NCBI RefSeq assembly: GCF_001891125.1
Contig: NZ_CP015247.1
Coordinates: 948,501 to 1,012,500, forward strand
Direction: 5' to 3'
Source: Leuconostoc suionicum
Lineage (GTDB): Bacteria > Bacillota > Bacilli > Lactobacillales > Lactobacillaceae
DNA length: 64,000 nucleotides
Part shown: piece after piece, positions 1 to 64,000 of the stretch
Layout of the letters: each line of letters starts with the position of its first letter
Position numbering within the stretch: the first letter of the stretch is position 1
The notes under the pieces: generated by a model
What the model saw: the letters and a program-made list of their open reading frames with translations, nothing else
Database searches by the model: none
What the model was told of the DNA's origin: nothing
Program-made: the position numbers and the translations under genes

Positions 1-718
1 TTCCACGGGCTGTATTGATTAAAATCACACCATCTTTCATTTTTGAGATAGTAGTCTTATTAATTAAATTAATCGTTTCTGGCGTTTGAACAACATGAAG
101 ACTAATAATATCCGCCTTTTGGAAAAGCTCATCTAAAGAAACTTGGTTTACCCATTTTTGGGGTGCAACACTAGGTCGATGATTATAAAAAATAACTTTC
201 ATTGAAAAAGCATTGGCTAATTCTGCCACTTTTTGAGCAATTCGACCATAACCAATGAGTCCTAATGTTTTACTTTTCAATTCAAATAGCGGTTTATCCC
301 AAAATGTAAAATCATCGACACTAGACCATTTCCCATCATGGACCAATTGGTTATGTAATCCAACTTGACCGGTTATTTCTAGTAATAATGAAAAGGTAAA
401 TTGCGCGACAGCATCCGTAGCATAAGTAGGCACATTGGTTACAATAATGTTGTGGTTGTTTGCACTATCAATATCGACAACGTCATAACCTGTTCCCATA
501 ATGCCAATATATTTTAACTGTGAAGCACGACTGATTACACTTTCATCTAGTGGGGTCTTATGTGTTATCACAACTTCCGCATCATCGATTCTCTGCAGAA
601 TTTCAGTGTCATTATCTACCGACGTACGGCTATAAACCTCAAAGTCGCCCAAACTTTTTAATGTTTCCCAATTTAAATCTTGATTGAGATCATAACCATC
701 TAAAAGTACAATTTTCAT
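1..718 (-). CDS. D-2-hydroxyacid dehydrogenase, C-terminus cut by window
   Basis: Reads leftward from an ATG at 718 and runs off the window, so about 239 residues of a family of 310-330 are seen. The product starts MKIVLLDGYDL, carries the Rossmann glycine motif LGLIGYGRIAQ in the middle, and the last visible residues are the family signature INTARG, whose Arg binds the substrate carboxylate. The N-terminus resembles glycerate/hydroxypyruvate reductases more than D-lactate dehydrogenases (inference). A GGAG ribosome-binding site lies about 8 nt before the ATG. The catalytic Glu and His lie outside the window. It is expected to be a cytosolic NAD(P)H-dependent reductase of a 2-oxoacid; the substrate cannot be fixed from sequence. 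Confidence 0.88.
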   Translation of the reverse strand, partial: MKIVLLDGYDLNQDLNWETLKSLGDFEVYSRTSVDNDTEILQRIDDAEVVITHKTPLDESVISRASQLKYIGIMGTGYDVVDIDSANNHNIIVTNVPTYATDAVAQFTFSLLLEITGQVGLHNQLVHDGKWSSVDDFTFWDKPLFELKSKTLGLIGYGRIAQKVAELANAFSMKVIFYNHRPSVAPQKWVNQVSLDELFQKADIISLHVVQTPETINLINKTTISKMKDGVILINTARG

Positions 719-1020
719 AACTTATATCTCCGATTCTTTAAGCCATTTGAATAGATCTTTTCCTACATGGATCTGAAAAGTGATTTAGCCATATTTTATC
801 ACTTATGACCTATTAACTATGATTTTTAAACTTGAAGACTAAGAACAGGGGATTGCCGTAAGAATTATTTCGTGAATATCAACACCGCGGGGTTTTGAGT
901 CCTTAACCGTGCTCAATTAAAATAAAGTGGTAAAATGAAACAAATGAGCGCTAATTGTTTGTTATCATCTGATTTTAGATGAAGTTCCGGCGCGGGTATT
1001 ATCATATAGGAGGAAACTAA

Positions 1021-1884
1021 ATGTCAAGGAATGAAGAAAAAGTTTGGCTTGTAACGGGTGGATCAACTGGATTTGGACGTAAATTAATTGAAGAATTAAT
1101 TGCAAAAAAGATTCCAGTCGTAGCTACCGCAAGAAATTTATCAGCATTTGATGATTTAGAAACGAATGCGGATGATTTACTACTTAAAGTACAACTGGAT
1201 GTCACAAACCAAGAACAAGTCAACAATGCTGTCCAGTCAACGCTCAATAAGTTTGGAAAAATTGATGTTCTGGTTAATAACGCTGGCTACGGATACTCTG
1301 GTTCGATTGAAGAATCAGATGAAACTGCAGTCCGCAAAATGTTTGAAGCAAATTTTTGGGGTGCTAGTGCGATGATTCGTGCAGTGTTACCAGCTATGAG
1401 AAAAAACAGATCAGGATTAATTATCAATGTCACATCAATAGGTGGTTTACTAGCGTTACCCACCTATGGATATTACAATGCAACCAAGCATGCCTTAGAA
1501 GGATTGGGTAAGGCGCTATCATTAGAAGTTGAACCTTTTGGTATTAAGGTAACAAATGTCGAGCCTGGTCCCTTTAGAACTGATTGGGCAGGCAGATCAC
1601 AATTTTCTGCAAAACATTCAATTAACGATTATGAAAATACGCCAGCAAGAATATCCGAGAAAACTTCACATGCCAGATCAGGCGAGCAAACTGGCTCTCC
1701 TGAACTAGCTGCAAAGGCATTTATTAAAATCGCTGCATCCGACAATCCACCTTTGCATTTTATTGCGGGTCAAAATGCTTTTAAACGCGAACAAGAAGAA
1801 ATTTCTAATATTCAACATGATATGCAAAAATGGCAAGAGGATTCAACCCATCTGGACTATGGTGACGAGACCTATTGGCAATAG
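1021..1884 (+). CDS. short-chain dehydrogenase/reductase (SDR)
   Basis: A 287-residue classical SDR. The cofactor loop TGGSTGFG is at residues 12-19, NNAG at 86-89, the catalytic Ser at about 139 and the YxxxK pair at Tyr152/Lys156, so the active site looks complete. The unusually long C-terminal part after the PGPFRT segment is typical of the SDR5-like oxidoreductases that many lactic acid bacteria carry. A strong AGGAGG site sits 6 nt before the ATG. The gene stands alone; the upstream neighbour is divergent. Cofactor and substrate (aldehyde, ketone or sugar derivative) cannot be decided. Confidence 0.93.
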   Translation: MSRNEEKVWLVTGGSTGFGRKLIEELIAKKIPVVATARNLSAFDDLETNADDLLLKVQLDVTNQEQVNNAVQSTLNKFGKIDVLVNNAGYGYSGSIEESDETAVRKMFEANFWGASAMIRAVLPAMRKNRSGLIINVTSIGGLLALPTYGYYNATKHALEGLGKALSLEVEPFGIKVTNVEPGPFRTDWAGRSQFSAKHSINDYENTPARISEKTSHARSGEQTGSPELAAKAFIKIAASDNPPLHFIAGQNAFKREQEEISNIQHDMQKWQEDSTHLDYGDETYWQ

Positions 1885-1900
1885 GTGGGAAGAGTGTTAA

Positions 1901-2026
1901 CAGACCGTTATTTTTGAAGAAGTTGGGGATTATTTTGAAGTTGATCGAAAAAATTTTACGTTTGAATCCGATAAATGGATAAACAAAGAAGTTTATCGCT
2001 ATAACTTACATGAAAATAATTTATAA
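1901..2026 (+). pseudogene. short unidentified gene remnant
   Basis: Between the SDR gene and the terminator there is an open stretch of 41 codons with sensible protein composition (…IFEEVGDYFEVDRKNF…) but no start codon and no ribosome-binding site. It looks like the 3' end of a lost gene. I do not recognise the family. The rest of 1885-2233 holds only the terminator listed separately and an AT-rich leader. Confidence 0.35.
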
Positions 2027-2069
2027 CAACTGTTTAGATTCAAAATCATAAGAGTTACTTAAATGGCCT

Positions 2070-2093
2070 ATCCTGATTATCAGGATTTTTTTA
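2070..2093 (+). terminator. intrinsic terminator
   Basis: The arms ATCCTGAT and ATCAGGAT form a hairpin followed directly by a run of seven T and then TATTTT. It would end transcription from the SDR gene and the remnant behind it. Confidence 0.8.
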
Positions 2094-2233
2094 TTTTACG
2101 AACAATTACATTTTTGTTGTTACAATGAATACTTTCTTCCATGCGATGGCCTCTTAGCGTCTGAAATGGTGCTATAATTACACTTAATATTATTTTTATG
2201 ACATAATCATGGGTTAGAAAGCGTAAAACCGTA

Positions 2234-2857
2234 ATGAAAAAACTATTACTGACTGCTTACGGGTTCTCAACAGATAAAATCAAACGTGCTGCACTAGGAT
2301 TGCTTAATATAGAACATTCTAGTAAAGCATGTATTATATCTACTTCTAGGCCAAAAGAAAAAGAGAAACATCCACAAATGCAACAAATCAGAAATGACTT
2401 ATTAGAATTTAGACTAGATCAGGTTGATTTTCTTGATGTGGAGTTTGAAAATGCCAATAAACTATATGACTATGACTTGATATTTTTGAATGGAGGTTAT
2501 CCATTTTATCTATTACATTTCTTGAAAAAAAGTGGTGCTGATTATATTTTAAAAGACATTAGTAGGACTGGTGTTCCAGTTTTTGGGCTAAGTGCTGGAT
2601 CGATTGTAATGGGGCCTTCCATCGAATATTTGCAATATCTTTATCCAGAGGAAAACCAATTTAATGATACAGATTTAACAGGTTTGAACTTAACAAGTAC
2701 TACAATTTTCCCGCATTTCAAAGAAATGTTAACGCGTGATGCTGATATTGACAAAAAATTAACTTCGTATGAAAATACAACTGGAATCAAAATTACGAGG
2801 CTTAATAATGATCAAGCTTTATCGTGTCATTGCAAAAATAAAGTCCTGATTAGTTGA
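2234..2857 (+). CDS. peptidase S51-like / type 1 glutamine amidotransferase-like protein
   Basis: A 207-residue protein with the S51 (dipeptidase E/cyanophycinase-like) layout: a GGYPFYLL turn at 87-94 and the nucleophile elbow GLSAGS with Ser120. Members with a full triad cleave Asp-X dipeptides; many lactic acid bacterial homologues are uncharacterised. The C-terminal half with the expected His and Glu is less clearly conserved, so activity is not certain. The ribosome-binding site is weak (GAAAG about 9 nt upstream), but the N-terminal MKKLLLTAYG beta strand fits the family start. It stands alone between a terminator and an intergenic leader. Confidence 0.8.
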   Translation: MKKLLLTAYGFSTDKIKRAALGLLNIEHSSKACIISTSRPKEKEKHPQMQQIRNDLLEFRLDQVDFLDVEFENANKLYDYDLIFLNGGYPFYLLHFLKKSGADYILKDISRTGVPVFGLSAGSIVMGPSIEYLQYLYPEENQFNDTDLTGLNLTSTTIFPHFKEMLTRDADIDKKLTSYENTTGIKITRLNNDQALSCHCKNKVLIS

Positions 2858-3048
2858 ATATCAAATCGGAAACTTTATACATTAAATAATGATTTAATCT
2901 CAAAATCCTAACTTTTCTAAGGAATAGCGGAATAAGGGTTGTGCTGAAAAAATGCGGATACGATCAATACAGAACTTAAATCATTAATTGACAATTCACT
3001 ATCATCCATTTAAACTTTACTTATAAATAATAAGTTGAGGGAAAGAAT

Positions 3049-3699
3049 TTGTTCAGTAGAAAACTAAGATCGTATTCTTTTCGTCTTTGTCTGTCTATTG
3101 TTGGCACTGTTATCATTGCCTTTGGGATTGTTTTATTCCGTTTGGCGAACATAGGCATTGATCCAGCGACAGCAGCAGATGTTGGTATCTCAGATACCTT
3201 CCATTGGAATTTAGGAAACTACCAGCTTGCATTTAATGCACTATTGTTCTTTGGCGTTTTGTTTTTCGATCAAACACAGTTTGGCATCGGAACATTAATC
3301 AATATGTCGTTACCAGGATACATTATTGCTTATTTTACACCGAAGTTTGAACCTATAGTTGGGCGTTGGTTTGGAAGCTTTTTTTATCTTGAAAACATAT
3401 TTTTATTTGCTATTGGTATGTTTTTATTTTCATTGGGAATTGGCATATATACAAGTGTAAATCTTGGTGTTTCCCCGTACGATGCTGTTGCACCATTGTT
3501 TAACAAAAAGAAATGGGCTAGTTATCGTCTGACAAGGTCTGTTCAAGATTTATTCTTTTTTGTAGTTGCCATTATATTTGGTGGGCCACTGGGTATTGGA
3601 ACTTTGTTGATTGCCACGTTAACTGGCTATATTGTACAATACTGGCGTCAGCTATTTAAAAAAATAAAACGCCACATACAAAAAACGCACAGCTTTTAG
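3049..3699 (+). CDS. YczE/YitT-like integral membrane protein
   Basis: A 216-residue polytopic protein with about five hydrophobic helices and duplicated glycine-rich loops (NIGIDPATAADVG near 34-46 and NLGVSPYDAVAP near 137-148), which is the hallmark of the YczE/YyaS family. The two repeats suggest an internal duplication. Start is TTG at 3049, supported by GAGGG 9 nt upstream; no ATG alternative fits. The tail is strongly basic (KKIKRHIQK), so the C-terminus is probably cytoplasmic. Family function is unknown. It is a single-gene unit closed by a hairpin that overlaps its stop codon. Confidence 0.85.
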   Translation: MFSRKLRSYSFRLCLSIVGTVIIAFGIVLFRLANIGIDPATAADVGISDTFHWNLGNYQLAFNALLFFGVLFFDQTQFGIGTLINMSLPGYIIAYFTPKFEPIVGRWFGSFFYLENIFLFAIGMFLFSLGIGIYTSVNLGVSPYDAVAPLFNKKKWASYRLTRSVQDLFFFVVAIIFGGPLGIGTLLIATLTGYIVQYWRQLFKKIKRHIQKTHSF

Positions 3700-3712
3700 T
3701 TGTGCGTTTCGT
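3683..3712 (+). terminator. hairpin overlapping the end of the yczE-like gene
   Basis: Perfect 9-bp arms AAACGCACA (3683-3691) and TGTGCGTTT (3701-3709) flank a 9-nt loop containing the stop codon. The T tract is short, so termination may be partial. Confidence 0.6.
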
Positions 3713-3741
3713 CATTCAAAAATTAAATACAATTTATCCTC

Positions 3742-3770
3742 TTGCCAAACAGAACGTTTGTTCGTATAAT
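3742..3770 (+). promoter_or_regulatory. SOS promoter with LexA box
   Basis: A near-consensus sigma-A promoter, TTGCCA (3742-3747), 17-bp spacer, TATAAT (3765-3770). The spacer contains GAACGTTTGTTC at 3752-3763, a perfect match to the Gram-positive LexA core GAAC-N4-GTTC. LexA bound here would block RNA polymerase, so the following polymerase operon should be induced by DNA damage. Confidence 0.88.
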
Positions 3771-3802
3771 GAATTATACAGCTTTTGTTTTGGAGACAGC
3801 AT

Positions 3803-5125
3803 ATGGTAAACAAGCAGAAAATTGAATACAACTACACGCAAGAGGAACGACGTGTGATATTTATGATTGATTCTAAAAGCTTTTATGCCAGTGTTGAGTG
3901 TGTGGAACGTAACTACAATCCATTAAAAGCATTACTTGTTGTGATGTCAGAACAAGAAAATACCAACGGCGGTTTAGTCTTGGCATCTTCACCAATGGCC
4001 AAGAAAAAATTAGGTATTAGTAATGTTACGCGTCAACGAGATATTCCTGTATGTAATGAATTAGTCATTGCTATCCCAAGAATGAATCTTTATATTCAAG
4101 AAAACTTACGAATTAACAACATCTATCGGCAATATACTGATGATGCGCACTTATTACCATATTCCGTTGATGAATCTATCCTTGATATGACGCATTCTTG
4201 GCGTCTTTTTGGAAAAACACCGGAGGAAGTTGCTTTTAAGATACAAAAGCAAGTACGGGCAGAAACAGGCATCTACTTAACTGTTGGCATTGGTGATTCA
4301 CCGGTTTTAGCTAAATTAGCGCTTGATATTGAAGCCAAACATGCTAAGAATCTGACAGGAATCTGGCATTATGAAGATGTGTCACGGAAGCTATGGCCGA
4401 TTACTAAACTAACTGATGTTTGGAGTATTGGCGCACGAACTGCCCGTAAGCTAAATTTGATGGGTATTCACTCAATGTATGACTTATCTCATCAAGATCC
4501 ATATCTATTTCGTTCGAAACTGGGATTAATGGGTGAGCAATTGTTAGCTTTGTCTTGGGGTATTGACCGATCTGATCTGACTGAAACAATCAGGCCCAAA
4601 AATAAATCATATAGTAATTCTCAAGTTTTACCACGTGATTACAGCCAACGAGCAGAGATTGAAATCGTGATTCGAGAAATGGCGGATCAAGTTGCCACAA
4701 GAATCCGTGCCCATCAAAAGCAAGCTTGCTTAGTAAGCTTGTTTATTGGTTATTCCTTTTCTGAAAGTGAGAAACGAGAATCACATGGCTTTAGAAAACA
4801 ATGTCGTATTAGTCCTACCAACGATACCAATACATTAATGACTGTTATGATCAACCTCTTCAGAAAGTACTGGCGAGGCGAGATTATTAGACACATCGGG
4901 ATTGATTACGGTGGCCTAGTTGATGATACTGGAGTACAGCTTAATCTTTTTGAACAGCCTGAACACATCCTTAAAACAAACAAAATTGATCAAGTTGTCG
5001 ACGAAATTCGTCAACGTTTTGGTACTACAGCTTTGATGCGAGCTATGTCTAAAGAAGTCGGTGGAACAGCCATTAACCGAGCTAGTTTGGTTGGCGGACA
5101 CAACGGAGGCAACAGTTATGACTGA
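3803..5125 (+). CDS. Y-family translesion DNA polymerase (UmuC/UvrX-like)
   Basis: A 440-residue Y-family polymerase. The palm carries the catalytic acidic residues: MIDSKSFYASVE with Asp23 and YSVDES with Asp123/Glu124. A helix-hairpin-helix thumb and little-finger domain follow. QLNLF at 379-383 is a textbook beta-clamp binding motif. The ATG at 3803 is chosen because GGAGA lies 6 nt before it; the in-frame TTG further up has no such site. The gene opens a three-gene operon with 8-nt and 4-nt overlaps, and the LexA box upstream makes it an SOS gene for lesion bypass and damage-induced mutagenesis. Confidence 0.94.
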   Translation: MVNKQKIEYNYTQEERRVIFMIDSKSFYASVECVERNYNPLKALLVVMSEQENTNGGLVLASSPMAKKKLGISNVTRQRDIPVCNELVIAIPRMNLYIQENLRINNIYRQYTDDAHLLPYSVDESILDMTHSWRLFGKTPEEVAFKIQKQVRAETGIYLTVGIGDSPVLAKLALDIEAKHAKNLTGIWHYEDVSRKLWPITKLTDVWSIGARTARKLNLMGIHSMYDLSHQDPYLFRSKLGLMGEQLLALSWGIDRSDLTETIRPKNKSYSNSQVLPRDYSQRAEIEIVIREMADQVATRIRAHQKQACLVSLFIGYSFSESEKRESHGFRKQCRISPTNDTNTLMTVMINLFRKYWRGEIIRHIGIDYGGLVDDTGVQLNLFEQPEHILKTNKIDQVVDEIRQRFGTTALMRAMSKEVGGTAINRASLVGGHNGGNSYD

Positions 5126-5489
5126 CAATGATGATTTCACTACGATAATCAATCGCTATTTCCAAAACGATTACCGAGAACGAGGGAAAATTAAATGGAA
5201 CGGCTACTTTCTGTCTGACCACACTTCTTCTTTAACCAAAGAGGGCATTCAACGAAGTGCAATAACTAAGAAATTACCCGCAATATCACTAAATGATGCG
5301 CAAGATATTTTACGACACGCTTCTGCTAATTATCATGCCGTAACCGTTCAACAAAATATTAAAGATAACGAAGGAAATCTGATTCCTAATGTGACTGGTT
5401 TAATAAATGGTTTTTCCGAATTAGGTGTCTATGTGGACCACCAATTCATAGCCTTTGAAGATATTAGAACAGTGGTAAGAAAAAAATGA
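5118..5489 (+). CDS. YolD-like protein
   Basis: A 123-residue protein overlapping the polymerase gene by 8 nt, preceded by GGAGG. Residues near the N-terminus read RGKIKWNGYFLSDHTSSL, matching the YolD-family pattern (RG.IKW…L.EH…L). YolD proteins are regularly encoded beside UmuC-type polymerases in Firmicutes and are thought to help or regulate them; the mechanism is not settled. Translation coupling with the polymerase indicates fixed stoichiometry. Family membership is good, function is by association. Confidence 0.72.
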   Translation: MTDNDDFTTIINRYFQNDYRERGKIKWNGYFLSDHTSSLTKEGIQRSAITKKLPAISLNDAQDILRHASANYHAVTVQQNIKDNEGNLIPNVTGLINGFSELGVYVDHQFIAFEDIRTVVRKK

Positions 5490-5737
5490 ATCCAATTGAA
5501 AATATTATCGCAGAGATTAATTCTTTATTCACTAAACAACCTAATACTATTTATGAAGTACGATTGGTTAATCAACGATATGCTAAAAAAGTTAATGTGT
5601 TCTTTGAATATTATCGGATTGGACATGCGACTCATTCACAGCAGATTGCTCGTTTAAATGATGAGTACCGATCTCAAATACCAGAGTTAGCGACAATGAT
5701 TCATCAGGCTACTGGCCTGACGGTTAACACCAACTAA
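5486..5737 (+). CDS. small conserved-type protein in the SOS operon
   Basis: An 83-residue soluble protein starting in an ATGA overlap with the YolD-like gene, so translationally coupled. It has no recognisable motif; composition suggests a helix, a beta strand region (YEVRLVNQRYAKKVNVFFEY) and a second helix. Third genes of this size occur behind umuC-yolD in lactic acid bacteria (general knowledge, not checked). A role in the damage response is inferred from position only. No clear terminator follows before the pyruvate oxidase leader. Confidence 0.72.
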   Translation: MNPIENIIAEINSLFTKQPNTIYEVRLVNQRYAKKVNVFFEYYRIGHATHSQQIARLNDEYRSQIPELATMIHQATGLTVNTN

Positions 5738-5955
5738 TTTATTCTAATTTATTCGTGAATTAATTATCATCTAAAGTTGTTTTTAGATTCAGTATGCGTT
5801 ATACTATTCGTCTTATAAACACTTCAGCCTTGGTAGATAGGGTGATTGCAATAATTAATTGAATAATGTTTGCTCCTTCAAATCTGAGTATTACTGTTAG
5901 TTACTTCACTAATTTGATATTCTATCCTAGTTGATATACAATTTAGTTATCATGA

Positions 5956-5969
5956 TAAAAGCGCTTACA
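5956..5969 (+). promoter_or_regulatory. cre-like site before pyruvate oxidase
   Basis: The reverse strand reads TGTAAGCGCTTTTA, one mismatch from the CcpA consensus TGWAANCGNTNWCA. A second overlapping cre-like half lies at 5966-5979. Placed about 30 nt before the start codon, CcpA binding would act as a roadblock, as is known for pox genes of lactobacilli. Confidence 0.55.
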
Positions 5970-6000
5970 ACGTTTTCATTTTTAGGAGGCCAAGGTTAGA

Positions 6001-7821
6001 ATGTCAGATAAAAAAATATCAGCTGGATTAGCAGCTTTGAAGGTCATGGAAGGATGGGGTGTTCATACTGTATATGGTATTCCTTCCGGAACATTAAGCG
6101 GATTGATGGATGCCATGGGACATCCTGAAAATAATATTAAGTTTTTGCAAGTTAAACATGAAGAAGTTGCCGCAATGGCTGCCGTGATGCAATGGAAATT
6201 CGGTGGAAAATTAGGCGTCGCTGTCGGATCAGGCGGCCCGGGGGCTACTCACTTGATTAATGGCTTGTATGATGCAGCTATGGATAATACGCCCGTATTA
6301 GCAATTTTAGGGTCAAAGCCAGTTCGTGAATTAAATATGGATTCATTCCAAGAATTAAATCAAAATCCAATGTATGAAAGTATCGCTGTTTACAATCGTC
6401 GCGTAGCTACTGCCGAACAATTGCCTCATTTGGTTGATGATGCAATCCGTACGGCGATTGCCAAGCGTGGTGTGGCTGTTCTTGAAGTACCTGCAGATTT
6501 TGGATTTTCACAAATTGATGCTAATTCAATTTATTCAACACCACTGTATTCATCAGGCCCAAAGTATAAAGAATACAAATCAGCACCTGTCGATAAGGCT
6601 GATATTGATGCTGCTGTTGAACTATTAAACCAAGCAAAACAACCAGTTATTTATGCTGGTGTGGGTACCATGGGTCATGGCTCAGCCGTACAAGCGTTAT
6701 CTCGCAAAATAAAGGCGCCCATTATCACGACTGGTAAAAACTTTGAAACTTTTGATTGGGACTTTGAGGCCTTTGCAGGTTCAAATTTCCGAGTAGGGTG
6801 GAAGCCAGCCAACGAAGCCGTTCTCGAAGCAGATACTGTACTATTTGTTGGAACAAACTTTCCATTTTCAGAAGTTGAAGGGTCATTCCGTAACGTTGAC
6901 AAGTTTATCCAAATAGATAACAATCCTGCAATGCTAGGTAAACGCCACCAAAATGATGTGGCCATTCTCGGTGATGCTGGTGAAGCAATTGATGAAATAC
7001 TTGCCAAGGTTTCCTCGGTTTCAGAATCACCTTGGTGGCAGGCTAACATTAAAAATATACAGAACTGGCGCGATTATATGACCAAACTTGAAAAAAAGAC
7101 CGAGGGAGACCTACAAGCTTACCAAGTTTATAACGCAATTAATGAGCATGCAGCGGAAAACGCCATTTTCTCAATTGATGTTGGTAACGTAACACAGCTA
7201 TCAGTTCGTCATTTGCACATGACACCTAAAAATATGTGGCGCACGTCACCATTGTTTGCGTCAATGGGTATTGGTCTACCGGGAGGTATTGGTGCAAAAA
7301 ACACTTATCCAGATCGTCAAGTTTGGAATTTGATAGGTGATGGTGCCTTTTCGATGACTTATCCAGATGTTGTGACAAATGTTCGTTATAATTTACCAGT
7401 TATCAATGTTGTATTTACCAATACGGAATATGGCTTCATCAAAAATAAGTACGAAGATACTAACACCTACAACTTCGGCGTTGACTTTACAGATGTTGAT
7501 TATGCCAAAATAGCCGAAGCCCAAGGGGCGATTGGATTGACAGTAAGTCGCATTGAAGATATTGATCATGTTGTTCAGGAAGCGCTGAGCTATTATGATA
7601 AAGGACGTGTCGTGGTGATTGATGCAAAAATCACTAAGGATCGTCCCATTCCTGTTGAAACATTGAAGTTAGATAAAAGTTTGTACAGTGCAGAAACTGT
7701 TAATGCTTATAAAGAAAAATACGAAGCGCAAGAGCTCGTCCCATTTCGTGAATATTTGGAAGCAGAGGGACTAACTTCAAAGTATATTAAAGACAATAAT
7801 GACAATAAGTACAGTTTCTAG
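6001..7821 (+). CDS. pox: pyruvate oxidase
   Basis: A 606-residue ThDP- and FAD-dependent oxidase converting pyruvate, phosphate and O2 to acetyl phosphate, CO2 and H2O2. The N-terminal PYR domain has the activating glutamate in KHEEVAA (about 52-58) and [13 protein letters not shown]; the central domain binds FAD; the C-terminal PP domain has the ThDP motif GDG at 446-448 with Asn474, the expected 27-residue spacing. Length fits the family (about 600). Consensus AGGAGG precedes the ATG. The cre-like site upstream predicts carbon catabolite control. It would give extra ATP through acetate kinase under aeration. Confidence 0.94.
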
Positions 7822-7906
7822 TAAGATACTTTTTGATGTATAAATGCATTTTGTTTATACTTTGCAATCACCAATCCAATCTATAATTCTAACTAGTATG
7901 TATCAT

Positions 7907-7935
7907 TTGACAAAATTTATAGATGATACTATAAC
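7907..7935 (+). promoter_or_regulatory. promoter of hsp20
   Basis: TTGACA (7907-7912) and TATAAC (7930-7935) are separated by exactly 17 bp. No clear CIRCE element or CtsR tandem box is visible around it. Confidence 0.75.
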
Positions 7936-7973
7936 ATAGTTGTAGACATAAAGAATTTGATGGAGGTGTAAAT

Positions 7974-8396
7974 ATGTCAAACAATTTAATGCAACGTTTT
8001 AGTTCTGATGATATTTTTGATTTTATGAATCAGGCTATGCATCCTTGGGCCGATCAACGTTTATTACCAAAGTCGATCAAGACTGATGTGATTGAGAAAG
8101 ATGATCGTTTCACAGTTATCGCAGAATTAGCTGGGGTAAACAAAGACGACATCAACATTGATTACAAGAATGACCAACTTTTGATTAGTGCTAAACGTGA
8201 TGAATTCAAGGATCACACTGATCATGACGGTAATATTTTGCAGAGTGAACGGACCTACGGATCTGTTTCCCGTGCTTACTACTTACCAGGGGTGGACTCG
8301 AGCAAAATTACAGCAAAATTCGCAGATGGTGAATTGCGTGTTGAATTGCCTAAGCAAGCAACTGAACAATCAAGTACTAATATTAAGATTGACTAA
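7974..8396 (+). CDS. hsp20: small heat-shock protein, Hsp20/alpha-crystallin family
   Basis: A 140-residue sHSP. The alpha-crystallin domain spans about residues 33-130, beginning KTDVIEKDDRFTVIAELAGV and ending with the strand FADGELRVELPK that carries the conserved (A/G)-x-L-x-V motif. It is close in size and sequence style to the membrane-associated Lo18-type sHSPs of Leuconostoc and Oenococcus (family knowledge). These proteins are ATP-independent holdases induced by heat, acid or ethanol. TGGAGGTG lies 7 nt before the ATG; a strong promoter precedes it and a bidirectional terminator follows, so it is monocistronic. Confidence 0.93.
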   Translation: MSNNLMQRFSSDDIFDFMNQAMHPWADQRLLPKSIKTDVIEKDDRFTVIAELAGVNKDDINIDYKNDQLLISAKRDEFKDHTDHDGNILQSERTYGSVSRAYYLPGVDSSKITAKFADGELRVELPKQATEQSSTNIKID

Positions 8397-8474
8397 TCTA
8401 TAGCTCGGTGTTTCTGGCTGCAAATTGATTAATTCGTCCTTTGTATTAGCCATTTGTGCATTAATTGATACAAG

Positions 8475-8510
8475 TACAAAAAGCTCATCCTGATGGGTGA
8501 GCTTTTTGTA
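8475..8510. terminator. bidirectional terminator between hsp20 and convergent remnant
   Basis: A 16-bp stem, TACAAAAAGCTCATCC paired with GGGTGAGCTTTTTGTA around a TGAT loop. The A/T-rich outer stem gives a U tract on both strands. Confidence 0.85.
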
Positions 8511-8552
8511 TTGGGTTATTATATTTTTATATTGGGCATCAACTTTTATGAC

Positions 8553-9032
8553 TTATTGGATGCCTTCTAAAGTTCCAAATATAGGTGTATCACCATCACT
8601 CATTTTTATAACTTGATTTATTGTTGAATTGTGATTCAAAATATCCGCTAATGTTGCGCCAACATTTTGAATTGAATTCTTCGTTCGCGCCTTATCATTT
8701 AAGCTAATTTTATTGGCCCCCGGTATGTTTACGAGTTCAGTTGCTTGTAAAATCGTATAATTAAGTTTCGTTTGTTTCACAAGATAATTGTCCGCAAAAA
8801 ATTTAGCGATATTATAATTCATCAAATCAGCCATGGCTGGACTATGCCATTTATTAGGTTCAAGCGAATATGCCGAGCTCAGCATGATATATCTAGAAAT
8901 GCCATTCGATTCAGCTATTTTCATCGATTTGACTGCACCAAAAGCATCTGTTTGTAACAAGTCTTTATTGCGCGATCCGGCTACAAATAAATTGCGTCTT
9001 TGAACATAACTTACTATATGTGAGTGTAACAT
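8553..9032 (-). pseudogene. NAD(P)-binding NmrA/SDR-type gene, 5' truncated
   Basis: The 159-codon frame matches only the middle and C-terminal part of atypical SDRs of about 210 residues: VAGSRNKDLLQTDAFGAVKSM is the segment after the third beta strand, followed by RYIMLSSAYS (catalytic Ser) and the C-terminal GDTPI. The N-terminal Rossmann fold with its GxxGxxG loop is missing, replaced by an unrelated MLHSHIVSYVQ stretch. No ribosome-binding site precedes the apparent start. A deletion joint near 9000 is likely. It cannot bind cofactor normally, so I call it a pseudogene. Confidence 0.7.
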
Positions 9033-9420
9033 AATTTATTTTTTTGTGTTGCTAAGCACTTTCATTTAGAAAATGAATAACTGGCCTAAGGATTAAATAC
9101 GGTGTTCATTTTGGAAAGAGCGATAAAAAGATTTTGTGAATGGCTTTGAGGACGAAACAATTTTATAATACTATGCCCCCAAAATAGATGATGGTTTTTC
9201 CCTTACATATAGATAGTTACCACTTACATTTACGCATCAACCTGTCGTCAAGTGTTTTTACCTCTTGTCGTAATTCTTATCTCAACAGTTATATTTTTCA
9301 GTATGATATTGAGTGTTGAAAGATATTTCTAATGTAGAAATTTTGTTGATTCGATTTGTTTGCTGTGTGAATTGTTATTTCATACTAACTAAAATTTATG
9401 TAAAGAAGGGAAGTATCATC
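9033..9420. other. intergenic region without recognised gene
   Basis: About 390 bases of AT-rich sequence between the truncated SDR remnant and the DUF6622-like gene. Stop codons occur in all frames and I find no convincing gene, RNA structure or repeat. It probably contains the leader of the gene at 9421 and the debris left by the deletion that truncated the SDR gene. Confidence 0.5.
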
Positions 9421-9933
9421 ATGGCTGATATACTAAGATCTATTTTCGAAATCATTAACAACACACCTTTCTGGGTATGGGTTGTTCTAGTTATACTGAT
9501 TAAGCGAGGTATGTCATTAATAAATGACAGTCCTGCTTCTATTGGAAGATCACTCATAATGCCTTTTATTTTCGTTATTTGGGGTCTAAATACAGTAGTA
9601 AACAAATTTGCTTCTCCAAATACATTGCTGAGTTTTTACCTGGCGGCATTGATTCTAGGATTTTTGTTCAGTTACTTACTTTATATGCGACGATCTTTTT
9701 ATGTTGAAGATGGTCAATTAATTCAAGAGGGTAGCGCCTTACCTTTAGTTATCATGCTAACCAATTTTCTAGTAAAGTATATTCTAAACGTTATTCTTGC
9801 TATCCATCCAGTACTTTACACTCAGATGAATTTCAATATTTTTTATGGTATTGTTTCTGGGTTCACAGTTGGATTATTCTTTGGCGGCATTTATAAAACG
9901 CTTACGGCAAAGAAAGAGTTTTTGAAGTCATAG
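9421..9933 (+). CDS. DUF6622-like integral membrane protein
   Basis: A 170-residue protein with about five membrane helices. The N-terminus (NNTPFWVWVVLVILIKRG) resembles the TPxWVW…L…RG signature of DUF6622 membrane proteins, but I cannot verify this by search. The longer in-frame extension upstream to 9313 lacks a ribosome-binding site; the ATG at 9421 has AAGAAGGGAAG 9 nt before it and starts the hydrophobic protein sensibly. No operon partner. Function unknown. Confidence 0.72.
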   Translation: MADILRSIFEIINNTPFWVWVVLVILIKRGMSLINDSPASIGRSLIMPFIFVIWGLNTVVNKFASPNTLLSFYLAALILGFLFSYLLYMRRSFYVEDGQLIQEGSALPLVIMLTNFLVKYILNVILAIHPVLYTQMNFNIFYGIVSGFTVGLFFGGIYKTLTAKKEFLKS

Positions 9934-10092
9934 TGGAAGGAGCCATTCAAATTCCCAAGATTAGGTTCAACTACATTATCGTAGTCATAAAAAATAAACA
10001 AAGGCTCATATAAGTGTTTTCGTGTGTCTTTTGACAGAAATTGCAAAATAAATATACTCAGTTAATAATTGAGTAGTAAATAACTAGTAAAT

Positions 10093-10162
10093 AACTAGGG
10101 GCCCAATTGACTGAGAAGAACCCTTTGAACCTAAGATGGGTAATGCCAGCGAAGGAAAGTGA
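10093..10162 (+). promoter_or_regulatory. TPP (thi-box) riboswitch
   Basis: The conserved blocks appear in order: GGGG (10098-10101), CTGAGA (10111-10116), ACCCTTTGAACCT (10120-10132) and GGGTAATGCCAGCGAAGG (10138-10155). ACT before the first block can pair with AGT after the last (P1). The P3 arm is short. This is the aptamer that binds thiamine pyrophosphate. A terminator follows 50 nt later, so it would stop transcription when TPP is abundant. No intact thiamine gene follows. Confidence 0.86.
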
Positions 10163-10215
10163 ATCGTGTAATGCAAGAGTAACTTGTTAGCAACACATAT
10201 CTAAAGCAGTTTTTG

Positions 10216-10249
10216 AGCACTTTTGTCCACTGGCAAAGGTGCTTTTTTG
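10216..10249 (+). terminator. riboswitch expression-platform terminator
   Basis: AGCACTTTTGTCCA pairs with TGGCAAAGGTGCT (two bulges) and is followed by TTTTTT at 10243-10248. It lies between the TPP aptamer and a GGAGG ribosome-binding site at about 10251, the usual transcription-attenuation layout. Confidence 0.8.
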
Positions 10250-10274
10250 TGGAGGTAAAATCGTTACACTTACA

Positions 10275-10512
10275 GTTACATGAAACGTTCAGAAATCTGA
10301 TGGAACAACAGCACAAGAACAAAAATTGCGCAAGATTTACATACAGAGCCATCTCGGGTTCAAGATATTTTAAAATTAAACCATGTTATGTTAGAAGATG
10401 CACGGATTCTCAAAAATTATTTAAGTCGGGTACTTTTTAGAGAAGGTAAGAAGGAATTGCATACACTAAGGTAACTGGAACTTACCGTGACTACTGGTTT
10501 TTAGCTCAATAA
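10275..10512 (+). pseudogene. DUF2316-like gene, frameshifted
   Basis: Three consecutive pieces in different frames resemble one DUF2316 protein of about 100 residues: an N-terminal piece (HETFRNLMEQQ), a middle piece from 10301 with KIAQDLHTEPSRVQDILKLN and LEDARILKNYL (DUF2316 has an HTH-like part followed by LEDPWILRNYL), and a C-terminal piece TGTYRDYWFLAQ ending at 10512. At least two frameshifts separate them. DUF2316 proteins are uncharacterised. It is probably unrelated to the riboswitch and came to lie behind it after loss of the original thiamine gene (inference). Family assignment is from memory of the motif. Confidence 0.6.
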
Positions 10513-10557
10513 ATAATTGAGCAAAATAAAATTTCATAAAAATACTTTAATGATTAT

Positions 10558-10594
10558 AAAAAGACCTATCTTATTTTACAGATAAGTCTTTTTT
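10558..10594. terminator. bidirectional terminator
   Basis: AAAGAC-C-TATCT pairs with AGATA-A-GTCTTT around an 8-nt loop, with A-rich and T-rich flanks. It closes the leftward membrane-protein gene and any read-through from the left. Confidence 0.78.
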
Positions 10595-10614
10595 CGTCAT
10601 TATATTAAGTAAAA

Positions 10615-11313
10615 TCATTTAGAATGAATTGATTTTATATGGGCACGCAAAGCTATGATTAGTCCGACAATAACTAAAACAATTCCAATAGCTGCACCGA
10701 ATAATCCAGTTGATGACGACGCATCAGCTGAATGTTCATAAGCTAGTAAAGAATATTGTGTCATGACAATAGCAACTAGACCATCCGCAAAATTCAGTGA
10801 TTTTAAGTAGGTAATAATTGGACTTCTAAAACGCCGTGATTTAACCCAACCAACAATGGAGGTCACAATTTTTGTAAAACCAATCAGTGCAATTAATAAA
10901 ACAATACTCTGATTGTAATGTTGAGGTTGACCTTTAAAGTACATATATGCTGATAATCCTACTAAAGCAGCGCCCAAGAGTGCATATAAAATGCCACCTT
11001 CACGCAAGTACTTCATTTCAATTTTTTCTCGGTCAGCGAGGCTAATAGCAGAAATTCTAATTTGTTGATATCGCCATAAAAAATATGACCGTATGGCTAG
11101 CAGAATAATATAGTAACCACCAAAAATTAGAAACCAGAGAGACCAAAAAACTAAGCCAACAGCCAATTTTATTAAGGCAAATAAAGAATTTGATACTGTG
11201 CTTGCTGCATTATAAAGTACAACACGATCAGCCTTTTCTGTGATGTGTCGTCTTAAGTTATGTTTGTCAATCAGTTCATTGGTTTTATTTGTAACTTTGT
11301 CAATAATTTTCAT
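10615..11313 (-). CDS. uncharacterised integral membrane protein
   Basis: A 232-residue protein with a charged cytosolic N-terminus (about 40 residues, KTNELIDKHNLRRHITEKAD) and roughly six transmembrane helices in three pairs, separated by charged loops (SLADREKIEMKYLREGG, KSRRFRSP). I do not recognise a named family. The ribosome-binding site is weak (GAAAGACTG). It is divergent from the acyltransferase cluster, with a 200-nt leader between them, and has its own terminator. Membrane topology is clear; function is not. Confidence 0.72.
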   Translation of the reverse strand: MKIIDKVTNKTNELIDKHNLRRHITEKADRVVLYNAASTVSNSLFALIKLAVGLVFWSLWFLIFGGYYIILLAIRSYFLWRYQQIRISAISLADREKIEMKYLREGGILYALLGAALVGLSAYMYFKGQPQHYNQSIVLLIALIGFTKIVTSIVGWVKSRRFRSPIITYLKSLNFADGLVAIVMTQYSLLAYEHSADASSSTGLFGAAIGIVLVIVGLIIALRAHIKSIHSK

Positions 11314-11551
11314 GAAGACAGTCTTTCGTGTGGGAATTGTAAGTATGCTGACGGGCTATAGAGATAAAAATGTGTGATAATCCAGCATAAATTTCATTCT
11401 TAATTGTACCAAAATTTTGATGTAGAGAACGTACACACGATAAGATTAACAAAACACAAACAAAACGTAAATAAAATCCCAATAATTGTTAACTAATATT
11501 GAAAACATAAGCAACTTAGAAATGAATGTTTGCAAAAAAGGAGTCGAAAAA

Positions 11552-12916
11552 ATGATAAAAACAACTGTTGAGGAAAAATATCAAAATATCTGGTTAACGG
11601 CTAATGGAAAAAGATATCTTGAAGCACTACCACACTTGCAAAAAATTATATCTGGTCAATCATTTTTGTATCGTGAAAAAGGTACACCTAGTATGGTAAT
11701 GGATATCAAGTTAGATGAGCAGGTAAATCAAGAGGCATTGCAAAATGCACTATATGCTTCTTTAGAACGTTTCCCATACTTTACTGGTCAGTTGCAGAGA
11801 AAAGAGAATAATTATTTCTTAACTCATAATGAACTTCCGATGATTGTTACTGAAAGTAATACGTTACGAGCGTTAGGAAGTGCTGAAACAAATTATCATC
11901 TAGTTGATGTAACTTTCTGGAATGACAAAATTCTGGTCTCTTATCATCACGCGTTAACTGATGGACGTGGTATAACGCCATTTGTTAATGCTTTATTATA
12001 TTATTATTTTAGTATAACGGACAGTTCTGTACCACAGTTGACAAATATTCATCAGAGCAATGAAAGCATGCAATTAGAAGAAATGGCAGAGCCATTTGAA
12101 CAAAAATCAGATAAGATACAACAAAGCCATCCGATTAATCGTAAAGGTTTTCAATTACCGGAAGTCACAAATGATTACAGTAAACACAGTTATCGTTATG
12201 AATTAAACATTGATCAAAAAAGTTTTATGGTGTTTGCTCGAAATCATAGTGCTACACCAGCAATAGCGATATCAATCATGATGAGTCAAGCAATTCAAAG
12301 AGTATATCCTGAATTTGACCAACCTATTGTTATCAACATGGCAAGTGACTTGAGAATGGGTAGTGCGCACCAGTCAACAGCTCGTAATTGCGTGGGAAGT
12401 GTTACGTTACCCATAGAGAAAAATATTGATAATAATACTTTATTTGCAGAGTTGGCCAATACGTTCAGACAAGAGATAAAAGAACATAAAAAGCAAGAAA
12501 ACCTAAACCAGTTATTAAATCAAATGATGGCCTTATATACAAAGTTAGATGCCCAGCCAACATTTGCTGATAAACAAAGAATGATGTCAATGTTCGATGA
12601 TATGCTATTAAATACTTTTATTTTAAGTTACTCTGGTCAAGCACAATTAGGTGTATTTGAGTCACATATTGAAGAAATGCACACATATATGAGTGGAACA
12701 AAAGGACTATCAATTGAGATGTTAGCAGCTAATGACAAAATATTTGTAGATATTATGCAAAGCTTTGAAAGCGATGTATATGTTAAAACGTTAGCCGACA
12801 TATTAACAGAAAACAATATTCAATTTACCAGACGAGAAGGTATTGTATTTGAGACACCAAATGATGAAATTGAATACAAAAATTCTAAAATTAACAAAAC
12901 AGCAACAAAAGTTTAG
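11552..12916 (+). CDS. alcohol acetyltransferase-like / condensation-fold acyltransferase
   Basis: A 454-residue protein with the two-lobed CoA-dependent acyltransferase fold. The catalytic motif HHALTDG lies at 132-138 (HHxxxDG, His133 as base), as in alcohol O-acetyltransferases, condensation domains and PapA-type enzymes. The second lobe contains the tunnel-side region LNTFILSYSGQAQLG. The start is the ATG at 11552 because AAAGGAG precedes it; the upstream extension is unsupported. It leads a run of same-strand genes: four small membrane proteins and a two-component system. It may acylate a lipid, glycolipid or alcohol at the membrane (inference). Confidence 0.82.
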   Translation: MIKTTVEEKYQNIWLTANGKRYLEALPHLQKIISGQSFLYREKGTPSMVMDIKLDEQVNQEALQNALYASLERFPYFTGQLQRKENNYFLTHNELPMIVTESNTLRALGSAETNYHLVDVTFWNDKILVSYHHALTDGRGITPFVNALLYYYFSITDSSVPQLTNIHQSNESMQLEEMAEPFEQKSDKIQQSHPINRKGFQLPEVTNDYSKHSYRYELNIDQKSFMVFARNHSATPAIAISIMMSQAIQRVYPEFDQPIVINMASDLRMGSAHQSTARNCVGSVTLPIEKNIDNNTLFAELANTFRQEIKEHKKQENLNQLLNQMMALYTKLDAQPTFADKQRMMSMFDDMLLNTFILSYSGQAQLGVFESHIEEMHTYMSGTKGLSIEMLAANDKIFVDIMQSFESDVYVKTLADILTENNIQFTRREGIVFETPNDEIEYKNSKINKTATKV

Positions 12917-12977
12917 CAATTCATAAACAAAACAATAAGATAATGAATTTAACAAAACAAGCCAAAGGAGAAAATAA

Positions 12978-13259
12978 ATGGCAGTGGTATTAAATATAAT
13001 TCTTGGTGTGATTGCTGGTGCAGGAGTCGCCTTCTTGGGGAATATGATTAAAACACCAGGGACAGAACTAAAAAAAATGTTGACTTTAGCAGTTGGTATA
13101 ATACTGGGTGGTCTAGGATCAGTTGCAGGTGATCAATTAATAAACTATGGACCCACATTCTTAGATAGCAATTTTGTTCCAGCAATTGTTGGGGGCGTCG
13201 TATTAGCATTTGTCGGTGTCTATGCAGGGAAAAAGTGGTTGCATTTAGGAATTGCATAG
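12978..13259 (+). CDS. small membrane protein, GlsB/YeaQ-like
   Basis: A 93-residue protein with three hydrophobic segments and glycine-rich turns (ILGGLGSVAGDQL, VGGVVLAFVG). The pattern of helix, Gly-rich helix, PAIVGGV helix resembles the GlsB/YeaQ/YmgE family of small stress-related membrane proteins. AAAGGAG stands 8 nt before the ATG. It is about 60 nt behind the acyltransferase gene and shares weak similarity with the 90-residue protein at 13824 (…GPxx…IVGG…), suggesting an old duplication. Function unknown. Confidence 0.75.
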   Translation: MAVVLNIILGVIAGAGVAFLGNMIKTPGTELKKMLTLAVGIILGGLGSVAGDQLINYGPTFLDSNFVPAIVGGVVLAFVGVYAGKKWLHLGIA

Positions 13260-13279
13260 AAGAAAGTAAGTGAACACGT

Positions 13280-13651
13280 ATGAAGAAAAAAGATTTTGTA
13301 TCAATGTTAATTGGCACCATTAGTGGTTTCTTTTTTGCAATTGGTATGTGTATGGCATTGTTGCCAGAGTGGCATGCAAGAACACCGGGAATTGTATTCG
13401 GTGTCATGGGGATGGTTGGTTCTTTAGTTGCTTTCCTCATCAGACGTAAAATGGAAGGCAAACCATTGTGGACATGGAATACGCGAATTGTATTAATTAG
13501 TTTGTTTGGTTTGTTGGGTGCTACAATTTTTGGTATCGGAATGGTTATGTCAATGGTATGGAATATGATAATTTTCGGTATTATCATTGGTTTTGTTGGT
13601 ATTGTTATGTTAGTTACATTATTTCCAATGATTAAAGGATTTGAAGAGTGA
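13280..13651 (+). CDS. small membrane protein with four helices
   Basis: A 123-residue protein with four predicted helices: two in the first half (GTISGFFFAIGMCMALL and PGIVFGVMGMVGSLVAFLI), a basic loop RRKMEGK, and two in the second half. Only 20 nt separate it from the previous gene. The ribosome-binding site is modest (AAGTAAGTG). No family is recognised. Co-location with the sensor kinase hints at a membrane-stress role, which is inference. Confidence 0.72.
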   Translation: MKKKDFVSMLIGTISGFFFAIGMCMALLPEWHARTPGIVFGVMGMVGSLVAFLIRRKMEGKPLWTWNTRIVLISLFGLLGATIFGIGMVMSMVWNMIIFGIIIGFVGIVMLVTLFPMIKGFEE

Positions 13652-13695
13652 ATAATTTAAATACTATTTAGCTTAGAATTTCAGGAGGAAATATT

Positions 13696-13815
13696 ATGGA
13701 AAATCAAAAGGCAGAACATCGCACAGTTAAGACTTTACTTGGTTTAGCTATTGGTGGCGTAGTGATTGCGGCTATCGTGTTGCCAATCAAAGCTTACGTT
13801 GATTATCGAGATTAA
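13696..13815 (+). CDS. 39-residue single-helix membrane protein
   Basis: A short gene with a consensus AGGAGG 7 nt before the ATG. The product has a polar N-terminus (MENQKAEHRTVK), one transmembrane helix (LLGLAIGGVVIAAIVLPI) and a short charged tail ending YVDYRD. It lies in the run of small membrane-protein genes and 9 nt before the next one. Size and layout suggest a small membrane regulator or subunit; the excellent translation signal is the main evidence that it is real. Confidence 0.72.
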   Translation: MENQKAEHRTVKTLLGLAIGGVVIAAIVLPIKAYVDYRD

Positions 13816-13823
13816 TAAAAACG

Positions 13824-14096
13824 ATGGTACTTTTTCTATCAATATTAATTGGTATGATGTCAGGTGGTTTGATTACTGGCATTAAAAGGTGGTCTAGTAG
13901 TTTAAACAAAACTAAATTACATTTTGCAATTGATTATACAATAGGGGTGGGCTCAGGAATCATAGGTGCCATTATTGTTAATCATTTTTTGCTGAATGGA
14001 CCAGAATTGTTCGGCTGTCATATATTATCAATAGTGGTTGGTGGTCTCCTTTTTTCCTATGAAACATTCTATTTAATTCAGAAAATATCATTGTAG
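13824..14096 (+). CDS. small membrane protein, paralogue-like to the gene at 12978
   Basis: A 90-residue protein with three hydrophobic segments: an N-terminal helix, a helix ending GSGIIGAIIVNHFLL and a C-terminal helix after CHILSIVVGGLLF. The order of elements and the GP…IVGG spacing echo the 93-residue protein of the same cluster. A clear ribosome-binding site is lacking, so translation may be coupled to the 39-residue gene 9 nt upstream. Function unknown. Confidence 0.68.
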   Translation: MVLFLSILIGMMSGGLITGIKRWSSSLNKTKLHFAIDYTIGVGSGIIGAIIVNHFLLNGPELFGCHILSIVVGGLLFSYETFYLIQKISL

Positions 14097-14147
14097 TAGC
14101 TATCACTGGTATACTATCTATAAAATAAAGAAAGCGACAAGTTAACT

Positions 14148-14822
14148 ATGATTTCAATTTTAGTAGTAGAAGATGATAAAGACTTGAATCAAACTGTATG
14201 TTCAGTATTAAAAAGATACGACTATAGTGTTAAGGGTGCGCTAAATGCTAATGATGCATTTGATTTAATGTATACTGATAAATTTGATTTGGTCATATCA
14301 GATATTATGATGCCGGAAGTTGACGGTTATGAGCTTGCCGAAACAATTCGGCAACTTGATAATAATATTCCGATTATGTTCATGACGGCACGTGATGATT
14401 TTGAATCAAAACAGATTGGTTTTCGCATAGGTGTTGATGACTATATGGTCAAACCTATTAATTTTGATGAGATGTTATTACGAATTGGTGCATTATTGCG
14501 TCGTGCGAAAATTGCTTCCAACAAAAGATTGACGATTGGCTCATTTATCATGGATGCAGATGAACATGTTGTTTATAATCGGGGTCAAGTGATTGAATTC
14601 ACACTACGAGAATTTGAATTAGTGTTCAAATTATTATCTTTCCCTAAAAAAACATTTACAAGAGGTCAATTGATGAACGACTTTTGGGGTGTCGGCACAA
14701 GTACAAGTACGCGTACAGTTGATGTTTATATGACAAAAATTCGTGAAAAATTAATTGACGTTGATGATTTTAGTATTGTTACTGTAAGAGGTCTCGGTTA
14801 TAAGGCGGTTCCGAATGAATGA
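14148..14822 (+). CDS. OmpR/PhoB-family response regulator
   Basis: A 224-residue regulator. The receiver domain (1-120) has the acidic pair in VEDD, phospho-acceptor Asp52 in ISDIMMP, Thr in FMTARDD and Lys102 in VKPIN. The C-terminal winged-helix DNA-binding domain contains the TLREFEL and GLGYK signatures. It overlaps the kinase gene by 8 nt. It probably controls the small membrane-protein genes and acyltransferase upstream (inference from synteny). Confidence 0.94.
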   Translation: MISILVVEDDKDLNQTVCSVLKRYDYSVKGALNANDAFDLMYTDKFDLVISDIMMPEVDGYELAETIRQLDNNIPIMFMTARDDFESKQIGFRIGVDDYMVKPINFDEMLLRIGALLRRAKIASNKRLTIGSFIMDADEHVVYNRGQVIEFTLREFELVFKLLSFPKKTFTRGQLMNDFWGVGTSTSTRTVDVYMTKIREKLIDVDDFSIVTVRGLGYKAVPNE

Positions 14823-15921
14823 TGATTTAAAAACAGTTAAAAACAGTATTTTTGGAATTGGTAACTATCTAGTTTATTTCTTATCTAGTTCCTTAGTTGT
14901 TACCTTAACTATTTTAATTATCTATGTACCTACGGGCGAAGAAACAGTTAATTCTATCAGACCCAGAGCAATTCTTGGTTTAGTTATTATAATTGCTTTA
15001 GCTTTGTTTTTGACAGTTGTTAATGGATTATGGCGGCGGTATACCATTGGACGACCTGTTAAAAAAATTCTTGAGGCAACACAAAAAGTCACAGAGGGGC
15101 AATATGATGTGCGCATTGAACCTTCACATGGATTTGACACAATCACAGAGTTAGATGTTATCATTACAAATTTCAACATTATGACAAAAGCACTTGGAAG
15201 TGTTGAAGCCTTGCAAACAGACTTTATCGCCAGTGTTTCTCATGAACTTAAGACACCTTTAGCTGTGATTCAAAATTATGCTTCTATACTTCAAGATGAG
15301 GATTTATCTGTAGAAGAAAGAGCTGAGTATGCAGCTAGAATTACAGATGCAACCCAACGATTGAGTACCTTAATTACAAATATTTTAAAGTTAAACAAAA
15401 TAGATAATCAGGAAATAACGCCAAAGAACGACACCTATTTGTTGAATGAACAATTAGCCGAGGTATTGGTCAACCATGAGGCTTTATGGGAAGAAAAGAA
15501 CATTGAACTTGAAGTAGATATGCCAGATGCATATATTACTAGTGATAGTGCTTTATTGGAACTTGCTTGGAATAATTTGGTTAGCAATACAATAAAGTTT
15601 AGTCGAACAAATGGTAAAGTTACCGTTAGTTTAACTCAATCTTCTGAAAAAGAAATTATTGTTCGAATACGTGATAATGGTATAGGTATGACAGAAGAGG
15701 TCAGAGAGCATATTTTTGATAAATTTTATCAAGCAGATACTGCACGCTCAGTTCAAGGGAATGGCCTAGGATTGGCTTTAGTACGTCGAATAATTTATTT
15801 AGTTGGTGGGCAAATAGAAGTGACTTCTCAAGAAAATAAAGGATCGGAATTTAAAATAACACTACCAACAAATCATCCTAGTTGGATAAAAAAGGCAACA
15901 ACGGCGCAGATAGAAAATTGA
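14815..15921 (+). CDS. sensor histidine kinase
   Basis: A 368-residue membrane kinase. Two N-terminal helices (about 14-40 and 50-70) enclose only a short extracytoplasmic loop, so it is likely an intramembrane-sensing type. A HAMP-like linker follows, then the DHp helix with SHELKTPLAVIQNY (phospho-His143), the N box ELAWNNLVSNTIKFS, G1 box with Asp287 (RDNGIGM) and G2 box GNGLGLAL from 315. All catalytic elements are present. It partners the overlapping response regulator. Confidence 0.94.
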   Translation: MNDDLKTVKNSIFGIGNYLVYFLSSSLVVTLTILIIYVPTGEETVNSIRPRAILGLVIIIALALFLTVVNGLWRRYTIGRPVKKILEATQKVTEGQYDVRIEPSHGFDTITELDVIITNFNIMTKALGSVEALQTDFIASVSHELKTPLAVIQNYASILQDEDLSVEERAEYAARITDATQRLSTLITNILKLNKIDNQEITPKNDTYLLNEQLAEVLVNHEALWEEKNIELEVDMPDAYITSDSALLELAWNNLVSNTIKFSRTNGKVTVSLTQSSEKEIIVRIRDNGIGMTEEVREHIFDKFYQADTARSVQGNGLGLALVRRIIYLVGGQIEVTSQENKGSEFKITLPTNHPSWIKKATTAQIEN

Positions 15922-15941
15922 TTGTATAGGAGTATAATTTT

Positions 15942-16420
15942 ATGACACAACAATTCAATTATCAGAAACATATCACCTTGGAGAGATAGACCAAATTGCT
16001 TTCGTGGTTAATAATTTGGATATTGCTTTGCCGACTTACACGCCCTTATTTGGTTCATTTAAATCTGTATTACTTCCTAATATACCAGTTGTTTATCGTG
16101 ATGAGGAGACTTCAATTGCATTGAAAATGGCATTTTGGAAAAATGAATCACTTGAAATTGAAATTATTGAACCTGTCAATAAAAATGGTGAAACCGATCC
16201 TTTTGGAGAGCACCTTAAAACGCATGGAGAAGGGTTACACCATGTTAAATTTAAAGTAAAAAATTTACAAGAAACATTGCGTTTAATGGAAGCAGATGGT
16301 TATAAGAATAGCGATGGCGATTTGAGCTCTGATCGTCCATGGGCTAACATCGAAGTACCAGATAAATTAGGACATACACTAACAGAGTTAATTGAAGGAT
16401 CGCCAAGTTCGACAATATAA
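15942..16420 (+). pseudogene. VOC/glyoxalase-family protein with early frameshift
   Basis: The long frame encodes a VOC-fold protein of about 150 residues: GEIDQIAFVVNNLDIA is the typical first strand with metal-ligand position, later HGEGLHHVKFKVKN and the C-terminal GHTLTELIEG. Its only start inside the frame is a GTG at 16004 with no ribosome-binding site and would delete the first strand. A proper GGAG plus ATG stands at 15942, but in the other frame, which stops after 15 codons. A one-base deletion around codon 4 would explain this. Members are lactoylglutathione lyase or epimerase-like; the gene may be inactive. Confidence 0.68.
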
Positions 16421-16450
16421 AGTTATAGTCAAAGTACTATAGCTTTTTTT
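16418..16450 (+). terminator. intrinsic terminator
   Basis: AGTTATAGT and ACTATAGCT pair (one G-T wobble) around CAAAGT, followed by TTTTTTT at 16443-16449. It closes the two-component operon and VOC gene. Confidence 0.78.
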
Positions 16451-16571
16451 ATTGAAAATAAGTTTAATAATTTTTTTCTATAGCAATTACTTTTATATAC
16501 TATTTGATTTATTTGAAAACATCAAAGACATATTATCAACAAGTTTCGAGAAAGATAACTTAATTCACACT

Positions 16572-16609
16572 AAAAAGCAATACATATTATGTGTTGCTTT
16601 TTATTTTTT
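16572..16609. terminator. terminator of the rgg gene (leftward) and of read-through
   Basis: AAAAAGCAATACA pairs with TGTTGCTTTTT (one mismatch) around a 7-nt loop; T-rich on the right, A-rich on the left, so usable in both directions. It abuts the stop codon of the leftward regulator. Confidence 0.75.
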
Positions 16610-17481
16610 CAAAAATGATTGTAATTATCAAGAAAGTGTTGCCAACGTTTTTGATAAAGCTTTGCTAAATGTTTTGAGTTTAGAATCTCAAAAATATAAA
16701 GTGATTCTTGTATTTTTTTTTGTGCTGACTCGTAATTCTTTTGAAGATATAGCAATAAACCTTCAATAAAATGAAGCTCTGTTTTTTCATAAAGATATTG
16801 CTCATTATGAATTAAAGTATGTGCTTCGGTAATCATCTTTGATAACTCTATCACGTGATTGGTATTTGCCATTGTCAAAGCAGTTGTTAATATGACGTAT
16901 AGCAAGTCGGCTTGATGATTCCAGTTCACATCTACCGTGTCAGAACCTTTCTTGATCATTTGTTCTGTAAGATAATAGGATTGAAGTGGTTCAAATAAGC
17001 TAATAATGCTCATATATAGTCTAATCTCATAGTGAGTCCAAGTTTCTTTGGTGAACAAATAGTCATATAAAAAATTTTTTTCAACTAAAGTCAACTCTGA
17101 TAATTGATGTTTTTCTAGTGTAGCTTTTTCTTTCAAAAAGTTGACGTAATAATATTGTTCGTGATTAGTTTGCCATTGTTGATAATAATAATCACGAAGC
17201 TTCATAGAAGATGCTATAGATTCCTCATCAACGTAGTCTTTTGTATCATCATAATGAAATGGTTGATATCTTTGATTCATCTGATTGTCAAGATAGACAA
17301 ATTCTTCTACGGATACATTGATGTTTAATAACAAGGAGTAAAGTTTATCAAAAACAATGTTACTTTGTCCACGTTCGAAACGTGACAAGAAAGATTTTGA
17401 AACAATATTTTTTGATGCCTCAGTTAAACTGATTCCTTTAGCCTCTCGCAAATATTTAAATGTGTCTCCATAAGTATTCAT
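16609..17481 (-). CDS. Rgg/GadR/MutR-family transcriptional regulator
   Basis: A 290-residue protein with an N-terminal Xre-type helix-turn-helix (residues 1-60, LREAKGISLTEASKN…SKSFLSRFERGQSN) and a long all-helical TPR-like C-terminal domain, the Rgg/MutR layout. These regulators usually respond to short hydrophobic peptides or to metabolites. It diverges from an FMN reductase and MFS pump, which are the likely targets. No gene for a short SHP-like peptide is visible in the 98-nt divergent region, so either the signal is encoded elsewhere or the ligand is not a peptide. Confidence 0.88.
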   Translation of the reverse strand: MNTYGDTFKYLREAKGISLTEASKNIVSKSFLSRFERGQSNIVFDKLYSLLLNINVSVEEFVYLDNQMNQRYQPFHYDDTKDYVDEESIASSMKLRDYYYQQWQTNHEQYYYVNFLKEKATLEKHQLSELTLVEKNFLYDYLFTKETWTHYEIRLYMSIISLFEPLQSYYLTEQMIKKGSDTVDVNWNHQADLLYVILTTALTMANTNHVIELSKMITEAHTLIHNEQYLYEKTELHFIEGLLLYLQKNYESAQKKIQESLYIFEILNSKHLAKLYQKRWQHFLDNYNHF

Positions 17482-17579
17482 GAGGTCTCCTGTGAACTAT
17501 ATGCAACTTTTTAAGTATATTATAATACTGGTGATAATCTAAAGATACTTTATATGTAAAGGATTCAGGTGATCAACTC

Positions 17580-18131
17580 ATGAATATTTTAGTCATTAAT
17601 GGTAGCTCTAGAGAGAATAGTAATACAGATAGTATGCTAGCGGTATTGCTCAAGAATTTGTCGTATTGCAACATAGCGTTAAGAGAGTACAAAGTTTTGC
17701 CAATCCATGATCAAAGGCATACCAGAAAAAATTGGGAAATAGCAGAAGATGATTACAGTGCATTAATACAGAAAATGGTTAATGCAGACATCGTTATCTT
17801 TGCGACACCAATTTATTGGTACGGTATTTCTGGTTTATTAAAAAATTTTATTGATCGTTGGTCGCAAAGTTTGGCAACTAATAAAAAATTTAAGCAAGAT
17901 CTCAAAAGGAAAAGAATATATTTACTCTTAGTTGGGGATGATAAACCAACAATAAAGGGAATGCCAATCATACACCAATTTCAATATATTTGTGACTTTC
18001 TTAATTGGAATCTTGTCGATTATGTTATCGGATCAGGTAACAAACCGCAAGAAGTGAAAGATGATCGAATGGCTATGACAAAACTTTTGCAGCTTAATCA
18101 AGAATTACTGTTAGGTGGCAGCGATGAATAA
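17580..18131 (+). CDS. NAD(P)H-dependent FMN reductase / flavodoxin-fold quinone reductase
   Basis: A 183-residue flavodoxin-like protein. The phosphate loop NGSSRENSNTD (about 7-17) binds the FMN phosphate, and FATPIYWYGISGLLKNFIDRW (about 77-97) is the classic isoalloxazine-side PxYxxxxP-like segment of the NADPH-dependent FMN reductase family. AGGTGA precedes the ATG. It overlaps the MFS gene by 8 nt and diverges from the Rgg gene, so it probably acts with the exporter on a redox-active compound. Confidence 0.88.
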   Translation: MNILVINGSSRENSNTDSMLAVLLKNLSYCNIALREYKVLPIHDQRHTRKNWEIAEDDYSALIQKMVNADIVIFATPIYWYGISGLLKNFIDRWSQSLATNKKFKQDLKRKRIYLLLVGDDKPTIKGMPIIHQFQYICDFLNWNLVDYVIGSGNKPQEVKDDRMAMTKLLQLNQELLLGGSDE

Positions 18132-19341
18132 AAAGGCGTTACTACTAAACAAAAAATCATTCTGTAACTTTTTACTAGCCGATGTTATCTCAGGTTTTGG
18201 TGTGGGTATGACGACGGTCGGCGCCAATTGGTATTTGCTTTTACAGACGCATTCTAATCAGTTAGTTGGTATATATTTAACTATTAATGTTTTATCAGGA
18301 TTTTTGGTATCGCCTTTAGCTGGTGCTATTACTGATAAATATTCTAGAAAAAAAGTTATTTTATGGACCTTTATTACTAGAGCTTTTCTGATTAGTATTG
18401 TAGCAGTTTACTTTTATTTTTCAGGATTTAGTATTTTGATGATGTATTTTTTATCTATTCTCACTGGAGCTGGGTGGATTACATATATGGCCGCATCCAG
18501 AAGTTATGTCCAAGATATTTTACCCGAAGAACAGTTTGGCAGTGCTAATTCTTTTATTGAAGTTTCTTTACAGGTCGGGATGTTTTCTGCAGGTGCCATT
18601 TCGGGATTTCTTTTAAACTATACTGGGTTTTTAATTATATTAATAATCAATATTTGTTTGTTTTTCTTCGCTAGTGTATTAATTTTAACTATCGAAAATG
18701 ATAGGATATCTCAAATGAATCCAAGTGGGGCAAAGGGTAATTTTGTTTTAGGAATAAAATATATTTTAAATAAAAAAACAATCATGAATGCAGGACTACT
18801 CTCAATATTACCACTAATAATTACTCAATTGTTTAATGTATCATCACCAGATTATGTTGCTTCAACACTTCATGCCACTAGCATTGTCTATGGTATGGCG
18901 GATATGTTTTATGGTATTGGAGGATTAGCAGCTGGTATTATGGTTGGCTTGCTTCTAAATCAATTTCAAAGTAAAAAACTAATTATTTTATTTTTCTTTT
19001 TAGCAGGCTTAGCACTTTTCTTACTTTACCTCAAGCATTACGTTACTTTGATGTATATTTGTACCTTTATTCTAGGATTATCAAATTCTGCACTTCGTGT
19101 CATTATCAATACAATTCTAATGGCAAAAATAGAACCCGCATTTATGGGTAGAGCTACGGCATTATGGAACGGAATTGCGCAGTTTATGGAAGTTTTTGCT
19201 GCAATCTTAATTGGTATGCTAAATGATCGATTCGGTGCAAGTTTAGGCTTCCTAATCATGTTTTTCATTATGTTTTTCGGAATGATATGGAGTGCAACAG
19301 GTCTTAAAGTATCTACTAGTGGCAAAAAGAGAGGAATATAA
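18124..19341 (+). CDS. MFS transporter
   Basis: A 405-residue, 12-helix major facilitator. The loop after helix 2 carries GAITDKYSRKKVI, the MFS motif A (GxxxDxxxRRx). It resembles the MacF/MefA-like drug exporters with their long hydrophobic halves. The ATG at 18124 is preferred over the GTG at 18115 because AGGTGG lies 5 nt before it; the start overlaps the reductase stop by 8 nt. Probably an exporter co-expressed with the reductase under Rgg control. Confidence 0.9.
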   Translation: MNKKALLLNKKSFCNFLLADVISGFGVGMTTVGANWYLLLQTHSNQLVGIYLTINVLSGFLVSPLAGAITDKYSRKKVILWTFITRAFLISIVAVYFYFSGFSILMMYFLSILTGAGWITYMAASRSYVQDILPEEQFGSANSFIEVSLQVGMFSAGAISGFLLNYTGFLIILIINICLFFFASVLILTIENDRISQMNPSGAKGNFVLGIKYILNKKTIMNAGLLSILPLIITQLFNVSSPDYVASTLHATSIVYGMADMFYGIGGLAAGIMVGLLLNQFQSKKLIILFFFLAGLALFLLYLKHYVTLMYICTFILGLSNSALRVIINTILMAKIEPAFMGRATALWNGIAQFMEVFAAILIGMLNDRFGASLGFLIMFFIMFFGMIWSATGLKVSTSGKKRGI

Positions 19342-19342
19342 G

Positions 19343-19462
19343 ATGAACAGAGTTTTATTGGTTGAACCTAGTTTTTACGGTGTTGAATCTGTTAAGTCAG
19401 CCAAGAAACATATCAAACGAATAAATTCAAAAAATATACTAGCTATGTTGTTGGCGCTGTGA
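19343..19462 (+). pseudogene. ATP-grasp-type gene remnant (first ~20 codons)
   Basis: One base behind the MFS stop an ATG opens MNRVLLVEPSFYGVESVKSAKK, which looks like the first strand and helix of an ATP-grasp amino-acid ligase. After about 21 residues the sequence changes character and stops at 19460-19462. A deletion joint near 19395-19405 apparently fused this start to the following membrane-protein gene in another frame. It suggests the reductase-MFS unit once included a ligase, as in small peptide or dipeptide biosynthesis loci (inference). Confidence 0.5.
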
Positions 19463-19806
19463 TTTTCGTAAGCCTGATTATAGGTAGTGTTTTTCTGAAA
19501 ACTCGACTTTCTTTTAGTTTACCGGGTTGGTGGGGTATTGGTACTATCCTAATTTTATTTTTTATCACAACAACAATCTTCATAGTTGAGCGTAAACGAA
19601 TGCCTTTTCTAATTACTATTTATGTTTTGATTGTACTTGATACGCTGCTTGGAATTGGTAGTCGAATTCCGGGCCTTGCTGAATTACTAACCCAACCGAT
19701 TTCCAAATCTACCGCGTTATGGGTTATATTAATTATGGGGCCAATCGTTGCACTTGTGTGCGGTTTCGGAACTTATCGTTATATAATGAGAAATGAATCG
19801 AATTAA
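19396..19806 (+). pseudogene. small membrane protein gene lacking its start codon
   Basis: The open frame begins after a stop at 19393 and reads SQETYQTNKFKKYTSYVVGAV…, a convincing cytosolic N-terminus leading into four hydrophobic segments, about 136 residues in all. No ATG, GTG or TTG with a ribosome-binding site exists before the first helix; the only internal GTG (19459) would cut that helix in two. The original ATG was probably lost in the deletion that left the ATP-grasp remnant upstream. It may still be translated poorly from an internal start. Family unknown. Confidence 0.55.
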
Positions 19807-19923
19807 ATTTAAAATATAATAATTCTTTTACGCTTTAAATAAAATTGATGAATATCGATTGTAAATACCAGCCAGCGTTGGCGTTATTAAAAAAATTTAT
19901 GAATCTACCGCATTTCTTTTGAA

Positions 19924-19984
19924 CCCCCCAATTGACTTTACTGGTGTGGTATTAACCACGTCGGTCAAGTTAATGATCAGGGGG
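19924..19984. repeat. long imperfect stem-loop
   Basis: CCCCCC (19924-19929) can pair with GGGGG (19980-19984); inside, TTGAC pairs with GTCAA and GTGGT with ACCAC around an ATTA loop, with interior loops. The surrounding 19807-20027 has no gene. It could be a small structured RNA, a terminator-like structure without T tract, or the relic of a mobile-element end. Confidence 0.35.
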
Positions 19985-20027
19985 ACTAGGGGAAAATCAT
20001 TATTATTTCAATTTTGTCTATTGATGG

Positions 20028-20094
20028 TTGACAATTAAATATTTTTAGACTAATATGTAACATGTTAACTATTATAAGTTAACATGTTACATAT
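20028..20094 (+). promoter_or_regulatory. promoter with 17-bp-arm inverted repeat (MarR-type operators)
   Basis: TTGACA (20028-20033), 17-bp spacer, TAATAT (20051-20056). From the -10 downstream lies a perfect inverted repeat with 17-bp arms (20053-20069 and 20078-20094) and 8-bp spacer. Each arm contains the palindrome TAACATGTTA (20058-20067 and 20080-20089), centres 22 bp apart. The MarR-type repressor encoded second in this operon is the obvious ligand. Confidence 0.85.
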
Positions 20095-20106
20095 TTGGAG
20101 GAACTT

Positions 20107-20505
20107 ATGGAACAGAAAGAAATGAAAACATTAATAGAAGATGCTTATGCAGAAGTATTAAATAACCTTAAGGTAGAAAAAATAGAAAAATATTTTGGGA
20201 CGCAATATCTTCAGACAACAGATGGCGTGAATTCAACTTTCAATCAATTCAAACAGCATATTGTGGCTTTACAAAAAGTAACACAAAAAATACAAGTAAC
20301 CAATTTCCAAGAAGAAATGTTTGATGTAGAAAATCAAAAAATATTTCTTCACTATGTAGTTAACGTTACTAAAATTGACGGAAAAATAGGCCATGTTGAA
20401 GTGTTTGCAGTATTTACAGTAAGTGAAAATAAAATTGTCAGATGCGAGGAACTCACACGGGCATTAGATGATAAAACTTTAAATGACTTAGGTAGCAAAA
20501 AATGA
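20107..20505 (+). CDS. SnoaL/NTF2-like protein
   Basis: A 132-residue protein with the alpha+beta cone expected of SnoaL/ketosteroid-isomerase-like proteins: N-terminal helices (EDAYAEVLNNLKVEKIEKYF), then strands …TQKIQVTNFQEEMF, IFLHYVVNVTKIDG, HVEVFAVFTVSENKIVRCEE. The last Glu-rich strand (E near the C-terminus) is the usual pocket. ATG at 20107 follows GGAGG by 6 nt; the upstream TTG is not needed. It is translationally coupled to the MarR gene. Likely binds or isomerises a small hydrophobic molecule, perhaps the inducer. Confidence 0.72.
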   Translation: MEQKEMKTLIEDAYAEVLNNLKVEKIEKYFGTQYLQTTDGVNSTFNQFKQHIVALQKVTQKIQVTNFQEEMFDVENQKIFLHYVVNVTKIDGKIGHVEVFAVFTVSENKIVRCEELTRALDDKTLNDLGSKK

Positions 20506-20966
20506 CACAAGATATACAGAATAGTATAATTAAAAAATTGATCAGATTGTATAGTGCTCAAGCACAAGTTCGAAATAAAAAAGACCATCTCAGTCAGTCA
20601 AATGACTTTCAAAATCTTAATGAGCTGCCTTCATTAAGACAACTAGAGGCTCTGTCCTTAATCAATGCAAATACTCAGTGTGGTATTACCCAGCTATCAA
20701 GTATGTTGTCTATTAGTAAACCAGCTGTTTCACGGCTCGTCAACAAACTCGAAAATAACCAATTAATTACTATAACTTTTGGTCAAGACAAAAGGCAAAA
20801 AATAGTTCAGCTAACTCCTCAAGGGAAATTATTAGCTGAACAACATGATCGCTTACACACTGAAGCTGTTAAAAAATATCTAAATATTTTAGATAATTTC
20901 GATACTAGTGAGTTACTAGCGATTGAGAAATTTATAGACGCACTGAATCAAAATTTAGACGACTAA
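20502..20966 (+). CDS. MarR-family transcriptional regulator
   Basis: A 154-residue winged-helix regulator. The recognition region is CGITQLSSMLSISKPAVSRL (about 64-83) followed by the wing GQDKRQKIVQLTPQGK, the standard MarR signature. It starts in an ATGA overlap with the SnoaL-like gene and should repress its own operon through the duplicated TAACATGTTA operator. A terminator follows at 21064. Confidence 0.92.
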   Translation: MTQDIQNSIIKKLIRLYSAQAQVRNKKDHLSQSNDFQNLNELPSLRQLEALSLINANTQCGITQLSSMLSISKPAVSRLVNKLENNQLITITFGQDKRQKIVQLTPQGKLLAEQHDRLHTEAVKKYLNILDNFDTSELLAIEKFIDALNQNLDD

Positions 20967-21063
20967 GAATTTAAGATTTATTCAAACAGTAACATCTTAA
21001 TTTGATACTCTATTATTGAAACAATTAAATTAATAATAAGTATCGAAAAACTCAAATCACGTC

Positions 21064-21112
21064 ATAAACACTTAATTGCACGACTTTAGTCGATACGGTT
21101 AAGTGTTTTTTA
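21064..21112 (+). terminator. intrinsic terminator
   Basis: AAACACTTAA (21066-21075) pairs with TTAAGTGTTT (21099-21108); an inner ACGACT/AGTCG stem strengthens it, and T's follow to 21111. Confidence 0.78.
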
Positions 21113-21297
21113 ATCGGACGAGTTCGTTCTGTTGATGCTTTTGACAGTCATGATGTGTCACCGAAATATCAAACTGATAATCAAAACAATCCGGTTCGTG
21201 ATGATAATGGGGAACCAATCATTTAAAATTACCAATTTAATTTCATGCAACAAAGCAAGTCAGGAGGGGGTAACGATGAGGATACTTTCATTCGTAT

Positions 21298-22329
21298 GGC
21301 AGATTGCAAGAATCATCCGAACACCGCATGTTTCTGAAAGACTTTTCGTGGTGATTGCCAGTTGAGCGTTTTCATTGGCCTGGCATTAATCCAATGATTA
21401 ATTTGATCTAATTCTTTCTGACTGATGGTTTCAATTTTGCGTTCTTTTGGGATAAAACGACGGACATATCGATTTAGCACTTCATTACTACCACGTTCTT
21501 CTGGTGAATATGGGTGTGCAAAATACATCGGTATGCCTAGCTGTTCTTCTATTTCATCATATTTTGCAAACTCTCGACCGTGATCAACTGTAATTGATTT
21601 AGCATTTTTTATACCCTTGAAAAACCTAATAATAGCTGGTGTCACTGCCTGACTATTGCGCCCACTGACATGTCTCATGATATGTTGTCGACTCAATCGT
21701 TCTGTGATGGTCACTAAAACATCGCCACGTGTTTTACCAGATTGCATCGTATCAACTTCAAAATGACCAAATTCTTGTCTTAATTGGACAGCTTTTGGTC
21801 GTTTTTCAATTGAACGGCCATGAGCAAAAACACGTCTACGGCCGTCAGATTGACGTTTACGTCGAATACCTTTATCAGGTAAATCTGATAACTTAATTTT
21901 AAGCAAACCATGATGAATCCAGTTGTAGATGGTCTTGAAAGCAATGCCCAATACATGAGCAGCCGTTTCTGGTGACCACTTCAAGATACCAATGTGATGG
22001 TTCAAAAAAGCTGATATTTCAGGTGTTAGGGTCGGATGGCGACCGTGTTTGTGCCGATTACACTGGGCTAAATGATGAGCCTGTTGTGCATTGTATGGTT
22101 TAATTCGATTTAACTCGTAGGTAATAGTTGCAGGAGAACGCTTTAAGAAACGGGCTATTTCTCGAGTTGAATGATTAAGTTTGATCATTGTTTCAATGAC
22201 AGAACGTTCGTGAGCTGATAAACTAGAAGACATAAGCTGCAGATCCTTTATGGTTGATTTTAGTCAATTACCATTAAAGTCTCTGCAGTTTTTTTATGCA
22301 AGGTGTTCGGTTTAATTTTACAATCTGCC
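21298..22329 (-). mobile_element. IS30-family element, copy 1
   Basis: A 1032-bp element bounded by inverted ends beginning GGCAGATTG and flanked by a 4-bp direct repeat GTAT (21294-21297 and 22330-22333). It is nearly identical to the copies at 57785 and 62972, so transposition was recent. It inserted into an already damaged gene. Confidence 0.9.
21313..22233 (-). CDS. IS30-family transposase
   Basis: A 306-residue DDE transposase. The N-terminus has the IS30 helix-turn-helix (HSTREIARFLKRSPATITYELNR variant), and the catalytic core shows Asp in HFEVDTMQSG, Asp in SITVDHGREF and Glu in SPEERGSNE, the IS30 DD(33)E pattern. The protein is identical to those of the copies at 57881 and 63068. 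It occupies almost the whole element and is intact. Confidence 0.95.
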   Translation of the reverse strand: MSSSLSAHERSVIETMIKLNHSTREIARFLKRSPATITYELNRIKPYNAQQAHHLAQCNRHKHGRHPTLTPEISAFLNHHIGILKWSPETAAHVLGIAFKTIYNWIHHGLLKIKLSDLPDKGIRRKRQSDGRRRVFAHGRSIEKRPKAVQLRQEFGHFEVDTMQSGKTRGDVLVTITERLSRQHIMRHVSGRNSQAVTPAIIRFFKGIKNAKSITVDHGREFAKYDEIEEQLGIPMYFAHPYSPEERGSNEVLNRYVRRFIPKERKIETISQKELDQINHWINARPMKTLNWQSPRKVFQKHAVFG

Positions 22330-22733
22330 GTATCTTAATTGATCCAACCCCAAAGTGAAAGTTTACAAGTTGATTTGGAGACTGGAGCAAAACTACTACC
22401 AAATTTTGCCTTTGTTGGAAATAATGCGACTGATTGGGCAGTGTATGCTAATACACTCCTCCTTCGGCAAGAAAAAGTATCAGCCAAATCAACGCAAGCT
22501 GATAACTCAAGTAACAACACTCAAAAAGAAAGTAAAAGATAAGGGGGAATAAGGCGTTAGAATACTTTGGCCGGTATCGTTAAATGATTATCTGAAAAAT
22601 AAACAATTGATGACTTATTAATCTACATCACGTTTTTAATGAAATGTAGTCACGCTCAACTCTTGTATGGACTACCTAAAAACTTCTCGTTAGTATATAA
22701 TAAAATTTATTGTGATTATATATTGAGGAGAAT

Positions 22734-23492
22734 ATGATGAGAGATATTGTGGCTTTATGTAAAGTCTATATGATTAATATATTGAGTAATAAGTTTGCTT
22801 TTGTGTACAACTTATTATTACCAATTATCTATTTTATTTATAAGAATGTGACGCTTACTTCTTCAACAAGTCACTTTACTGCTCCTGCAATGGAAACAAT
22901 TGGAAATTTTTGGGCTTATATTATATTTGCTACAATACTTAACAATGTTATTGTGTCATTAATTGTTCAACGGGAACAAGGCTTTTACAAGCAAATGTTG
23001 TTTGTGGTTGGCTCCAAATTAAAAGTTATCACCGCAATATTTCTAGTTCAGCTAGCAATCATTTGTATTGAACTAAGTATATTCAATATTTTGGTGATGA
23101 TAGTAGCTCATCAACTAAGTTTTAAATTACTTTTTGCTGGAGTGGCTGTTGCACTCTTATCTGCTCTGCCAGTTACATTAATAGGTAGTGTTTTATTGAT
23201 ATTCAAAATAAAAATTGAATCAATCAACATACTGCTTGGAATCATATTGTTTGGATTACTTTTTATCATGTCGGTGCCAACATCTTATTCATTCACTGGT
23301 CTGGTAATTCTTTTAAATCCTTTGAGTTTTGTAACTGAAATGTCGTTACAAGTACAAAATACTGTATTTAATACGGGGCTAGTGAATGCTGGAATTTGGC
23401 TTCAGATGGTTATTGTCAGTTTATGTTATGCAATAATTGGATATTATTCATTTTCCAAGTTCTCTGTAAATGCGATTGCAGATAGGGTATAA
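22734..23492 (+). CDS. ABC-2-type transporter permease
   Basis: A 252-residue membrane protein with six helices and the ABC-2 permease layout: cytosolic N-terminus, first helix at about 20-36, a cytosolic elbow with REQGFYKQML (typical of ABC-2 coupling segments) and a last helix near 220-240. GAGGAG lies 6 nt before the first of two tandem ATG codons. The ATPase gene follows 11 nt behind its stop. Probably exports a peptide, lipid or drug; the substrate is not evident. Confidence 0.85.
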   Translation: MMRDIVALCKVYMINILSNKFAFVYNLLLPIIYFIYKNVTLTSSTSHFTAPAMETIGNFWAYIIFATILNNVIVSLIVQREQGFYKQMLFVVGSKLKVITAIFLVQLAIICIELSIFNILVMIVAHQLSFKLLFAGVAVALLSALPVTLIGSVLLIFKIKIESINILLGIILFGLLFIMSVPTSYSFTGLVILLNPLSFVTEMSLQVQNTVFNTGLVNAGIWLQMVIVSLCYAIIGYYSFSKFSVNAIADRV

Positions 23493-23503
23493 AGGGAGAA
23501 ACA

Positions 23504-24094
23504 ATGGAAATTAAAAATTATTCTGTGACATTTGATAATCGTCAGCTTTCAAAAAATTTAAACGTGTCATTTTCGACTCATAAAATGAACATTATTATGG
23601 GTGCTAATGGTGCTGGTAAAAGTACATTACTAGATTTTATCGCTGGAGTAGGCCCCAAAGGAGCAGTGGGAGAAAAGGTAGGAATTCCTCCTTATCAAAA
23701 AATAGCTTACCAGCTGCAACAAGTACATTTTTTCCCTACTTTGACGGTTGCACAAACCATTGATTTTTATAGCAAGTTAAGCAATAGATCTGACTCAAAA
23801 TCATACGAAAATGAAAAATCTGTGCGAAATAGTTTATTGAGTCCAATTTGGCACACTAAAATGGGGCAATTGTCCGGTGGTGAGCGACAAATTGTTTTGA
23901 CGTATGGGCAGTGTTTATTGGATAAAGAAGTTTATATTTTTGATGAACCGACAAGCGGGGTAGATGAAACAAATGCTCCTCTCGTTTTGAGTATGATTAA
24001 TGATCTCGTAGTTAATGATCATAAGATTGTCATTATGACGTCTCATCATTCTGAACAGTTAAAGCAATTTAACCTTAATTTGATAGCATTATAA
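23504..24094 (+). CDS. ABC transporter ATP-binding protein
   Basis: A 196-residue nucleotide-binding domain, shorter than the usual 220-300 but with all motifs: Walker A GANGAGKST, Q-loop YQLQQ, signature LSGGE, Walker B VYIFDEPT, D-loop and H-loop in MTSHH. The C-terminal regulatory extension is absent. It pairs with the permease encoded directly upstream. A GGGAG site precedes the ATG. Confidence 0.92.
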   Translation: MEIKNYSVTFDNRQLSKNLNVSFSTHKMNIIMGANGAGKSTLLDFIAGVGPKGAVGEKVGIPPYQKIAYQLQQVHFFPTLTVAQTIDFYSKLSNRSDSKSYENEKSVRNSLLSPIWHTKMGQLSGGERQIVLTYGQCLLDKEVYIFDEPTSGVDETNAPLVLSMINDLVVNDHKIVIMTSHHSEQLKQFNLNLIAL

Positions 24095-24150
24095 TCTTTT
24101 GAAGCGTGGCAACATGCTTTTTTGTTTAAAATAGCGAAAGGAGGTGTCAA

Positions 24151-24363
24151 ATGCGTGGTTTTCCAAAACTCAAAATCCACTTTGAGTACGAAAAACAGAA
24201 AACAGAAAAACCTATCAAAATTCTTAAAGCGCATAAGAATAAAACCTTACAACAAACAGTCGCATCTTTAAATCAACGCATTAGCCAAGAAAATACTGGG
24301 GTAACCAGCTACAATCCACTAGTAGATCAGTATTTTGATAGCAGTGATGTTGCCGAACTTTGA
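24151..24363 (+). CDS. 70-residue soluble protein of unknown function
   Basis: A small basic protein (MRGFPKLKIHFEYEKQKTEK…) with a very strong AAAGGAGG site 7 nt before its ATG. The C-terminal half contains a helix (TLQQTVASLNQRISQEN) and an acidic end (DSSDVAEL). I recognise no family. It ends exactly at the joint with the Rrf2 remnant, so it may belong to the accessory segment to its left. The translation signal is the main support. Confidence 0.55.
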   Translation: MRGFPKLKIHFEYEKQKTEKPIKILKAHKNKTLQQTVASLNQRISQENTGVTSYNPLVDQYFDSSDVAEL

Positions 24364-24525
24364 ATTAAACCTGCTTTCCTTAAGTCAACCATCAGACCAT
24401 GCACCACGCTAGCATTCGATACAATGCTATCAGCAATTTTTTTACTAGAAAGATTATCATTTTTATAAATACTCAAAAAAGTTAATATTATGTATAGCAT
24501 CACTTAATTTATAAGAAAATTTCAT
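24364..24525 (-). pseudogene. Rrf2-family regulator, truncated and frameshifted
   Basis: From the ATG at 24525 leftward the sequence reads MKFSYKLSDAIH, the usual Rrf2 start, then after a one-base shift ILTFLSIYKNDNLSSKKIADSI and ASVVHGLMVDLRKAGL, the Rrf2 helix-turn-helix. The gene ends abruptly after about 50 residues of an expected 140, at the joint with the gene on its left. It cannot be functional. Confidence 0.75.
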
Positions 24526-24592
24526 GTTTATTCCTGTTCCGTTGGTTGTCAGTTATATTAGTACAAGCGAATATAGCACATTACGTATGTAC

Positions 24593-24624
24593 AAAAAAAG
24601 CACAGTTTAAAACTGTGCTTTTAA
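24593..24624. terminator. bidirectional terminator
   Basis: AAAAGCACAGTTT pairs with AAACTGTGCTTTT around a two-base centre; flanked by A's on the left and T/A on the right. It follows the NmrA-like remnant in the leftward direction. Confidence 0.8.
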
Positions 24625-24650
24625 AATTGATAGACAATAATTCAAGATAA

Positions 24651-25002
24651 TTATAATGTAACAACTTCTTTGATAGCATTTGGTAAACTTTCCAATGGAT
24701 GTCCCAATACTCCTACTAAATCGTTTCTTGCACTTTCCAAAGAACCATCATTTATTGGCTTTTGGAAAACTTGTATAAACAACAAAAATTACATTATTAT
24801 TCATCATCGCTTGAACAACATTACGATGTTGTTCAAGTCTTTCAATTTCACCACCAGGCTGAGAAGAAATAAATAACAAACGATCATCGTTTCGTAAAGC
24901 AGTCGTTAGTTTATTGACATCATCACGATGCCTTCCAAACTTCGATATTGAGAAGTAGTTTTTCGCCTTATTTTCGTTTCGAACAATCAAAACGATGTCT
25001 TC
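24651..25002 (-). pseudogene. NmrA/QorB-like NAD(P)H quinone oxidoreductase, deleted and frameshifted
   Basis: The leftward frame begins without start codon at the second strand of a QorB-like protein (IVLIVRNENKAK), continues LTTALRNDDRLLFISSQPG, RLEQHRNVVQAM and VYTSF, then after a frameshift and internal deletion gives the family C-terminus LVGVLGHPLESLPNAIKEV ending at 24651. The N-terminal glycine loop and the central third are missing; a normal protein has about 285 residues. Rrf2 plus NmrA pairs often form redox-stress units, so the neighbouring Rrf2 remnant was probably its regulator. Confidence 0.72.
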
Positions 25003-25032
25003 TTAAAGAATTGATTAGCATTAAAAATCAAA

Positions 25033-26259
25033 TTACGCATATTTTACAAAAATCCAACCACCCAGAACAAAGAAAAACAACAATGAAGCTGCACCTAACT
25101 GAACTTGTCCAGTGGCAGCAGCAACACTACCAAAAACTAATGGACCTAAAACTGCTGAAAATTTTCCAAAGATATTGTAAAATCCAAAAAATTCGCCGGA
25201 ATATTCTTTGGGAATAATTTGACCAAAATATGATCTACTCAAAGCTTGAATTCCTCCTTGCGCACTGCCAATCAAAAAAGCCATTAACCAAAATCCCCAT
25301 GCTTGTGTAATAAAAATTGACATGGTGGAAATAATTGAATAAATAAAAATTCCAGTTAATATCATTTGACGAGTTCCAAAAATTTTGGATAACTGTCCAA
25401 AAATAATAGAAGCTGGAAAAGCTACTAATTGAACGAACAATAAAATTGTAAGTAATTGTGTCATATCAATACCTATAGAAGTTGCAAATAAAGAAGCTTC
25501 AGTAATAATTGTATTGACACCATCGATGTAAAAAAAGTATGCTATCAAAAATCCAACAATTTTTGGATATTGAGATAAATGTTTTAACGTACTTACTAAT
25601 CGTTTGAAAGATTGTTTGATTGGATGTTGTGGTACCGGTAAAAAATGTTTTTGACGAACTTTAAATAACATTGGTAAAGAAAAAACACCCCACCACAAAC
25701 CAGCAAGAATAAAAGCAAACATGACTCCTTGCTGACTAGACATAAAACCTCGTAATGCATAAAAAATAACAAATGGTACAACGCCACCTACATAACCAAG
25801 GGCAAATCCCCAACTAGAGACTTTGGGCATGCGCTCTGATGTTGTGACATCTGTTATAAACGAATCATAATAAATATTAGCAATACTAAAACCAATATTA
25901 GCTAATACAAACAAAAATAATAACATCCAAAATCCATCAGCTGGGACTGCTGCTAGTAGAAGTGTTGTAACAAATCCTAGTAAAGTAGATACTAGCCAAG
26001 CCGGTTTCTTCCAGCCACGAAAATCTGCTAATGAACCTAATATTGGTGCACATACAGCTACAATTAGCGTCGAAAAAGAATTTGCATAAGACCACCAAGA
26101 AGTAGTTTGAGCAGTCGATATACTAATATTTTGACCAACTGTTTCCAACCACAGTGGTAAAACTGCAGTAACAACAATCAAACTAAAACTCGAATTTGCC
26201 CAATCATATATCATCCAACTTCGTTCTGCTGGAGTGAACTTAGAAACTGATTTTACCAT
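25033..26259 (-). CDS. UMF1/Atg22-family MFS transporter
   Basis: A 408-residue, 12-helix transporter. The N-terminus SWMIYDWANSSFSLIVVTAV is the UMF1 (vacuole effluxer Atg22-like) signature, and QGGIQALSRSYFGQIIP… in the second half is the second one. Bacterial members are thought to export amino acids or metabolites but are poorly characterised. The gene is complete and transcribed leftward, with a T-rich leader and a GGTGA site 9 nt before the ATG. No operon partner remains. Confidence 0.88.
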   Translation of the reverse strand: MVKSVSKFTPAERSWMIYDWANSSFSLIVVTAVLPLWLETVGQNISISTAQTTSWWSYANSFSTLIVAVCAPILGSLADFRGWKKPAWLVSTLLGFVTTLLLAAVPADGFWMLLFLFVLANIGFSIANIYYDSFITDVTTSERMPKVSSWGFALGYVGGVVPFVIFYALRGFMSSQQGVMFAFILAGLWWGVFSLPMLFKVRQKHFLPVPQHPIKQSFKRLVSTLKHLSQYPKIVGFLIAYFFYIDGVNTIITEASLFATSIGIDMTQLLTILLFVQLVAFPASIIFGQLSKIFGTRQMILTGIFIYSIISTMSIFITQAWGFWLMAFLIGSAQGGIQALSRSYFGQIIPKEYSGEFFGFYNIFGKFSAVLGPLVFGSVAAATGQVQLGAASLLFFFVLGGWIFVKYA

Positions 26260-26807
26260 ACGTCACCTCACTAATAAGGGTATCAAATATTTTGATAGAT
26301 AATGTATAGATTGTGTCAACATACCATAAATACAAAATTAAGTGATATGATGATTAGTAATTATATGTATTTTGGAAGACAAACATGCCATTTAGAAAGT
26401 TGAACATAGAAGACGAGCTAATTCTCAACAAATGGATTAAAGGTAGGTCATTTGGTTGTTTAGGCTGGTGTACTGGTTTTCTAGTCGTTTTCAGAACATT
26501 GACATACATCAATTGTCCAATATAAAAAATGTTCCCAACTTTAACGTTTGTAAGTTTTTTTAGATTAGCTGTTATATCAAGCTTATTGTCTACTTTGATG
26601 ATTCATCGGGTAATTTATCTTTACGATTGTTCTAAACCTACTGATCTAATTTTCTCGTTTAGATTGGAATTTCTGAATGTTTGTACATCAAAGTTCTACA
26701 AAATCTTGATCGAAATTAAGATCATAATTATGATAGTGAATTTTGATACACATTATATTGTTTAAATACTACTAAAAAAGCAAAGAATAAAAGTATCCTT
26801 TGCTTTT
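26260..26807. other. intergenic region with one doubtful short ORF
   Basis: About 550 bases between two leftward genes. A 46-codon frame at 26385-26525 (+) begins MPFRKLNIEDELILNKW, with no ribosome-binding site and a hydrophobic end; it resembles no family I know. The rest is AT-rich with stops in all frames, ending in the terminator at 26774. Confidence 0.4.
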
Positions 26808-26809
26808 TT
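26774..26809. terminator. bidirectional terminator
   Basis: AAAAAAGCAAAG (26774-26785) pairs perfectly with CTTTGCTTTTTT (26798-26809) around a 12-nt loop. It overlaps the stop of the leftward acetyltransferase gene. Confidence 0.85.
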
Positions 26810-27362
26810 ATCTGAGCTTTTCCCATTCCGACCTTAATAGCGTCCATTCATTCATATCAGCAAATTCGCCATTACTGTATAAAATATCCTCGCGTTTAGT
26901 TCCATCTAAATGACAATTCAATTTTTGTGCGACATGATTACTTGAGTCATTATTAATGTCGACATTAATAATGATTTTACGTAGATTATATTCCGTGAAT
27001 CCAATAGTCATTAACGCTCTTACGGCACGGTGCATAATGTTCTTGTGATGCCATTGATTACCAAGCCAGTAGCCAATTTCGGCATGTTGGTGTTCTTTAT
27101 TAATCTGGTTAAAACTTATCATACCAACTGGCTGATTACGATAACGAATGACACAATTTAAAGAATCACCTGCACCGAAGTGAGTGAGCGTTGTTTGCAA
27201 AAATTTCTTTTCATCGTCAACAGAATGAAGTTGATTAGCCCACGGTAGCCATTGAGCAAGTGTAGTACGGCTGTCTTCGACAAGTGCATATAGTGCTGCT
27301 GAATCTTTATCTGGCAAAGGTAATGCTATACTAACGTCGTCGTCATATCTAAAACTAAACAC
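26808..27362 (-). CDS. GNAT acetyltransferase, RimJ/RimL type
   Basis: A 184-residue N-acetyltransferase. Recognisable parts are the N-terminal RTTLAQWLPWA segment typical of RimL-like enzymes, AEIGYWLG (strand before the acetyl-CoA loop), the loop HHKNIMHRAVRALMTIGF in place of the QGxGG motif, and IIINVDINNDSSNHVAQKL (substrate-side Asn and helix). Likely acetylates a protein N-terminal Ser/Ala or a small amine. Single gene with GGAGATT site before the ATG and its own terminator. Confidence 0.9.
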   Translation of the reverse strand: MFSFRYDDDVSIALPLPDKDSAALYALVEDSRTTLAQWLPWANQLHSVDDEKKFLQTTLTHFGAGDSLNCVIRYRNQPVGMISFNQINKEHQHAEIGYWLGNQWHHKNIMHRAVRALMTIGFTEYNLRKIIINVDINNDSSNHVAQKLNCHLDGTKREDILYSNGEFADMNEWTLLRSEWEKLR

Positions 27363-27412
27363 AAATGAATCTCCTTAAATTAAAAAAATATTTGAAATAA
27401 TTAATTTATTTA

Positions 27413-27839
27413 TTATAAAATAATAAAATTTGTTTGTAAAATAAAAAAAACAAAGTTAAAATCTCTCATTGCTTGAATAAGTTGTACCGTTTGTATTTTC
27501 AATTGCGCCAAAGTGTTGGCTGGCCCATTAACGAAAAAATAAATTAAGCTGCCAATTAAAATGGTGACCCACATGTCTTTTTTTCATTTTTACCATAGTG
27601 TTGAATAGCTCAACCACCTGCTATGATAACGACTAGTCCTAGTAACACAGGTTTTAAAGCATTATAAGTATCCATTGGTCCTCCTCTCTATGCAATGTTG
27701 ATGAAACCAGCTTTAAAACAGTATTTTTATTGGTACTCAGTAAAGTTAAATCACTGACCAAATATTGAGTAGGCTCTTTTGTTCGGGTATCAAAATCAGC
27801 GCTTGATGGTGAATAATAAACTTTTAAAAACGGGGTCAT
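27413..27839 (-). pseudogene. conjugation-module remnants (TcpD-like)
   Basis: Leftward, an ATG at 27675 with GGAGG before it opens MDTYNALKPVLLGLVVIIAGG, then an in-frame stop, and after a frameshift MWVTILIGSLIYFFVNGPAN; together this resembles the two-helix TcpD-like proteins of Gram-positive conjugative elements. The preceding frame (27839-27654) is soluble and unidentified. Both are isolated from any other transfer gene. The remaining parts of 27363-27955 show only AT-rich sequence. Identity is by motif memory and moderately sure. Confidence 0.42.
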
Positions 27840-27955
27840 GTACTACCCATATGAAGTGAAGATGTTGAAATGAATGCATATAGTCGTATGAAACAAATAA
27901 CAATAGCTAATGTCATATGAAAACGCCCGTCAATCGTATATATTTAGTTAGGAAT

Positions 27956-28846
27956 TCAATCTGAGTCAAGGTGCTGTGCTGTTAGAGTTGCCAATTTTTC
28001 GATTAAATCGATACCATCTTGTTCGGTCGAGTTACCATTAGTTAACACAGCAATCGTATAGTTATTGTCGCTGGTTTTCACATGACCAATTGAATTGACA
28101 ATCCAGCCACTGCCATACTCTAACCAACCATTCTTTAACTCAACTGTAGCATTTGAATCAACACCAGTACTTACACCCCAGTCTTGATCAGAATCAATAT
28201 TTGCCATCAAATTCAACACATAATCTCGGTCAGTACGGTCAATTGTTGAATTTTTGCCATACGCTAGGGCATTCAAAAGTTTAACTTGGTCATGAGCAGT
28301 TGTTGTAGATAAACCCCAGGCATTAGCATTCATTTTGCTTTGAGACATATCTAAATCGTTAAATAACGCATCTGGGGCACTATAACTGCCTTCATAGGTA
28401 CTTAATAAAGTTGTCGTCGCATTGTTATCAGATTGTTCAATCATTTCTTGGGCCAACGTTTCTTCTGTCGTAGACAATGCTGTATTATTTTCTTCATGTT
28501 GTTGCAAAAGATTCGTCAAAACGCTAACTTTAACAATACTTGCTGTTTGATAGGTAGCACCGGTATCACTATTATAGATGGTTGTTTGTTTAGTTTTGTG
28601 GTTATAAACGGCAATATTAACGTTAGCATTTTGTTTTGCTAATGTTGTTTTCCATTGTTTTTTGAGCGCAGAATCAGGTTGATGGGTTATTTTTTGAGAA
28701 AGAGATACTACTGCGGAAGTTGATGAATTTAAGTTTTCTTTGATAGATTTTTTATAAAACAAAAAAGCACTTATAACAAGTGTGAAAATTAAAATAAACA
28801 CAATTAGTTTTGTTAAATTGCTGTTTTTTCTTTTAAAGTGTCTCAT
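27956..28846 (-). CDS. class A beta-lactamase-like serine hydrolase, membrane anchored
   Basis: A 296-residue protein with a signal-anchor helix at 13-30 and a penicillin-recognising fold outside the membrane. The serine-hydrolase triplets are present: Ser103-x-x-Lys106 in TASIVK, SDN at 139-141 and KNG at 238-240 (in place of KTG). Such class A-like proteins without known beta-lactamase activity are common in lactic acid bacteria and probably act on peptidoglycan peptides. No operon partner; start chosen at the ATG preceding the basic MRHFKRKNSN segment. Confidence 0.88.
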   Translation of the reverse strand: MRHFKRKNSNLTKLIVFILIFTLVISAFLFYKKSIKENLNSSTSAVVSLSQKITHQPDSALKKQWKTTLAKQNANVNIAVYNHKTKQTTIYNSDTGATYQTASIVKVSVLTNLLQQHEENNTALSTTEETLAQEMIEQSDNNATTTLLSTYEGSYSAPDALFNDLDMSQSKMNANAWGLSTTTAHDQVKLLNALAYGKNSTIDRTDRDYVLNLMANIDSDQDWGVSTGVDSNATVELKNGWLEYGSGWIVNSIGHVKTSDNNYTIAVLTNGNSTEQDGIDLIEKLATLTAQHLDSD

Positions 28847-28987
28847 AAAAAATATTATACAGATTTATATTAAATGAAGGCGCGATTTGATTTATAAATA
28901 AAATGTATAGCAGAATAAAAAATTAACAAGCCACTGTTTCTTCCAGTGACTTGGTAAGTAACAAGGGCAGTAAAATTTTATATTGGT

Positions 28988-29164
28988 ATGAAACAGAAAT
29001 TAGGGATTGGTGTGGCAATTTTAATGCGTCCTAATTTTCTCATTCTAGATGAATCCACACATGGATTGAATCCGGACGGCATTAACTTGGTTTATATTAT
29101 GAATTTCAACAGTTCGGATTATCGTACAACTTTCATACTTGTTAATCAAGAGCAGTTCGATTGA
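28988..29164 (+). pseudogene. ABC transporter ATPase fragment
   Basis: Fifty-eight codons read MKQKLGIGVAILMRPNFLILDEST, then HGLNPDGINL and a truncated C-terminus. This is the region between signature motif and D-loop of an ABC ATPase, with the Walker B Pro changed to Ser. Both ends of the gene are gone. The rest of 28847-29331 contains no gene; a short hairpin region follows the serine hydrolase leader. Confidence 0.7.
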
Positions 29165-29331
29165 TAATAGCAACAATATGTATTGCTTTGTTCCTTTTAG
29201 CGTGTAAAATCATCATTTTGACGTTTCCTATTAAATTCTGTACTCGCGTATTGTGAACCCACATTTATCTGTATTTTAAGTACGCTTACTTGGTTCTGTT
29301 CTGGTTAACGCCGTTCGCTACCGTGTCAAAA

Positions 29332-30225
29332 TTAATTACGTGAATATTTGGAAAGAATAGTAAGTAACATCCTTTCTTCTGAGGTCAGTAGATGATTTTT
29401 TCTAAACGCTATGCTACCAACAAATTTAGGTTGATGTTCATCCTTTATTGATAATGTAATTATGTCTGGCGTTGTTGGCTTAACGATATCAGCTAACAAA
29501 GCAATACCAAGATTTTCCGAAATCATATTCATTAAAAAATTAATATCGGACGTTTTCATAAAAAATTTTGGCCTGATATTACCTGTACTAGCAAAGTATG
29601 CCATGGCTCGATTATGAATAAAATTAGAATCGAGACCAACAAAGTGTTCGGATTTTAAATCGGAAAAAGATAAACTTTCCTTTTGAGAAAGTGGGTTTTT
29701 ACTAGAGACGTATATTTTAAAATCGGCTTGAACGAAAGGTTCCTGCAATAACTCGTTAGTAACGTCACTATCCAATGAGCCTAATAATGCAATGTCAACA
29801 TCGCCATCTATTAGTGATCTTTTTAATACATTAGATCCAGCTTCAAAAATGTGCATATTTTGGATATTAAATTGCTTATCAAATTCTTTACTAGCTACTG
29901 CAATCTTAGCAAAATAGGCACTCTTTAACATGGGTGGCAAACCGATTGTTGTACTATGTGATTTTAAGTGATTCAGTTCATGCAAGGCCGTTTCTATTTC
30001 CGTCGTAATCGAATGGGTGTGTTTGTATAGTTGTTCACCTGCTGGGGTAAATTTTAGTTCAGTTTGTGAGTTTCCTCTTATAACTAACTTACTTTGGAAG
30101 TGAGATTCTAAGCGCTTTAAAGCAGTGCTAATAGATGGCTGGCTAACATTAAATGTTTGGGCGACTTTGGTAAAACTTTTTTTTGTATATAACTCATTAA
30201 AGTATTTGAAATCTTCTGTTTTCAT
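29332..30225 (-). CDS. mleR: LysR-type regulator of the malolactic operon
   Basis: A 297-residue LysR regulator. The N-terminal helix-turn-helix (KSFTKVAQTFNVSQPSISTALKRLE, about 16-40) and periplasmic-binding-like effector domain are complete. It diverges from mleS with a 140-bp control region, the standard mle arrangement in which MleR activates with L-malate as co-inducer. The start is the ATG at 30225, preceded by AAAGGGG; the longer frame to 30255 has no such site. Confidence 0.88.
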   Translation of the reverse strand: MKTEDFKYFNELYTKKSFTKVAQTFNVSQPSISTALKRLESHFQSKLVIRGNSQTELKFTPAGEQLYKHTHSITTEIETALHELNHLKSHSTTIGLPPMLKSAYFAKIAVASKEFDKQFNIQNMHIFEAGSNVLKRSLIDGDVDIALLGSLDSDVTNELLQEPFVQADFKIYVSSKNPLSQKESLSFSDLKSEHFVGLDSNFIHNRAMAYFASTGNIRPKFFMKTSDINFLMNMISENLGIALLADIVKPTTPDIITLSIKDEHQPKFVGSIAFRKNHLLTSEERMLLTILSKYSRN

Positions 30226-30290
30226 TAGAAACCCCTTTATATCAATGACAATCATGGTGTATATAAAATAAATTTATAGTAAATAGCTAG

Positions 30291-30325
30291 TTTGACTATA
30301 AAACAAATGACCATGTATAGTCAAA
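30291..30325. promoter_or_regulatory. mleR-mleS intergenic inverted repeat and promoter
   Basis: TTTGACTAT (30291-30299) and ATAGTCAAA (30317-30325) are perfect 9-bp inverted arms with a 17-bp spacer. The same bases can serve as a -35 (TTGACT) and -10 (TATAGT) with 18-bp spacing for mleS. A LysR-type operator or the promoter itself, or both, is the likely role. Confidence 0.6.
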
Positions 30326-30366
30326 TATGTTGTTAATTAAAATACAAAATTTTTGGAGGAGATAAC

Positions 30367-31995
30367 ATGACTACAACAGGGTATAGCATTTTGCGTAATC
30401 CATTTTTAAATAAGGGAACGGCATTTTCTGTAGCTGAGCGTGAGCAATTGGGCTTAACTGGTACATTACCAAGTCAAGTGCAAACGATTGAAGAACAAGC
30501 AGAACAAGCTTACAAACAATTTCAGGCGAAAAGTCCTTTACTTGAAAAAAGAATATTTCTTATGAATTTATTTAATGAAAATGTTACATTGTTCTATCAC
30601 TTGATGGATCAGCATGTTTCAGAATTCATGCCAATTGTTTATGATCCTATTGTCGCAGAGTCTATTGAACAATATAATGAAATTTACACTAATCCTCAAA
30701 ATGCGGCATTTTTGTCAATCGATCATCCAGAAAATATTGAGAGCACATTGAAAAATGTCGCTGATGGTAGGGATATAAAGCTAGTTGTTGTGACTGACGC
30801 TGAAGGTATATTAGGCATGGGAGATTGGGGTGTCAATGGTGTTGATATAGCCGTTGGTAAATTGATGGTTTACACAGCAGCAGCTGGAATAGACCCGGCA
30901 ACAGTACTACCAGTAAGCATTGATGCAGGTACGAATAACAAAAAATTATTGGAAAATCCTTTGTATTTAGGAAACAAACATGAGCGTATTGCTGGTGAAA
31001 AGTATCTTGAATTCATAGATAAATTTGTGACTGCTGAACAAAAATTATTCCCAGAATCATTATTGCATTGGGAAGATTTTGGACGTTCAAATGCACAAGT
31101 AATTTTGGATAAATATAAAGACAGCATTGCCACATTTAACGATGATATTCAAGGAACCGGAATGATTGTTTTGGCAGGAATATTCGGTGCTCTACACATA
31201 TCGAAAGAAAAACTAGTTGATCAAAGATTCCTAACCTTCGGTGCTGGAACGGCTGGCATGGGAATTGTTAATCAGATTTTTTCAGAATTAAAACAAGCCG
31301 GGCTATCCGATGCCGAGGCTCGTAATCATTTCTATCTTGTTGATAAGCAAGGCTTGTTATTTGATGACACTGAAGATTTAACTGAAGCGCAAAAGCCGTT
31401 CACCCGTTCACGAAAAGAATTTGTTAACTCTGAACAATTAGACAATTTGGAAGCAGTGGTCAATGAGATACATCCAACAGTTTTAATTGGCACTTCAACA
31501 CAGCCAGGCACATTTACGGAAGCAATTGTAAAATCGATGGCACAAAGCACAGAACGACCAATTATTTTTCCTTTGTCAAATCCAACAAAACTAGCTGAAG
31601 CAACTGCAGAAAACTTAATTAAATGGACTGATGGGAAAGCTTTGATAGCAACTGGTATTCCCGCAGATAATGTTACCTACAAGGGAGTGACATATAAAAT
31701 CGGACAGGGCAATAACGCGTTGATTTATCCTGGGTTAGGCTTTGGTCTCGTTGCCTCAACGGCTAAGTTGTTAACACAAGAAACAATATCATCTGCTATT
31801 CATGCACTGGGTGGTCTAGTGGATGCTGATGAACCAGGAGCAGCTGTATTGCCACCAGTTTCGAATCTTACTGAGTTCTCACAAAAGATTGCTGAAATTA
31901 CAGCTCAAAGTGTAGTAAAGCAGGGACTTAATCGTGAAAAGATTGATGATCCAAAGCAAGCCGTACAAGATGCTAAATGGGCTGCGGAGTACTAA
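30367..31995 (+). CDS. mleS: malolactic enzyme
   Basis: A 542-residue enzyme of the malic-enzyme family that decarboxylates L-malate to L-lactate and CO2 with bound NAD and Mn. Recognisable parts are VYDPIVAES near residue 93 (substrate Tyr), the divalent-metal region NDDIQGTG, and the NAD-binding FGAGTAGMG at 291-299. The overall sequence ([21 protein letters not shown] start) is characteristic of Leuconostoc/Oenococcus malolactic enzymes. TTGGAGGAG stands before the ATG. The permease gene follows 16 nt behind; together they deacidify and generate proton motive force. Confidence 0.96.
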
Positions 31996-32011
31996 TTAGG
32001 ACATAAATAAC

Positions 32012-33274
32012 ATGACAAAAATAAAAATCAGTGGTGTCAGCTTACCGTTGTATATTTTGATGCTGGTCATACTTGGCATCACAATTTCACTTAACAAGTT
32101 ACCACTTAATATGCTTGGTTTGACCTTGCTATTGGTTCTACTCGGGCATCTATTTTACTACATTGGCAACATTTTACCGATTTTTAAATCGTATCTTGGT
32201 GGTGGATCTGTTTTCACCATTTTCGCTTCGGCTGCTCTAGCAACAAGTGGCATCATACCTTCAAACGTTGTAAACGCTACTAAGACATTTCTAAATGACC
32301 AAGGATTACTAGACTTTTATATCGCCGCCCTAATCGTTGGTGCAATTCTAGGAATGAATCGGAACTTATTGCTTAAAGCGGCTGTCAGATTTATCCCAGT
32401 ATCTTTAGCAGCCATGGTTATAGGATTCTTTGCTGTTGGTCTGGTTGGTATGTTACTGGGACTTGGCTTCGGGCATTCCGTGATGTTTGTTTCTATGCCA
32501 ATGATGGCAGGTGGTATAGGTGCTGGAGCGGTGCCACTTTCGCACATTTATGCTCAAGGTTTAGGTTTCAGTTCCGCCTCAATGTTTTCTCAACTAATAC
32601 CTGCCGTTACCTTGGGGAATGTTCTTGCCGTTATTGGTGCAGCATTAATTGCAAAAGTTGGAGCAAATACAAAATACGATGGCCATGGTGTTTTATTACC
32701 AATCAATGAGAATGAGAAAAGTAAACCAATAAAGAATCTAGACGTTACTCGTATCGGAGTTGGCATGATGCTAGCATTTTCGTTCTTCTTGGTTGGCACA
32801 ATTTTAAATAGTTTTGTTCCAAAAATTCACGCCTATGCTTTTATTATTATCTTAGTTATTATCGCTAAGGCATTTAATTTGATTCCGGAGCAACTTGAAG
32901 AATCAGTAGTCATGTTTAACAAAATTATAATGGGTAACTTGACACACGCAGTATTAGCTGGGATAGGTTTGGCACTAATTGACTTGAATGTATTGGAACA
33001 ATCATTGACTTGGAAATTTGTTCTTCTCACGCTTACGAGTGTCGTTGTAATGGGTGTTGCGAGTGCCATGATTGGAAAGCTATTTGGGCTTTATCCTGTT
33101 GAGTCTGCGATTTCTGCAGGAATGGCGGACAATAGTATGGGCGGCACAGGTAATGTGGCGGTACTATCCGCTTCAAATCGAATGGATATGATTGCTTTCG
33201 CTCAAATGGGAAATCGAATGGGGGGCGCAATCGTTCTAATCTTGGGAGGAGTGTTAATTCATTTTTTGCACTGA
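32012..33274 (+). CDS. mleP: malate/lactate carrier, 2-hydroxycarboxylate transporter family
   Basis: A 420-residue membrane protein of the 2HCT (CitP/MleP) family with about 11 helices. The two re-entrant loops carry the family GGxG motifs (MAGGIGAGAVPLS near 160 and SMGGTGNVAVLSASNRM near 375), with the conserved Arg in the latter binding the carboxylate. Malate-lactate exchange is electrogenic. AGGAC lies 11 nt before the ATG. It is in one operon with mleS and closed by a long terminator. CitP-type citrate transport is the alternative but no citrate lyase genes are near. Confidence 0.93.
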   Translation: MTKIKISGVSLPLYILMLVILGITISLNKLPLNMLGLTLLLVLLGHLFYYIGNILPIFKSYLGGGSVFTIFASAALATSGIIPSNVVNATKTFLNDQGLLDFYIAALIVGAILGMNRNLLLKAAVRFIPVSLAAMVIGFFAVGLVGMLLGLGFGHSVMFVSMPMMAGGIGAGAVPLSHIYAQGLGFSSASMFSQLIPAVTLGNVLAVIGAALIAKVGANTKYDGHGVLLPINENEKSKPIKNLDVTRIGVGMMLAFSFFLVGTILNSFVPKIHAYAFIIILVIIAKAFNLIPEQLEESVVMFNKIIMGNLTHAVLAGIGLALIDLNVLEQSLTWKFVLLTLTSVVVMGVASAMIGKLFGLYPVESAISAGMADNSMGGTGNVAVLSASNRMDMIAFAQMGNRMGGAIVLILGGVLIHFLH

Positions 33275-33362
33275 AATGCGATAATTAAAAAGCATATAGA
33301 TATCTAAGAACAAAAAAGGTTTCATGCAAGAAATATTTATATAGAACTTAAAGTATAAACTT

Positions 33363-33427
33363 ATAAGCATAAGGTATGAAACAGAGATTGAAAAGTTTCT
33401 GTAACATTCCTTGTGCTTATTTTTTTG
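33363..33427 (+). terminator. terminator of the mleSP operon
   Basis: A long interrupted stem: ATAAGCA-AAGG on the left pairs with CCTT-TGCTTAT on the right, with an inner ACAGA/TCTGT stem; TTTTTTT follows at 33420-33426. Confidence 0.78.
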
Positions 33428-34168
33428 TCAAATACGGATATTTTTTAAGAAAGTATTAACATTAAAAATCAGCACAAAAAAACACAACTAGATTTACTAA
33501 CTGTGTTTCAGTACATTGAAAACTAAATATATTCTTGATTAATAAAGTAATGCCTTCGACAACGTTATTAATGAGAATCAAAATTTAAAGTTATTTTCAA
33601 TAACCAAATTTTATATGATTATCAGCCATCAATCAAAATGCATGCATGTGCTTATAAAAATTATAATCACACATAGTAATTTAACTAGAATTATTTAAAA
33701 ACAATAATCTGATCAAAATCTGACATATCGTTTTTTTTAGAATACCATTCCATAAACAATTTTCAGTACTACTACACAATGGTTCTTCTATTTCTTTATG
33801 GGTAGGCGGTCACAATATCAGTTCCTAGGTATATATCCTTTAGTTGTTTGGAATTCTAGACCTAACTCTTCGTATATACTTAGACAGTTAATTCTTAAGC
33901 GACCATCTTGAGTAATTTTGTCTCTATTTACTTTTTTGATAATTAAATGAGTAAATTTAACATAATTTTCTTTAGAAATTCTAAAATTTTGAAGAATTAC
34001 AAAGGAATGATTATTAATTCAAAAATGTTTTGACATTGATATCGATTTATTTAAGATTAAAATTAAACTTTTTTGGGTGAAAATTTACGATATAGATTTG
34101 CATGTTTTTGAATGATTTGTTGTTTGTAAACAATCACAAAAGGTTTATAGGGAACTGGACTTGATTAG
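33428..34168. other. long intergenic region with a possible decayed gene
   Basis: About 740 bases of low-GC sequence. On the minus strand, 33818-34014 is an open stretch without start codon encoding a protein-like sequence (FVILQNFRISKENYVKFTH…, ending TTKGYIPRN). I cannot assign it. No RNA gene, repeat or promoter cluster stands out in the remainder. Confidence 0.35.
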
Positions 34169-35425
34169 TTATCTAAGCATAGTATAAGAAATCGTGTTAA
34201 TTTCATCGTGTACTTCGTTTAAATTATACTTTGGTAGAGCCCATCCCATTAAATCTGCATCGAACTCACCGATAAAATCTTTCCCAAGAATGTCTTTTTC
34301 TTGATCAAATATGTTTTTTTCTATTTGTATATCTGAAATGGCAAAATGCTGCTCCAATTTTTTTGGATTAAGAGTGGGGTCGTTAGCTACCATGAAATCA
34401 ACACTATGCTTTTTTAATGTCGAGTGACTAAAGTACTTTGCTATAAGCATTGTGTCAATAAAGTAATTGCTAAAATTTGAATACAAAGTTTTTTGCTTAA
34501 TACTTCTAAGTCGCATACTTTGTCTTAAAAAAGAAATGTCAAATCCTATATTATGACCGACCAAAATTGAATTATAACCAACATAATCTCTGAATTTTTG
34601 AACTGCTGTATCTATATCAATTCCATTAGCAGTGATGAACTCTTGTGTTAGAGTAGTATTTGTTTTCAGGTAATCACTAATTACAGCATCCTTATTATAC
34701 CAATTTTCCATCGACTCTATGTGATTATTAACTACTTTCATTGCTGCTATTTCAACAATCTCATCTGTTTCATAATCTAGTCCTGTGGTTTCTATGTCCA
34801 CAACAAAATAATCATTTGGGAAATAAAATCTTATTGGTTCTTCTGTGAATTCTTGCCAATCAATATTAACTATCAAGCTATTTTGATTAATTGATGTATC
34901 AAATGAAATCATGCGGTAAGGCATACTTAAAATTGTTTGAATTTTCCTTATAACATCCTCTACGTCAGGATGAATATAGTAATTAAAACCATGTTGTTGA
35001 TATTCATTGTTGAGAGTTTCAACTAACTCAATGAACTTATCACTTTTTTTACTTTCAAACGTTTCTGCTCTAATGAGAGGTTTCCAATCATCTCTCAATT
35101 TTATTTTAGATGTTACTTGTACAGTAGTGATGTTTTCAGATTCATCCAATAATTTTTGTTCATCGGATGTTTTTTCTTTATTTTGGATAATCGGTACATT
35201 TACTGGTGCAGAGTGCTCAGATTTTTTGGTTATTTCTTTTTCATTTAAGTTTGATTTCTCGTCTGGAACAGATGCTGAGGTGGTAATATCTTGTAGTTTG
35301 CTATTATTATCACTAGACGTGAAATCATTATTATTTTGTAAGTGTTTAGGGGTAGAGTGTTTTTTTAAGTGAGAAAACCAATAAAAGGCTATTATTAAAA
35401 GTATAATAACGATAAAAAATGACAT
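34169..35425 (-). CDS. membrane-anchored DEDDh 3'-5' exonuclease-like protein
   Basis: A 418-residue protein. An N-terminal helix (about 2-20, SFFIVIILLIIAFYWF) is followed by a long polar, Ser/Lys/Glu-rich linker to about residue 130, a small alpha/beta region, and a DnaQ-type exonuclease domain: Exo I VVDIETTGLD, Exo II VGHNIGFDISFL, Exo III with H/D in HSVDFMVAND. The catalytic set looks complete. The ATG at 35425 is best spaced from GAGGTGA; the earlier ATG is too close. Tethering an epsilon-type exonuclease to the membrane is unusual. It diverges from a small GGQ-motif protein. Confidence 0.82.
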   Translation of the reverse strand: MSFFIVIILLIIAFYWFSHLKKHSTPKHLQNNNDFTSSDNNSKLQDITTSASVPDEKSNLNEKEITKKSEHSAPVNVPIIQNKEKTSDEQKLLDESENITTVQVTSKIKLRDDWKPLIRAETFESKKSDKFIELVETLNNEYQQHGFNYYIHPDVEDVIRKIQTILSMPYRMISFDTSINQNSLIVNIDWQEFTEEPIRFYFPNDYFVVDIETTGLDYETDEIVEIAAMKVVNNHIESMENWYNKDAVISDYLKTNTTLTQEFITANGIDIDTAVQKFRDYVGYNSILVGHNIGFDISFLRQSMRLRSIKQKTLYSNFSNYFIDTMLIAKYFSHSTLKKHSVDFMVANDPTLNPKKLEQHFAISDIQIEKNIFDQEKDILGKDFIGEFDADLMGWALPKYNLNEVHDEINTISYTMLR

Positions 35426-35675
35426 TACATTCACCTCGAATATTTATATTTACTAGTGTAAGTATAGCGTATAAAATAGTGATTCACTACTGTTCGTAAG
35501 TTAATAGTTCGGACTATTTTTTGTCCAAGGCTGAATCGGTTATACGTCCTCCAAAAAGTATCAAGATATGGTAAAAGAATTTGGAAATTGAGTTGTAATG
35601 CCTTTTGTAGATGGAATTAATATTTATTTATCTGATATTGCAACAGATATGGGATATGATAAGTAGAGTAGATTT

Positions 35676-35954
35676 ATGATAAATGTAAGTGGAGGTCAAG
35701 CACAGGTAAACATCTCAAATGACAACAGTACCTTAAATGCAACACAAAATATTCAGGTAAACCCATCAGAGATTGCAAGTTTAATTACTGAGTTGAAAGA
35801 TAATATTGAAAATGAGTTGAAAAATAATCAGAGTATAAAAAATATTTTATTATCTCAAGCTCAGTTTATTGCAGATGAGACAGATGATGAAAAGCCAAAA
35901 AAAATTTTAAAGACAGCTATTAATACAATCCAAGACTTATTAAAGTACTTTTAG
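35676..35954 (+). CDS. 92-residue GGQ/N-rich small protein
   Basis: The N-terminal third MINVSGGQAQVNISNDNST followed by LNATQN has a repetitive beta-like pattern (GGQ.NI..DN..L.ATQN) that I have seen on various small proteins and on effector-like proteins of Gram-positives; the rest is a charged helical segment (SLITELKDNIENELKNN…). No classical ribosome-binding site precedes the ATG. Function unknown. It stands 250 bp from the divergent exonuclease gene, and a 22-codon frame lies just upstream, possibly a remnant. Confidence 0.6.
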   Translation: MINVSGGQAQVNISNDNSTLNATQNIQVNPSEIASLITELKDNIENELKNNQSIKNILLSQAQFIADETDDEKPKKILKTAINTIQDLLKYF

Positions 35955-36045
35955 CAGTGACAGCAGTAGAAAGTAGCAGAAAATTATATGAGCTGATAGC
36001 TCCATTGCTTAGTTAGAAGGTTATAGGCTACAACTATACAACCAA

Positions 36046-36340
36046 GTTGAAATATCAGATGAGCAGCATTACGATTACTTATTCAATCGTTGTCTTGATA
36101 GCGCTAGCGTTACATTATCTCGATAATTAATAATGTGCAAATATTGCAATGTATTTCCTCGGAGCTAAATTATTAATAAAACTACAATAATTCAAATTTA
36201 CATAATCGCTGCTATACAAAGTAACGCTGTGACAGGCTTTTAAAAGCCTGTCTTTTGTTTATAAAATCGCAAAATTCACAAGCTGACTTAGATGCGCGTT
36301 TTTATATTTCACAAGCAGGTATGTTTTAAACCAATAGCTG
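36046..36340 (+). pseudogene. decayed hsdS 3' end with its downstream region
   Basis: The frame at 36046-36128 reads ISDEQHYDYLFNRCLDSASVTLS, matching position by position the end of HsdS proteins ([19 protein letters not shown] at 57530). The following sequence to 36340 (GTAACGCT, a hairpin, TTTTGTTTATAAAAT, GCAAAATTCACAAGCT, CACAAGCA, ACCAAT) aligns with the flank of the hsdS relic at 57690-57784 and its continuation after the IS30 copy. So two copies of one hsdS tail region exist in the window. The remaining bases of 35955-36580 show no gene. Confidence 0.55.
36231..36257 (+). terminator. terminator-like hairpin, paralogue of 57706
   Basis: GACAGGCTTTT pairs with AAAAGCCTGTC without a loop-forming mismatch, followed by TTTTG. 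The equivalent hairpin follows the other hsdS relic. Confidence 0.7.
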
Positions 36341-36580
36341 ATATCGTGGTGATTTAATCACTCAAAGAGCCTCTCGATAACAATAATCATACGAAAACGT
36401 TTTATTCAATCTTTAAGACTTAAACTGTTTATTTGAAGGGACACCAAATTTTATCCGAAGCACAAGCATCTAATGGCTGATATATTAACTTTTATAATAC
36501 CAGCCGTATCTCAAATGTGGCCAAAATAATGGAATAAAAAATGATTAATTTATTCCAAATACATTAAATCGTCTACTAAC

Positions 36581-36979
36581 TTACATTATTTTGTTTAGTA
36601 GCAGTAACAATTGTTCCCGTTCATGACTATCTAGTTTTTTTAATAATGTGTCTGAACTTGTTTGTTCAAAAGCATTTAGTTTTGGATAAATTTCGGAGGC
36701 ACTTTTTGTAGGGTAGAGTCTTCTTAACCTTTTATCTTTAGTATCTTCAACTGTAATTATGTAACCCAGTTTCTCTAAATTTTTAATTGTTCTAAAAGCA
36801 GTCGTTCTGTCGATACTGAGTTGATCAGCAATTTCTCCCAGAAACATTCCTGGTTTTTCACAAATACGAATAATATAAATGAATCGATTATTGCCCAGGT
36901 TGAGTGAATTAAACTTTTTATTACTTTGAATTTGCAATTTTCGAGTAATTGACCCGATATTTCTTATGATTTCAAACAT
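36581..36979 (-). CDS. MarR-family regulator
   Basis: A 132-residue winged-helix regulator: MFLGEIADQLSIDRTTAFRTIKNLEKLGYI is the MarR recognition helix region and DKRLRRLYPT the wing. It diverges from the LysE-type exporter; paired palindromes in the shared control region are its probable operators. GGAG stands 5 nt before the ATG. Leftward transcription ends without an obvious hairpin. Confidence 0.9.
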   Translation of the reverse strand: MFEIIRNIGSITRKLQIQSNKKFNSLNLGNNRFIYIIRICEKPGMFLGEIADQLSIDRTTAFRTIKNLEKLGYIITVEDTKDKRLRRLYPTKSASEIYPKLNAFEQTSSDTLLKKLDSHEREQLLLLLNKIM

Positions 36980-37048
36980 TTGTATCTCCTTTATATGAAT
37001 TTTTAGCTATGTAATTGAACTTAGTATAACATATATTCCTAATTTTAA

Positions 37049-37101
37049 TTGCAAATGCAATTATATACTGATATAATCATTTTAATTCATTGCATTTGCA
37101 A
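37049..37101. promoter_or_regulatory. lysE promoter with two MarR-type palindromes
   Basis: TTGCAAATGCAA (37049-37060) and its inverse TTGCATTTGCAA (37090-37101) form two near-palindromes in opposite orientation. The first supplies the -35 (TTGCAA, 37049-37054), with TATAAT at 37072-37077 after 17 bp; the second lies at the start of the transcript. This layout predicts repression. Confidence 0.78.
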
Positions 37102-37122
37102 TTATAAAAGAGAGGACAATTT

Positions 37123-37665
37123 ATGAATTCATTTATTTTGTTTCTAATTATTATGTCATTTACACCTGGCCCGAATACTATTATGGCTATGCTATCGGGT
37201 CAAAATAGGGGATTTAAAAAAAGTTTACCATTAAATTTAGGAATGGCAGTTGGCTTTTCAATCATTGGAATTATAATAATGCTGTTTGCTGAACAATTTG
37301 GAGACAATATGAAAATTTTGTTCCTAATGAAAATACTGGGTAGTTTATATTTGAGCTATTTAACTTATCATGTTTACTATAGCAAACCAGCGAAAAATAA
37401 AATGATTATTTTGGGATTCAAAAATGGGTTACTTGTTCAATTATCTAATGTCAAAGTTTATTTGTATTTTATAACTGGCTTATCAGCTTACAGTTTAACT
37501 GGAAAGTTTGGGATTATGCCTTATCGCTTATTAGTTATGGTCATAATGGGATCATTAGGAACATTATCGTGGACTTTATTTGGAAAGTTAATTGAAAATG
37601 GTATAAATCTGATTGAAGCCAAATTAAAACAAGCGAAAAAACAACTTTATGAAACCTCACGATAA
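37123..37665 (+). CDS. LysE/RhtB-family amino-acid exporter
   Basis: A 180-residue, six-helix protein. The N-terminal SFTPGPNTIMAMLSGQNRG is the LysE/RhtB signature (TPGPN…), and the third helix region contains GSLYLSYLTY. It is somewhat shorter than the usual 200 residues but complete in topology. GAGAGGAC precedes the ATG. Expression is probably controlled by the divergent MarR protein. Amino acid or derivative export is the expected role; the substrate is unknown. Confidence 0.9.
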   Translation: MNSFILFLIIMSFTPGPNTIMAMLSGQNRGFKKSLPLNLGMAVGFSIIGIIIMLFAEQFGDNMKILFLMKILGSLYLSYLTYHVYYSKPAKNKMIILGFKNGLLVQLSNVKVYLYFITGLSAYSLTGKFGIMPYRLLVMVIMGSLGTLSWTLFGKLIENGINLIEAKLKQAKKQLYETSR

Positions 37666-37769
37666 GTAATATTAGGCTGTAAATTTTTAAAACGTTTATC
37701 ATCTTGATGTTATATATGTTTGTTAGTCTGAAATTGTATATTATTGAGCAAAGGAGAATAAAAAAATAA

Positions 37770-38924
37770 ATGACAGCAGAACAACCAAAGAAAAGGAAAA
37801 GGCAACCACGATTAAACGAAAACCAACGCTACTTAATCGAACATTTGTGGAACAATGAACAACTCTCACAAACTGATATTGGGCGTCAATTGGGATATGA
37901 TCCATCAGTGATTAGTCGTGAATTAGACCGTGGCAATGTGCTAGATTTCTCAAATTTAGACCGTCGCACCTTATTGAGAATGGACATTCATGCACGGATT
38001 AAATATTCGGCGCAACGTGGTCAATATATCGCGACTAAGAAACGCTTTCGTATGGGACAAGGACTATTGCTCACACCAGAATTAAAGGAACTGATTGAGC
38101 ATTGGATTAATGTCGAACATTGGACACCAGAACAGATTGCTGGAAATGTTCAAGATGTAGAAGTATCGTCCTCAACCATTAGAGACTGGTCAAAAAGAGG
38201 TTTGATTAATATTCGTACCCACAAATATCATCGCCAAGATGGTTCCCCAAAACAACGAGAATTAGCTAAAAATCAACGCGCACGACAACGAGAGATTGCA
38301 AGATTACGAGAAAACTTACAAAAGAGTGGTGAGTTAGTCCGTCATTCCATCTATGATCGTTCGCCAGTCGTGGCCAAGCGTAAACAATTTGGTCATTGGG
38401 AAATTGATTTAGTGTTACCAATGAAACAAAACAATGGGCAATACCAAGATCATTCTGCAATTATGACGATCGTTGAACGGAAAACCAGATTCTACGCCTT
38501 GATTAAAGTTAAAAGTAAACAATCGAAAGACATGATTGAAGCGTTTAAACTGTTTTATGAACGTTATGGAAAAGCAGTAAGAACGATTACCGCTGATAAC
38601 GGCTCTGAATTTATCTCTTGGGATTTCTTAGAATTTGTTCAAAAAGAACTTAAAATAAAACTCTACTACTGCACGCCATCGTCACCACATCAACGAGGTT
38701 CTAACGAAAACCGCAACGGTAAATTACGTGATTGGTTCCCCAAAGGCACTAGTTTTAAACCCGTAAGGCAAAAACAGTTAGATGAAGTCGCAGATAAGAT
38801 GAATGCGATGCCAATGCGCATAGCCTTACAAGGTAAGAGTCCCATTGAATTATTTGATAAGGAATATAAAACGATGCAGAGATATCGTCGTGCGTATGAG
38901 AAAAGAAAACTTCAAAATAAATAA
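37770..38924 (+). CDS. IS30-family transposase, long type
   Basis: A 384-residue transposase different from the 306-residue IS30 proteins of this window. It has the N-terminal HTH (SQTDIGRQLGYDPSVISREL), a second HTH (SSTIRDWSKRG) and the DDE core: Asp in HWEIDLVLPM, Asp in TITADNGSEF, Glu in HQRGSNENRNG. The protein appears intact. Element ends are uncertain: TGTA…TTTTTAA motifs near 37676 and, inverted, near 38981 may be the inverted repeats. It marks the left edge of the plasmid-like segment. Confidence 0.9.
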   Translation: MTAEQPKKRKRQPRLNENQRYLIEHLWNNEQLSQTDIGRQLGYDPSVISRELDRGNVLDFSNLDRRTLLRMDIHARIKYSAQRGQYIATKKRFRMGQGLLLTPELKELIEHWINVEHWTPEQIAGNVQDVEVSSSTIRDWSKRGLINIRTHKYHRQDGSPKQRELAKNQRARQREIARLRENLQKSGELVRHSIYDRSPVVAKRKQFGHWEIDLVLPMKQNNGQYQDHSAIMTIVERKTRFYALIKVKSKQSKDMIEAFKLFYERYGKAVRTITADNGSEFISWDFLEFVQKELKIKLYYCTPSSPHQRGSNENRNGKLRDWFPKGTSFKPVRQKQLDEVADKMNAMPMRIALQGKSPIELFDKEYKTMQRYRRAYEKRKLQNK

Positions 38925-39109
38925 TATTTTGAAGCGTACATGTTTTTAAATCAGGTTCAACTCTTAAAAATATGTACACTAGCATACTTTTAATTTAGCC
39001 AAAAAAACATTTTCTAAAATTATAAAGATACGTTTGAATTTTAATCATCTTATGTTAGACTTGAAAAGTAAAAAATTCTACGGGAGAACAAAGAAGAGGG
39101 TATAATAAT

Positions 39110-39520
39110 ATGAAGAAGAAAGTTTTCACGATTGTTTCAACAACCGCGTTATTTAGTGCATCATTAATGTTTACAGGATTAAATCCAACAAGCATAAATG
39201 CTGAAGCTTTAACGAAACAGCAACAAGTACAAGTTGAAAAGTTAAGTCAACCAAATCAAACTATACGTGATGCAGTAGCACTATTAGGCAGTTATAGTTA
39301 TAACTATCAAGATGAGTATCTGTCTAGTTTAGGTACAGACTCAACCTACATTTTATCCACAGGTCATGGATTTAGAGGATTTGATTTAACATATCCATAT
39401 TTTGATAAAAATGAATATGAAAAGTTAAAAACAAATCCGAACGCAGCAACCATTGGGTCAATACGTCTAGCGTTAAAAAATGTCCAGATAAAGCAATATA
39501 ATCATAGCAGCGACAATTAA
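39110..39520 (+). CDS. secreted 136-residue protein of unknown function
   Basis: A clear Sec signal peptide: MKKKVF, hydrophobic core to about residue 25, and likely cleavage after NAEA near 33-34. The mature part of about 100 residues has no cysteine, is rich in Tyr and Ser (LLGSYSYNYQDEYLSSLG) and contains GHGFRGFDLTYPYFDKNEY. No family is recognised and no cell-wall anchor is present, so it should be released. AGAGGG precedes the ATG. Monocistronic with its own strong terminator. Confidence 0.75.
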   Translation: MKKKVFTIVSTTALFSASLMFTGLNPTSINAEALTKQQQVQVEKLSQPNQTIRDAVALLGSYSYNYQDEYLSSLGTDSTYILSTGHGFRGFDLTYPYFDKNEYEKLKTNPNAATIGSIRLALKNVQIKQYNHSSDN

Positions 39521-39531
39521 TAATCAATTAA

Positions 39532-39586
39532 AAAAATACAGATACTCAGCAAAACAAATTGCATATTGAGTATCTGTATTTTTTTA
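39532..39586 (+). terminator. strong intrinsic terminator
   Basis: AAAAATACAGATACTCA pairs perfectly with TGAGTATCTGTATTTTT, 18-nt loop, then more T's. Confidence 0.88.
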
Positions 39587-40084
39587 GCAACTTAGTTGAG
39601 GAATCAAGATGTTAAACAGCCTTAAAATAAGGATAAGAAACCGTGGACAGTGATTTAACATTGATGTATGACATTGGTATAATAGAATAAGAAGTGTCTT
39701 ACAAATAAAAAAAACAACTAGTGAAATTACAAAAATATTTCCGTAATTTTACCAATTGATTAAACATCTGGTAAACGACTTGCAATCCGCCTATTCTATT
39801 TTAGTGTACCGTGCATAATCTAGCGTAACAGAGGCTTGTTGATACGTTGGCGCACAAGGGATTACACAGTTTACTAAAATTCCAAAGTCAATAATTTGAA
39901 ATGAAGTAACGTATTTGTAACATTCGTTATTTTAAAAGCTCATAAGTCCTGTGTGGGCTTATTTTTTTTGCTTAAAAACAGCCTAGATATTAAGAAGTTG
40001 TTAAGAAACCGTCTTCATGACGGTTAATTATTGGTAATAAAATCAATGAAAATTGACAACTAAAACAAGGGAGAAAGAAACAAA
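39587..40084. other. leader region of the plasmid-like replication genes
   Basis: About 500 bases without a gene. It contains an intrinsic terminator at 39942-39969 (ATAAGTCC/GGGCTTAT, then eight T's) and a second hairpin at 40007-40025 (AACCGTC, TTCAT, GACGGTT) between that and the xre start. In RepA_N plasmids such leader hairpins often take part in antisense or attenuation control; here this is inference. GGGAG lies before the first gene. Confidence 0.5.
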
Positions 40085-40318
40085 ATGAGACATTCTTTTG
40101 GGTCAATTGTAAAAGCCTATCGGGAAAGAAAAAGACTAACACAATTGGAATTAGCTGTGAAATCAAAAGGGGAACTATCAACGGCAACGATTTCAAAAGC
40201 TGAAACCGATCCAAGTTATAATCCGAAACTGACAACGTTCATCAAATTTTACAAAATTATGGATGTGCCATTTGAAGAAATTGTTGCAACATTAGAGGGG
40301 ACTGCTGATGATAAATGA
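40085..40318 (+). CDS. Xre-family DNA-binding protein
   Basis: A 77-residue protein that is essentially one helix-turn-helix domain (IVKAYRERKRLTQLELAVKSKG…STATISKAE). It overlaps the RepA gene by 11 nt and precedes it, so it is a likely copy-number or rep regulator. GGGAG lies 9 nt before the ATG. Confidence 0.85.
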   Translation: MRHSFGSIVKAYRERKRLTQLELAVKSKGELSTATISKAETDPSYNPKLTTFIKFYKIMDVPFEEIVATLEGTADDK

Positions 40319-41279
40319 TCAAGATACACCCAGGAAAATGGAACGTGTTAGTAGAGATCAAGTCGAAACTAATGAACGATTCTATAAAATTCCAAAAGCA
40401 TTGTTTGAAAATGAATTCTATGCCGACATGAAACTTGAAACGAAAGTGGCTTATGCAATTCTGCGTGATCGTTTCTTGTTGTCAATTAAGAATAATTGGA
40501 TTGATAAAAATGGTGATGTTTACCTGATTTACAAAAACATTGATCTGCAAACAATCCTGAGTGTTGGCGAGAAAAAAGTCATTAGTTTGAAAAAAGAACT
40601 AGCAAATTTTGGGTTACTTGAAGAAGAACGACAAGGGCTAAATAAACCAAACAGACTTTACGTTGGCAACATAAATGCTGATTTTGAAGTTATCCACAGG
40701 GTCAATCCCTTGGGGGACAGGGAACTGTCAAAACGACAGGTCCGGAACTGTCAAAATGACAGGTCAAGAACTTCCAAAACGACAGCTCAAGAACTGTCAA
40801 AACGACAGTCAAGTGAGACTGAGAGTAGTGAGACTTATTTGAGTGAAACTGAGACCAATTCTTTTGATGAGGATGAAGTAAGTAGCAATAACAATTCAAA
40901 AAAAACTCAGCAATCATTTATCGCAATCGGCAAAATAATTCAAAACAATCTTGAATTAAGAAGTGTAGTCCAAGGTTTGATTCCTGATTTACTTTTGAAT
41001 GAACCCCAACAAGCAGAAATTGTCGTCGATGCTCTTGATCGTGGCTATTATTTTTTGACGGCCGAACTTGAGAAAGGTAATTCTGTTTTGACTTTGCAAA
41101 AGCAATTACAAGGTGAAGTTGCTATCAAACAGTTACTTTTGAACACTGGCATCAAACAAGTAGATTACATGCGCGACCACCTGATTGATATCAGCCAATA
41201 TGGTAAATATTTTGCTAGTGGCTTTAAGAGTCGTTTGAAGATTGCAATTGCAACAAGTCAATCGGTCTCAGGCTTTTAA
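40308..41279 (+). CDS. repA: RepA_N-family plasmid replication initiator
   Basis: A 323-residue initiator. The N-terminal domain (ETNERFYKIPKALFENEFYADMKLETKVAYAIL and KVISLKKELANFGLLEE) is the winged-helix RepA_N domain of theta-replicating Firmicute plasmids. A low-complexity linker (about 140-200) is encoded by the iteron region, and a helical C-terminal host-specific domain follows. GAGGGG precedes the ATG. The presence of an apparently intact initiator in chromosomal surroundings suggests an integrated plasmid. Confidence 0.9.
   Translation: MINDQDTPRKMERVSRDQVETNERFYKIPKALFENEFYADMKLETKVAYAILRDRFLLSIKNNWIDKNGDVYLIYKNIDLQTILSVGEKKVISLKKELANFGLLEEERQGLNKPNRLYVGNINADFEVIHRVNPLGDRELSKRQVRNCQNDRSRTSKTTAQELSKRQSSETESSETYLSETETNSFDEDEVSSNNNSKKTQQSFIAIGKIIQNNLELRSVVQGLIPDLLLNEPQQAEIVVDALDRGYYFLTAELEKGNSVLTLQKQLQGEVAIKQLLLNTGIKQVDYMRDHLIDISQYGKYFASGFKSRLKIAIATSQSVSGF
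40690..40812 (+). repeat. replication origin inside repA: DnaA box and four 23-bp iterons
   Basis: TTATCCACA at 40690-40698 is a perfect DnaA box. Four tandem 23-bp repeats follow (starting 40721, 40744, 40767, 40790), each built on GAACTGTCAAAACGACAG, itself containing CTGTC/GACAG inverted arms. Because 23 is not a multiple of three, the repeats are read in changing frames. RepA_N plasmids are known to carry their origin within the rep gene. Confidence 0.88.
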
Positions 41280-41306
41280 CTTTAAATTGGAGAGAGGAGA
41301 GATATA

Positions 41307-41582
41307 ATGGCAAACCAATACAACGTATTTATTGCAGTAGACTTTTTTAACGCAGACATACTTTTTGTGGCTAACTCATCAGGTGAACTTAGCCGAAAAG
41401 TGATTAAAGCAATTGAAAATCATAAATTAGAAAGCGATGGTGCAGTGAGGTTATACCGTTCCTCTTATCAATCATTTAAGGCTATCGAAAATTTGATGGT
41501 ACGCTACCATTTACCATTTCATGAAGCTGCAAGACCAAAAGGGAGAGATTATGAAAGTCAGACAACTAACGCTGTTGGATGA
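41307..41582 (+). CDS. hypothetical plasmid-type protein, 91 residues
   Basis: A small soluble protein (MANQYNVFIAVDFFNADILF…) with a predicted beta-alpha-beta start and a basic C-terminus. GAGAGGAGAG precedes the ATG. It overlaps the next gene by 32 nt. No family recognised; genes of this sort lie between rep and ssb on mobilizable plasmids of lactic acid bacteria. Confidence 0.7.
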   Translation: MANQYNVFIAVDFFNADILFVANSSGELSRKVIKAIENHKLESDGAVRLYRSSYQSFKAIENLMVRYHLPFHEAARPKGRDYESQTTNAVG

Positions 41583-41907
41583 GCAAAGTTTACAAGAACT
41601 TCACCAAACTAAATATGTCGTCATTCTCGTTAAAGAATTAAAACATAATCTCGTTCAACCAACCAAAAAACAAGCCTTTGTCTGCTTAAAACCAAATGAA
41701 ATGAAAGTCAAAGGAGAGTTGTTTGACGATTGCTTAGGGAATCATTATGTCGGTTGTACAGTCCTAAAGGGCATTCATTATTCTGAAGCTGGTAACCAAA
41801 TCCCCGTGTTTAAACTACCAAATAATATCCAAGACTATTTAGCCAAACAACTGACACCGATTGTTAGTTTACTGGATCAAAAAAGGAGAAATTATTATGC
41901 AAATTAA
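41551..41907 (+). CDS. hypothetical plasmid-type protein, 118 residues
   Basis: A soluble protein with no recognised motif. The ATG at 41551 is chosen because AAAGGGAGAG lies 6 nt before it. Composition suggests an alpha/beta fold (YVVILVKELKHN, AFVCLKPNEMKVKG). It overlaps ssb by 11 nt, so co-translation with the single-strand binding protein is likely. Confidence 0.7.
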   Translation: MKVRQLTLLDEQSLQELHQTKYVVILVKELKHNLVQPTKKQAFVCLKPNEMKVKGELFDDCLGNHYVGCTVLKGIHYSEAGNQIPVFKLPNNIQDYLAKQLTPIVSLLDQKRRNYYAN

Positions 41908-42331
41908 TCACCACGTAGGACGTTTAGTTCGTGATGTTAACTTCACTGTAAGAGGTGAAAATAAAACCAAGATTGCCTACTTCAAATTAGCCATTAATGA
42001 TTTAAAAGATGGCAAAGCAACTTACATTAATTATGTTGCTTTTAACAAAACAGCAGAATTGATTCGTGATTATGTGACTGATGTTGGGCAAGTGGTTGAG
42101 GTTGAATTTGTGATGCGCAATCACAACTATAACGATAAAAATACAGGTCAAAAGATTTATGCTATGCAAAATCAAGTGACACAATTCCGCATCTATAAAT
42201 CTAATCAGTCATCGAAAAGTTCTGCTGTTCAAACACAGATTGCTGACAGTAAAAATAGTGAAGTGACAGATAATGATTTGCCACCATATCCTGACTTTAA
42301 CAGCAATGCATTTGAGTATGTAGAGGGGTAG
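41897..42331 (+). CDS. ssb: single-stranded DNA-binding protein
   Basis: A 144-residue SSB: OB fold in residues 1-105 (INHHVGRLVRDVNFTV…AYFKLAINDL…TYINYVAFNKTAELIRDYV), followed by a polar tail. The C-terminus ends in DFNSNAFEYVEG rather than the canonical DDDLPF tip, although DNDLPPYPDF occurs slightly earlier, so interaction with host partners may differ. AAAAGGAG precedes the ATG at 41897. Plasmid-encoded SSBs assist replication and establishment after transfer. Confidence 0.9.
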   Translation: MQINHHVGRLVRDVNFTVRGENKTKIAYFKLAINDLKDGKATYINYVAFNKTAELIRDYVTDVGQVVEVEFVMRNHNYNDKNTGQKIYAMQNQVTQFRIYKSNQSSKSSAVQTQIADSKNSEVTDNDLPPYPDFNSNAFEYVEG

Positions 42332-42335
42332 AACA

Positions 42336-43304
42336 ATGACTGCAATAATCACAATAGCTGATAAATTTAGAAATATTTTTCAAAGATTTAGTCGCTTTGG
42401 AACTTGGTTTTTGGAACATCAACGGCGCAATTTAATTGCCATATTTAGCCTATTTATTCTGATAGCTTTTAGTACAACCGTGATGGTTAACATTACACCT
42501 CGACCTTCAAATTTGCCTAGTACGGAGTTAAATATGCCAGTGTCATTTGGCACTTTGAACAAAACCGCTAGTCTAACAAAAAGTGTTTTTAATAAAAATA
42601 ATGGTGTTTTGGAACTGCATTATACAATCTCTGACGGAGCTGTTTCTGACCAAGATTTGGTTGATATTAGCAAAATTAAATTCACTGCTATGACCGATCA
42701 TGGTGGCAATCAAGTTACTGGGCGTGTCGTGCCAACTTCAAATAATACACTCGTGGTCCAATTTAAAAACTTGAGTCATAACTTCAATGCTGTAACACTA
42801 ACAGCTCATGATAAAAGCATCAACACGGCGACAGTTGAAGCGCCAAGTAGCGTAGTTGCTGATAGTTCAAGTGCAAAGAAAACTAACGCAAACAGTAATA
42901 CCGCAAGTGGCAAATTCATTATCAATCGTGACAAAGTATCTAAATCAAATACGCTAACATTTGCCAGCCAAGAAGAACTTGAAGTTAGCGAAAGTGAAGC
43001 TAAAATAGCGGCACAACAAAAATTGATTTCCAAGAATACAAACGCGATTGTTGAATATCAAAAAGCAATTGATCAACAGCAATCTTCCATCAAAAAGTAC
43101 CAGAAAATACTCGCTCAGTTTGATGGCTCAGATACACAAACTAGCATTGATAATGCGCGTGATGCCATTACACAAATACGAACACAAATCAGTGATGCAC
43201 AAAAAAATATTCAACGTGCTAGGACAAATATTAGTCAATATCAAAAGACTAGAAAGCAGGTTCAGGAAGGCAAATCATTGTTGCCAAAACCAACAGGTTT
43301 GTAA
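42336..43304 (+). CDS. membrane-anchored coiled-coil protein
   Basis: A 322-residue protein with an N-terminal amphipathic stretch, one helix at about 33-52 (NLIAIFSLFILIAFSTTVMV), an extracytoplasmic beta-type domain (60-165), a Ser/Thr/Asn/Ala-rich linker and a long coiled coil (about 220-310, rich in Gln, Ile and Lys). It starts 5 nt behind the ssb stop. No named family. Its place on the mobile segment suggests a role at the cell surface during transfer, or replication-membrane attachment; both are inference. Confidence 0.7.
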   Translation: MTAIITIADKFRNIFQRFSRFGTWFLEHQRRNLIAIFSLFILIAFSTTVMVNITPRPSNLPSTELNMPVSFGTLNKTASLTKSVFNKNNGVLELHYTISDGAVSDQDLVDISKIKFTAMTDHGGNQVTGRVVPTSNNTLVVQFKNLSHNFNAVTLTAHDKSINTATVEAPSSVVADSSSAKKTNANSNTASGKFIINRDKVSKSNTLTFASQEELEVSESEAKIAAQQKLISKNTNAIVEYQKAIDQQQSSIKKYQKILAQFDGSDTQTSIDNARDAITQIRTQISDAQKNIQRARTNISQYQKTRKQVQEGKSLLPKPTGL

Positions 43305-43510
43305 TACCACATCGTTAAATAAATTGCCTATTGGGCTATTTTTTTCAATCAAATAAAGGTTTAAAAAGGGTTAAACGTAGGTTAAAAAATGGTTTAACTG
43401 TAATTCATTGAGGTAATCCCTTGAAAGGCCCGCACGGCGGGATTAAAACCACAAGGTTTTCCTTTCCCCTTAACCTGTTCCCAGCTTATTAAATATTTTA
43501 CGGAGGTTGT
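43305..43510. other. non-coding region with probable oriT
   Basis: Between the coiled-coil gene and the RHH gene. A hairpin with T run (GCC, TATT, GGGC, then TTTTTTT at about 43340) probably ends transcription. Then come GGTTTAA-type repeats (43360-43400), an inverted repeat CCCGC/GCGGG (about 43420-43432) and AAACC/GGTTT (43446-43460) before the strong GGAGG of the next gene. Position directly before the RHH gene and upstream of the relaxase makes it the best oriT candidate; no nick site can be named. Confidence 0.45.
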
Positions 43511-43888
43511 ATGAAAGGTATAACAAAAACAATTAAAAACATTGATGAACATGCTTTGAAAATCATTGAAGCACAAGCATCAAAAGAAAATGTCTCGTCA
43601 AGTCAATTAATTCGAGAACAAATTGAAGACTATGCTAAGCGACTTGAAGAAGATAGCGCAGCAAAAACATTGCATACTTATCTCGACGATTTAATCATGG
43701 CTAACAATAACGTTGTGCACGGATTAAATGACAATACAATTGCGATAGGTGAAATGTTTAAAACAATTCTAGCGCGACTTGAAATGTATTTTCCAGGCTT
43801 AAATGATGAGGTAGAACGAATTCAAAAAAACGCTCGCCCTCAGGAAAAAAATTTTCCAAAGTCGATTGACTTTGATGAGTTTGAATAA
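43511..43888 (+). CDS. ribbon-helix-helix protein, probable mobilization accessory (MobC-like)
   Basis: A 125-residue protein. The N-terminus KGITKTIKNIDEHALKIIEA with EQASKENVSSSQLIREQIEDY is a ribbon-helix-helix DNA-binding domain (strand, helix, helix). A helical C-terminal part follows, with an acidic tip SIDFDEFE. GGAGG lies 7 nt before the ATG. Small RHH proteins next to relaxases bind oriT and recruit the relaxase; the candidate oriT lies directly upstream. Confidence 0.75.
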   Translation: MKGITKTIKNIDEHALKIIEAQASKENVSSSQLIREQIEDYAKRLEEDSAAKTLHTYLDDLIMANNNVVHGLNDNTIAIGEMFKTILARLEMYFPGLNDEVERIQKNARPQEKNFPKSIDFDEFE

Positions 43889-43903
43889 GCAGAAGAGGTT
43901 CAA

Positions 43904-44689
43904 ATGAAAAATTATAAACGCGGTCGGTTTGCGAGAAGAATCCTATTAGGTATTGTCATATTGATAGGTATTGTCTATTTAAACCGTGTGTCGATTTTGC
44001 AAAAAATTGTTGCACTAGGTTCGCAATCACAACTGATTAATATTGATAAACAAAGTAATTCACCGACACAAAATGATGAGCTAGCCAAATTAAAATATAC
44101 TGGTCAAACAGTTGTTGAAATCAATCATAATCAACCAACATTTAGTCAAGAAGACTTACAAATTAAACAGGGTGGCTGGCAAAAGCTATCTTCATTAGAT
44201 TGGTTAGGCAGACCACAAGCTGCTAATGCGTTGCTTAACAAAAAATTGATGCCGCCTTCTCAAAAGTATAAAGCGCGTGAACGATTAACTATTAAAACGC
44301 CAGGTTACCATGCCATCAAAACGGGAACGAATAATACAGACTGGTTATACAACCGTAGCCATCTGATTGGGTATCAATTTACTGGTCTAAACAATGAAGC
44401 CAAAAATTTGATCACGGGGACACGACAGTTGAACGCAGACAGTCGTGTCAATGCAAAAAGTATGGTGACTTATGAAACTGAAATTGCTGATTACTTGCAT
44501 CAATCAAAAAATAATTATGTGCGTTATCAAGTCAAACCAATTTACAAAAATGTTGGGTTAGTACCCCGTGGTGTTCACATGATGGCACAGTCAAATGACA
44601 ATACTTTGAAATTTAATGTCTATGTTTTTAACGTTCAAGATGGTTGGACAATTAACTACTTAAACGGTAAGGCTGAAAGGAGTGAATAA
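43904..44689 (+). CDS. DNA/RNA non-specific endonuclease, membrane anchored
   Basis: A 261-residue protein with an N-terminal signal anchor (about 13-28, LLGIVILIGIVYL) and an extracytoplasmic EndA/NucA-type beta-beta-alpha-metal nuclease domain. The active-site strand is NRSHLIGYQFTGLNNEAKN with catalytic His153; the usual DRGH is NRSH here. The later Asn-rich ITGTRQLNADSR helix carries the metal-binding Asn. It starts 15 nt behind the RHH gene. Homologues degrade extracellular DNA or take part in uptake; on conjugative plasmids they are common cargo. Confidence 0.87.
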   Translation: MKNYKRGRFARRILLGIVILIGIVYLNRVSILQKIVALGSQSQLINIDKQSNSPTQNDELAKLKYTGQTVVEINHNQPTFSQEDLQIKQGGWQKLSSLDWLGRPQAANALLNKKLMPPSQKYKARERLTIKTPGYHAIKTGTNNTDWLYNRSHLIGYQFTGLNNEAKNLITGTRQLNADSRVNAKSMVTYETEIADYLHQSKNNYVRYQVKPIYKNVGLVPRGVHMMAQSNDNTLKFNVYVFNVQDGWTINYLNGKAERSE

Positions 44690-45403
44690 GTGAAAGATGC
44701 AATAGAATTCAAAACAAGTCAAATGAAGGCACTCATCAAAAGAAGAAATGTTTTGAATAAAAAATATGATACAACGCTACCCGAAGATATTCCTTTAGAG
44801 GTTAAATCAGAACTAGAGCTTATTGTAAATTTGTTAAATGAATTTGACATCAATCAATTAATTTTTGATGAAAGACCAACAATGATTGGAATTAAAAATT
44901 CACGAGATGAAGAATGGTATTTTCAACAAATGAAATATTGGGTAGAAAGACACCCAAATGCTCTTAATGCGAAGTTTAGTCGAAGTAGTGTCTATAAGTT
45001 TGCTTTGCACTTCTTCGTAGAAAATATTGCCCTAAATACCAACAATGCACGTCTTAATTATTCAGAACTAGCCCAGAAAGTAAATGATGCCAACTCCACA
45101 AAAAGTGATTCAAAATTGACTGCGCAATTGGCAAATGTAGAGAATTTACTAGGTTTTCTTTTAACCATGCAGCAACGTCAACTTGAATACATTCCAGAAG
45201 GCATTAATTTAGAAAATGGTTTTGTTAAATACGCCATTAACCCAATTAATCCCACAGAGTTCCAACAATTTGGTACACCCACAGAACTCAATCCAAACAA
45301 TGAATTGGCACAATCTTATGAAGAATATAAAAAAATTCGGAGTCGCGATAAGCAGCTGATCAAAAAATATCACCAAACAGGAGGACAACTCGATGACGAT
45401 TAA
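44690..45403 (+). CDS. hypothetical protein of the mobilization operon, 237 residues
   Basis: A mostly helical, charged soluble protein starting at GTG 44690, immediately behind the nuclease stop, with AAGGAGTG 8 nt before. The central part (FSRSSVYKFALHFFVENIAL) looks like an RHH or helix-turn-helix region, and the C-terminus is Lys/Gln-rich (KKIRSRDKQLIKKYHQTGG). It overlaps the next gene by 11 nt. No family is recognised; it may be an auxiliary DNA-binding component of the relaxosome. Confidence 0.7.
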   Translation: MKDAIEFKTSQMKALIKRRNVLNKKYDTTLPEDIPLEVKSELELIVNLLNEFDINQLIFDERPTMIGIKNSRDEEWYFQQMKYWVERHPNALNAKFSRSSVYKFALHFFVENIALNTNNARLNYSELAQKVNDANSTKSDSKLTAQLANVENLLGFLLTMQQRQLEYIPEGINLENGFVKYAINPINPTEFQQFGTPTELNPNNELAQSYEEYKKIRSRDKQLIKKYHQTGGQLDDD

Positions 45404-45707
45404 AAAGCATAATAAAAGAAAAGCACAACTGACAAAGTATTTAGAACAACTTGATGAATTCAATTGGCACCATCCTACTCAAGTTAGTGAGATGGCTGAC
45501 AGTCAACATGAACGCGATAATCGTACGTACTATTTGGCTCAGATAAGTTTAATTCTGTTTAATAACTATCAACAGTCCTACATGCAAATTGCTCAAATGC
45601 TGAACATGTCTTCCAGAACAGCCCGCCGTTTGACAATTGATTATGAACAAGATTTTGATAGTTTAGAAGAGATTATGGAGGAATTGCAAAATGGCGAAGA
45701 CTGGTGA
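45393..45707 (+). CDS. helix-turn-helix protein of the mobilization operon
   Basis: A 104-residue protein with a C-terminal helix-turn-helix (YMQIAQMLNMSSRTARRLTIDYE, about 66-88) resembling sigma-70 region 4 or Xre-like folds. Overlaps of 11 nt with the gene before and 17 nt with the relaxase gene after show tight coupling. GGAGG precedes the ATG. Likely binds oriT or regulates the operon. Confidence 0.75.
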   Translation: MTIKKHNKRKAQLTKYLEQLDEFNWHHPTQVSEMADSQHERDNRTYYLAQISLILFNNYQQSYMQIAQMLNMSSRTARRLTIDYEQDFDSLEEIMEELQNGEDW

Positions 45708-47172
45708 AATTGCTGCATTTGCCCTGGGTGAAAAAAAGACGGCAATGGTCAATTTACCAGCGCAGTTTGTCACGTCTAGTACAGCAGATATGAAGGGACA
45801 AAAATACTCAGATTTAGTTGACTATGCTAATAATTCGGAAAAGACAAACGATCTTAATAATGAGTCCATGACCGATTTAATTGACTTAAAGGAACAATTT
45901 AGTAAGCCTGGCTATGCTAACCGCAATTCTGCGGTAACAGAAACGCATCCAATATTTGGTAGCGATAAACTAAATTATGATAATCACGATATTTCTGTAT
46001 TGAGAAAAGACTTGGATGAGGCTCAAAAAAATGGCAATAACATCCATGAACTCGCTTTCTCAATCAGAGGTGATTGGTTAGTTAAAAACAATCTCTATGA
46101 TCCCGAGACCCGTATGATAGACCAAAATAAGTTGAAGCATGCAGAACAAGAGGTTGCTAAGACGCTAATTAACAAAGGATTTAATTTACCTTTGGGAGAA
46201 GATGAAAATGACGTTGTTTGGTTTGGTGTGATTCATCAGGATACTGACCACCTAAACATGCATCTGTGGTTTGCTAAAAAAAGCCAAGAAACGCGGTCTG
46301 AGATGGTCAAGCAAGAAGGTAAGTACAAAGGGCAGCCAATCGGCGTTATACCTCTGGAAGTGATTGAACAAGCCAAGCGACAGTTTAGAAAACAATTAAT
46401 GTCGTCACAGGAACTAAGACGGCATCAGGAAATATTAAAAGGTGTTGGTGGCTTTAAAAAAGAAATTGTTGAGACAGCGCCAGAGAACCTTTTAAATGAC
46501 CGACACGCCAAAGCCATCAAGAAAATTTATGATGCTTTACCTCAAGACATGAAAGGTCGGTGGCAGGTTGGTAATGCTCATTTAACCGCTGGAAAAGGCA
46601 AAATGGCAAAAGCAAATCAATTAACAAATCAACTCTTAGACGATTTGTTTGAAAAGGAACTCAAACAAGAATATGAGGGCTTCAGGTCGCTGGCACAAGA
46701 ATACGACGCCATTAATATTGAAGACCAGGGCATGATGCATAAGGGACAACGCAAATGGTCTGAGAATAAGGAAGAGGAATTAAGGAAACGCTTAGCGAAT
46801 CAAATCTACAAACATTTAGCACAAATTGAAGACACCTCAATAAATGATATTGACCAACAAATGTCGGAACTACTAAACCATGTTGAACATCGCGACAAAG
46901 GCAGTAACGCAGATAAAACAAAAATAGTATCTAGCCCTCAGGAAAAGAATTTGGCCCCAAAATCACCGGCCAACAATGTAAAACAAAATTCAAAGCGCAT
47001 AGGCGATCAGATGCGAGTGCGGGGTGGTTCGTTTAATAAAATTAGTCGTTTGTGGCGGCAGGACGTCCGTGCTGAGACAAACGCAGAACGTCAATTCTTA
47101 AGAAATCAAAAGAAAGTTGAACAAGAAAAGGCTAACGAAGAATACGAGTCAGAAATATCCAGAAGATTGTAA
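45691..47172 (+). CDS. MobL-like relaxase
   Basis: A 493-residue protein. The histidine cluster HQDTDHLNMHLWF at 182-194 (HxD…HxxxH) is the metal-binding motif III of MOB relaxases and resembles the MobL group; an N-terminal Tyr (such as Tyr39 in GQKYSDLVDY) would be the nucleophile. The C-terminal half is helical and charged. GGAGG lies before the ATG. It would nick oriT and pilot the strand; with no coupling protein or T4SS here, transfer would need a helper element. Confidence 0.85.
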   Translation: MAKTGEIAAFALGEKKTAMVNLPAQFVTSSTADMKGQKYSDLVDYANNSEKTNDLNNESMTDLIDLKEQFSKPGYANRNSAVTETHPIFGSDKLNYDNHDISVLRKDLDEAQKNGNNIHELAFSIRGDWLVKNNLYDPETRMIDQNKLKHAEQEVAKTLINKGFNLPLGEDENDVVWFGVIHQDTDHLNMHLWFAKKSQETRSEMVKQEGKYKGQPIGVIPLEVIEQAKRQFRKQLMSSQELRRHQEILKGVGGFKKEIVETAPENLLNDRHAKAIKKIYDALPQDMKGRWQVGNAHLTAGKGKMAKANQLTNQLLDDLFEKELKQEYEGFRSLAQEYDAINIEDQGMMHKGQRKWSENKEEELRKRLANQIYKHLAQIEDTSINDIDQQMSELLNHVEHRDKGSNADKTKIVSSPQEKNLAPKSPANNVKQNSKRIGDQMRVRGGSFNKISRLWRQDVRAETNAERQFLRNQKKVEQEKANEEYESEISRRL

Positions 47173-47524
47173 GGAGAAAAATTTTCTTGTCAAATGGTTT
47201 TTTAGCATCTGTGACAATTACAGATAAAAGCATTATAATAGTTTACCCTCGATAAATAATGTAATGACAATATCTCGCACCCTTTTAAAAATTTTTCATT
47301 TTAGACTAATTAATAACAAAATTAAAATAAATAATTTATTTATTCCATATCTTATTTAGCTTTTTTATAGGACTTTAAAAGTCCGTAGCGATTATTTGAG
47401 TACAATTTCGTATTTCAAAAAAATATAAAAAATGTCAATCTATGTTAGATTATCTAACATTAAATGTGAATAATATAATAATGTGTGATAAATTCTAATC
47501 ATATCATAAGGAAGGTTGTATTCG
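47173..47524. promoter_or_regulatory. control region of the pxp operon with 19-bp palindrome
   Basis: ATGTTAGAT-T-ATCTAACAT at 47442-47460 is a perfect palindrome. TATAAT at 47474-47479 is a good -10; the palindrome covers the expected -35 (TTATCT, 18 bp spacing), so a repressor or an activator could act here. Further left are AT-rich bases and a weak GGACTTT/AAAGTCC hairpin near 47370-47385 that may end the relaxase transcript. No gene in this stretch. Confidence 0.65.
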
Positions 47525-47926
47525 ATGAAACTAGAAGATATTAATGACATTGTGAAAATTTTAAATGAAAATAACTTGACCCATATTTCTTTTAGGAATG
47601 GTGATTCTAAAATTAGTATTTCAAAAAATAATCTTAGTAATTTTCAAAGCGGTGTGAATGCTGAGTCAGAGACAGAAAAACAAGTACCTACTAGTGAGTA
47701 TATTACATCGCCTACGGTCGGAACTTTTTATGTTTCATCTGATCCAGAGTCAACACCGTTTATTTCTGTTGGACAAAAAGTAACAAAGTCAACAGTTGTA
47801 GGTATTGTTGAAGCTATGAAAATGATGACTGATGTTTTAGCAAATAAGGATGGTTTAATAGCTGAAATTTTAGTTTCAGACGGTGAATCAATTGAATACG
47901 GTCAAAAGTTGTTTAGGTTATCGTAA
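47525..47926 (+). CDS. biotin carboxyl carrier protein
   Basis: A 133-residue BCCP: an N-terminal helical and linker region (1-60), then the biotinyl domain TSPTVGTFYVSSDPESTPFI … VEAMKMMTDV with the biotinylated Lys99, ending QKLFRLS. The ATG at 47525 has GGAAGG 9 nt before it. It is the first gene of a nine-gene operon and is followed by biotin carboxylase with a TAATG overlap. Fatty-acid synthesis accB is the alternative, but the pxp-type neighbours and absence of accA/accD argue for a dedicated carboxylase. Confidence 0.92.
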   Translation: MKLEDINDIVKILNENNLTHISFRNGDSKISISKNNLSNFQSGVNAESETEKQVPTSEYITSPTVGTFYVSSDPESTPFISVGQKVTKSTVVGIVEAMKMMTDVLANKDGLIAEILVSDGESIEYGQKLFRLS

Positions 47927-49266
47927 TGGGTGAAAAATTTGTAGACAATTTCAAAGTTTTAATTGCAAATCGAGGAGAAATAGCTGTTAGAATAATTCGT
48001 GCTGTCAAAATGTTAGGATTTCAAACCGTTGCGGTATATTCGTCAGCAGACAAAGACTCATTACATGTAGCAATGGCGGATGAATCAGTACAAATCGGTC
48101 CATCTAATGTTTCTGATAGTTATTTGAATCAAAAAGCAATTTTAGCAGCGGCTGAGATTACACATGCAGATGCGATTCATCCAGGATATGGTTTTTTGTC
48201 AGAAAATCCTAATTTTGCCAAGCAGGTTGAAGAAATGGGAATCGTCTTTATTGGTCCAACTAGTGAAGTTATCGCACAAATGGGTGATAAAGAAAAAGCC
48301 AGGCAATTTATGTCAGAGGCTGGAGTTCCTATTGTTTCAGGTAGTGATAGTTTTTTTGAAGATGTTGATATTGGTTTTAAACAGGCCAAAAAAATTGGAT
48401 ATCCAGTTATGCTAAAGTCAGTAGCTGGTGGTGGCGGAAAAGGTATGCGTCTAGTGTCAAATCAAGACAGTTTTAAATCGCTTTTTGAAGTAGCCCAGAG
48501 TGAAATCATGGCGTCAGTTGGTGATCCACGGATGTATCTTGAAAAATTTGTTTTTAAACCGCGGCATATTGAAGTACAAATCCTAGGTGACGGTTTAGGT
48601 AATGCCATAGTTTTAGGGGAACGAGACTGTACGATTCAAAGTCACCATCAAAAAGTAATCGAAGAAGCTCCTAGTCATTTACTAGATGAAACGACACGAA
48701 AAAAAATGTTAGCAGTTTCTCTAAATGCTGTAAAAAAAATGGCTTATCGAAGTGCAGGCACTTTTGAATTTTTGTATCAGGGTCCTGGCAAATTTTATTT
48801 CATGGAAATGAATACAAGAATTCAAGTTGAGCATGCTATTTCTGAAGAAGTTTCAGGAATCGATATTGTATCAGCTCAAATTCAATTAGCAAGTGGTCGA
48901 ACTATAAATGACATTTCAATTGGCTCAAAAAACAATTTTGCTATTGAGGCACGCGTGTCCGCTCTATCCGCAGGCACAATTACTGGATTACATTTGCCCA
49001 CCGGATTAGGAATTAGAATTGAAACGGCTGTGTATCAAGGATATAAAGTACCTCCATATTATGACGCGATGATTGTAAAAATTATTGCAACTGGCATGAC
49101 TCGGCATGAGACATTAAAGAGATTGCAGATAGCGATAGAAGAGACAGTTATATTAGGTGTGGACACAAATTTAGATTTGTTGATGAGAATTATTATTCAC
49201 CCCGACTACATGTCAGATAAGAATAAAACAGACATTGACTGGTTGGATTTTCAAATGAAAGAATAG
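47926..49266 (+). CDS. biotin carboxylase subunit
   Basis: A 446-residue ATP-grasp biotin carboxylase that carboxylates biotin on the carrier protein with ATP and bicarbonate. The N-terminal KVLIANRGEIAVRIIRA, Gly-rich loop KSVAGGGGKGMRLV, metal site EMNTRIQVEHA and later catalytic Arg region are intact. Length fits stand-alone BC (about 450). It lies in a TAATG overlap with the carrier gene and 12 nt before the DUF1445 gene. Confidence 0.93.
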   Translation: MGEKFVDNFKVLIANRGEIAVRIIRAVKMLGFQTVAVYSSADKDSLHVAMADESVQIGPSNVSDSYLNQKAILAAAEITHADAIHPGYGFLSENPNFAKQVEEMGIVFIGPTSEVIAQMGDKEKARQFMSEAGVPIVSGSDSFFEDVDIGFKQAKKIGYPVMLKSVAGGGGKGMRLVSNQDSFKSLFEVAQSEIMASVGDPRMYLEKFVFKPRHIEVQILGDGLGNAIVLGERDCTIQSHHQKVIEEAPSHLLDETTRKKMLAVSLNAVKKMAYRSAGTFEFLYQGPGKFYFMEMNTRIQVEHAISEEVSGIDIVSAQIQLASGRTINDISIGSKNNFAIEARVSALSAGTITGLHLPTGLGIRIETAVYQGYKVPPYYDAMIVKIIATGMTRHETLKRLQIAIEETVILGVDTNLDLLMRIIIHPDYMSDKNKTDIDWLDFQMKE

Positions 49267-49278
49267 GGAATTTTTAAA

Positions 49279-50049
49279 ATGACACCAACAGAATTTAGAA
49301 AAAAAGTGAGAGATAACGAATATCAAAAGCCAACTGCTGGGATGTGCCCAGGATATGCTCAAACAAATTTAATTGTTCTTCCTTGGGAAGATGCATACGA
49401 CTTTCTATTATTTGCTCAGCGTAATCCTAAACCTATTCCCATCCTGGAAGTCACAGAAGTAGGAAGCAGAGAGTTGCAAACATTAGGGAATGACATTGAT
49501 GTTGCTACAGATTTTCCAAAATATCGTATTTATCGAAATGGCAAAATGGTTGACGAATATTTGTCCGTTGTAGACTTTTGGCGTGAAGATTTGGTTAGTT
49601 TTTTGATAGGATGTAGTTTTTCCTTTGAGGATTTACTAGTCGATGCGGGCATCGAAATTCGTCACATTACTGAAAAAGCAAATGTGCCAATGTTCAATAC
49701 AAATATTCCCTTAAAGCAAGCGGGTAAATTTTCGGGGAATATGGTTGTAAGCATGAGGCCTATAAAAAGTAGTCAAATAGCTACAGCGGTTAATGTAACG
49801 AATCGGTTGCCAGGCGTTCATGGTGCTCCAATTCAGATTGGAAATCCAGCAGAAATTGGTATATATGATCTTGCCGATCCAGATTATGGTGACGCGGTTA
49901 CCATTAATGAAAATGAAATACCTGTGTTTTGGGCATGTGGTGTAACGCCACAAGCAGCAGTAATGGCTTCGAAACCAAAATTTGCCATTACACATTCACC
50001 AGGACACATGTTGATTACTAATATATCAAATAAGGACCTTAGCGTGTGA
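49279..50049 (+). CDS. DUF1445 / D-glutamate cyclase-like protein (YcsI family)
   Basis: A 256-residue protein of the YcsI/DUF1445 family: N-terminal GMCPGYAQTNLIVLPWEDAYDFLLFAQRN, central SFLIGCSFSFEDLLVDAGI, and C-terminal VFWACGVTPQAAVM and TNISNKDL. The mammalian relative DGLUCY is a D-glutamate cyclase that interconverts D-glutamate and 5-oxo-D-proline, which fits the pxp genes around it. It overlaps the pxpA gene by 4 nt (GTGA). The bacterial enzyme's direction of reaction is inferred. Confidence 0.88.
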   Translation: MTPTEFRKKVRDNEYQKPTAGMCPGYAQTNLIVLPWEDAYDFLLFAQRNPKPIPILEVTEVGSRELQTLGNDIDVATDFPKYRIYRNGKMVDEYLSVVDFWREDLVSFLIGCSFSFEDLLVDAGIEIRHITEKANVPMFNTNIPLKQAGKFSGNMVVSMRPIKSSQIATAVNVTNRLPGVHGAPIQIGNPAEIGIYDLADPDYGDAVTINENEIPVFWACGVTPQAAVMASKPKFAITHSPGHMLITNISNKDLSV

Positions 50050-50810
50050 ATAAAATGATAAAAGTGGATTTTAACTCAGATTTAGGAGAAAGTTTTGGAA
50101 ATTATAAAATTGGCCTAGACAGTGAAATTTTACATCAAGTTACTTCTGCAAATGTTGCTTGTGGATTTCACGCTGGTGATGCGTCAATTATGGCTCAGAC
50201 TGTTCAACTAGCACTTGACAAAGGTGTTGCAATTGGAGCTCATCCAGGCTTTCCAGATTTACAGGGTTTTGGTCGACGTAAAATTGAGATGAATACATCA
50301 GACATCACAGATATAGTGGCTTACCAAGTTGGCGCTCTGTCTGCCTTCACCCCTGATCACAAATTGCATCACGTTAAAGCTCATGGCGCTTTATACAATA
50401 TGGCAGCGAAAGATCGACTAATAGCTGATGCTGTAATAACTGGAATTAAGTTAGTTGATCCGCAAACAATTGTATATGGATTGGCCAACAGTGAATTAAT
50501 TAAAGCAGCACAAGATGCCAATATGAAGTTCGCTCAAGAAGTATTTGCTGATAGAAATTACCAATCTGATGGGTCTCTTGTGCCACGGTCACAGCCAAAC
50601 GCCATTATTTCAAATCCAGCGGAAGCTGCTCAGCGAGCCCTTGAAATGGTGGAAAACAAATCCGTCGTGTCTGTTACCGGGGAGGTTGTGCCTCTAGCAG
50701 TGGATTCTATTTGTGTTCATGGTGACAACCACTCTGCTGTGGACTTGGCCATAGAGATTAAAAAACTGCTTCTTGATAATCAAGTTACAGTGACCAATAA
50801 AATCTGTTAA
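50046..50810 (+). CDS. pxpA: 5-oxoprolinase subunit PxpA (LamB/YcsF family)
   Basis: A 254-residue LamB/YcsF protein with the family features: KVDFNSDLGESFGNYKIG at the start, ANVACGFHAGDA near 37-48, GAHPGFPDLQGFGRR and HVKAHGALYN. In the PxpABC complex this subunit, with PxpBC, opens 5-oxoproline to glutamate at the expense of ATP. Start is GTG 50046 because AAGGA is spaced 9 nt from it and the codon overlaps the previous stop; the ATG 9 nt further is too far. Confidence 0.93.
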   Translation: MNKMIKVDFNSDLGESFGNYKIGLDSEILHQVTSANVACGFHAGDASIMAQTVQLALDKGVAIGAHPGFPDLQGFGRRKIEMNTSDITDIVAYQVGALSAFTPDHKLHHVKAHGALYNMAAKDRLIADAVITGIKLVDPQTIVYGLANSELIKAAQDANMKFAQEVFADRNYQSDGSLVPRSQPNAIISNPAEAAQRALEMVENKSVVSVTGEVVPLAVDSICVHGDNHSAVDLAIEIKKLLLDNQVTVTNKIC

Positions 50811-50822
50811 GAGGATAAAAAT

Positions 50823-52055
50823 ATGGATCAAAACAAAATAAAAAGCAACGCAGAGTTGTCAATTAATAAAAGAAGCGCGCGTTCTGTTGCGATGGGAGCA
50901 GCATTTGTCATGGCAATGGCTGCTGTTGGCCCAGGATTTTTAACACAAACAGCGACCTTTACAAGTCAATTAGGACCAAGCTTTGGGTTCGCAATTCTAA
51001 CAACAATTTTGATTGACATCGTTGTGCAAATGAATATTTGGAGAATTATTACTGTATCTGGAAAGCATGCGCAACAAATTGCTAATGATATTTTCCCTGG
51101 ATTAGGCTACTTTTTAACTTTTTTAATTGTGGTCGGTGGTTTCTTTTTTAATATTGGAAATGTTGCTGGAGCAGGACTTGGTTTAAATGTTTTGTTTGGT
51201 ATATCAGCCGAAAACGGAGCTGTCATTGCTGCTGTTTTGGCAATAATTGTATTTGTTGTCAGAAATGCATTGCTAGTTATGGATCGCACAGTACAAGTGC
51301 TAGCTGTCGTAAAAATTGCGGTTTTAATTTATATTTTGTCTGTTACTACTGTCCCCGTTAGTTCAGCAATCAAACATACCTTTTTACCAAGTAATATAGA
51401 TTTTTATTCGATAGTAACTATTGTTGGTGGTACGGTAGGGGGCTACATTTCTTTCGCAGGTGGTCACCGTTTGTTAGAGGGTGGAGTGCATGGACAAAAA
51501 GGATTGAAATACGTCAATGAGGGCGCGCTTTCAGGAATTGGAATTGCATCAGTAATTCGTGTCATGTTATTTTTAGCCGGGCTGGCAGTCGTAATGGCTG
51601 GTCATAAGTTAGATCCCTTGAATCCAGCAGCTGATATTTTTAAAATTGCAGCTGGAAACTTTGGTTATAAGTTCTTTGGTTTACTGTTGTTCGCTGCTGG
51701 CATGACTTCCATTCTCGGATCGACATTCACATCAGTGTCATTTATGAATTATTCACACTCTCCTGAGGGTGCCGTAAAATTTCAAAAGTACCGTCCATAC
51801 CTTGTCATTGGTTTCATTGCTGTTTCAACCTTAGTATTTTACATTATAGGTAAGCCCGCTCAAATTTTAGTTGTAGTTGGTGCGATTAATGGGTTAATTT
51901 TACCTATTGCTTTGGCCATTTTATTGATTGGGGCATATAAAAACAAAATTATGGGTACTGATTATAAGCATCCCATACTACTGAGCATTTTGGGCTGGAT
52001 TGTGGTCCTATTCATGGCATTTGCTGGCATCGAAACGCTCATTAATACATTATAA
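50823..52055 (+). CDS. NRAMP-like transporter (YcsG type)
   Basis: A 410-residue membrane protein with about 11 helices. The first helix reads MAAVGPGFLTQTATFTSQLG, where true NRAMP metal transporters have DPGN; the Asp and Asn of metal coordination are missing, so it is unlikely to carry metals. YcsG-type members always travel with ycsF/kip genes, and the probable cargo is 5-oxoproline or a related acid (inference). GAGGAT precedes the ATG, 12 nt behind pxpA. Confidence 0.88.
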   Translation: MDQNKIKSNAELSINKRSARSVAMGAAFVMAMAAVGPGFLTQTATFTSQLGPSFGFAILTTILIDIVVQMNIWRIITVSGKHAQQIANDIFPGLGYFLTFLIVVGGFFFNIGNVAGAGLGLNVLFGISAENGAVIAAVLAIIVFVVRNALLVMDRTVQVLAVVKIAVLIYILSVTTVPVSSAIKHTFLPSNIDFYSIVTIVGGTVGGYISFAGGHRLLEGGVHGQKGLKYVNEGALSGIGIASVIRVMLFLAGLAVVMAGHKLDPLNPAADIFKIAAGNFGYKFFGLLLFAAGMTSILGSTFTSVSFMNYSHSPEGAVKFQKYRPYLVIGFIAVSTLVFYIIGKPAQILVVVGAINGLILPIALAILLIGAYKNKIMGTDYKHPILLSILGWIVVLFMAFAGIETLINTL

Positions 52056-52066
52056 AAGGGGTCTAA

Positions 52067-52783
52067 ATGAATTCAAAAGTTATTTTTTCTGGTGACACAA
52101 GTATTAACGTTGTATTTGAAAATGTTGTTTCAGAAAAAATTAGCAATCAAGTACTATCGATAGCTAAATTAGTAGAGAGGCAACATATAAATGGGTTGGT
52201 GGATATCATACCCGCTTATCGAGAAGTTACATTTGTTTTTGATCCACTTGTTATAGATATTGCATCATTTAAGCAATTCTTAGAAAAGCAATTAAACAAA
52301 ATGGATGGTGAAATAGTTGATAAAAACGGAAGACACTATGATATACCTGTACTTTATAATGATGAAGTGGGATTAGATTTGCTAGAGGTTGCTAAATATC
52401 ATGGGTTATCTATAGAAGAAGTAATCCATCTGCATACGGCACAAGCATATAGAATTTATATGTTGGGATTTTTACCCGGTTTCGCATATCTTGGTGGCTT
52501 AGATGTAAAGCTTCATACACCTCGTAAAAAAACACCAAGACTAAGAATTCCGGCTGGATCTATTGCTATTGGTGGGGAACAAACAGGATATTATCCTGTT
52601 GACTCTCCGGGCGGTTGGCAGATTATTGGTCAAACGCCATTAGTTATGTTTGATTCGAATCGACCTGAAATAAAACTTCATGCTGGAGACAGGATGAAGT
52701 TTTATGCAATAGATAAGCTTGAATTCCAAAAATTGAAAGGTACACATTTTGATGATTTTGTTTCTAAGGAGAAAACGCTATGA
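52067..52783 (+). CDS. pxpB: 5-oxoprolinase subunit PxpB (KipI / AHS1 family)
   Basis: A 238-residue protein with the AHS1 core: HTAQAYRIYMLGFLPGFAYL, PRKKTPRLRIPAGSIAIGG and VDSPGGWQIIG. It is homologous to the first half of the carboxyltransferase domain of urea carboxylase. With PxpC it forms the heterodimer that activates 5-oxoproline. It overlaps pxpC by 4 nt (ATGA), and GGGG precedes the ATG. Confidence 0.93.
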   Translation: MNSKVIFSGDTSINVVFENVVSEKISNQVLSIAKLVERQHINGLVDIIPAYREVTFVFDPLVIDIASFKQFLEKQLNKMDGEIVDKNGRHYDIPVLYNDEVGLDLLEVAKYHGLSIEEVIHLHTAQAYRIYMLGFLPGFAYLGGLDVKLHTPRKKTPRLRIPAGSIAIGGEQTGYYPVDSPGGWQIIGQTPLVMFDSNRPEIKLHAGDRMKFYAIDKLEFQKLKGTHFDDFVSKEKTL

Positions 52784-53793
52784 ATACTATAAAAATCATA
52801 ACACCTGGAATGCTAGCGACGGTTCAAGATGATGGTAGAATAGGTCACCAGGGTGAAGGGTTTTTGAATTCTGGCGTTATGGACATTTTTTCCTATCAGA
52901 TTGGTAACGCACTTGTGGGTAATAAATCGACAGATAAACCTGCTAGTATTGAGTTTGGCGTAACTGGGGGTAAGGTAAAATTTTCGAGTAGCACTATTGT
53001 AGCTATAACTGGTGCACGTGTAAATGCAAAGCTAAATGATGCTACGGTGAGTCAGGATATTCCAATTTTAGTCAATGAAAATGACGTATTGGACTTTACG
53101 CAAATTATAGAAGGACGATTTGTATATTTGAGTGTTGCTGGTGGAATTCAGGTGCCAAAAGTTATGGGATCGCATGCGACTACTTTGGCCGTTAATTTGG
53201 GTGGTTTTAATGGAAAAAGATTAGAAAGTGGTGATGTATTGAATATTTTAGACGCGTCTCAGGCTTTTGATTACAATACTGTAAAGCTATTACCAAAAAT
53301 GCCATTAAACCTAATTAGTTTAATTAAGACAAAGAAAATTCGAATTGTGCCCGGTCCTGAATATGACTGGTTTTCGGAGGATGAATGGCAAAAACTATTA
53401 AATAAACCATTTTACTTAGGCAAGTATATTGACCGTATGGGATACCGCATAGAAGGGCCAATGATTATTTTTAAACCAGAAAATTTGTTGTCAGAAGCCA
53501 ATATGAATGGCGCAATTCAAATATCTCGCGACGGGCAACCAATTGTTTTATTAGCGGATCGCGCTACTCATGGAGGATATCCTGTCATTGCTAAGGTTAT
53601 CATTAGTGATTTAGGTATACTTGCGCAATGGCCACAACATAAACCAATACATTTTGAAAAGGTGTCATTAAATGATGCTTGGTTGGCTTCAGCGGACAGA
53701 GCTGAGGTAGTACAAGGTATCTATAAATCGAAGCCATGGGAAATTTTATTACACTCTCGAACCATGGCAAATAAAATCAAACGTTTGTTTTAG
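52780..53793 (+). CDS. pxpC: 5-oxoprolinase subunit PxpC (KipA / AHS2 family)
   Basis: A 337-residue AHS2 protein: TPGMLATVQDDGRIGHQGEG, SIEFGVTGGKVKF, YLSVAGGIQVPKVMGS and ADRATHGGYPVIAKVI are all family signatures. It is homologous to the second half of the urea-carboxylase carboxyltransferase domain, and the family is often annotated as biotin-dependent carboxyltransferase. Coupled to pxpB by an ATGA overlap; 15 nt to the aminotransferase gene. Confidence 0.93.
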   Translation: MNTIKIITPGMLATVQDDGRIGHQGEGFLNSGVMDIFSYQIGNALVGNKSTDKPASIEFGVTGGKVKFSSSTIVAITGARVNAKLNDATVSQDIPILVNENDVLDFTQIIEGRFVYLSVAGGIQVPKVMGSHATTLAVNLGGFNGKRLESGDVLNILDASQAFDYNTVKLLPKMPLNLISLIKTKKIRIVPGPEYDWFSEDEWQKLLNKPFYLGKYIDRMGYRIEGPMIIFKPENLLSEANMNGAIQISRDGQPIVLLADRATHGGYPVIAKVIISDLGILAQWPQHKPIHFEKVSLNDAWLASADRAEVVQGIYKSKPWEILLHSRTMANKIKRLF

Positions 53794-53808
53794 AAAGGAC
53801 ACGAAAGA

Positions 53809-54981
53809 ATGTTAGCAAAACGAGTCGACAGTTTAGAAGCGTCTCCAACGTTGGCAATGGGAAAAAAAGCTAAGGACATGATTGCTGATGGCATTGATGT
53901 CGTTAATTTAAGTCAAGGTGAGCCAGATTTTAATACACCTGACAATATTGGCAGAGCGGCACGGATTGCTATCAAAGATCACCTGACTGATTCCTATACA
54001 GCTACAAATGGATTAGTTGAACTCAAAAATGCTGTGGTCGCTGCAGCAAAAAGAGATTACAATGTTTCTTTATTAACCGATCAAGTTGTGATTACGACTG
54101 GCGCAAAACTTGCCCTGTATGCATTGATGCAAATATTAGTTGATCCCGGAGACCTAGTTATAACTTCTGCCCCTTTTTGGGTTAGCTATTCAGAGCAGGT
54201 CAAATTAGCCGGGGGATCTTTTAAAGCTATTGTTTCTTCTGATCCACAATTCAAGTTAACAATAGATGATCTTAGCAAATTAGAAGAAAAGCCTAAAGTA
54301 GTTATACTAAATACACCTAACAACCCAAGTGGCGCTGTTTACTCAAAGAATGAATTAGAATCAATTATTTCGTGGACAAAGACTAATGACGTATATCTAA
54401 TTCTAGATGAAATTTATGGCAAATTAGTTTATGGCGACACAGTATTTCATTCTGGATTGTCACTAGAATCTCTTGTAAACAGTAAAATGATTATTATTAA
54501 TGGCGTTTCTAAAGCATATGCGATGACTGGATGGCGTATTGGTTGGGCAATTGCTGATGTTTCTATAACGCATGTAATGACTAAAATATTAGGACACTTG
54601 ACCTCAAATCCAACTGTAGTAGCACAGTATGCAGCAATTGAAGCATTGAACGGGCAACAAAAAAGTGTCGAAACAATGAGAAAATCGTTTGAAAGTAGAC
54701 TAAATTTTTTGTATCGGGATTTGTCCGAAATTGATAATATCAGCATACCTTTTAAACCATCTGGATCATTTTATATTTTTTTTAAAATTGATAGTAAATT
54801 TATGAAAAAAAATAATTTTAAAAATACCAACGAAATCTCAATGGCACTGCTATCTGAGGAAAAACTAGCTATTCCTTCGGGTGAGGGATTTGGAATGCCC
54901 GGTTACCTTCGATTAAGCTATGCCAAATCAGAAGCCGAATTAATTGAAGCGGTTAAACGATTAAAACACTTTTTTAGCTAA
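53809..54981 (+). CDS. class I/II aminotransferase, PLP-dependent
   Basis: A 390-residue fold-type I aminotransferase of the aspartate/aromatic subgroup. Visible parts: NLSQGEPDFNTPDNI, YTATNGLVELKNAV, NTPNNPSGAVY (Asn contacting PLP), LDEIYGKLVY (Asp and Tyr) and NGVSKAYAMTGWRIGW with the PLP-lysine near residue 237. AAAGGAC lies before the ATG. Placed in the pxp operon, it would move the amino group from glutamate made from 5-oxoproline, or use glutamate/2-oxoglutarate as partner for another amino acid. Confidence 0.92.
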   Translation: MLAKRVDSLEASPTLAMGKKAKDMIADGIDVVNLSQGEPDFNTPDNIGRAARIAIKDHLTDSYTATNGLVELKNAVVAAAKRDYNVSLLTDQVVITTGAKLALYALMQILVDPGDLVITSAPFWVSYSEQVKLAGGSFKAIVSSDPQFKLTIDDLSKLEEKPKVVILNTPNNPSGAVYSKNELESIISWTKTNDVYLILDEIYGKLVYGDTVFHSGLSLESLVNSKMIIINGVSKAYAMTGWRIGWAIADVSITHVMTKILGHLTSNPTVVAQYAAIEALNGQQKSVETMRKSFESRLNFLYRDLSEIDNISIPFKPSGSFYIFFKIDSKFMKKNNFKNTNEISMALLSEEKLAIPSGEGFGMPGYLRLSYAKSEAELIEAVKRLKHFFS

Positions 54982-55030
54982 AGATAAATTATTAAAACCA
55001 TCAAGGTTTATAAATTGAGTGGAAGAAAAA

Positions 55031-55963
55031 ATGAAAAAAGTTTTAGTGGCTTCACAAGTAGATGAAATAGCCAAAACCTTTTTAATACAACAAGGATTTC
55101 AAGTGCTTGAAAATAATCAAGAAACTGATAATTGTTTTGATGAGAATCCTGAGGTTGAAGCAGGATTATTAATGCCAATTAAATTTGATGATAATACAAT
55201 GAATAAAATGCCAAATTTGAAAATTATAGCGAGGCATGGAGTTGGTTATGATAATGTCAGTCTTAGTGCTGCAACTCAGCGTGGAATCGTTGTCACAAAC
55301 ACACCTGGTGCAAATGCTAGCTCAGTGGCCGAGACTGCTTTGATGTTTTTATTGATGTCCGGACGTCAATTTGCCTCAAAACTAATCAATTCTAATACCA
55401 AAAGTTTAGCTCTTTCAACAGGTAATAGTTTTGGATACGAACTATCTCACAAAATTGTCGGCATTATTGGGTATGGGAACATTGGGCGGAAAATTGCTCG
55501 TCTTTTAAGCGGTTTCAATGTAAAAATTCTCGTAAATGCGAGACATAAATACGTGATAGACAATGGTGAAATGGCTTCATTAGTTGAAATATACGAAAAG
55601 GCAGATTATATTGTTTTAGCATTACCTGCAACACATGAAACAACACACATGATTAACTCTGCTACTCTAAAACTAATGAAAAAAAATGCCGTCTTGATCA
55701 ATGTCGGACGTGGTCAGCTTATTGATGAAGATGCATTATATAGTGCGTTAATAAATAATCAAATTTTTGGAGCAGGCTTGGACGTTACTGAAAATGAGCC
55801 TGTGAGTGCACAAAATCCATTGTATAGTCTGCCTAATGTATTTCTTACCCCACATGTTGCAGGACAATCGCGAGAAGCAAAAGAAAACGTTGCCCTCGAA
55901 GCAGCTAAAGAAATTACACGAGTATTAAATGGAAGTCAACCAAAACATCAAGTAAATAATTAG
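55031..55963 (+). CDS. D-2-hydroxyacid dehydrogenase
   Basis: A 310-residue D-isomer specific dehydrogenase. NAD-binding IVGIIGYGNIGRKIA is followed by LINVGRGQLIDEDAL (Arg), TENEP (Glu) and LTPHVAGQS (His), so all catalytic residues are present. The ATG at 55031 is preferred to GTG 55019 because GGAAG precedes it. As the last gene of the operon it could reduce the 2-oxoacid released by the aminotransferase, for example 2-oxoglutarate to D-2-hydroxyglutarate, and recycle NAD (inference). Downstream to 56181 there is no gene, only AT-rich sequence with a short IS30-like CTGCAG stretch at about 56023. Confidence 0.92.
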   Translation: MKKVLVASQVDEIAKTFLIQQGFQVLENNQETDNCFDENPEVEAGLLMPIKFDDNTMNKMPNLKIIARHGVGYDNVSLSAATQRGIVVTNTPGANASSVAETALMFLLMSGRQFASKLINSNTKSLALSTGNSFGYELSHKIVGIIGYGNIGRKIARLLSGFNVKILVNARHKYVIDNGEMASLVEIYEKADYIVLALPATHETTHMINSATLKLMKKNAVLINVGRGQLIDEDALYSALINNQIFGAGLDVTENEPVSAQNPLYSLPNVFLTPHVAGQSREAKENVALEAAKEITRVLNGSQPKHQVNN

Positions 55964-56181
55964 TCCTAGTTTAGATGCAAAAAACATATTTTAAAATTAA
56001 AACGAAATACTTAATTAAAAAATCTGCAGTACCTGTGAAAAAGAATCGTTCATGTTTTTAGTTCAAGAGTGAAAAGTAAGGATTCAACTTTTTGTATAAT
56101 TTTCAAGAACATTGAAGTCGAATGAAACTCAAATTATCAACTCAACAATTCATGATTAAAATCCTGATTATTTATTTTTAT

Positions 56182-57208
56182 GGTAGATTGTAAAATTAAA
56201 CCGAACACTTGAATAAAAAAGCCGCAGCGCCTTTAATGGTAATTGTCTAAAACAACCATAAAGGAACTGCGACTCATGACTAGTTTATCATCTCAAGAAC
56301 GCACTGTCATTCAAACTTTACTCGAATTGAATTATTCTGTTCGTGCCATTGCGCGCTTTATTAAACGCTCTCCTTCAACCGTTTCGATTGAAATTCATCA
56401 AGTTACACCCTATAAAGCTGAGATTGCTCATGCGTTGGCATTGAAAAAACGTCATCTACGTGGTCGTCATGACACGCTAACACCAGCTATCGCTGTCTTG
56501 TTGAATCACCACATTGGTATATTGAAGTGGTCACCAGAAACCGCTGCGCATGTTTTAGGGTTACCTTTCAAAACGATTTATAATTGGCTCAATGCTGGTC
56601 GACTCAAACTATCATTGGCTGATTTACCTGACAAAGGTATCCGTCAAAAGCGTCAATCTGATGGTAGACGACAAGTATTTGTGCATGGTCGTTCGATTGA
56701 AACGAGACCTGAAAGTGTGAAAGCACGACAAACCTTTGGACATTTTGAAGTTGACACCATGCAATCGGGTAAAAGACGTGGTGATGTGCTGGTGACAATT
56801 ACTGAAAGACTAAGCCGGCAACATATCGTGAGACAGGTCACTGGGCGCAATAGTCAGGCAGTGACACCAGTCTTAATTCATTTTTTTCAAGGGATCAAAA
56901 ATGCCAAGTCAATCACTGTTGATCGTGGGCGAGAATTTGCAAAATATAACGAAATCGAGCAAAAACTAGGCATTCCAGTCTATTTTGCGCACCCATATTC
57001 ACCAGAAGAACGTGGGAGTAATGAGATATTAAATCGATACGTCCGTCGTTTTATACCGAAAGAACGCAAAATTGAAACAGTTAGCGCCAAAGAATTAGAT
57101 CAAATTAATCATTGGATCAATGCGAGACCAATGAAAACACTCAACTGGCAATCACCACGAAAGGTTTTTCAGCAGTTTGCAGTGTTCGGTTAATTCTTGC
57201 AATCTACC
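56182..57208 (+). mobile_element. IS30-family element, variant type
   Basis: A 1027-bp element with ends GGTAGATTG…CAATCTACC and a 4-bp direct repeat TTAT (56178-56181 and 57209-57212). It is a diverged relative of the 1032-bp copies, not the same isoform. It separates the pxp operon from the hsdS relic. Confidence 0.88.
56276..57193 (+). CDS. IS30-family transposase (variant)
   Basis: A 305-residue DDE transposase, intact, roughly 75-80 percent identical by eye to the 306-residue proteins of the other copies. Core residues Asp in HFEVDTMQSG, Asp in SITVDRGREF and Glu in SPEERGSNE are retained. The ATG at 56276 aligns with the start of the other copies; the 11-codon extension upstream covers the terminal repeat region and is not needed. 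Confidence 0.92.
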   Translation: MTSLSSQERTVIQTLLELNYSVRAIARFIKRSPSTVSIEIHQVTPYKAEIAHALALKKRHLRGRHDTLTPAIAVLLNHHIGILKWSPETAAHVLGLPFKTIYNWLNAGRLKLSLADLPDKGIRQKRQSDGRRQVFVHGRSIETRPESVKARQTFGHFEVDTMQSGKRRGDVLVTITERLSRQHIVRQVTGRNSQAVTPVLIHFFQGIKNAKSITVDRGREFAKYNEIEQKLGIPVYFAHPYSPEERGSNEILNRYVRRFIPKERKIETVSAKELDQINHWINARPMKTLNWQSPRKVFQQFAVFG

Positions 57209-57312
57209 TTATTTGAAACTAGAAACAGTAAAATTCAGATACTCTACTACATACTGCTCTTATGCTAGATTTACGGACAGATTTTCCTCTGCCCTGTAAA
57301 CTAATAGCATAG

Positions 57313-57648
57313 GAGCAATTTGATGATTGTACAACTGGATCTCATTATGTAGATTTCCCTTTTAAGATTAAGAGCTCCGCAATGAAATTACTTAGTTTGA
57401 ATGATAATTCTGACAATTCCTATTTTATGTTTAATACATTGAAGAATATAAAATATGTACCTCAAAGTCATGAACGTCATTGGATTTCTAAATTTTCATC
57501 ATTTGAAATCTATAGACCTAGTCAGGAAGAACAACAAAAGATCGGTTCATTCTTCAAACAGTTAGATGCCAGTATCGCTCTTCATCAACATAAGTTAGAT
57601 TTGCTCAAGGAACAGAAAAAAGGTTTCTTGCAAAAAATGTTTCTATAG
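57313..57648 (+). pseudogene. hsdS fragment (type I restriction specificity subunit, C-terminal part)
   Basis: The frame opens after a stop at 57310 and encodes the end of a target-recognition domain plus the final helix: [19 protein letters not shown], then [43 protein letters not shown], the canonical HsdS C-terminus. A full HsdS has about 400 residues; 5' part, hsdM and hsdR are absent. The bases between the IS and 57312 seem to be more of the same gene with stops. It cannot give specificity alone. Confidence 0.82.
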
Positions 57649-57705
57649 TAATCCACCTATACCAATCAAAGTTGACATAATTGTGACTATCAAAAGTAAC
57701 GCTAC

Positions 57706-57732
57706 AACAGGCTTTTTAAGGCCTGTTTTTTG
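57706..57732 (+). terminator. terminator behind the hsdS relic
   Basis: ACAGGC (57707-57712) and GCCTGT (57721-57726) with TTTTTAAG between, then TTTTTT. A paralogous hairpin is at 36231. Confidence 0.78.
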
Positions 57733-57784
57733 TTTGTAAAATTGCAAAATTCACAAGCTAATTTAATGGCGCATTTTTACATCT

Positions 57785-58816
57785 GGCAGATTGTAAAATT
57801 AAACCGAACACCTTGCATAAAAAAACTGCAGAGACTTTAATGGTAATTGACTAAAATCAACCATAAAGGATCTGCAGCTTATGTCTTCTAGTTTATCAGC
57901 TCACGAACGTTCTGTCATTGAAACAATGATCAAACTTAATCATTCAACTCGAGAAATAGCCCGTTTCTTAAAGCGTTCTCCTGCAACTATTACCTACGAG
58001 TTAAATCGAATTAAACCATACAATGCACAACAGGCTCATCATTTAGCCCAGTGTAATCGGCACAAACACGGTCGCCATCCGACCCTAACACCTGAAATAT
58101 CAGCTTTTTTGAACCATCACATTGGTATCTTGAAGTGGTCACCAGAAACGGCTGCTCATGTATTGGGCATTGCTTTCAAGACCATCTACAACTGGATTCA
58201 TCATGGTTTGCTTAAAATTAAGTTATCAGATTTACCTGATAAAGGTATTCGACGTAAACGTCAATCTGACGGCCGTAGACGTGTTTTTGCTCATGGCCGT
58301 TCAATTGAAAAACGACCAAAAGCTGTCCAATTAAGACAAGAATTTGGTCATTTTGAAGTTGATACGATGCAATCTGGTAAAACACGTGGCGATGTTTTAG
58401 TGACCATCACAGAACGATTGAGTCGACAACATATCATGAGACATGTCAGTGGGCGCAATAGTCAGGCAGTGACACCAGCTATTATTAGGTTTTTCAAGGG
58501 TATAAAAAATGCTAAATCAATTACAGTTGATCACGGTCGAGAGTTTGCAAAATATGATGAAATAGAAGAACAGCTAGGCATACCGATGTATTTTGCACAC
58601 CCATATTCACCAGAAGAACGTGGTAGTAATGAAGTGCTAAATCGATATGTCCGTCGTTTTATCCCAAAAGAACGCAAAATTGAAACCATCAGTCAGAAAG
58701 AATTAGATCAAATTAATCATTGGATTAATGCCAGGCCAATGAAAACGCTCAACTGGCAATCACCACGAAAAGTCTTTCAGAAACATGCGGTGTTCGGATG
58801 ATTCTTGCAATCTGCC
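57785..58816 (+). mobile_element. IS30-family element, copy 2
   Basis: A 1032-bp copy with GGCAGATTG…CAATCTGCC ends and a 4-bp direct repeat ATCT (57781-57784, 58817-58820). It lies within the hsdS downstream region: the flanks rejoin to match the paralogous sequence at 36300-36340. Confidence 0.92.
57881..58801 (+). CDS. IS30-family transposase
   Basis: A 306-residue protein identical to the transposases at 21313 (minus) and 63068. HTH and DDE residues intact, AAAGGA before the ATG region. Identity between copies shows recent activity. Confidence 0.95.
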   Translation: MSSSLSAHERSVIETMIKLNHSTREIARFLKRSPATITYELNRIKPYNAQQAHHLAQCNRHKHGRHPTLTPEISAFLNHHIGILKWSPETAAHVLGIAFKTIYNWIHHGLLKIKLSDLPDKGIRRKRQSDGRRRVFAHGRSIEKRPKAVQLRQEFGHFEVDTMQSGKTRGDVLVTITERLSRQHIMRHVSGRNSQAVTPAIIRFFKGIKNAKSITVDHGREFAKYDEIEEQLGIPMYFAHPYSPEERGSNEVLNRYVRRFIPKERKIETISQKELDQINHWINARPMKTLNWQSPRKVFQKHAVFG

Positions 58817-58920
58817 ATCTCACAAGCACATATTTTTAGTCCATTTCACAAGCAACTGTGTTTTAGACCAATCGCAATCTAGTTTGTTTATTCCATAAAA
58901 AACAAAATTTTGTTTTAAAA

Positions 58921-58976
58921 TTGACACCGTGTCAATTAAGTCATATAATAAAAATATAGAAATGACACGGTGTCAT
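58921..58976 (+). promoter_or_regulatory. hrtRBA promoter with two HrtR-type operators
   Basis: TTGACACCGTGTCAA (58921-58935) and ATGACACGGTGTCAT (58962-58976) are 15-bp palindromes, the second one base from the known Lactococcus HrtR site ATGACACAGTGTCAT. TTGACA (58921-58926), 17 bp, TATAAT (58944-58949) form a consensus promoter, so operator 1 covers the -35 and operator 2 the early transcript. Confidence 0.9.
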
Positions 58977-58994
58977 TTACAGAAAGGAAATTTT

Positions 58995-59528
58995 ATGGCA
59001 AAAGAAATACTTTCAAGATTATCACAGGAAAAAATCAAAAAAATAAGGTCATCTTTATTAAAAGAATTTTCGGAATATAATATTTCGGAGGCTCAAGTTG
59101 CAAGAATTGTGAAGGAAGCAAACATCTCTCGTGGTTCGTTTTATACTTATTTCAGTGATTTATTTGATGCCTATAACTGGATTTTGTCTCAGGTGTTAAC
59201 CGAAGTGCATCAAAGAAAAGCAGAAGGGTCTCTTAATTCTGCTGAACTTCTTATTTTGTCTGCTGAGGATGATGAATATTTTAACTTTTTAAGAAAATAT
59301 TTTGAAATAAATGAATCGCTATTGAGGGTTTGGAATAGTAAGAATCACAAGAGTCCTGATTACAACTTTGTTGAACATGTGTTAAATGAAGACGAAACTA
59401 GAAAGTGGGTTAAAGATTTGATAACTCACGAGGCCATTAGACAGTCCTTTCTGCACCCTGAAGAAAGAGAAAATATTGTTTTACATTTAAAAGCCGCTGA
59501 AAAGTTAATTGGAGAGAAAGAGGTATAA
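58995..59528 (+). CDS. hrtR: TetR-family heme-responsive repressor
   Basis: A 177-residue TetR regulator. The HTH is VARIVKEANISRGSFYTYF (about 35-53). In Lactococcus HrtR heme is held by His72 and His149; here His72 is conserved in position and His145 is the likely second ligand. The ATG at 58995 follows AAAGGAAA; the frame upstream runs through the operators and is not translated. It should be released from its operators by heme. The hrtB gene follows 2 nt after the stop. Confidence 0.87.
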   Translation: MAKEILSRLSQEKIKKIRSSLLKEFSEYNISEAQVARIVKEANISRGSFYTYFSDLFDAYNWILSQVLTEVHQRKAEGSLNSAELLILSAEDDEYFNFLRKYFEINESLLRVWNSKNHKSPDYNFVEHVLNEDETRKWVKDLITHEAIRQSFLHPEERENIVLHLKAAEKLIGEKEV

Positions 59529-59530
59529 AT

Positions 59531-60592
59531 ATGTTCTTAGCGTTGAATGAAATTCGACACGAAAAAATGAGGTATGGTCTGATTGTGTCAGTGATAAGTT
59601 TAGTCAGTTTTCTGATTTTTATTCTTAGTGCGTTATCACTTGGACTTGCTAATCAAAATACAGCAGCCATTGATTCTTGGAAAACAACCAGTGCGTTAAT
59701 GACAAAAAATGCAAATGGTAATATGGGCCAATCCCTGATGACAAAAAATCAGTTAGATTCCACATCAAAATCTGACGATACGGCACGAGTTGGTATTAGC
59801 CCCACAAATGTTAAAAGAACAAATTCAAGTACAAGTCAATCTGTTCAATTCATCGGTGTTAATTTTAACGAATATATTTTCAAAGATTTAACCGTTACGA
59901 TGGGACACTTACCAAAGAATAAGTCTGAGATTGTCATTTCTGATAAGCTAAACGATTTAAAAATTGGAGATAGAGTATATATTGGATTAGACAATAATTC
60001 TTTTAAAATTGTAGGCAAGGTTAGTGATGCACAATATAATATGGCGCCGGTCATATACGGTTCAATTAATAATTGGGCAGTCATCAAAGGTGTCGGAAAT
60101 CAATTTTATGGAAGTGGGCTAATATCAAAGGAGAAGCTACCTACAAAGAATTTAAGTTCGGATCTTGTCATCTATGATAAAAGCACTTTTCTCAGCAAGT
60201 TACCTGGTTATGCTGCACAAAACACAACTTTTGCTTTTATGATAGTTTTTCTAATCATTATTTCATTAGTAGTTGTAACAATCTTTTTGTATATTTTAAC
60301 AATTCAGAAATTACCTAACTTAGCTGTCTTAAGAGCACAGGGAATACCTAGCAAATATTTATTGAGGAATACATTTGGAGAGACTTTGTTGATTATGATT
60401 ACTTCCGTGGTACTTGGCTTGATACTTACTACAATCTCTGGAATACTGATTCCAGCAGGCGTTCCGATGTATTTTAACATACCACTTATTGCAGGGGTGG
60501 GCATTGGCATAGTCATAACCGGGCTTATCGGTTCTCTAATTCCAATGAAAATTATAGCAAAAATTGATCCAGTTTCAGCAATAGGAGGATAA
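59531..60592 (+). CDS. hrtB: heme efflux permease, MacB/FtsX-type
   Basis: A 353-residue ABC permease with one N-terminal helix (about 15-40), a large external domain (60-225) and three C-terminal helices (about 235-260, 280-305, 315-345), the MacB-like four-helix topology of HrtB. The C-terminal IAKIDPVSAIGG is the FtsX-family end that contacts the ATPase. GGAGAGAAAGAGG precedes the ATG. Gene order hrtR-hrtB-hrtA matches Lactococcus lactis. Confidence 0.87.
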   Translation: MFLALNEIRHEKMRYGLIVSVISLVSFLIFILSALSLGLANQNTAAIDSWKTTSALMTKNANGNMGQSLMTKNQLDSTSKSDDTARVGISPTNVKRTNSSTSQSVQFIGVNFNEYIFKDLTVTMGHLPKNKSEIVISDKLNDLKIGDRVYIGLDNNSFKIVGKVSDAQYNMAPVIYGSINNWAVIKGVGNQFYGSGLISKEKLPTKNLSSDLVIYDKSTFLSKLPGYAAQNTTFAFMIVFLIIISLVVVTIFLYILTIQKLPNLAVLRAQGIPSKYLLRNTFGETLLIMITSVVLGLILTTISGILIPAGVPMYFNIPLIAGVGIGIVITGLIGSLIPMKIIAKIDPVSAIGG

Positions 60593-60594
60593 AC

Positions 60595-61266
60595 ATGGCA
60601 ACTCTAGAATTAAAAAATGTAAATAAAGTGTTTGGATCCGGTGCGAACCAAGTCGTGGCACTCGATGATATTAATTTCAAATCTGTATCTGGAGAACTAA
60701 CACTAATCTTAGGCCCATCTGGTTCGGGGAAAAGCACTTTGCTGACTATTTTGGGTGGTATTCAAACTGCATCTAGTGGTCAAGTCCTATTAGATGAACA
60801 CTCTCTTAATGATTTGAGTAAAACAGCACAAGAAAAGAATAGGCTAGATAAGATTGGGTTTATTTTACAGCGTTATAGTTTGGTCCCTTTCTTAACAGTG
60901 AAACAACAATTTGAGTTAGTAGACAAAGTGAAAGGTCACAATCTGAGTCCAGAGGTATTTGAAAATCTGTTGGATGAGTTGGGAATACAAAAATTGTTAG
61001 CACAATATCCAGGTGAATTGTCTGGAGGACAATCGCAGCGAGTCGCCATTGCTCGAGCTTTGTATGGTGATCCAAGCATTGTTCTTGCAGATGAACCCAC
61101 TGCAGCCCTTGATAGTTCCAGAGTCGAAGTTGTCGGACAACTTTTCCAAGATATTGCGCATAATTACAATAAGGCTATTGTGACAGTTACTCATGATATT
61201 CGTTTAAAAAAATTTGCTGATCATATCTATGAGCTTGTCGATGGTCATTTACAACAAGTTAAATAA
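60595..61266 (+). CDS. hrtA: heme efflux ATP-binding protein
   Basis: A 223-residue ABC ATPase of the LolD/MacB group: Walker A GPSGSGKST, Q-loop FILQ, signature LSGGQSQRVAIARAL, Walker B IVLADEPTAALD, H-loop TVTHD. AGGAGG lies 6 nt before the ATG, inside the end of hrtB. With HrtB it exports excess heme, which matters for a bacterium that takes up heme for respiration. Confidence 0.92.
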   Translation: MATLELKNVNKVFGSGANQVVALDDINFKSVSGELTLILGPSGSGKSTLLTILGGIQTASSGQVLLDEHSLNDLSKTAQEKNRLDKIGFILQRYSLVPFLTVKQQFELVDKVKGHNLSPEVFENLLDELGIQKLLAQYPGELSGGQSQRVAIARALYGDPSIVLADEPTAALDSSRVEVVGQLFQDIAHNYNKAIVTVTHDIRLKKFADHIYELVDGHLQQVK

Positions 61267-61337
61267 CGGCATCGAATGATTAAAAGAAAACCAGATTAAT
61301 TGTATTTAACCAAAGTAGTGCCTACGTACAACAACAC

Positions 61338-61370
61338 TAAAAAAGCCTTTCTAGGGTCTGTTTTTTTTTC
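61338..61370 (+). terminator. weak terminator behind hrtA
   Basis: AAAAAAGCC and a partially complementary GGGTCTGTTTTTT around TTTCTA, followed by nine T's. The stem is poor, the T run good. The rest of 61267-61501 holds no gene and probably includes the right-hand end of the IS110 element. Confidence 0.45.
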
Positions 61371-61501
61371 TACCAGAAGTCAAGTGTTTCAATGCATTTA
61401 GCTTCTTTTTATGATGCTGCAATTGGTCATCAAGCACTACTAAAATAAACCGATGTCTTCACATTGGTTTTGCAAAATGTTAGGCTTATAAATGTACAAT
61501 T

Positions 61502-62707
61502 CTAGCGCTTTGACGCTGTATCGTAATCGTACAATTGGTTATTCAAAACCAGATAGTGCATGGTTCGTAAGAGACGTGACATCGCACCAATAGCAATTTT
61601 CTTTGTTCCCTTTGACATTGAAGATTGCTTTTTCTTTTGATACCAATCATTGATATGATTTTGATGACCATAAGTTGCCGTACTAGCAATGTTACTAATG
61701 GCTTTGAATAGCACTTTTCTGGCGATTGTATTACCTCGCTTTGTGATGAACCCAGAACTTTTATAATCACCTGAATCATTAAATCGTAAGTCAATCCCGA
61801 CAAAGGCATTCAATTTGTTACTAGTCGCAAAACGATGCAAATCACCTAATTCAGCGATTAGAGAAACCACTGTTTTGTCCGAAAATCCTGGTATACTCTG
61901 ATAAATGTCATATTCAGGTAAATCTTTGGCCTGATCAACCATAGTCGCTAAGACATTGGCCTTGCTTTGAGATAACGCAATTAAGCGCTGCGCATAATAA
62001 CGCACCTCGGTGACATTATACGAAGCAACGGCAACAGCAGGTGCTGATAGGCTGCCAAGCGCCACTAGTTTATCAACGAGTCGTGTTAAACGCGCAACAC
62101 CGATTTGACGACTGACGCTGCTTTGAATCGTATCGGATAACGTTTGTCGTGAATGCTTAGCCATTGTGGCATGAGGGATTAACGACACAATCTCCCAATA
62201 TTGTTGGCTATCGGTAGTTGAAAACAAAGTTTCAATTTCTGGGAAAGTCAATTGAAGCAAACGATGTAGCCGATTTTTAGCGGACACAATATCGTGGTTT
62301 AACTGTTGGTAAAAACGACTCATATCTTGTAGTTCAATATAAATCGGATTCTGGACGTAACTTTTAGCACGCTTTAAAATGAATTGCGTTTCCGCCAAAT
62401 GCTTGGCATCGTTAAGATCATTTTTGTTAGGACGTAATTGATCCAATTGCTTTTTAGCGGTCAAAGGATTCAGGCAAGTATAAGGATAATTGTGGGCCTC
62501 TAAGAAAGTTTTTAAACGTCTCGAATAAACGCCTGTCGCCTCAAACACGATATCTGGGAACGTATTAAACTGCATAATGACCGTATTTAACTGATTGAAC
62601 CCAAAGACATCATGGGTGATCTTAAAATTCTGTACAACCTTACCATCAACAGCGACGGCAACTTGACTGGTTGCCTTCGAAACATCAATACCAATAACAG
62701 CGTGCAT
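61502..62707 (-). CDS. IS110-family transposase
   Basis: A 401-residue DEDD-type transposase. The N-terminal RuvC-like domain starts HAVIGIDVSKATSQVAV with the first Asp, and FEATGVYSRRLKTFL carries the Glu; the C-terminal domain has LHRFATSNKLNAFVGID and SGFITKRGN with the Ser-containing Tnp_2 motif. ATG 62707 follows GGAGGTG. IS110 enzymes are guided by an element-encoded bridge RNA and leave no inverted ends. The protein is intact. Confidence 0.93.
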   Translation of the reverse strand: MHAVIGIDVSKATSQVAVAVDGKVVQNFKITHDVFGFNQLNTVIMQFNTFPDIVFEATGVYSRRLKTFLEAHNYPYTCLNPLTAKKQLDQLRPNKNDLNDAKHLAETQFILKRAKSYVQNPIYIELQDMSRFYQQLNHDIVSAKNRLHRLLQLTFPEIETLFSTTDSQQYWEIVSLIPHATMAKHSRQTLSDTIQSSVSRQIGVARLTRLVDKLVALGSLSAPAVAVASYNVTEVRYYAQRLIALSQSKANVLATMVDQAKDLPEYDIYQSIPGFSDKTVVSLIAELGDLHRFATSNKLNAFVGIDLRFNDSGDYKSSGFITKRGNTIARKVLFKAISNIASTATYGHQNHINDWYQKKKQSSMSKGTKKIAIGAMSRLLRTMHYLVLNNQLYDYDTASKR

Positions 62708-62971
62708 GAGTGCACCTCCAAAGAATAATTGATTGAAACAGTCACTGGTAGCCATCACCATCTAATTTTCTATACTCGACGTCTAGCGTCTAACTTACTA
62801 AGAACAAATTGTGTGGTAACGCCAGTGAAACGGCCACTTTTATTCACGACATCCAGTGCCAAAAAAATCCGCGACCTATGCTTCACAACCTATTTTAGAA
62901 TAAATCAAAAATAGGTGAAGACTATCTCCGTCGAGATTAATCTTCACCTTTAATGTTAGTAAGTTTTATTC
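62708..62971. other. non-coding end of the IS110 element, possible bridge RNA
   Basis: About 260 bases before the transposase start, without a gene. It contains a strong hairpin at 62913-62949 (AGGTGAAGA / TCTTCACCT with inner CTC/GAG). In IS110 elements the non-coding end upstream of the transposase gene encodes the bridge RNA with target- and donor-binding loops; position and structure fit, exact limits are unknown. Confidence 0.5.
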
Positions 62972-64000
62972 GGCAGATTGTAAAATTAAACCGAACACCT
63001 TGCATAAAAAAACTGCAGAGACTTTAATGGTAATTGACTAAAATCAACCATAAAGGATCTGCAGCTTATGTCTTCTAGTTTATCAGCTCACGAACGTTCT
63101 GTCATTGAAACAATGATCAAACTTAATCATTCAACTCGAGAAATAGCCCGTTTCTTAAAGCGTTCTCCTGCAACTATTACCTACGAGTTAAATCGAATTA
63201 AACCATACAATGCACAACAGGCTCATCATTTAGCCCAGTGTAATCGGCACAAACACGGTCGCCATCCGACCCTAACACCTGAAATATCAGCTTTTTTGAA
63301 CCATCACATTGGTATCTTGAAGTGGTCACCAGAAACGGCTGCTCATGTATTGGGTATTGCTTTCAAGACCATCTACAACTGGATTCATCATGGTTTGCTT
63401 AAAATTAAGTTATCAGATTTACCTGATAAAGGTATTCGACGTAAACGTCAATCTGACGGCCGTAGACGTGTTTTTGCTCATGGCCGTTCAATTGAAAAAC
63501 GACCAAAAGCTGTCCAATTAAGACAAGAATTTGGTCATTTTGAAGTTGATACGATGCAATCTGGTAAAACACGTGGCGATGTTTTAGTGACCATCACAGA
63601 ACGATTGAGTCGACAACATATCATGAGACATGTCAGTGGGCGCAATAGTCAGGCAGTGACACCAGCTATTATTAGGTTTTTCAAGGGTATAAAAAATGCT
63701 AAATCAATTACAGTTGATCACGGTCGAGAGTTTGCAAAATATGATGAAATAGAAGAACAGCTAGGCATACCGATGTATTTTGCACACCCATATTCACCAG
63801 AAGAACGTGGTAGTAATGAAGTGCTAAATCGATATGTCCGTCGTTTTATCCCAAAAGAACGCAAAATTGAAACCATCAGTCAGAAAGAATTAGATCAAAT
63901 TAATCATTGGATTAATGCCAGGCCAATGAAAACGCTCAACTGGCAATCACCACGAAAAGTCTTTCAGAAACATGCGGTGTTCGGATGATTCTTGCAATCT
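62972..64000 (+). mobile_element. IS30-family element, copy 3, cut by window end
   Basis: Starts with GGCAGATTG at 62972 and matches the 1032-bp copies to the last base seen; three bases of the right end lie outside the window. The left flank is ATTC; the matching right repeat is not visible. One silent base differs from copy 2 in the transposase gene (T for C at about 63355). Confidence 0.92.
63068..63988 (+). CDS. IS30-family transposase
   Basis: A 306-residue transposase identical in protein sequence to the copies at 21313 and 57881, complete with HTH and DDE residues. The gene is whole although the element is cut by the window. Confidence 0.95.
   Translation: MSSSLSAHERSVIETMIKLNHSTREIARFLKRSPATITYELNRIKPYNAQQAHHLAQCNRHKHGRHPTLTPEISAFLNHHIGILKWSPETAAHVLGIAFKTIYNWIHHGLLKIKLSDLPDKGIRRKRQSDGRRRVFAHGRSIEKRPKAVQLRQEFGHFEVDTMQSGKTRGDVLVTITERLSRQHIMRHVSGRNSQAVTPAIIRFFKGIKNAKSITVDHGREFAKYDEIEEQLGIPMYFAHPYSPEERGSNEVLNRYVRRFIPKERKIETISQKELDQINHWINARPMKTLNWQSPRKVFQKHAVFG

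Follow-up and report, generated by a model that had tools for sequence, protein, structure and literature searches.

A pxp operon of Leuconostoc suionicum that may encode a split, biotin-dependent 5-oxoprolinase

An operon of Leuconostoc suionicum, lying within the 64,000-nucleotide stretch of DNA analysed here (the window), combines pxpA, pxpB and pxpC with genes for a biotin carboxylase (BC) and a carrier protein (BCCP), and comparison with related genomes suggests that the BC, BCCP, PxpBC and PxpA parts may act as one biotin-driven enzyme. We lean slightly towards the view that the operon encodes a split, biotin-dependent prokaryotic 5-oxoprolinase, with the full mechanism operating on 5-oxoproline. 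No description or test of such a biotin-driven pyroglutamate-opening enzyme was found in the literature. The arrangement bears on how the carboxyltransferase-like PxpBC uses ATP in 5-oxoproline opening; a natural PxpBC with its own BC and BCCP would put a carboxyl-transfer mechanism within reach of a direct test on five small proteins.

Gene content and active-site residues of the operon

The gene list of the original prediction was borne out, with Pfam and NCBIfam models placing each of nine ORFs (Table 1). Adjacent ORFs overlap by 1-4 nt or are separated by gaps of 11-37 nt; the BC gene begins on the last base of the BCCP stop codon, and the pxpB and pxpC frames share four bases. The best BCCP start is the ATG at 47525, downstream of AAGGAAGG, and is preferred to the TTG at 47516, a mechanical choice of the ORF tool.

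Table 1. Predicted genes of the operon (47525-55963) in window coordinates
Product	Position	Strand	Length	Domain or motif
BCCP, AccB-type	47525..47926	+	133 aa	Biotin_lipoyl; biotinyl-lysine candidate K99 in EAMKMM
BC	47926..49266	+	446 aa	Biotin_carb_N/CPSase_L_D2/Biotin_carb_C
DUF1445 / putative hydro-lyase / D-glutamate cyclase family	49279..50049	+	256 aa	D-Glu_cyclase (DUF1445)
PxpA (LamB/YcsF)	50046..50810	+	254 aa (translated from GTG 50046)	LamB_YcsF
NRAMP-like transporter	50823..52055	+	410 aa	Nramp
PxpB	52067..52783	+	238 aa	CT_C_D
PxpC	52780..53793	+	337 aa	CT_A_B
Class I aminotransferase (accessory)	53809..54981	+	390 aa	Aminotran_1_2
D-2-hydroxyacid dehydrogenase (accessory)	55019..55963	+	314 aa	2-Hacid_dh

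All three Pxp proteins are encoded in the operon, scoring above the NCBIfam cut-offs for PxpA (NF003814, 345.9 bits; cut-off 226), PxpB (TIGR00370, 196.8; cut-off 145.55) and PxpC (TIGR00724); PxpC is below the cut-off of the PxpC equivalog model (NF045499, 222.8 bits versus 500), and BCCP is just under that of TIGR00531 (112.5 bits versus 115.2). When aligned to the solved BCs 2C00 and 4MV1, the window BC retains its ATP-grasp and catalytic motifs (MGDK, GGGGKGMR, HHQK and EMNTRIQVEH). The best structure matches of a predicted PxpC model (mean pLDDT 76.4, built from a 12-row alignment) were E. coli YbgJK (5DUD), K. lactis urea amidolyase (5I8I; Z 34.7, rmsd 2.2 over 304 residues) and Msmeg0435-0436 (3MML). 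The carboxyltransferase (CT) part keeps the CT_A_B and CT_C_D families and their fold, with the base Lys of urea carboxylase replaced by Arg. On this evidence, the components of the operon look complete and intact.

Because H123, F135, R153, Q172 and W184 of the window PxpB match ordinary PxpB, its site is PxpB-like and not urea-carboxylase-like; residues that hardly vary among ordinary PxpBC are retained in both PxpB and PxpC. An alignment comparison revealed no residue change that cleanly separates BC-linked from BC-free PxpBC; the same invariant residues occur in both, and therefore nothing in PxpBC marks a changed mechanism. The residue that aligns with R153 in K. lactis urea amidolyase is K1605, which one report takes to be most probably the essential general base of the CT (PMC5770610). 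This position is Arg in 36/36 BC-linked pairs, in 99% of unlinked pairs and in the PxpB chain of PDB entry 9YX5, so the chemistry there must differ from that of urea carboxylase.

The original prediction had also proposed that glutamate goes on to 2-oxoglutarate and a D-hydroxyacid, a step that the distribution of the aminotransferase and dehydrogenase does not support. In a first survey, counted over the 120 loci having a match, only the two clusters of the L. suionicum genome matched the aminotransferase profile, and four ORFs, the window's included, matched that of the dehydrogenase; in a second (83 loci), the two profiles matched at two and three loci, respectively. Of the three other window-type clusters in the genus, two have the pair, with the dehydrogenase gene split in one, and the two genes look like lineage-specific extras. 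The DUF1445 gene is broken in two of these three clusters. By analogy with its B. subtilis counterpart YcsG, which was shown to be a Mn importer (PMC10448178), the NRAMP-like protein is a probable Mn importer. Among BC-free loci, an NRAMP gene lies near 58/153 and a DUF1445 gene near 53/153.

Association of BC and BCCP with PxpBC

Profile searches of the L. suionicum genome returned three BC, two CT_A_B and four biotin/lipoyl matches, as well as three to the biotin ligase C-domain. One BC and one BCCP sit in a separate accB-fabZ-accC-accD-accA run (accA assigned by PF03255, fabZ and accD named by eye), and the remaining two BC/BCCP pairs are located one in each of the genome's two pxp clusters. 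Neither accA nor accD is among the nine operon genes. The genome (2.05 Mb) has three BC genes, which puts the probability of one lying within 5 kb of a given PxpC at about 1.5%, and for both PxpBC pairs of the genome at about 2e-4. Across the genus, PxpC is present in 5 of 19 genomes, at six places, all six with their own BC and BCCP; dN/dS is 0.06-0.09 for BC and 0.15-0.16 for BCCP, indicating that both genes are under purifying selection. Given these six loci and the low dN/dS, the grouping of BC and BCCP with pxp genes is not due to chance. In the second pxp cluster of the genome, BC, BCCP and PxpA are also kept, but several signature residues of PxpB are lost, with F in place of H123 and R in place of F135.

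The separate acc operon, and the presence of a BC and a BCCP for each PxpBC pair, uphold the earlier proposal that these proteins serve PxpBC and not acetyl-CoA carboxylase, and a relative in which the pxp BC is the only one found, together with fusions of PxpC and BCCP in other genomes, points the same way. We regard it as very likely that BC and BCCP work with PxpBC; the comparisons give strong support to their being dedicated to PxpBC and inherited together.

A suggested survey for BC/BCCP with pxpBC but without accA was positive (AccA was searched). In one relative (G270; 98% complete, one contig), the only BC match is that of the pxp operon, and a PF03255 search found no true AccA: the single match (E 4.6e-13) proved to be a methylmalonyl-CoA decarboxylase alpha, with a gene for a sodium-pump decarboxylase beta next to it. 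Another genome (G672) has, besides the pxp BC, one that sits in a frame of 1152 aa, the length of a pyruvate carboxylase; here too PF03255 matches nothing but an alpha subunit of the methylmalonyl-CoA decarboxylase type. In Faecalispora jeddahensis (L171), PxpC is fused to BCCP in a 455-aa protein encoded 33 nt ahead of BC, and ESMKIM is intact; this fusion and G270, where no other BC was found, support the testability of carboxyl transfer. Fusions of 479-484 aa occur in three genomes of genus g33, the lysine of the fused BCCP being kept in L016 and L024 and lost in L023; in the same genus the BCCP domain is gone in L022 and pxpC is disrupted in L027. Each of these five g33 genomes has just two BCs, one of them AccC-type and the other as long as a pyruvate carboxylase. 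Despite this BCCP decay, pxpABC is largely kept, and PxpABC can therefore persist without BCCP.

Of the pxp loci fetched from the phylum, separate BC and BCCP genes are found at only 3/100, and most have no BC nearby. A PxpA profile match is present at 38/40 BC-linked or fused loci. Two operons (L183 and L229) carry a second PxpBC pair but, within the region retrieved, only a single BC, which leaves room for a different role of the BC-linked pair; operons with two PxpC copies, only one of them accompanied by BC or BCCP, also occur. The BC/BCCP-linked form is present on at least one mobilizable plasmid.

In a 59-row BC tree, the window BC groups (support 96) with BCs from pxp loci of Limosilactobacillus, Secundilactobacillus and L. 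plantarum, outside a clade formed by the ten sampled AccCs (support 98). The window-type clade adjoins the AccC clade, joined at 86, and an AccC origin of the window-type BC is thus possible. BC and PxpBC distances are correlated over 35 loci (Mantel r 0.953, reached by 0/9999 permutations). On a tree of 200 PxpBC pairs, parsimony requires at least 13 changes of BC linkage when fusions, BCCP-only rows and urea carboxylase rows are scored as linked. BC/BCCP would have joined PxpBC several times, in Bacillota and beyond.

Proposed mechanism and alternatives

In the mechanism we propose, BC would use ATP and bicarbonate to carboxylate biotin on BCCP, and BCCP would deliver the carboxyl group to PxpBC. 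This carboxyltransferase would place it on the lactam of 5-oxoproline, or of a closely related compound, and PxpA would open the activated lactam. The N-carboxy product would lose CO2 to give glutamate; bicarbonate would then act as a catalyst, and overall 5-oxoproline would be opened at the expense of ATP, as usual. Urea amidolyase follows a similar logic when it carboxylates urea before hydrolysing it. The NRAMP protein would probably supply a divalent metal. Biotinylation, carboxyl transfer, 5-oxoproline as the substrate, N-carboxylation and decarboxylation are all steps that we infer.

We give about an even chance to the reading that carboxybiotin from BC/BCCP activates 5-oxoproline on PxpBC, with hydrolysis by PxpA and recycling of bicarbonate, and that BC-free PxpABC uses another power source at the same site. 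It is also conceivable, if somewhat unlikely, that BC, BCCP and PxpBC do make up a biotin-dependent carboxylase, but one for a different lactam, or for an amide, ureido or guanidino compound, with PxpA acting on the product. Such an enzyme would fit the operons in which BC or BCCP goes with only one of two PxpBC pairs or PxpC copies, the PxpBC homologues bound to acyl-CoA carboxylase in 9YX5, and the second cluster, whose altered PxpB is still accompanied by BC, BCCP and PxpA; however, the near-invariant residues of the window PxpB and PxpC, and the near-constant presence of PxpA at linked or fused loci, speak against it. We consider it unlikely that PxpABC alone is a classical ATP-dependent 5-oxoprolinase for which BC/BCCP is an optional booster or conditional partner: BCCP decay in g33, the identity of invariant residues with and without BC, and the rarity of BC near pxp loci of the phylum are consistent with this, but purifying selection on both genes, the well-supported BC clades made up of pxp-linked genes, and a PxpC-BCCP fusion with an intact biotin motif are not readily explained by it.

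That BC/BCCP is a second acetyl-CoA carboxylase module merely adjoining the pxp genes seems very improbable. The best NCBIfam models of BC and BCCP are indeed acetyl-CoA carboxylase subunits, with scores below curated cut-offs, and the window-type BC clade has AccC as its neighbour; set against this are an operon without accA or accD beside a separate acc set, the gene complement of G270, the fusion of BCCP to PxpC, and the position of BC outside the AccC clade. In Lactiplantibacillus pentosus, an extra BCCP/BC copy was read as a second acetyl-CoA carboxylase (PMC12427679). The annotation of pxp-linked BC/BCCP genes, currently named acetyl-CoA carboxylase subunits, could be corrected.

Comparison with known systems

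To our knowledge, the characterised PxpABC systems have no biotin parts; that of B. subtilis was reportedly reconstituted in vitro by Niehaus in 2017. The window operon has in common with PxpABC of B. subtilis, E. coli and C. glutamicum the three protein families and the invariant PxpBC residues, and differs by its BC and BCCP genes. In C. glutamicum, pxpTABC is required for growth on 5-oxoproline, and no biotin partner is mentioned in the available text (PMC13274462).

Urea carboxylase/urea amidolyase (K. lactis 3VA7, 5I8I) contains the same four domain kinds (BC, CT_A_B, CT_C_D and BCCP) and follows the same carboxylate-to-hydrolyse logic that we propose. The window operon differs in having separate subunits, an AccB-type BCCP, a BC of another clade, Arg for the base Lys, and no urea-type residues; its split genes score below the cut-off of the urea carboxylase model TIGR02712 (1303.85; PxpC 143.4 and BC 471.8 bits). 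Entry 9YX5 (released 2025-11-26) is an M. smegmatis long chain acyl-CoA carboxylase with MSMEG_0435-MSMEG_0436 bound and, judging from its title, chain names and sequence alignments, combines AccA3 (BC-BCCP) with PxpB and PxpC homologues. We count this complex among the support for BC and BCCP serving PxpBC. In contrast to the window operon, its BC-BCCP belongs to the acyl-CoA carboxylase, and no chain resembling PxpA was found for the entry.

The caprolactamase CapAB of Pseudomonas jessenii resembles the proposed enzyme in its ATP-dependent, bicarbonate-requiring lactam hydrolysis; its authors report no sequence similarity to PxpABC and propose three mechanisms, none with biotin (PMC8453981). 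Finally, the A. baumannii mum operon, reported as a urea carboxylase, brings together the NRAMP protein MumT, an 'allophanate hydrolase' (MumH) and a 'biotin carboxylase family' protein (MumC) (PMC5050338), a likeness by gene names only that serves as a lead.

Gene content and genomic setting of the cluster

The original prediction placed nine genes on a single strand and assigned them to BCCP (biotin carrier), BC (biotin carboxylase), DUF1445, PxpA, an NRAMP-like protein, PxpB, PxpC, an aminotransferase, and a D-2-hydroxyacid dehydrogenase. The coordinates, strand, and spacing (neighbouring genes overlap by 1-4 nt or lie 11-37 nt apart) were confirmed, and the family assignments hold against Pfam and NCBIfam profiles. 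The best start of the first gene, encoding BCCP, is the ATG at 47525, preceded by AAGGAAGG. Promoter and terminator scans stayed near the shuffle background (42 vs. 36.5 and 6 vs. 5.1, respectively). A MobL-type relaxase gene upstream and two similar IS30-type transposase genes downstream suggest that the cluster lies in a mobile region; in a plasmid megablast of window positions 44000-58000, the 20 matches listed all begin in the IS30-type transposase at the query's downstream end, and none of 226 records spans 80% of the query.

Features of the cluster, its surroundings, and the second PxpBC cluster
Feature	Position	Content or location
MobL-type relaxase gene	45691-47172	upstream of the cluster
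IS30-type transposase gene	56243-57193	HTH_38 and rve domains; downstream of the cluster
IS30-type transposase gene	57881-58801	HTH_38 and rve domains; downstream of the cluster; resembles the 56243-57193 gene
Second cluster of the same genome (L011)	6790-17322 of the fetched stretch G000:C1:1570500-1588000	pxpB, pxpC, BC, 75-aa BCCP, aminotransferase; pxpA 5 kb beyond

The aminotransferase and dehydrogenase, considered as core parts, were ruled out by their rarity in relatives' loci, and are accessory. By analogy with YcsG of the Bacillus subtilis pxp operon, described as a manganese importer (PMC10448178), the NRAMP gene would fit a role in metal supply.

Distribution and inheritance of the biotin genes

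The host genome (2.05 Mb in two contigs, with a completeness estimate of 100%) has three profile matches to BC, two to CT_A_B (PxpC), and four to the biotin/lipoyl domain. One BC and one BCCP lie in a fatty acid stretch with fabZ and accD, both identified by eye, and accA, identified by the PF03255 profile; the other two BCs lie in the window cluster and in the second cluster. As each PxpBC pair has one BC and BCCP beside it and the acc run has another, the PxpBC pairs and acetyl-CoA carboxylase each have their own set. The possibility that the window BC is a stray copy of AccC, the BC of acetyl-CoA carboxylase, is not supported by its placement in the BC tree, within a clade of pxp BCs (support 96) and outside that of ten sampled AccCs (support 98). 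These two clades join in one larger group (support 86), so a distant AccC origin of the window-type BC is possible. Distances among BCs agree with those among PxpBC pairs (Mantel r 0.953, 0 of 9999 permutations, 35 loci, with L207 and L237 excluded for cut genes), an agreement that establishes stable co-inheritance but not contact.

Within the genus, PxpC was found in five of 19 genomes, at six places. Two other genomes carry the full nine-gene set at 97-99% identity, one of them with a split dehydrogenase gene and a broken hydro-lyase gene; another has seven of the nine genes at 62-90% identity, again with a broken hydro-lyase gene, and another has a cluster of the second-cluster type. All four retain BC and BCCP, which are subject to purifying selection (dN/dS 0.06-0.09 and 0.15-0.16, respectively). 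In two same-genus clusters (L252, L250), the DUF1445 (putative hydro-lyase) gene beside pxpA is broken, once through a stop codon and once through a frameshift.

In the order, 15 of 295 genomes have PxpC, the host among them; in the phylum, 124 of 398 do. Besides the host's two, 13 loci of the order were fetched: eight have separate BC and BCCP genes by pxpBC, three have a BCCP-PxpC fusion, and two, from the genus that holds the fusions, show a remnant or a disrupted pxpC. The 100 loci fetched from the phylum yielded three with separate BC and BCCP, two with fused urea-carboxylase-like proteins, and one with BCCP alone; most of the 100 were chosen at sites with sufficient flank, and some of the fetched stretches stop at contig ends, so that a missing BC can be one that was cut off. 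Among loci from named genomes, 22 of 80 carry either BC together with BCCP or a fusion, in a sample drawn using BC-linked PxpC sequences and thus skewed to linked types; the 22 include Limosilactobacillus, Secundilactobacillus, Paenibacillus, Domibacillus, Sporomusa, Pelosinus, Mediterraneibacter, Staphylococcus ureilyticus, Rubneribacter, Faecalispora, and others. The module also occurs on a mobilizable L. plantarum plasmid (L157) and on a 760-kb L. fermentum record labelled as a plasmid.

Fetched loci exclude G216 (a 28-residue fragment), and counts exclude the "BC" matches of 874-1064 aa in L031, L032, and L035, of which those of L031 and L035 fall apart from every other row of the BC tree, as well as the 584-aa "BCCP" match of L056, which is without the motif. 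A PxpBC pair was called linked when a BC lay within 2.6 kb, except that the window pair, whose BC is 3.5 kb from pxpC, was labelled by hand; L213, L214, and L216, which have just BCCP or fragments, do not enter the count of linked loci, and the set of PxpBC pairs excludes L010, L012, L013, L014, and L028. By parsimony on the tree of 200 PxpBC pairs, linkage changed at least 13 times.

The survey proposed with the original prediction, for BC/BCCP and pxpBC in genomes without accA, was positive on the AccA side (PF03255). Among the 20 genomes examined, G270 is such a case: its sole BC match is the pxp-operon BC, and its only PF03255 match, a weak one, is a methylmalonyl-CoA decarboxylase alpha subunit adjoining the gene for a sodium-pump decarboxylase beta subunit. 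Decarboxylases of this type are not known to need BC. G672 is similar, with one more BC inside a 1152-aa frame, the length of pyruvate carboxylase. In G541 and G468, too, the sole PF03255 match is weak (the G541 protein belongs to the same decarboxylase family), but each genome has another stand-alone BC. The biotin ligase C-domain profile (BPL_C) matched 12 of 18 genomes, three times in the host and weakly in G270; the six without a match are G036 and five genomes of genus g33, in which a PxpC-BCCP fusion is decaying. Since G036 has a linked BC, failure to match BPL_C does not mean that biotin ligase is missing.

Fusions, decay, and residues of PxpBC

In Faecalispora jeddahensis (L171), one of two PxpC copies carries a fused AccB-type BCCP whose ESMKIM motif is intact; the BC gene, the single one in the fetched stretch, comes after it. 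At the congener locus L216, neither fusion nor BC was found in the fetched stretch. In genus g33 (L016, L023, L024, L022, L027), the PxpC-fused BCCP decays stepwise, from lysine kept, to lysine lost, to domain lost; pxpABC is largely retained despite this decay, and the only BCs of these genomes are an AccC-type one and one of pyruvate carboxylase length. L183 and L229 each have two PxpBC pairs per operon and a single BC in the fetched stretch.

Near-invariant PxpBC residues are common to BC-linked and BC-free pairs, and several differ from urea carboxylase in both; thus, no residue marks a change of mechanism. We found no clean residue switch dividing the two groups. The groups differ most in frequency at the PxpC column of window residue 93, where W predominates in BC-free pairs and Y is the commonest residue in BC-linked ones; this difference is partial and may reflect clade membership. 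K1605 of the urea carboxylase carboxyltransferase (CT), described as most likely its essential general base (PMC5770610), lies within TKYNPSR and aligns to Arg153 of the window PxpB, a position that is Arg in 36 of 36 linked pairs.

The PxpB of the second cluster has lost signature residues (H to F and F to R), the BC of that cluster groups with urea carboxylases (support 77), and the cluster probably serves another substrate. It also holds MFS transporters and a zinc alcohol dehydrogenase. At L118 (G573), PxpABC is followed by a 72-aa BCCP with ESMKME; no BC match was found in that genome, and its PxpBC groups with the urea carboxylase CT.

A candidate biotin-dependent 5-oxoprolinase

The original prediction held that BC and BCCP serve PxpBC. 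The separate BC and BCCP of each pair, the G270 case, the fusion, and the trees make such a dedicated link very likely, and sequence supports that the parts are present, dedicated to PxpBC, and inherited together. That the assembly is a biotin-dependent 5-oxoprolinase is plausible. With carboxyl transfer as activation, the best-fitting mechanism, BC and ATP would yield carboxybiotin, PxpBC would carboxylate 5-oxoproline, PxpA would open the activated lactam, and CO2 would then be lost; we infer the transfer, the substrate, and the intermediate. Chemical analogies to this scheme are offered by the bicarbonate-dependent caprolactamase (PMC8453981) and by urea amidolyase.

The window enzyme is classed neither as urea carboxylase, as two of its defining features were not found, nor as plain classical PxpABC, as PxpC falls under the equivalog cut-off and biotin parts are present. 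The BCCP decay in g33, the two-pair operons, and the residues common to linked and unlinked PxpBC leave room for (i) a self-sufficient PxpABC, or (ii) another substrate of the linked pair.

In the open-licence literature, with preprints outside its scope, we found no proposal of a biotin-dependent PxpBC or of BC/BCCP joined to PxpBC in 5-oxoproline metabolism. A 2025 paper interprets an extra BCCP/BC copy in L. pentosus as a further acetyl-CoA carboxylase, treating pxpB/pxpC apart (PMC12427679), and a 2011 study of biotin carboxylases points out that the genes for the split CT homologues had not been studied (PMC3199775). An experimental precedent is PDB 9YX5, released 2025-11-26 and titled "Structure of the long chain acyl-CoA carboxylase complex from Mycobacterium smegmatis with MSMEG_0435-MSMEG_0436 bound"; no paper on it was found in the same literature. 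By title, chain names, and sequence alignments, its chains comprise homologues of PxpC and PxpB together with AccA3, a BC-BCCP protein, and the His, Phe, and Arg of its PxpB-like chain are identical to those of the window PxpB in the alignment. Should PxpBC be able to make use of a shared BC-BCCP like this, biotin dependence may extend to some loci that lack a BC of their own. The gene set of the mum operon of A. baumannii (MumT-MumH-MumC), reported as a urea carboxylase with NRAMP, resembles the window cluster, a likeness drawn from its description.
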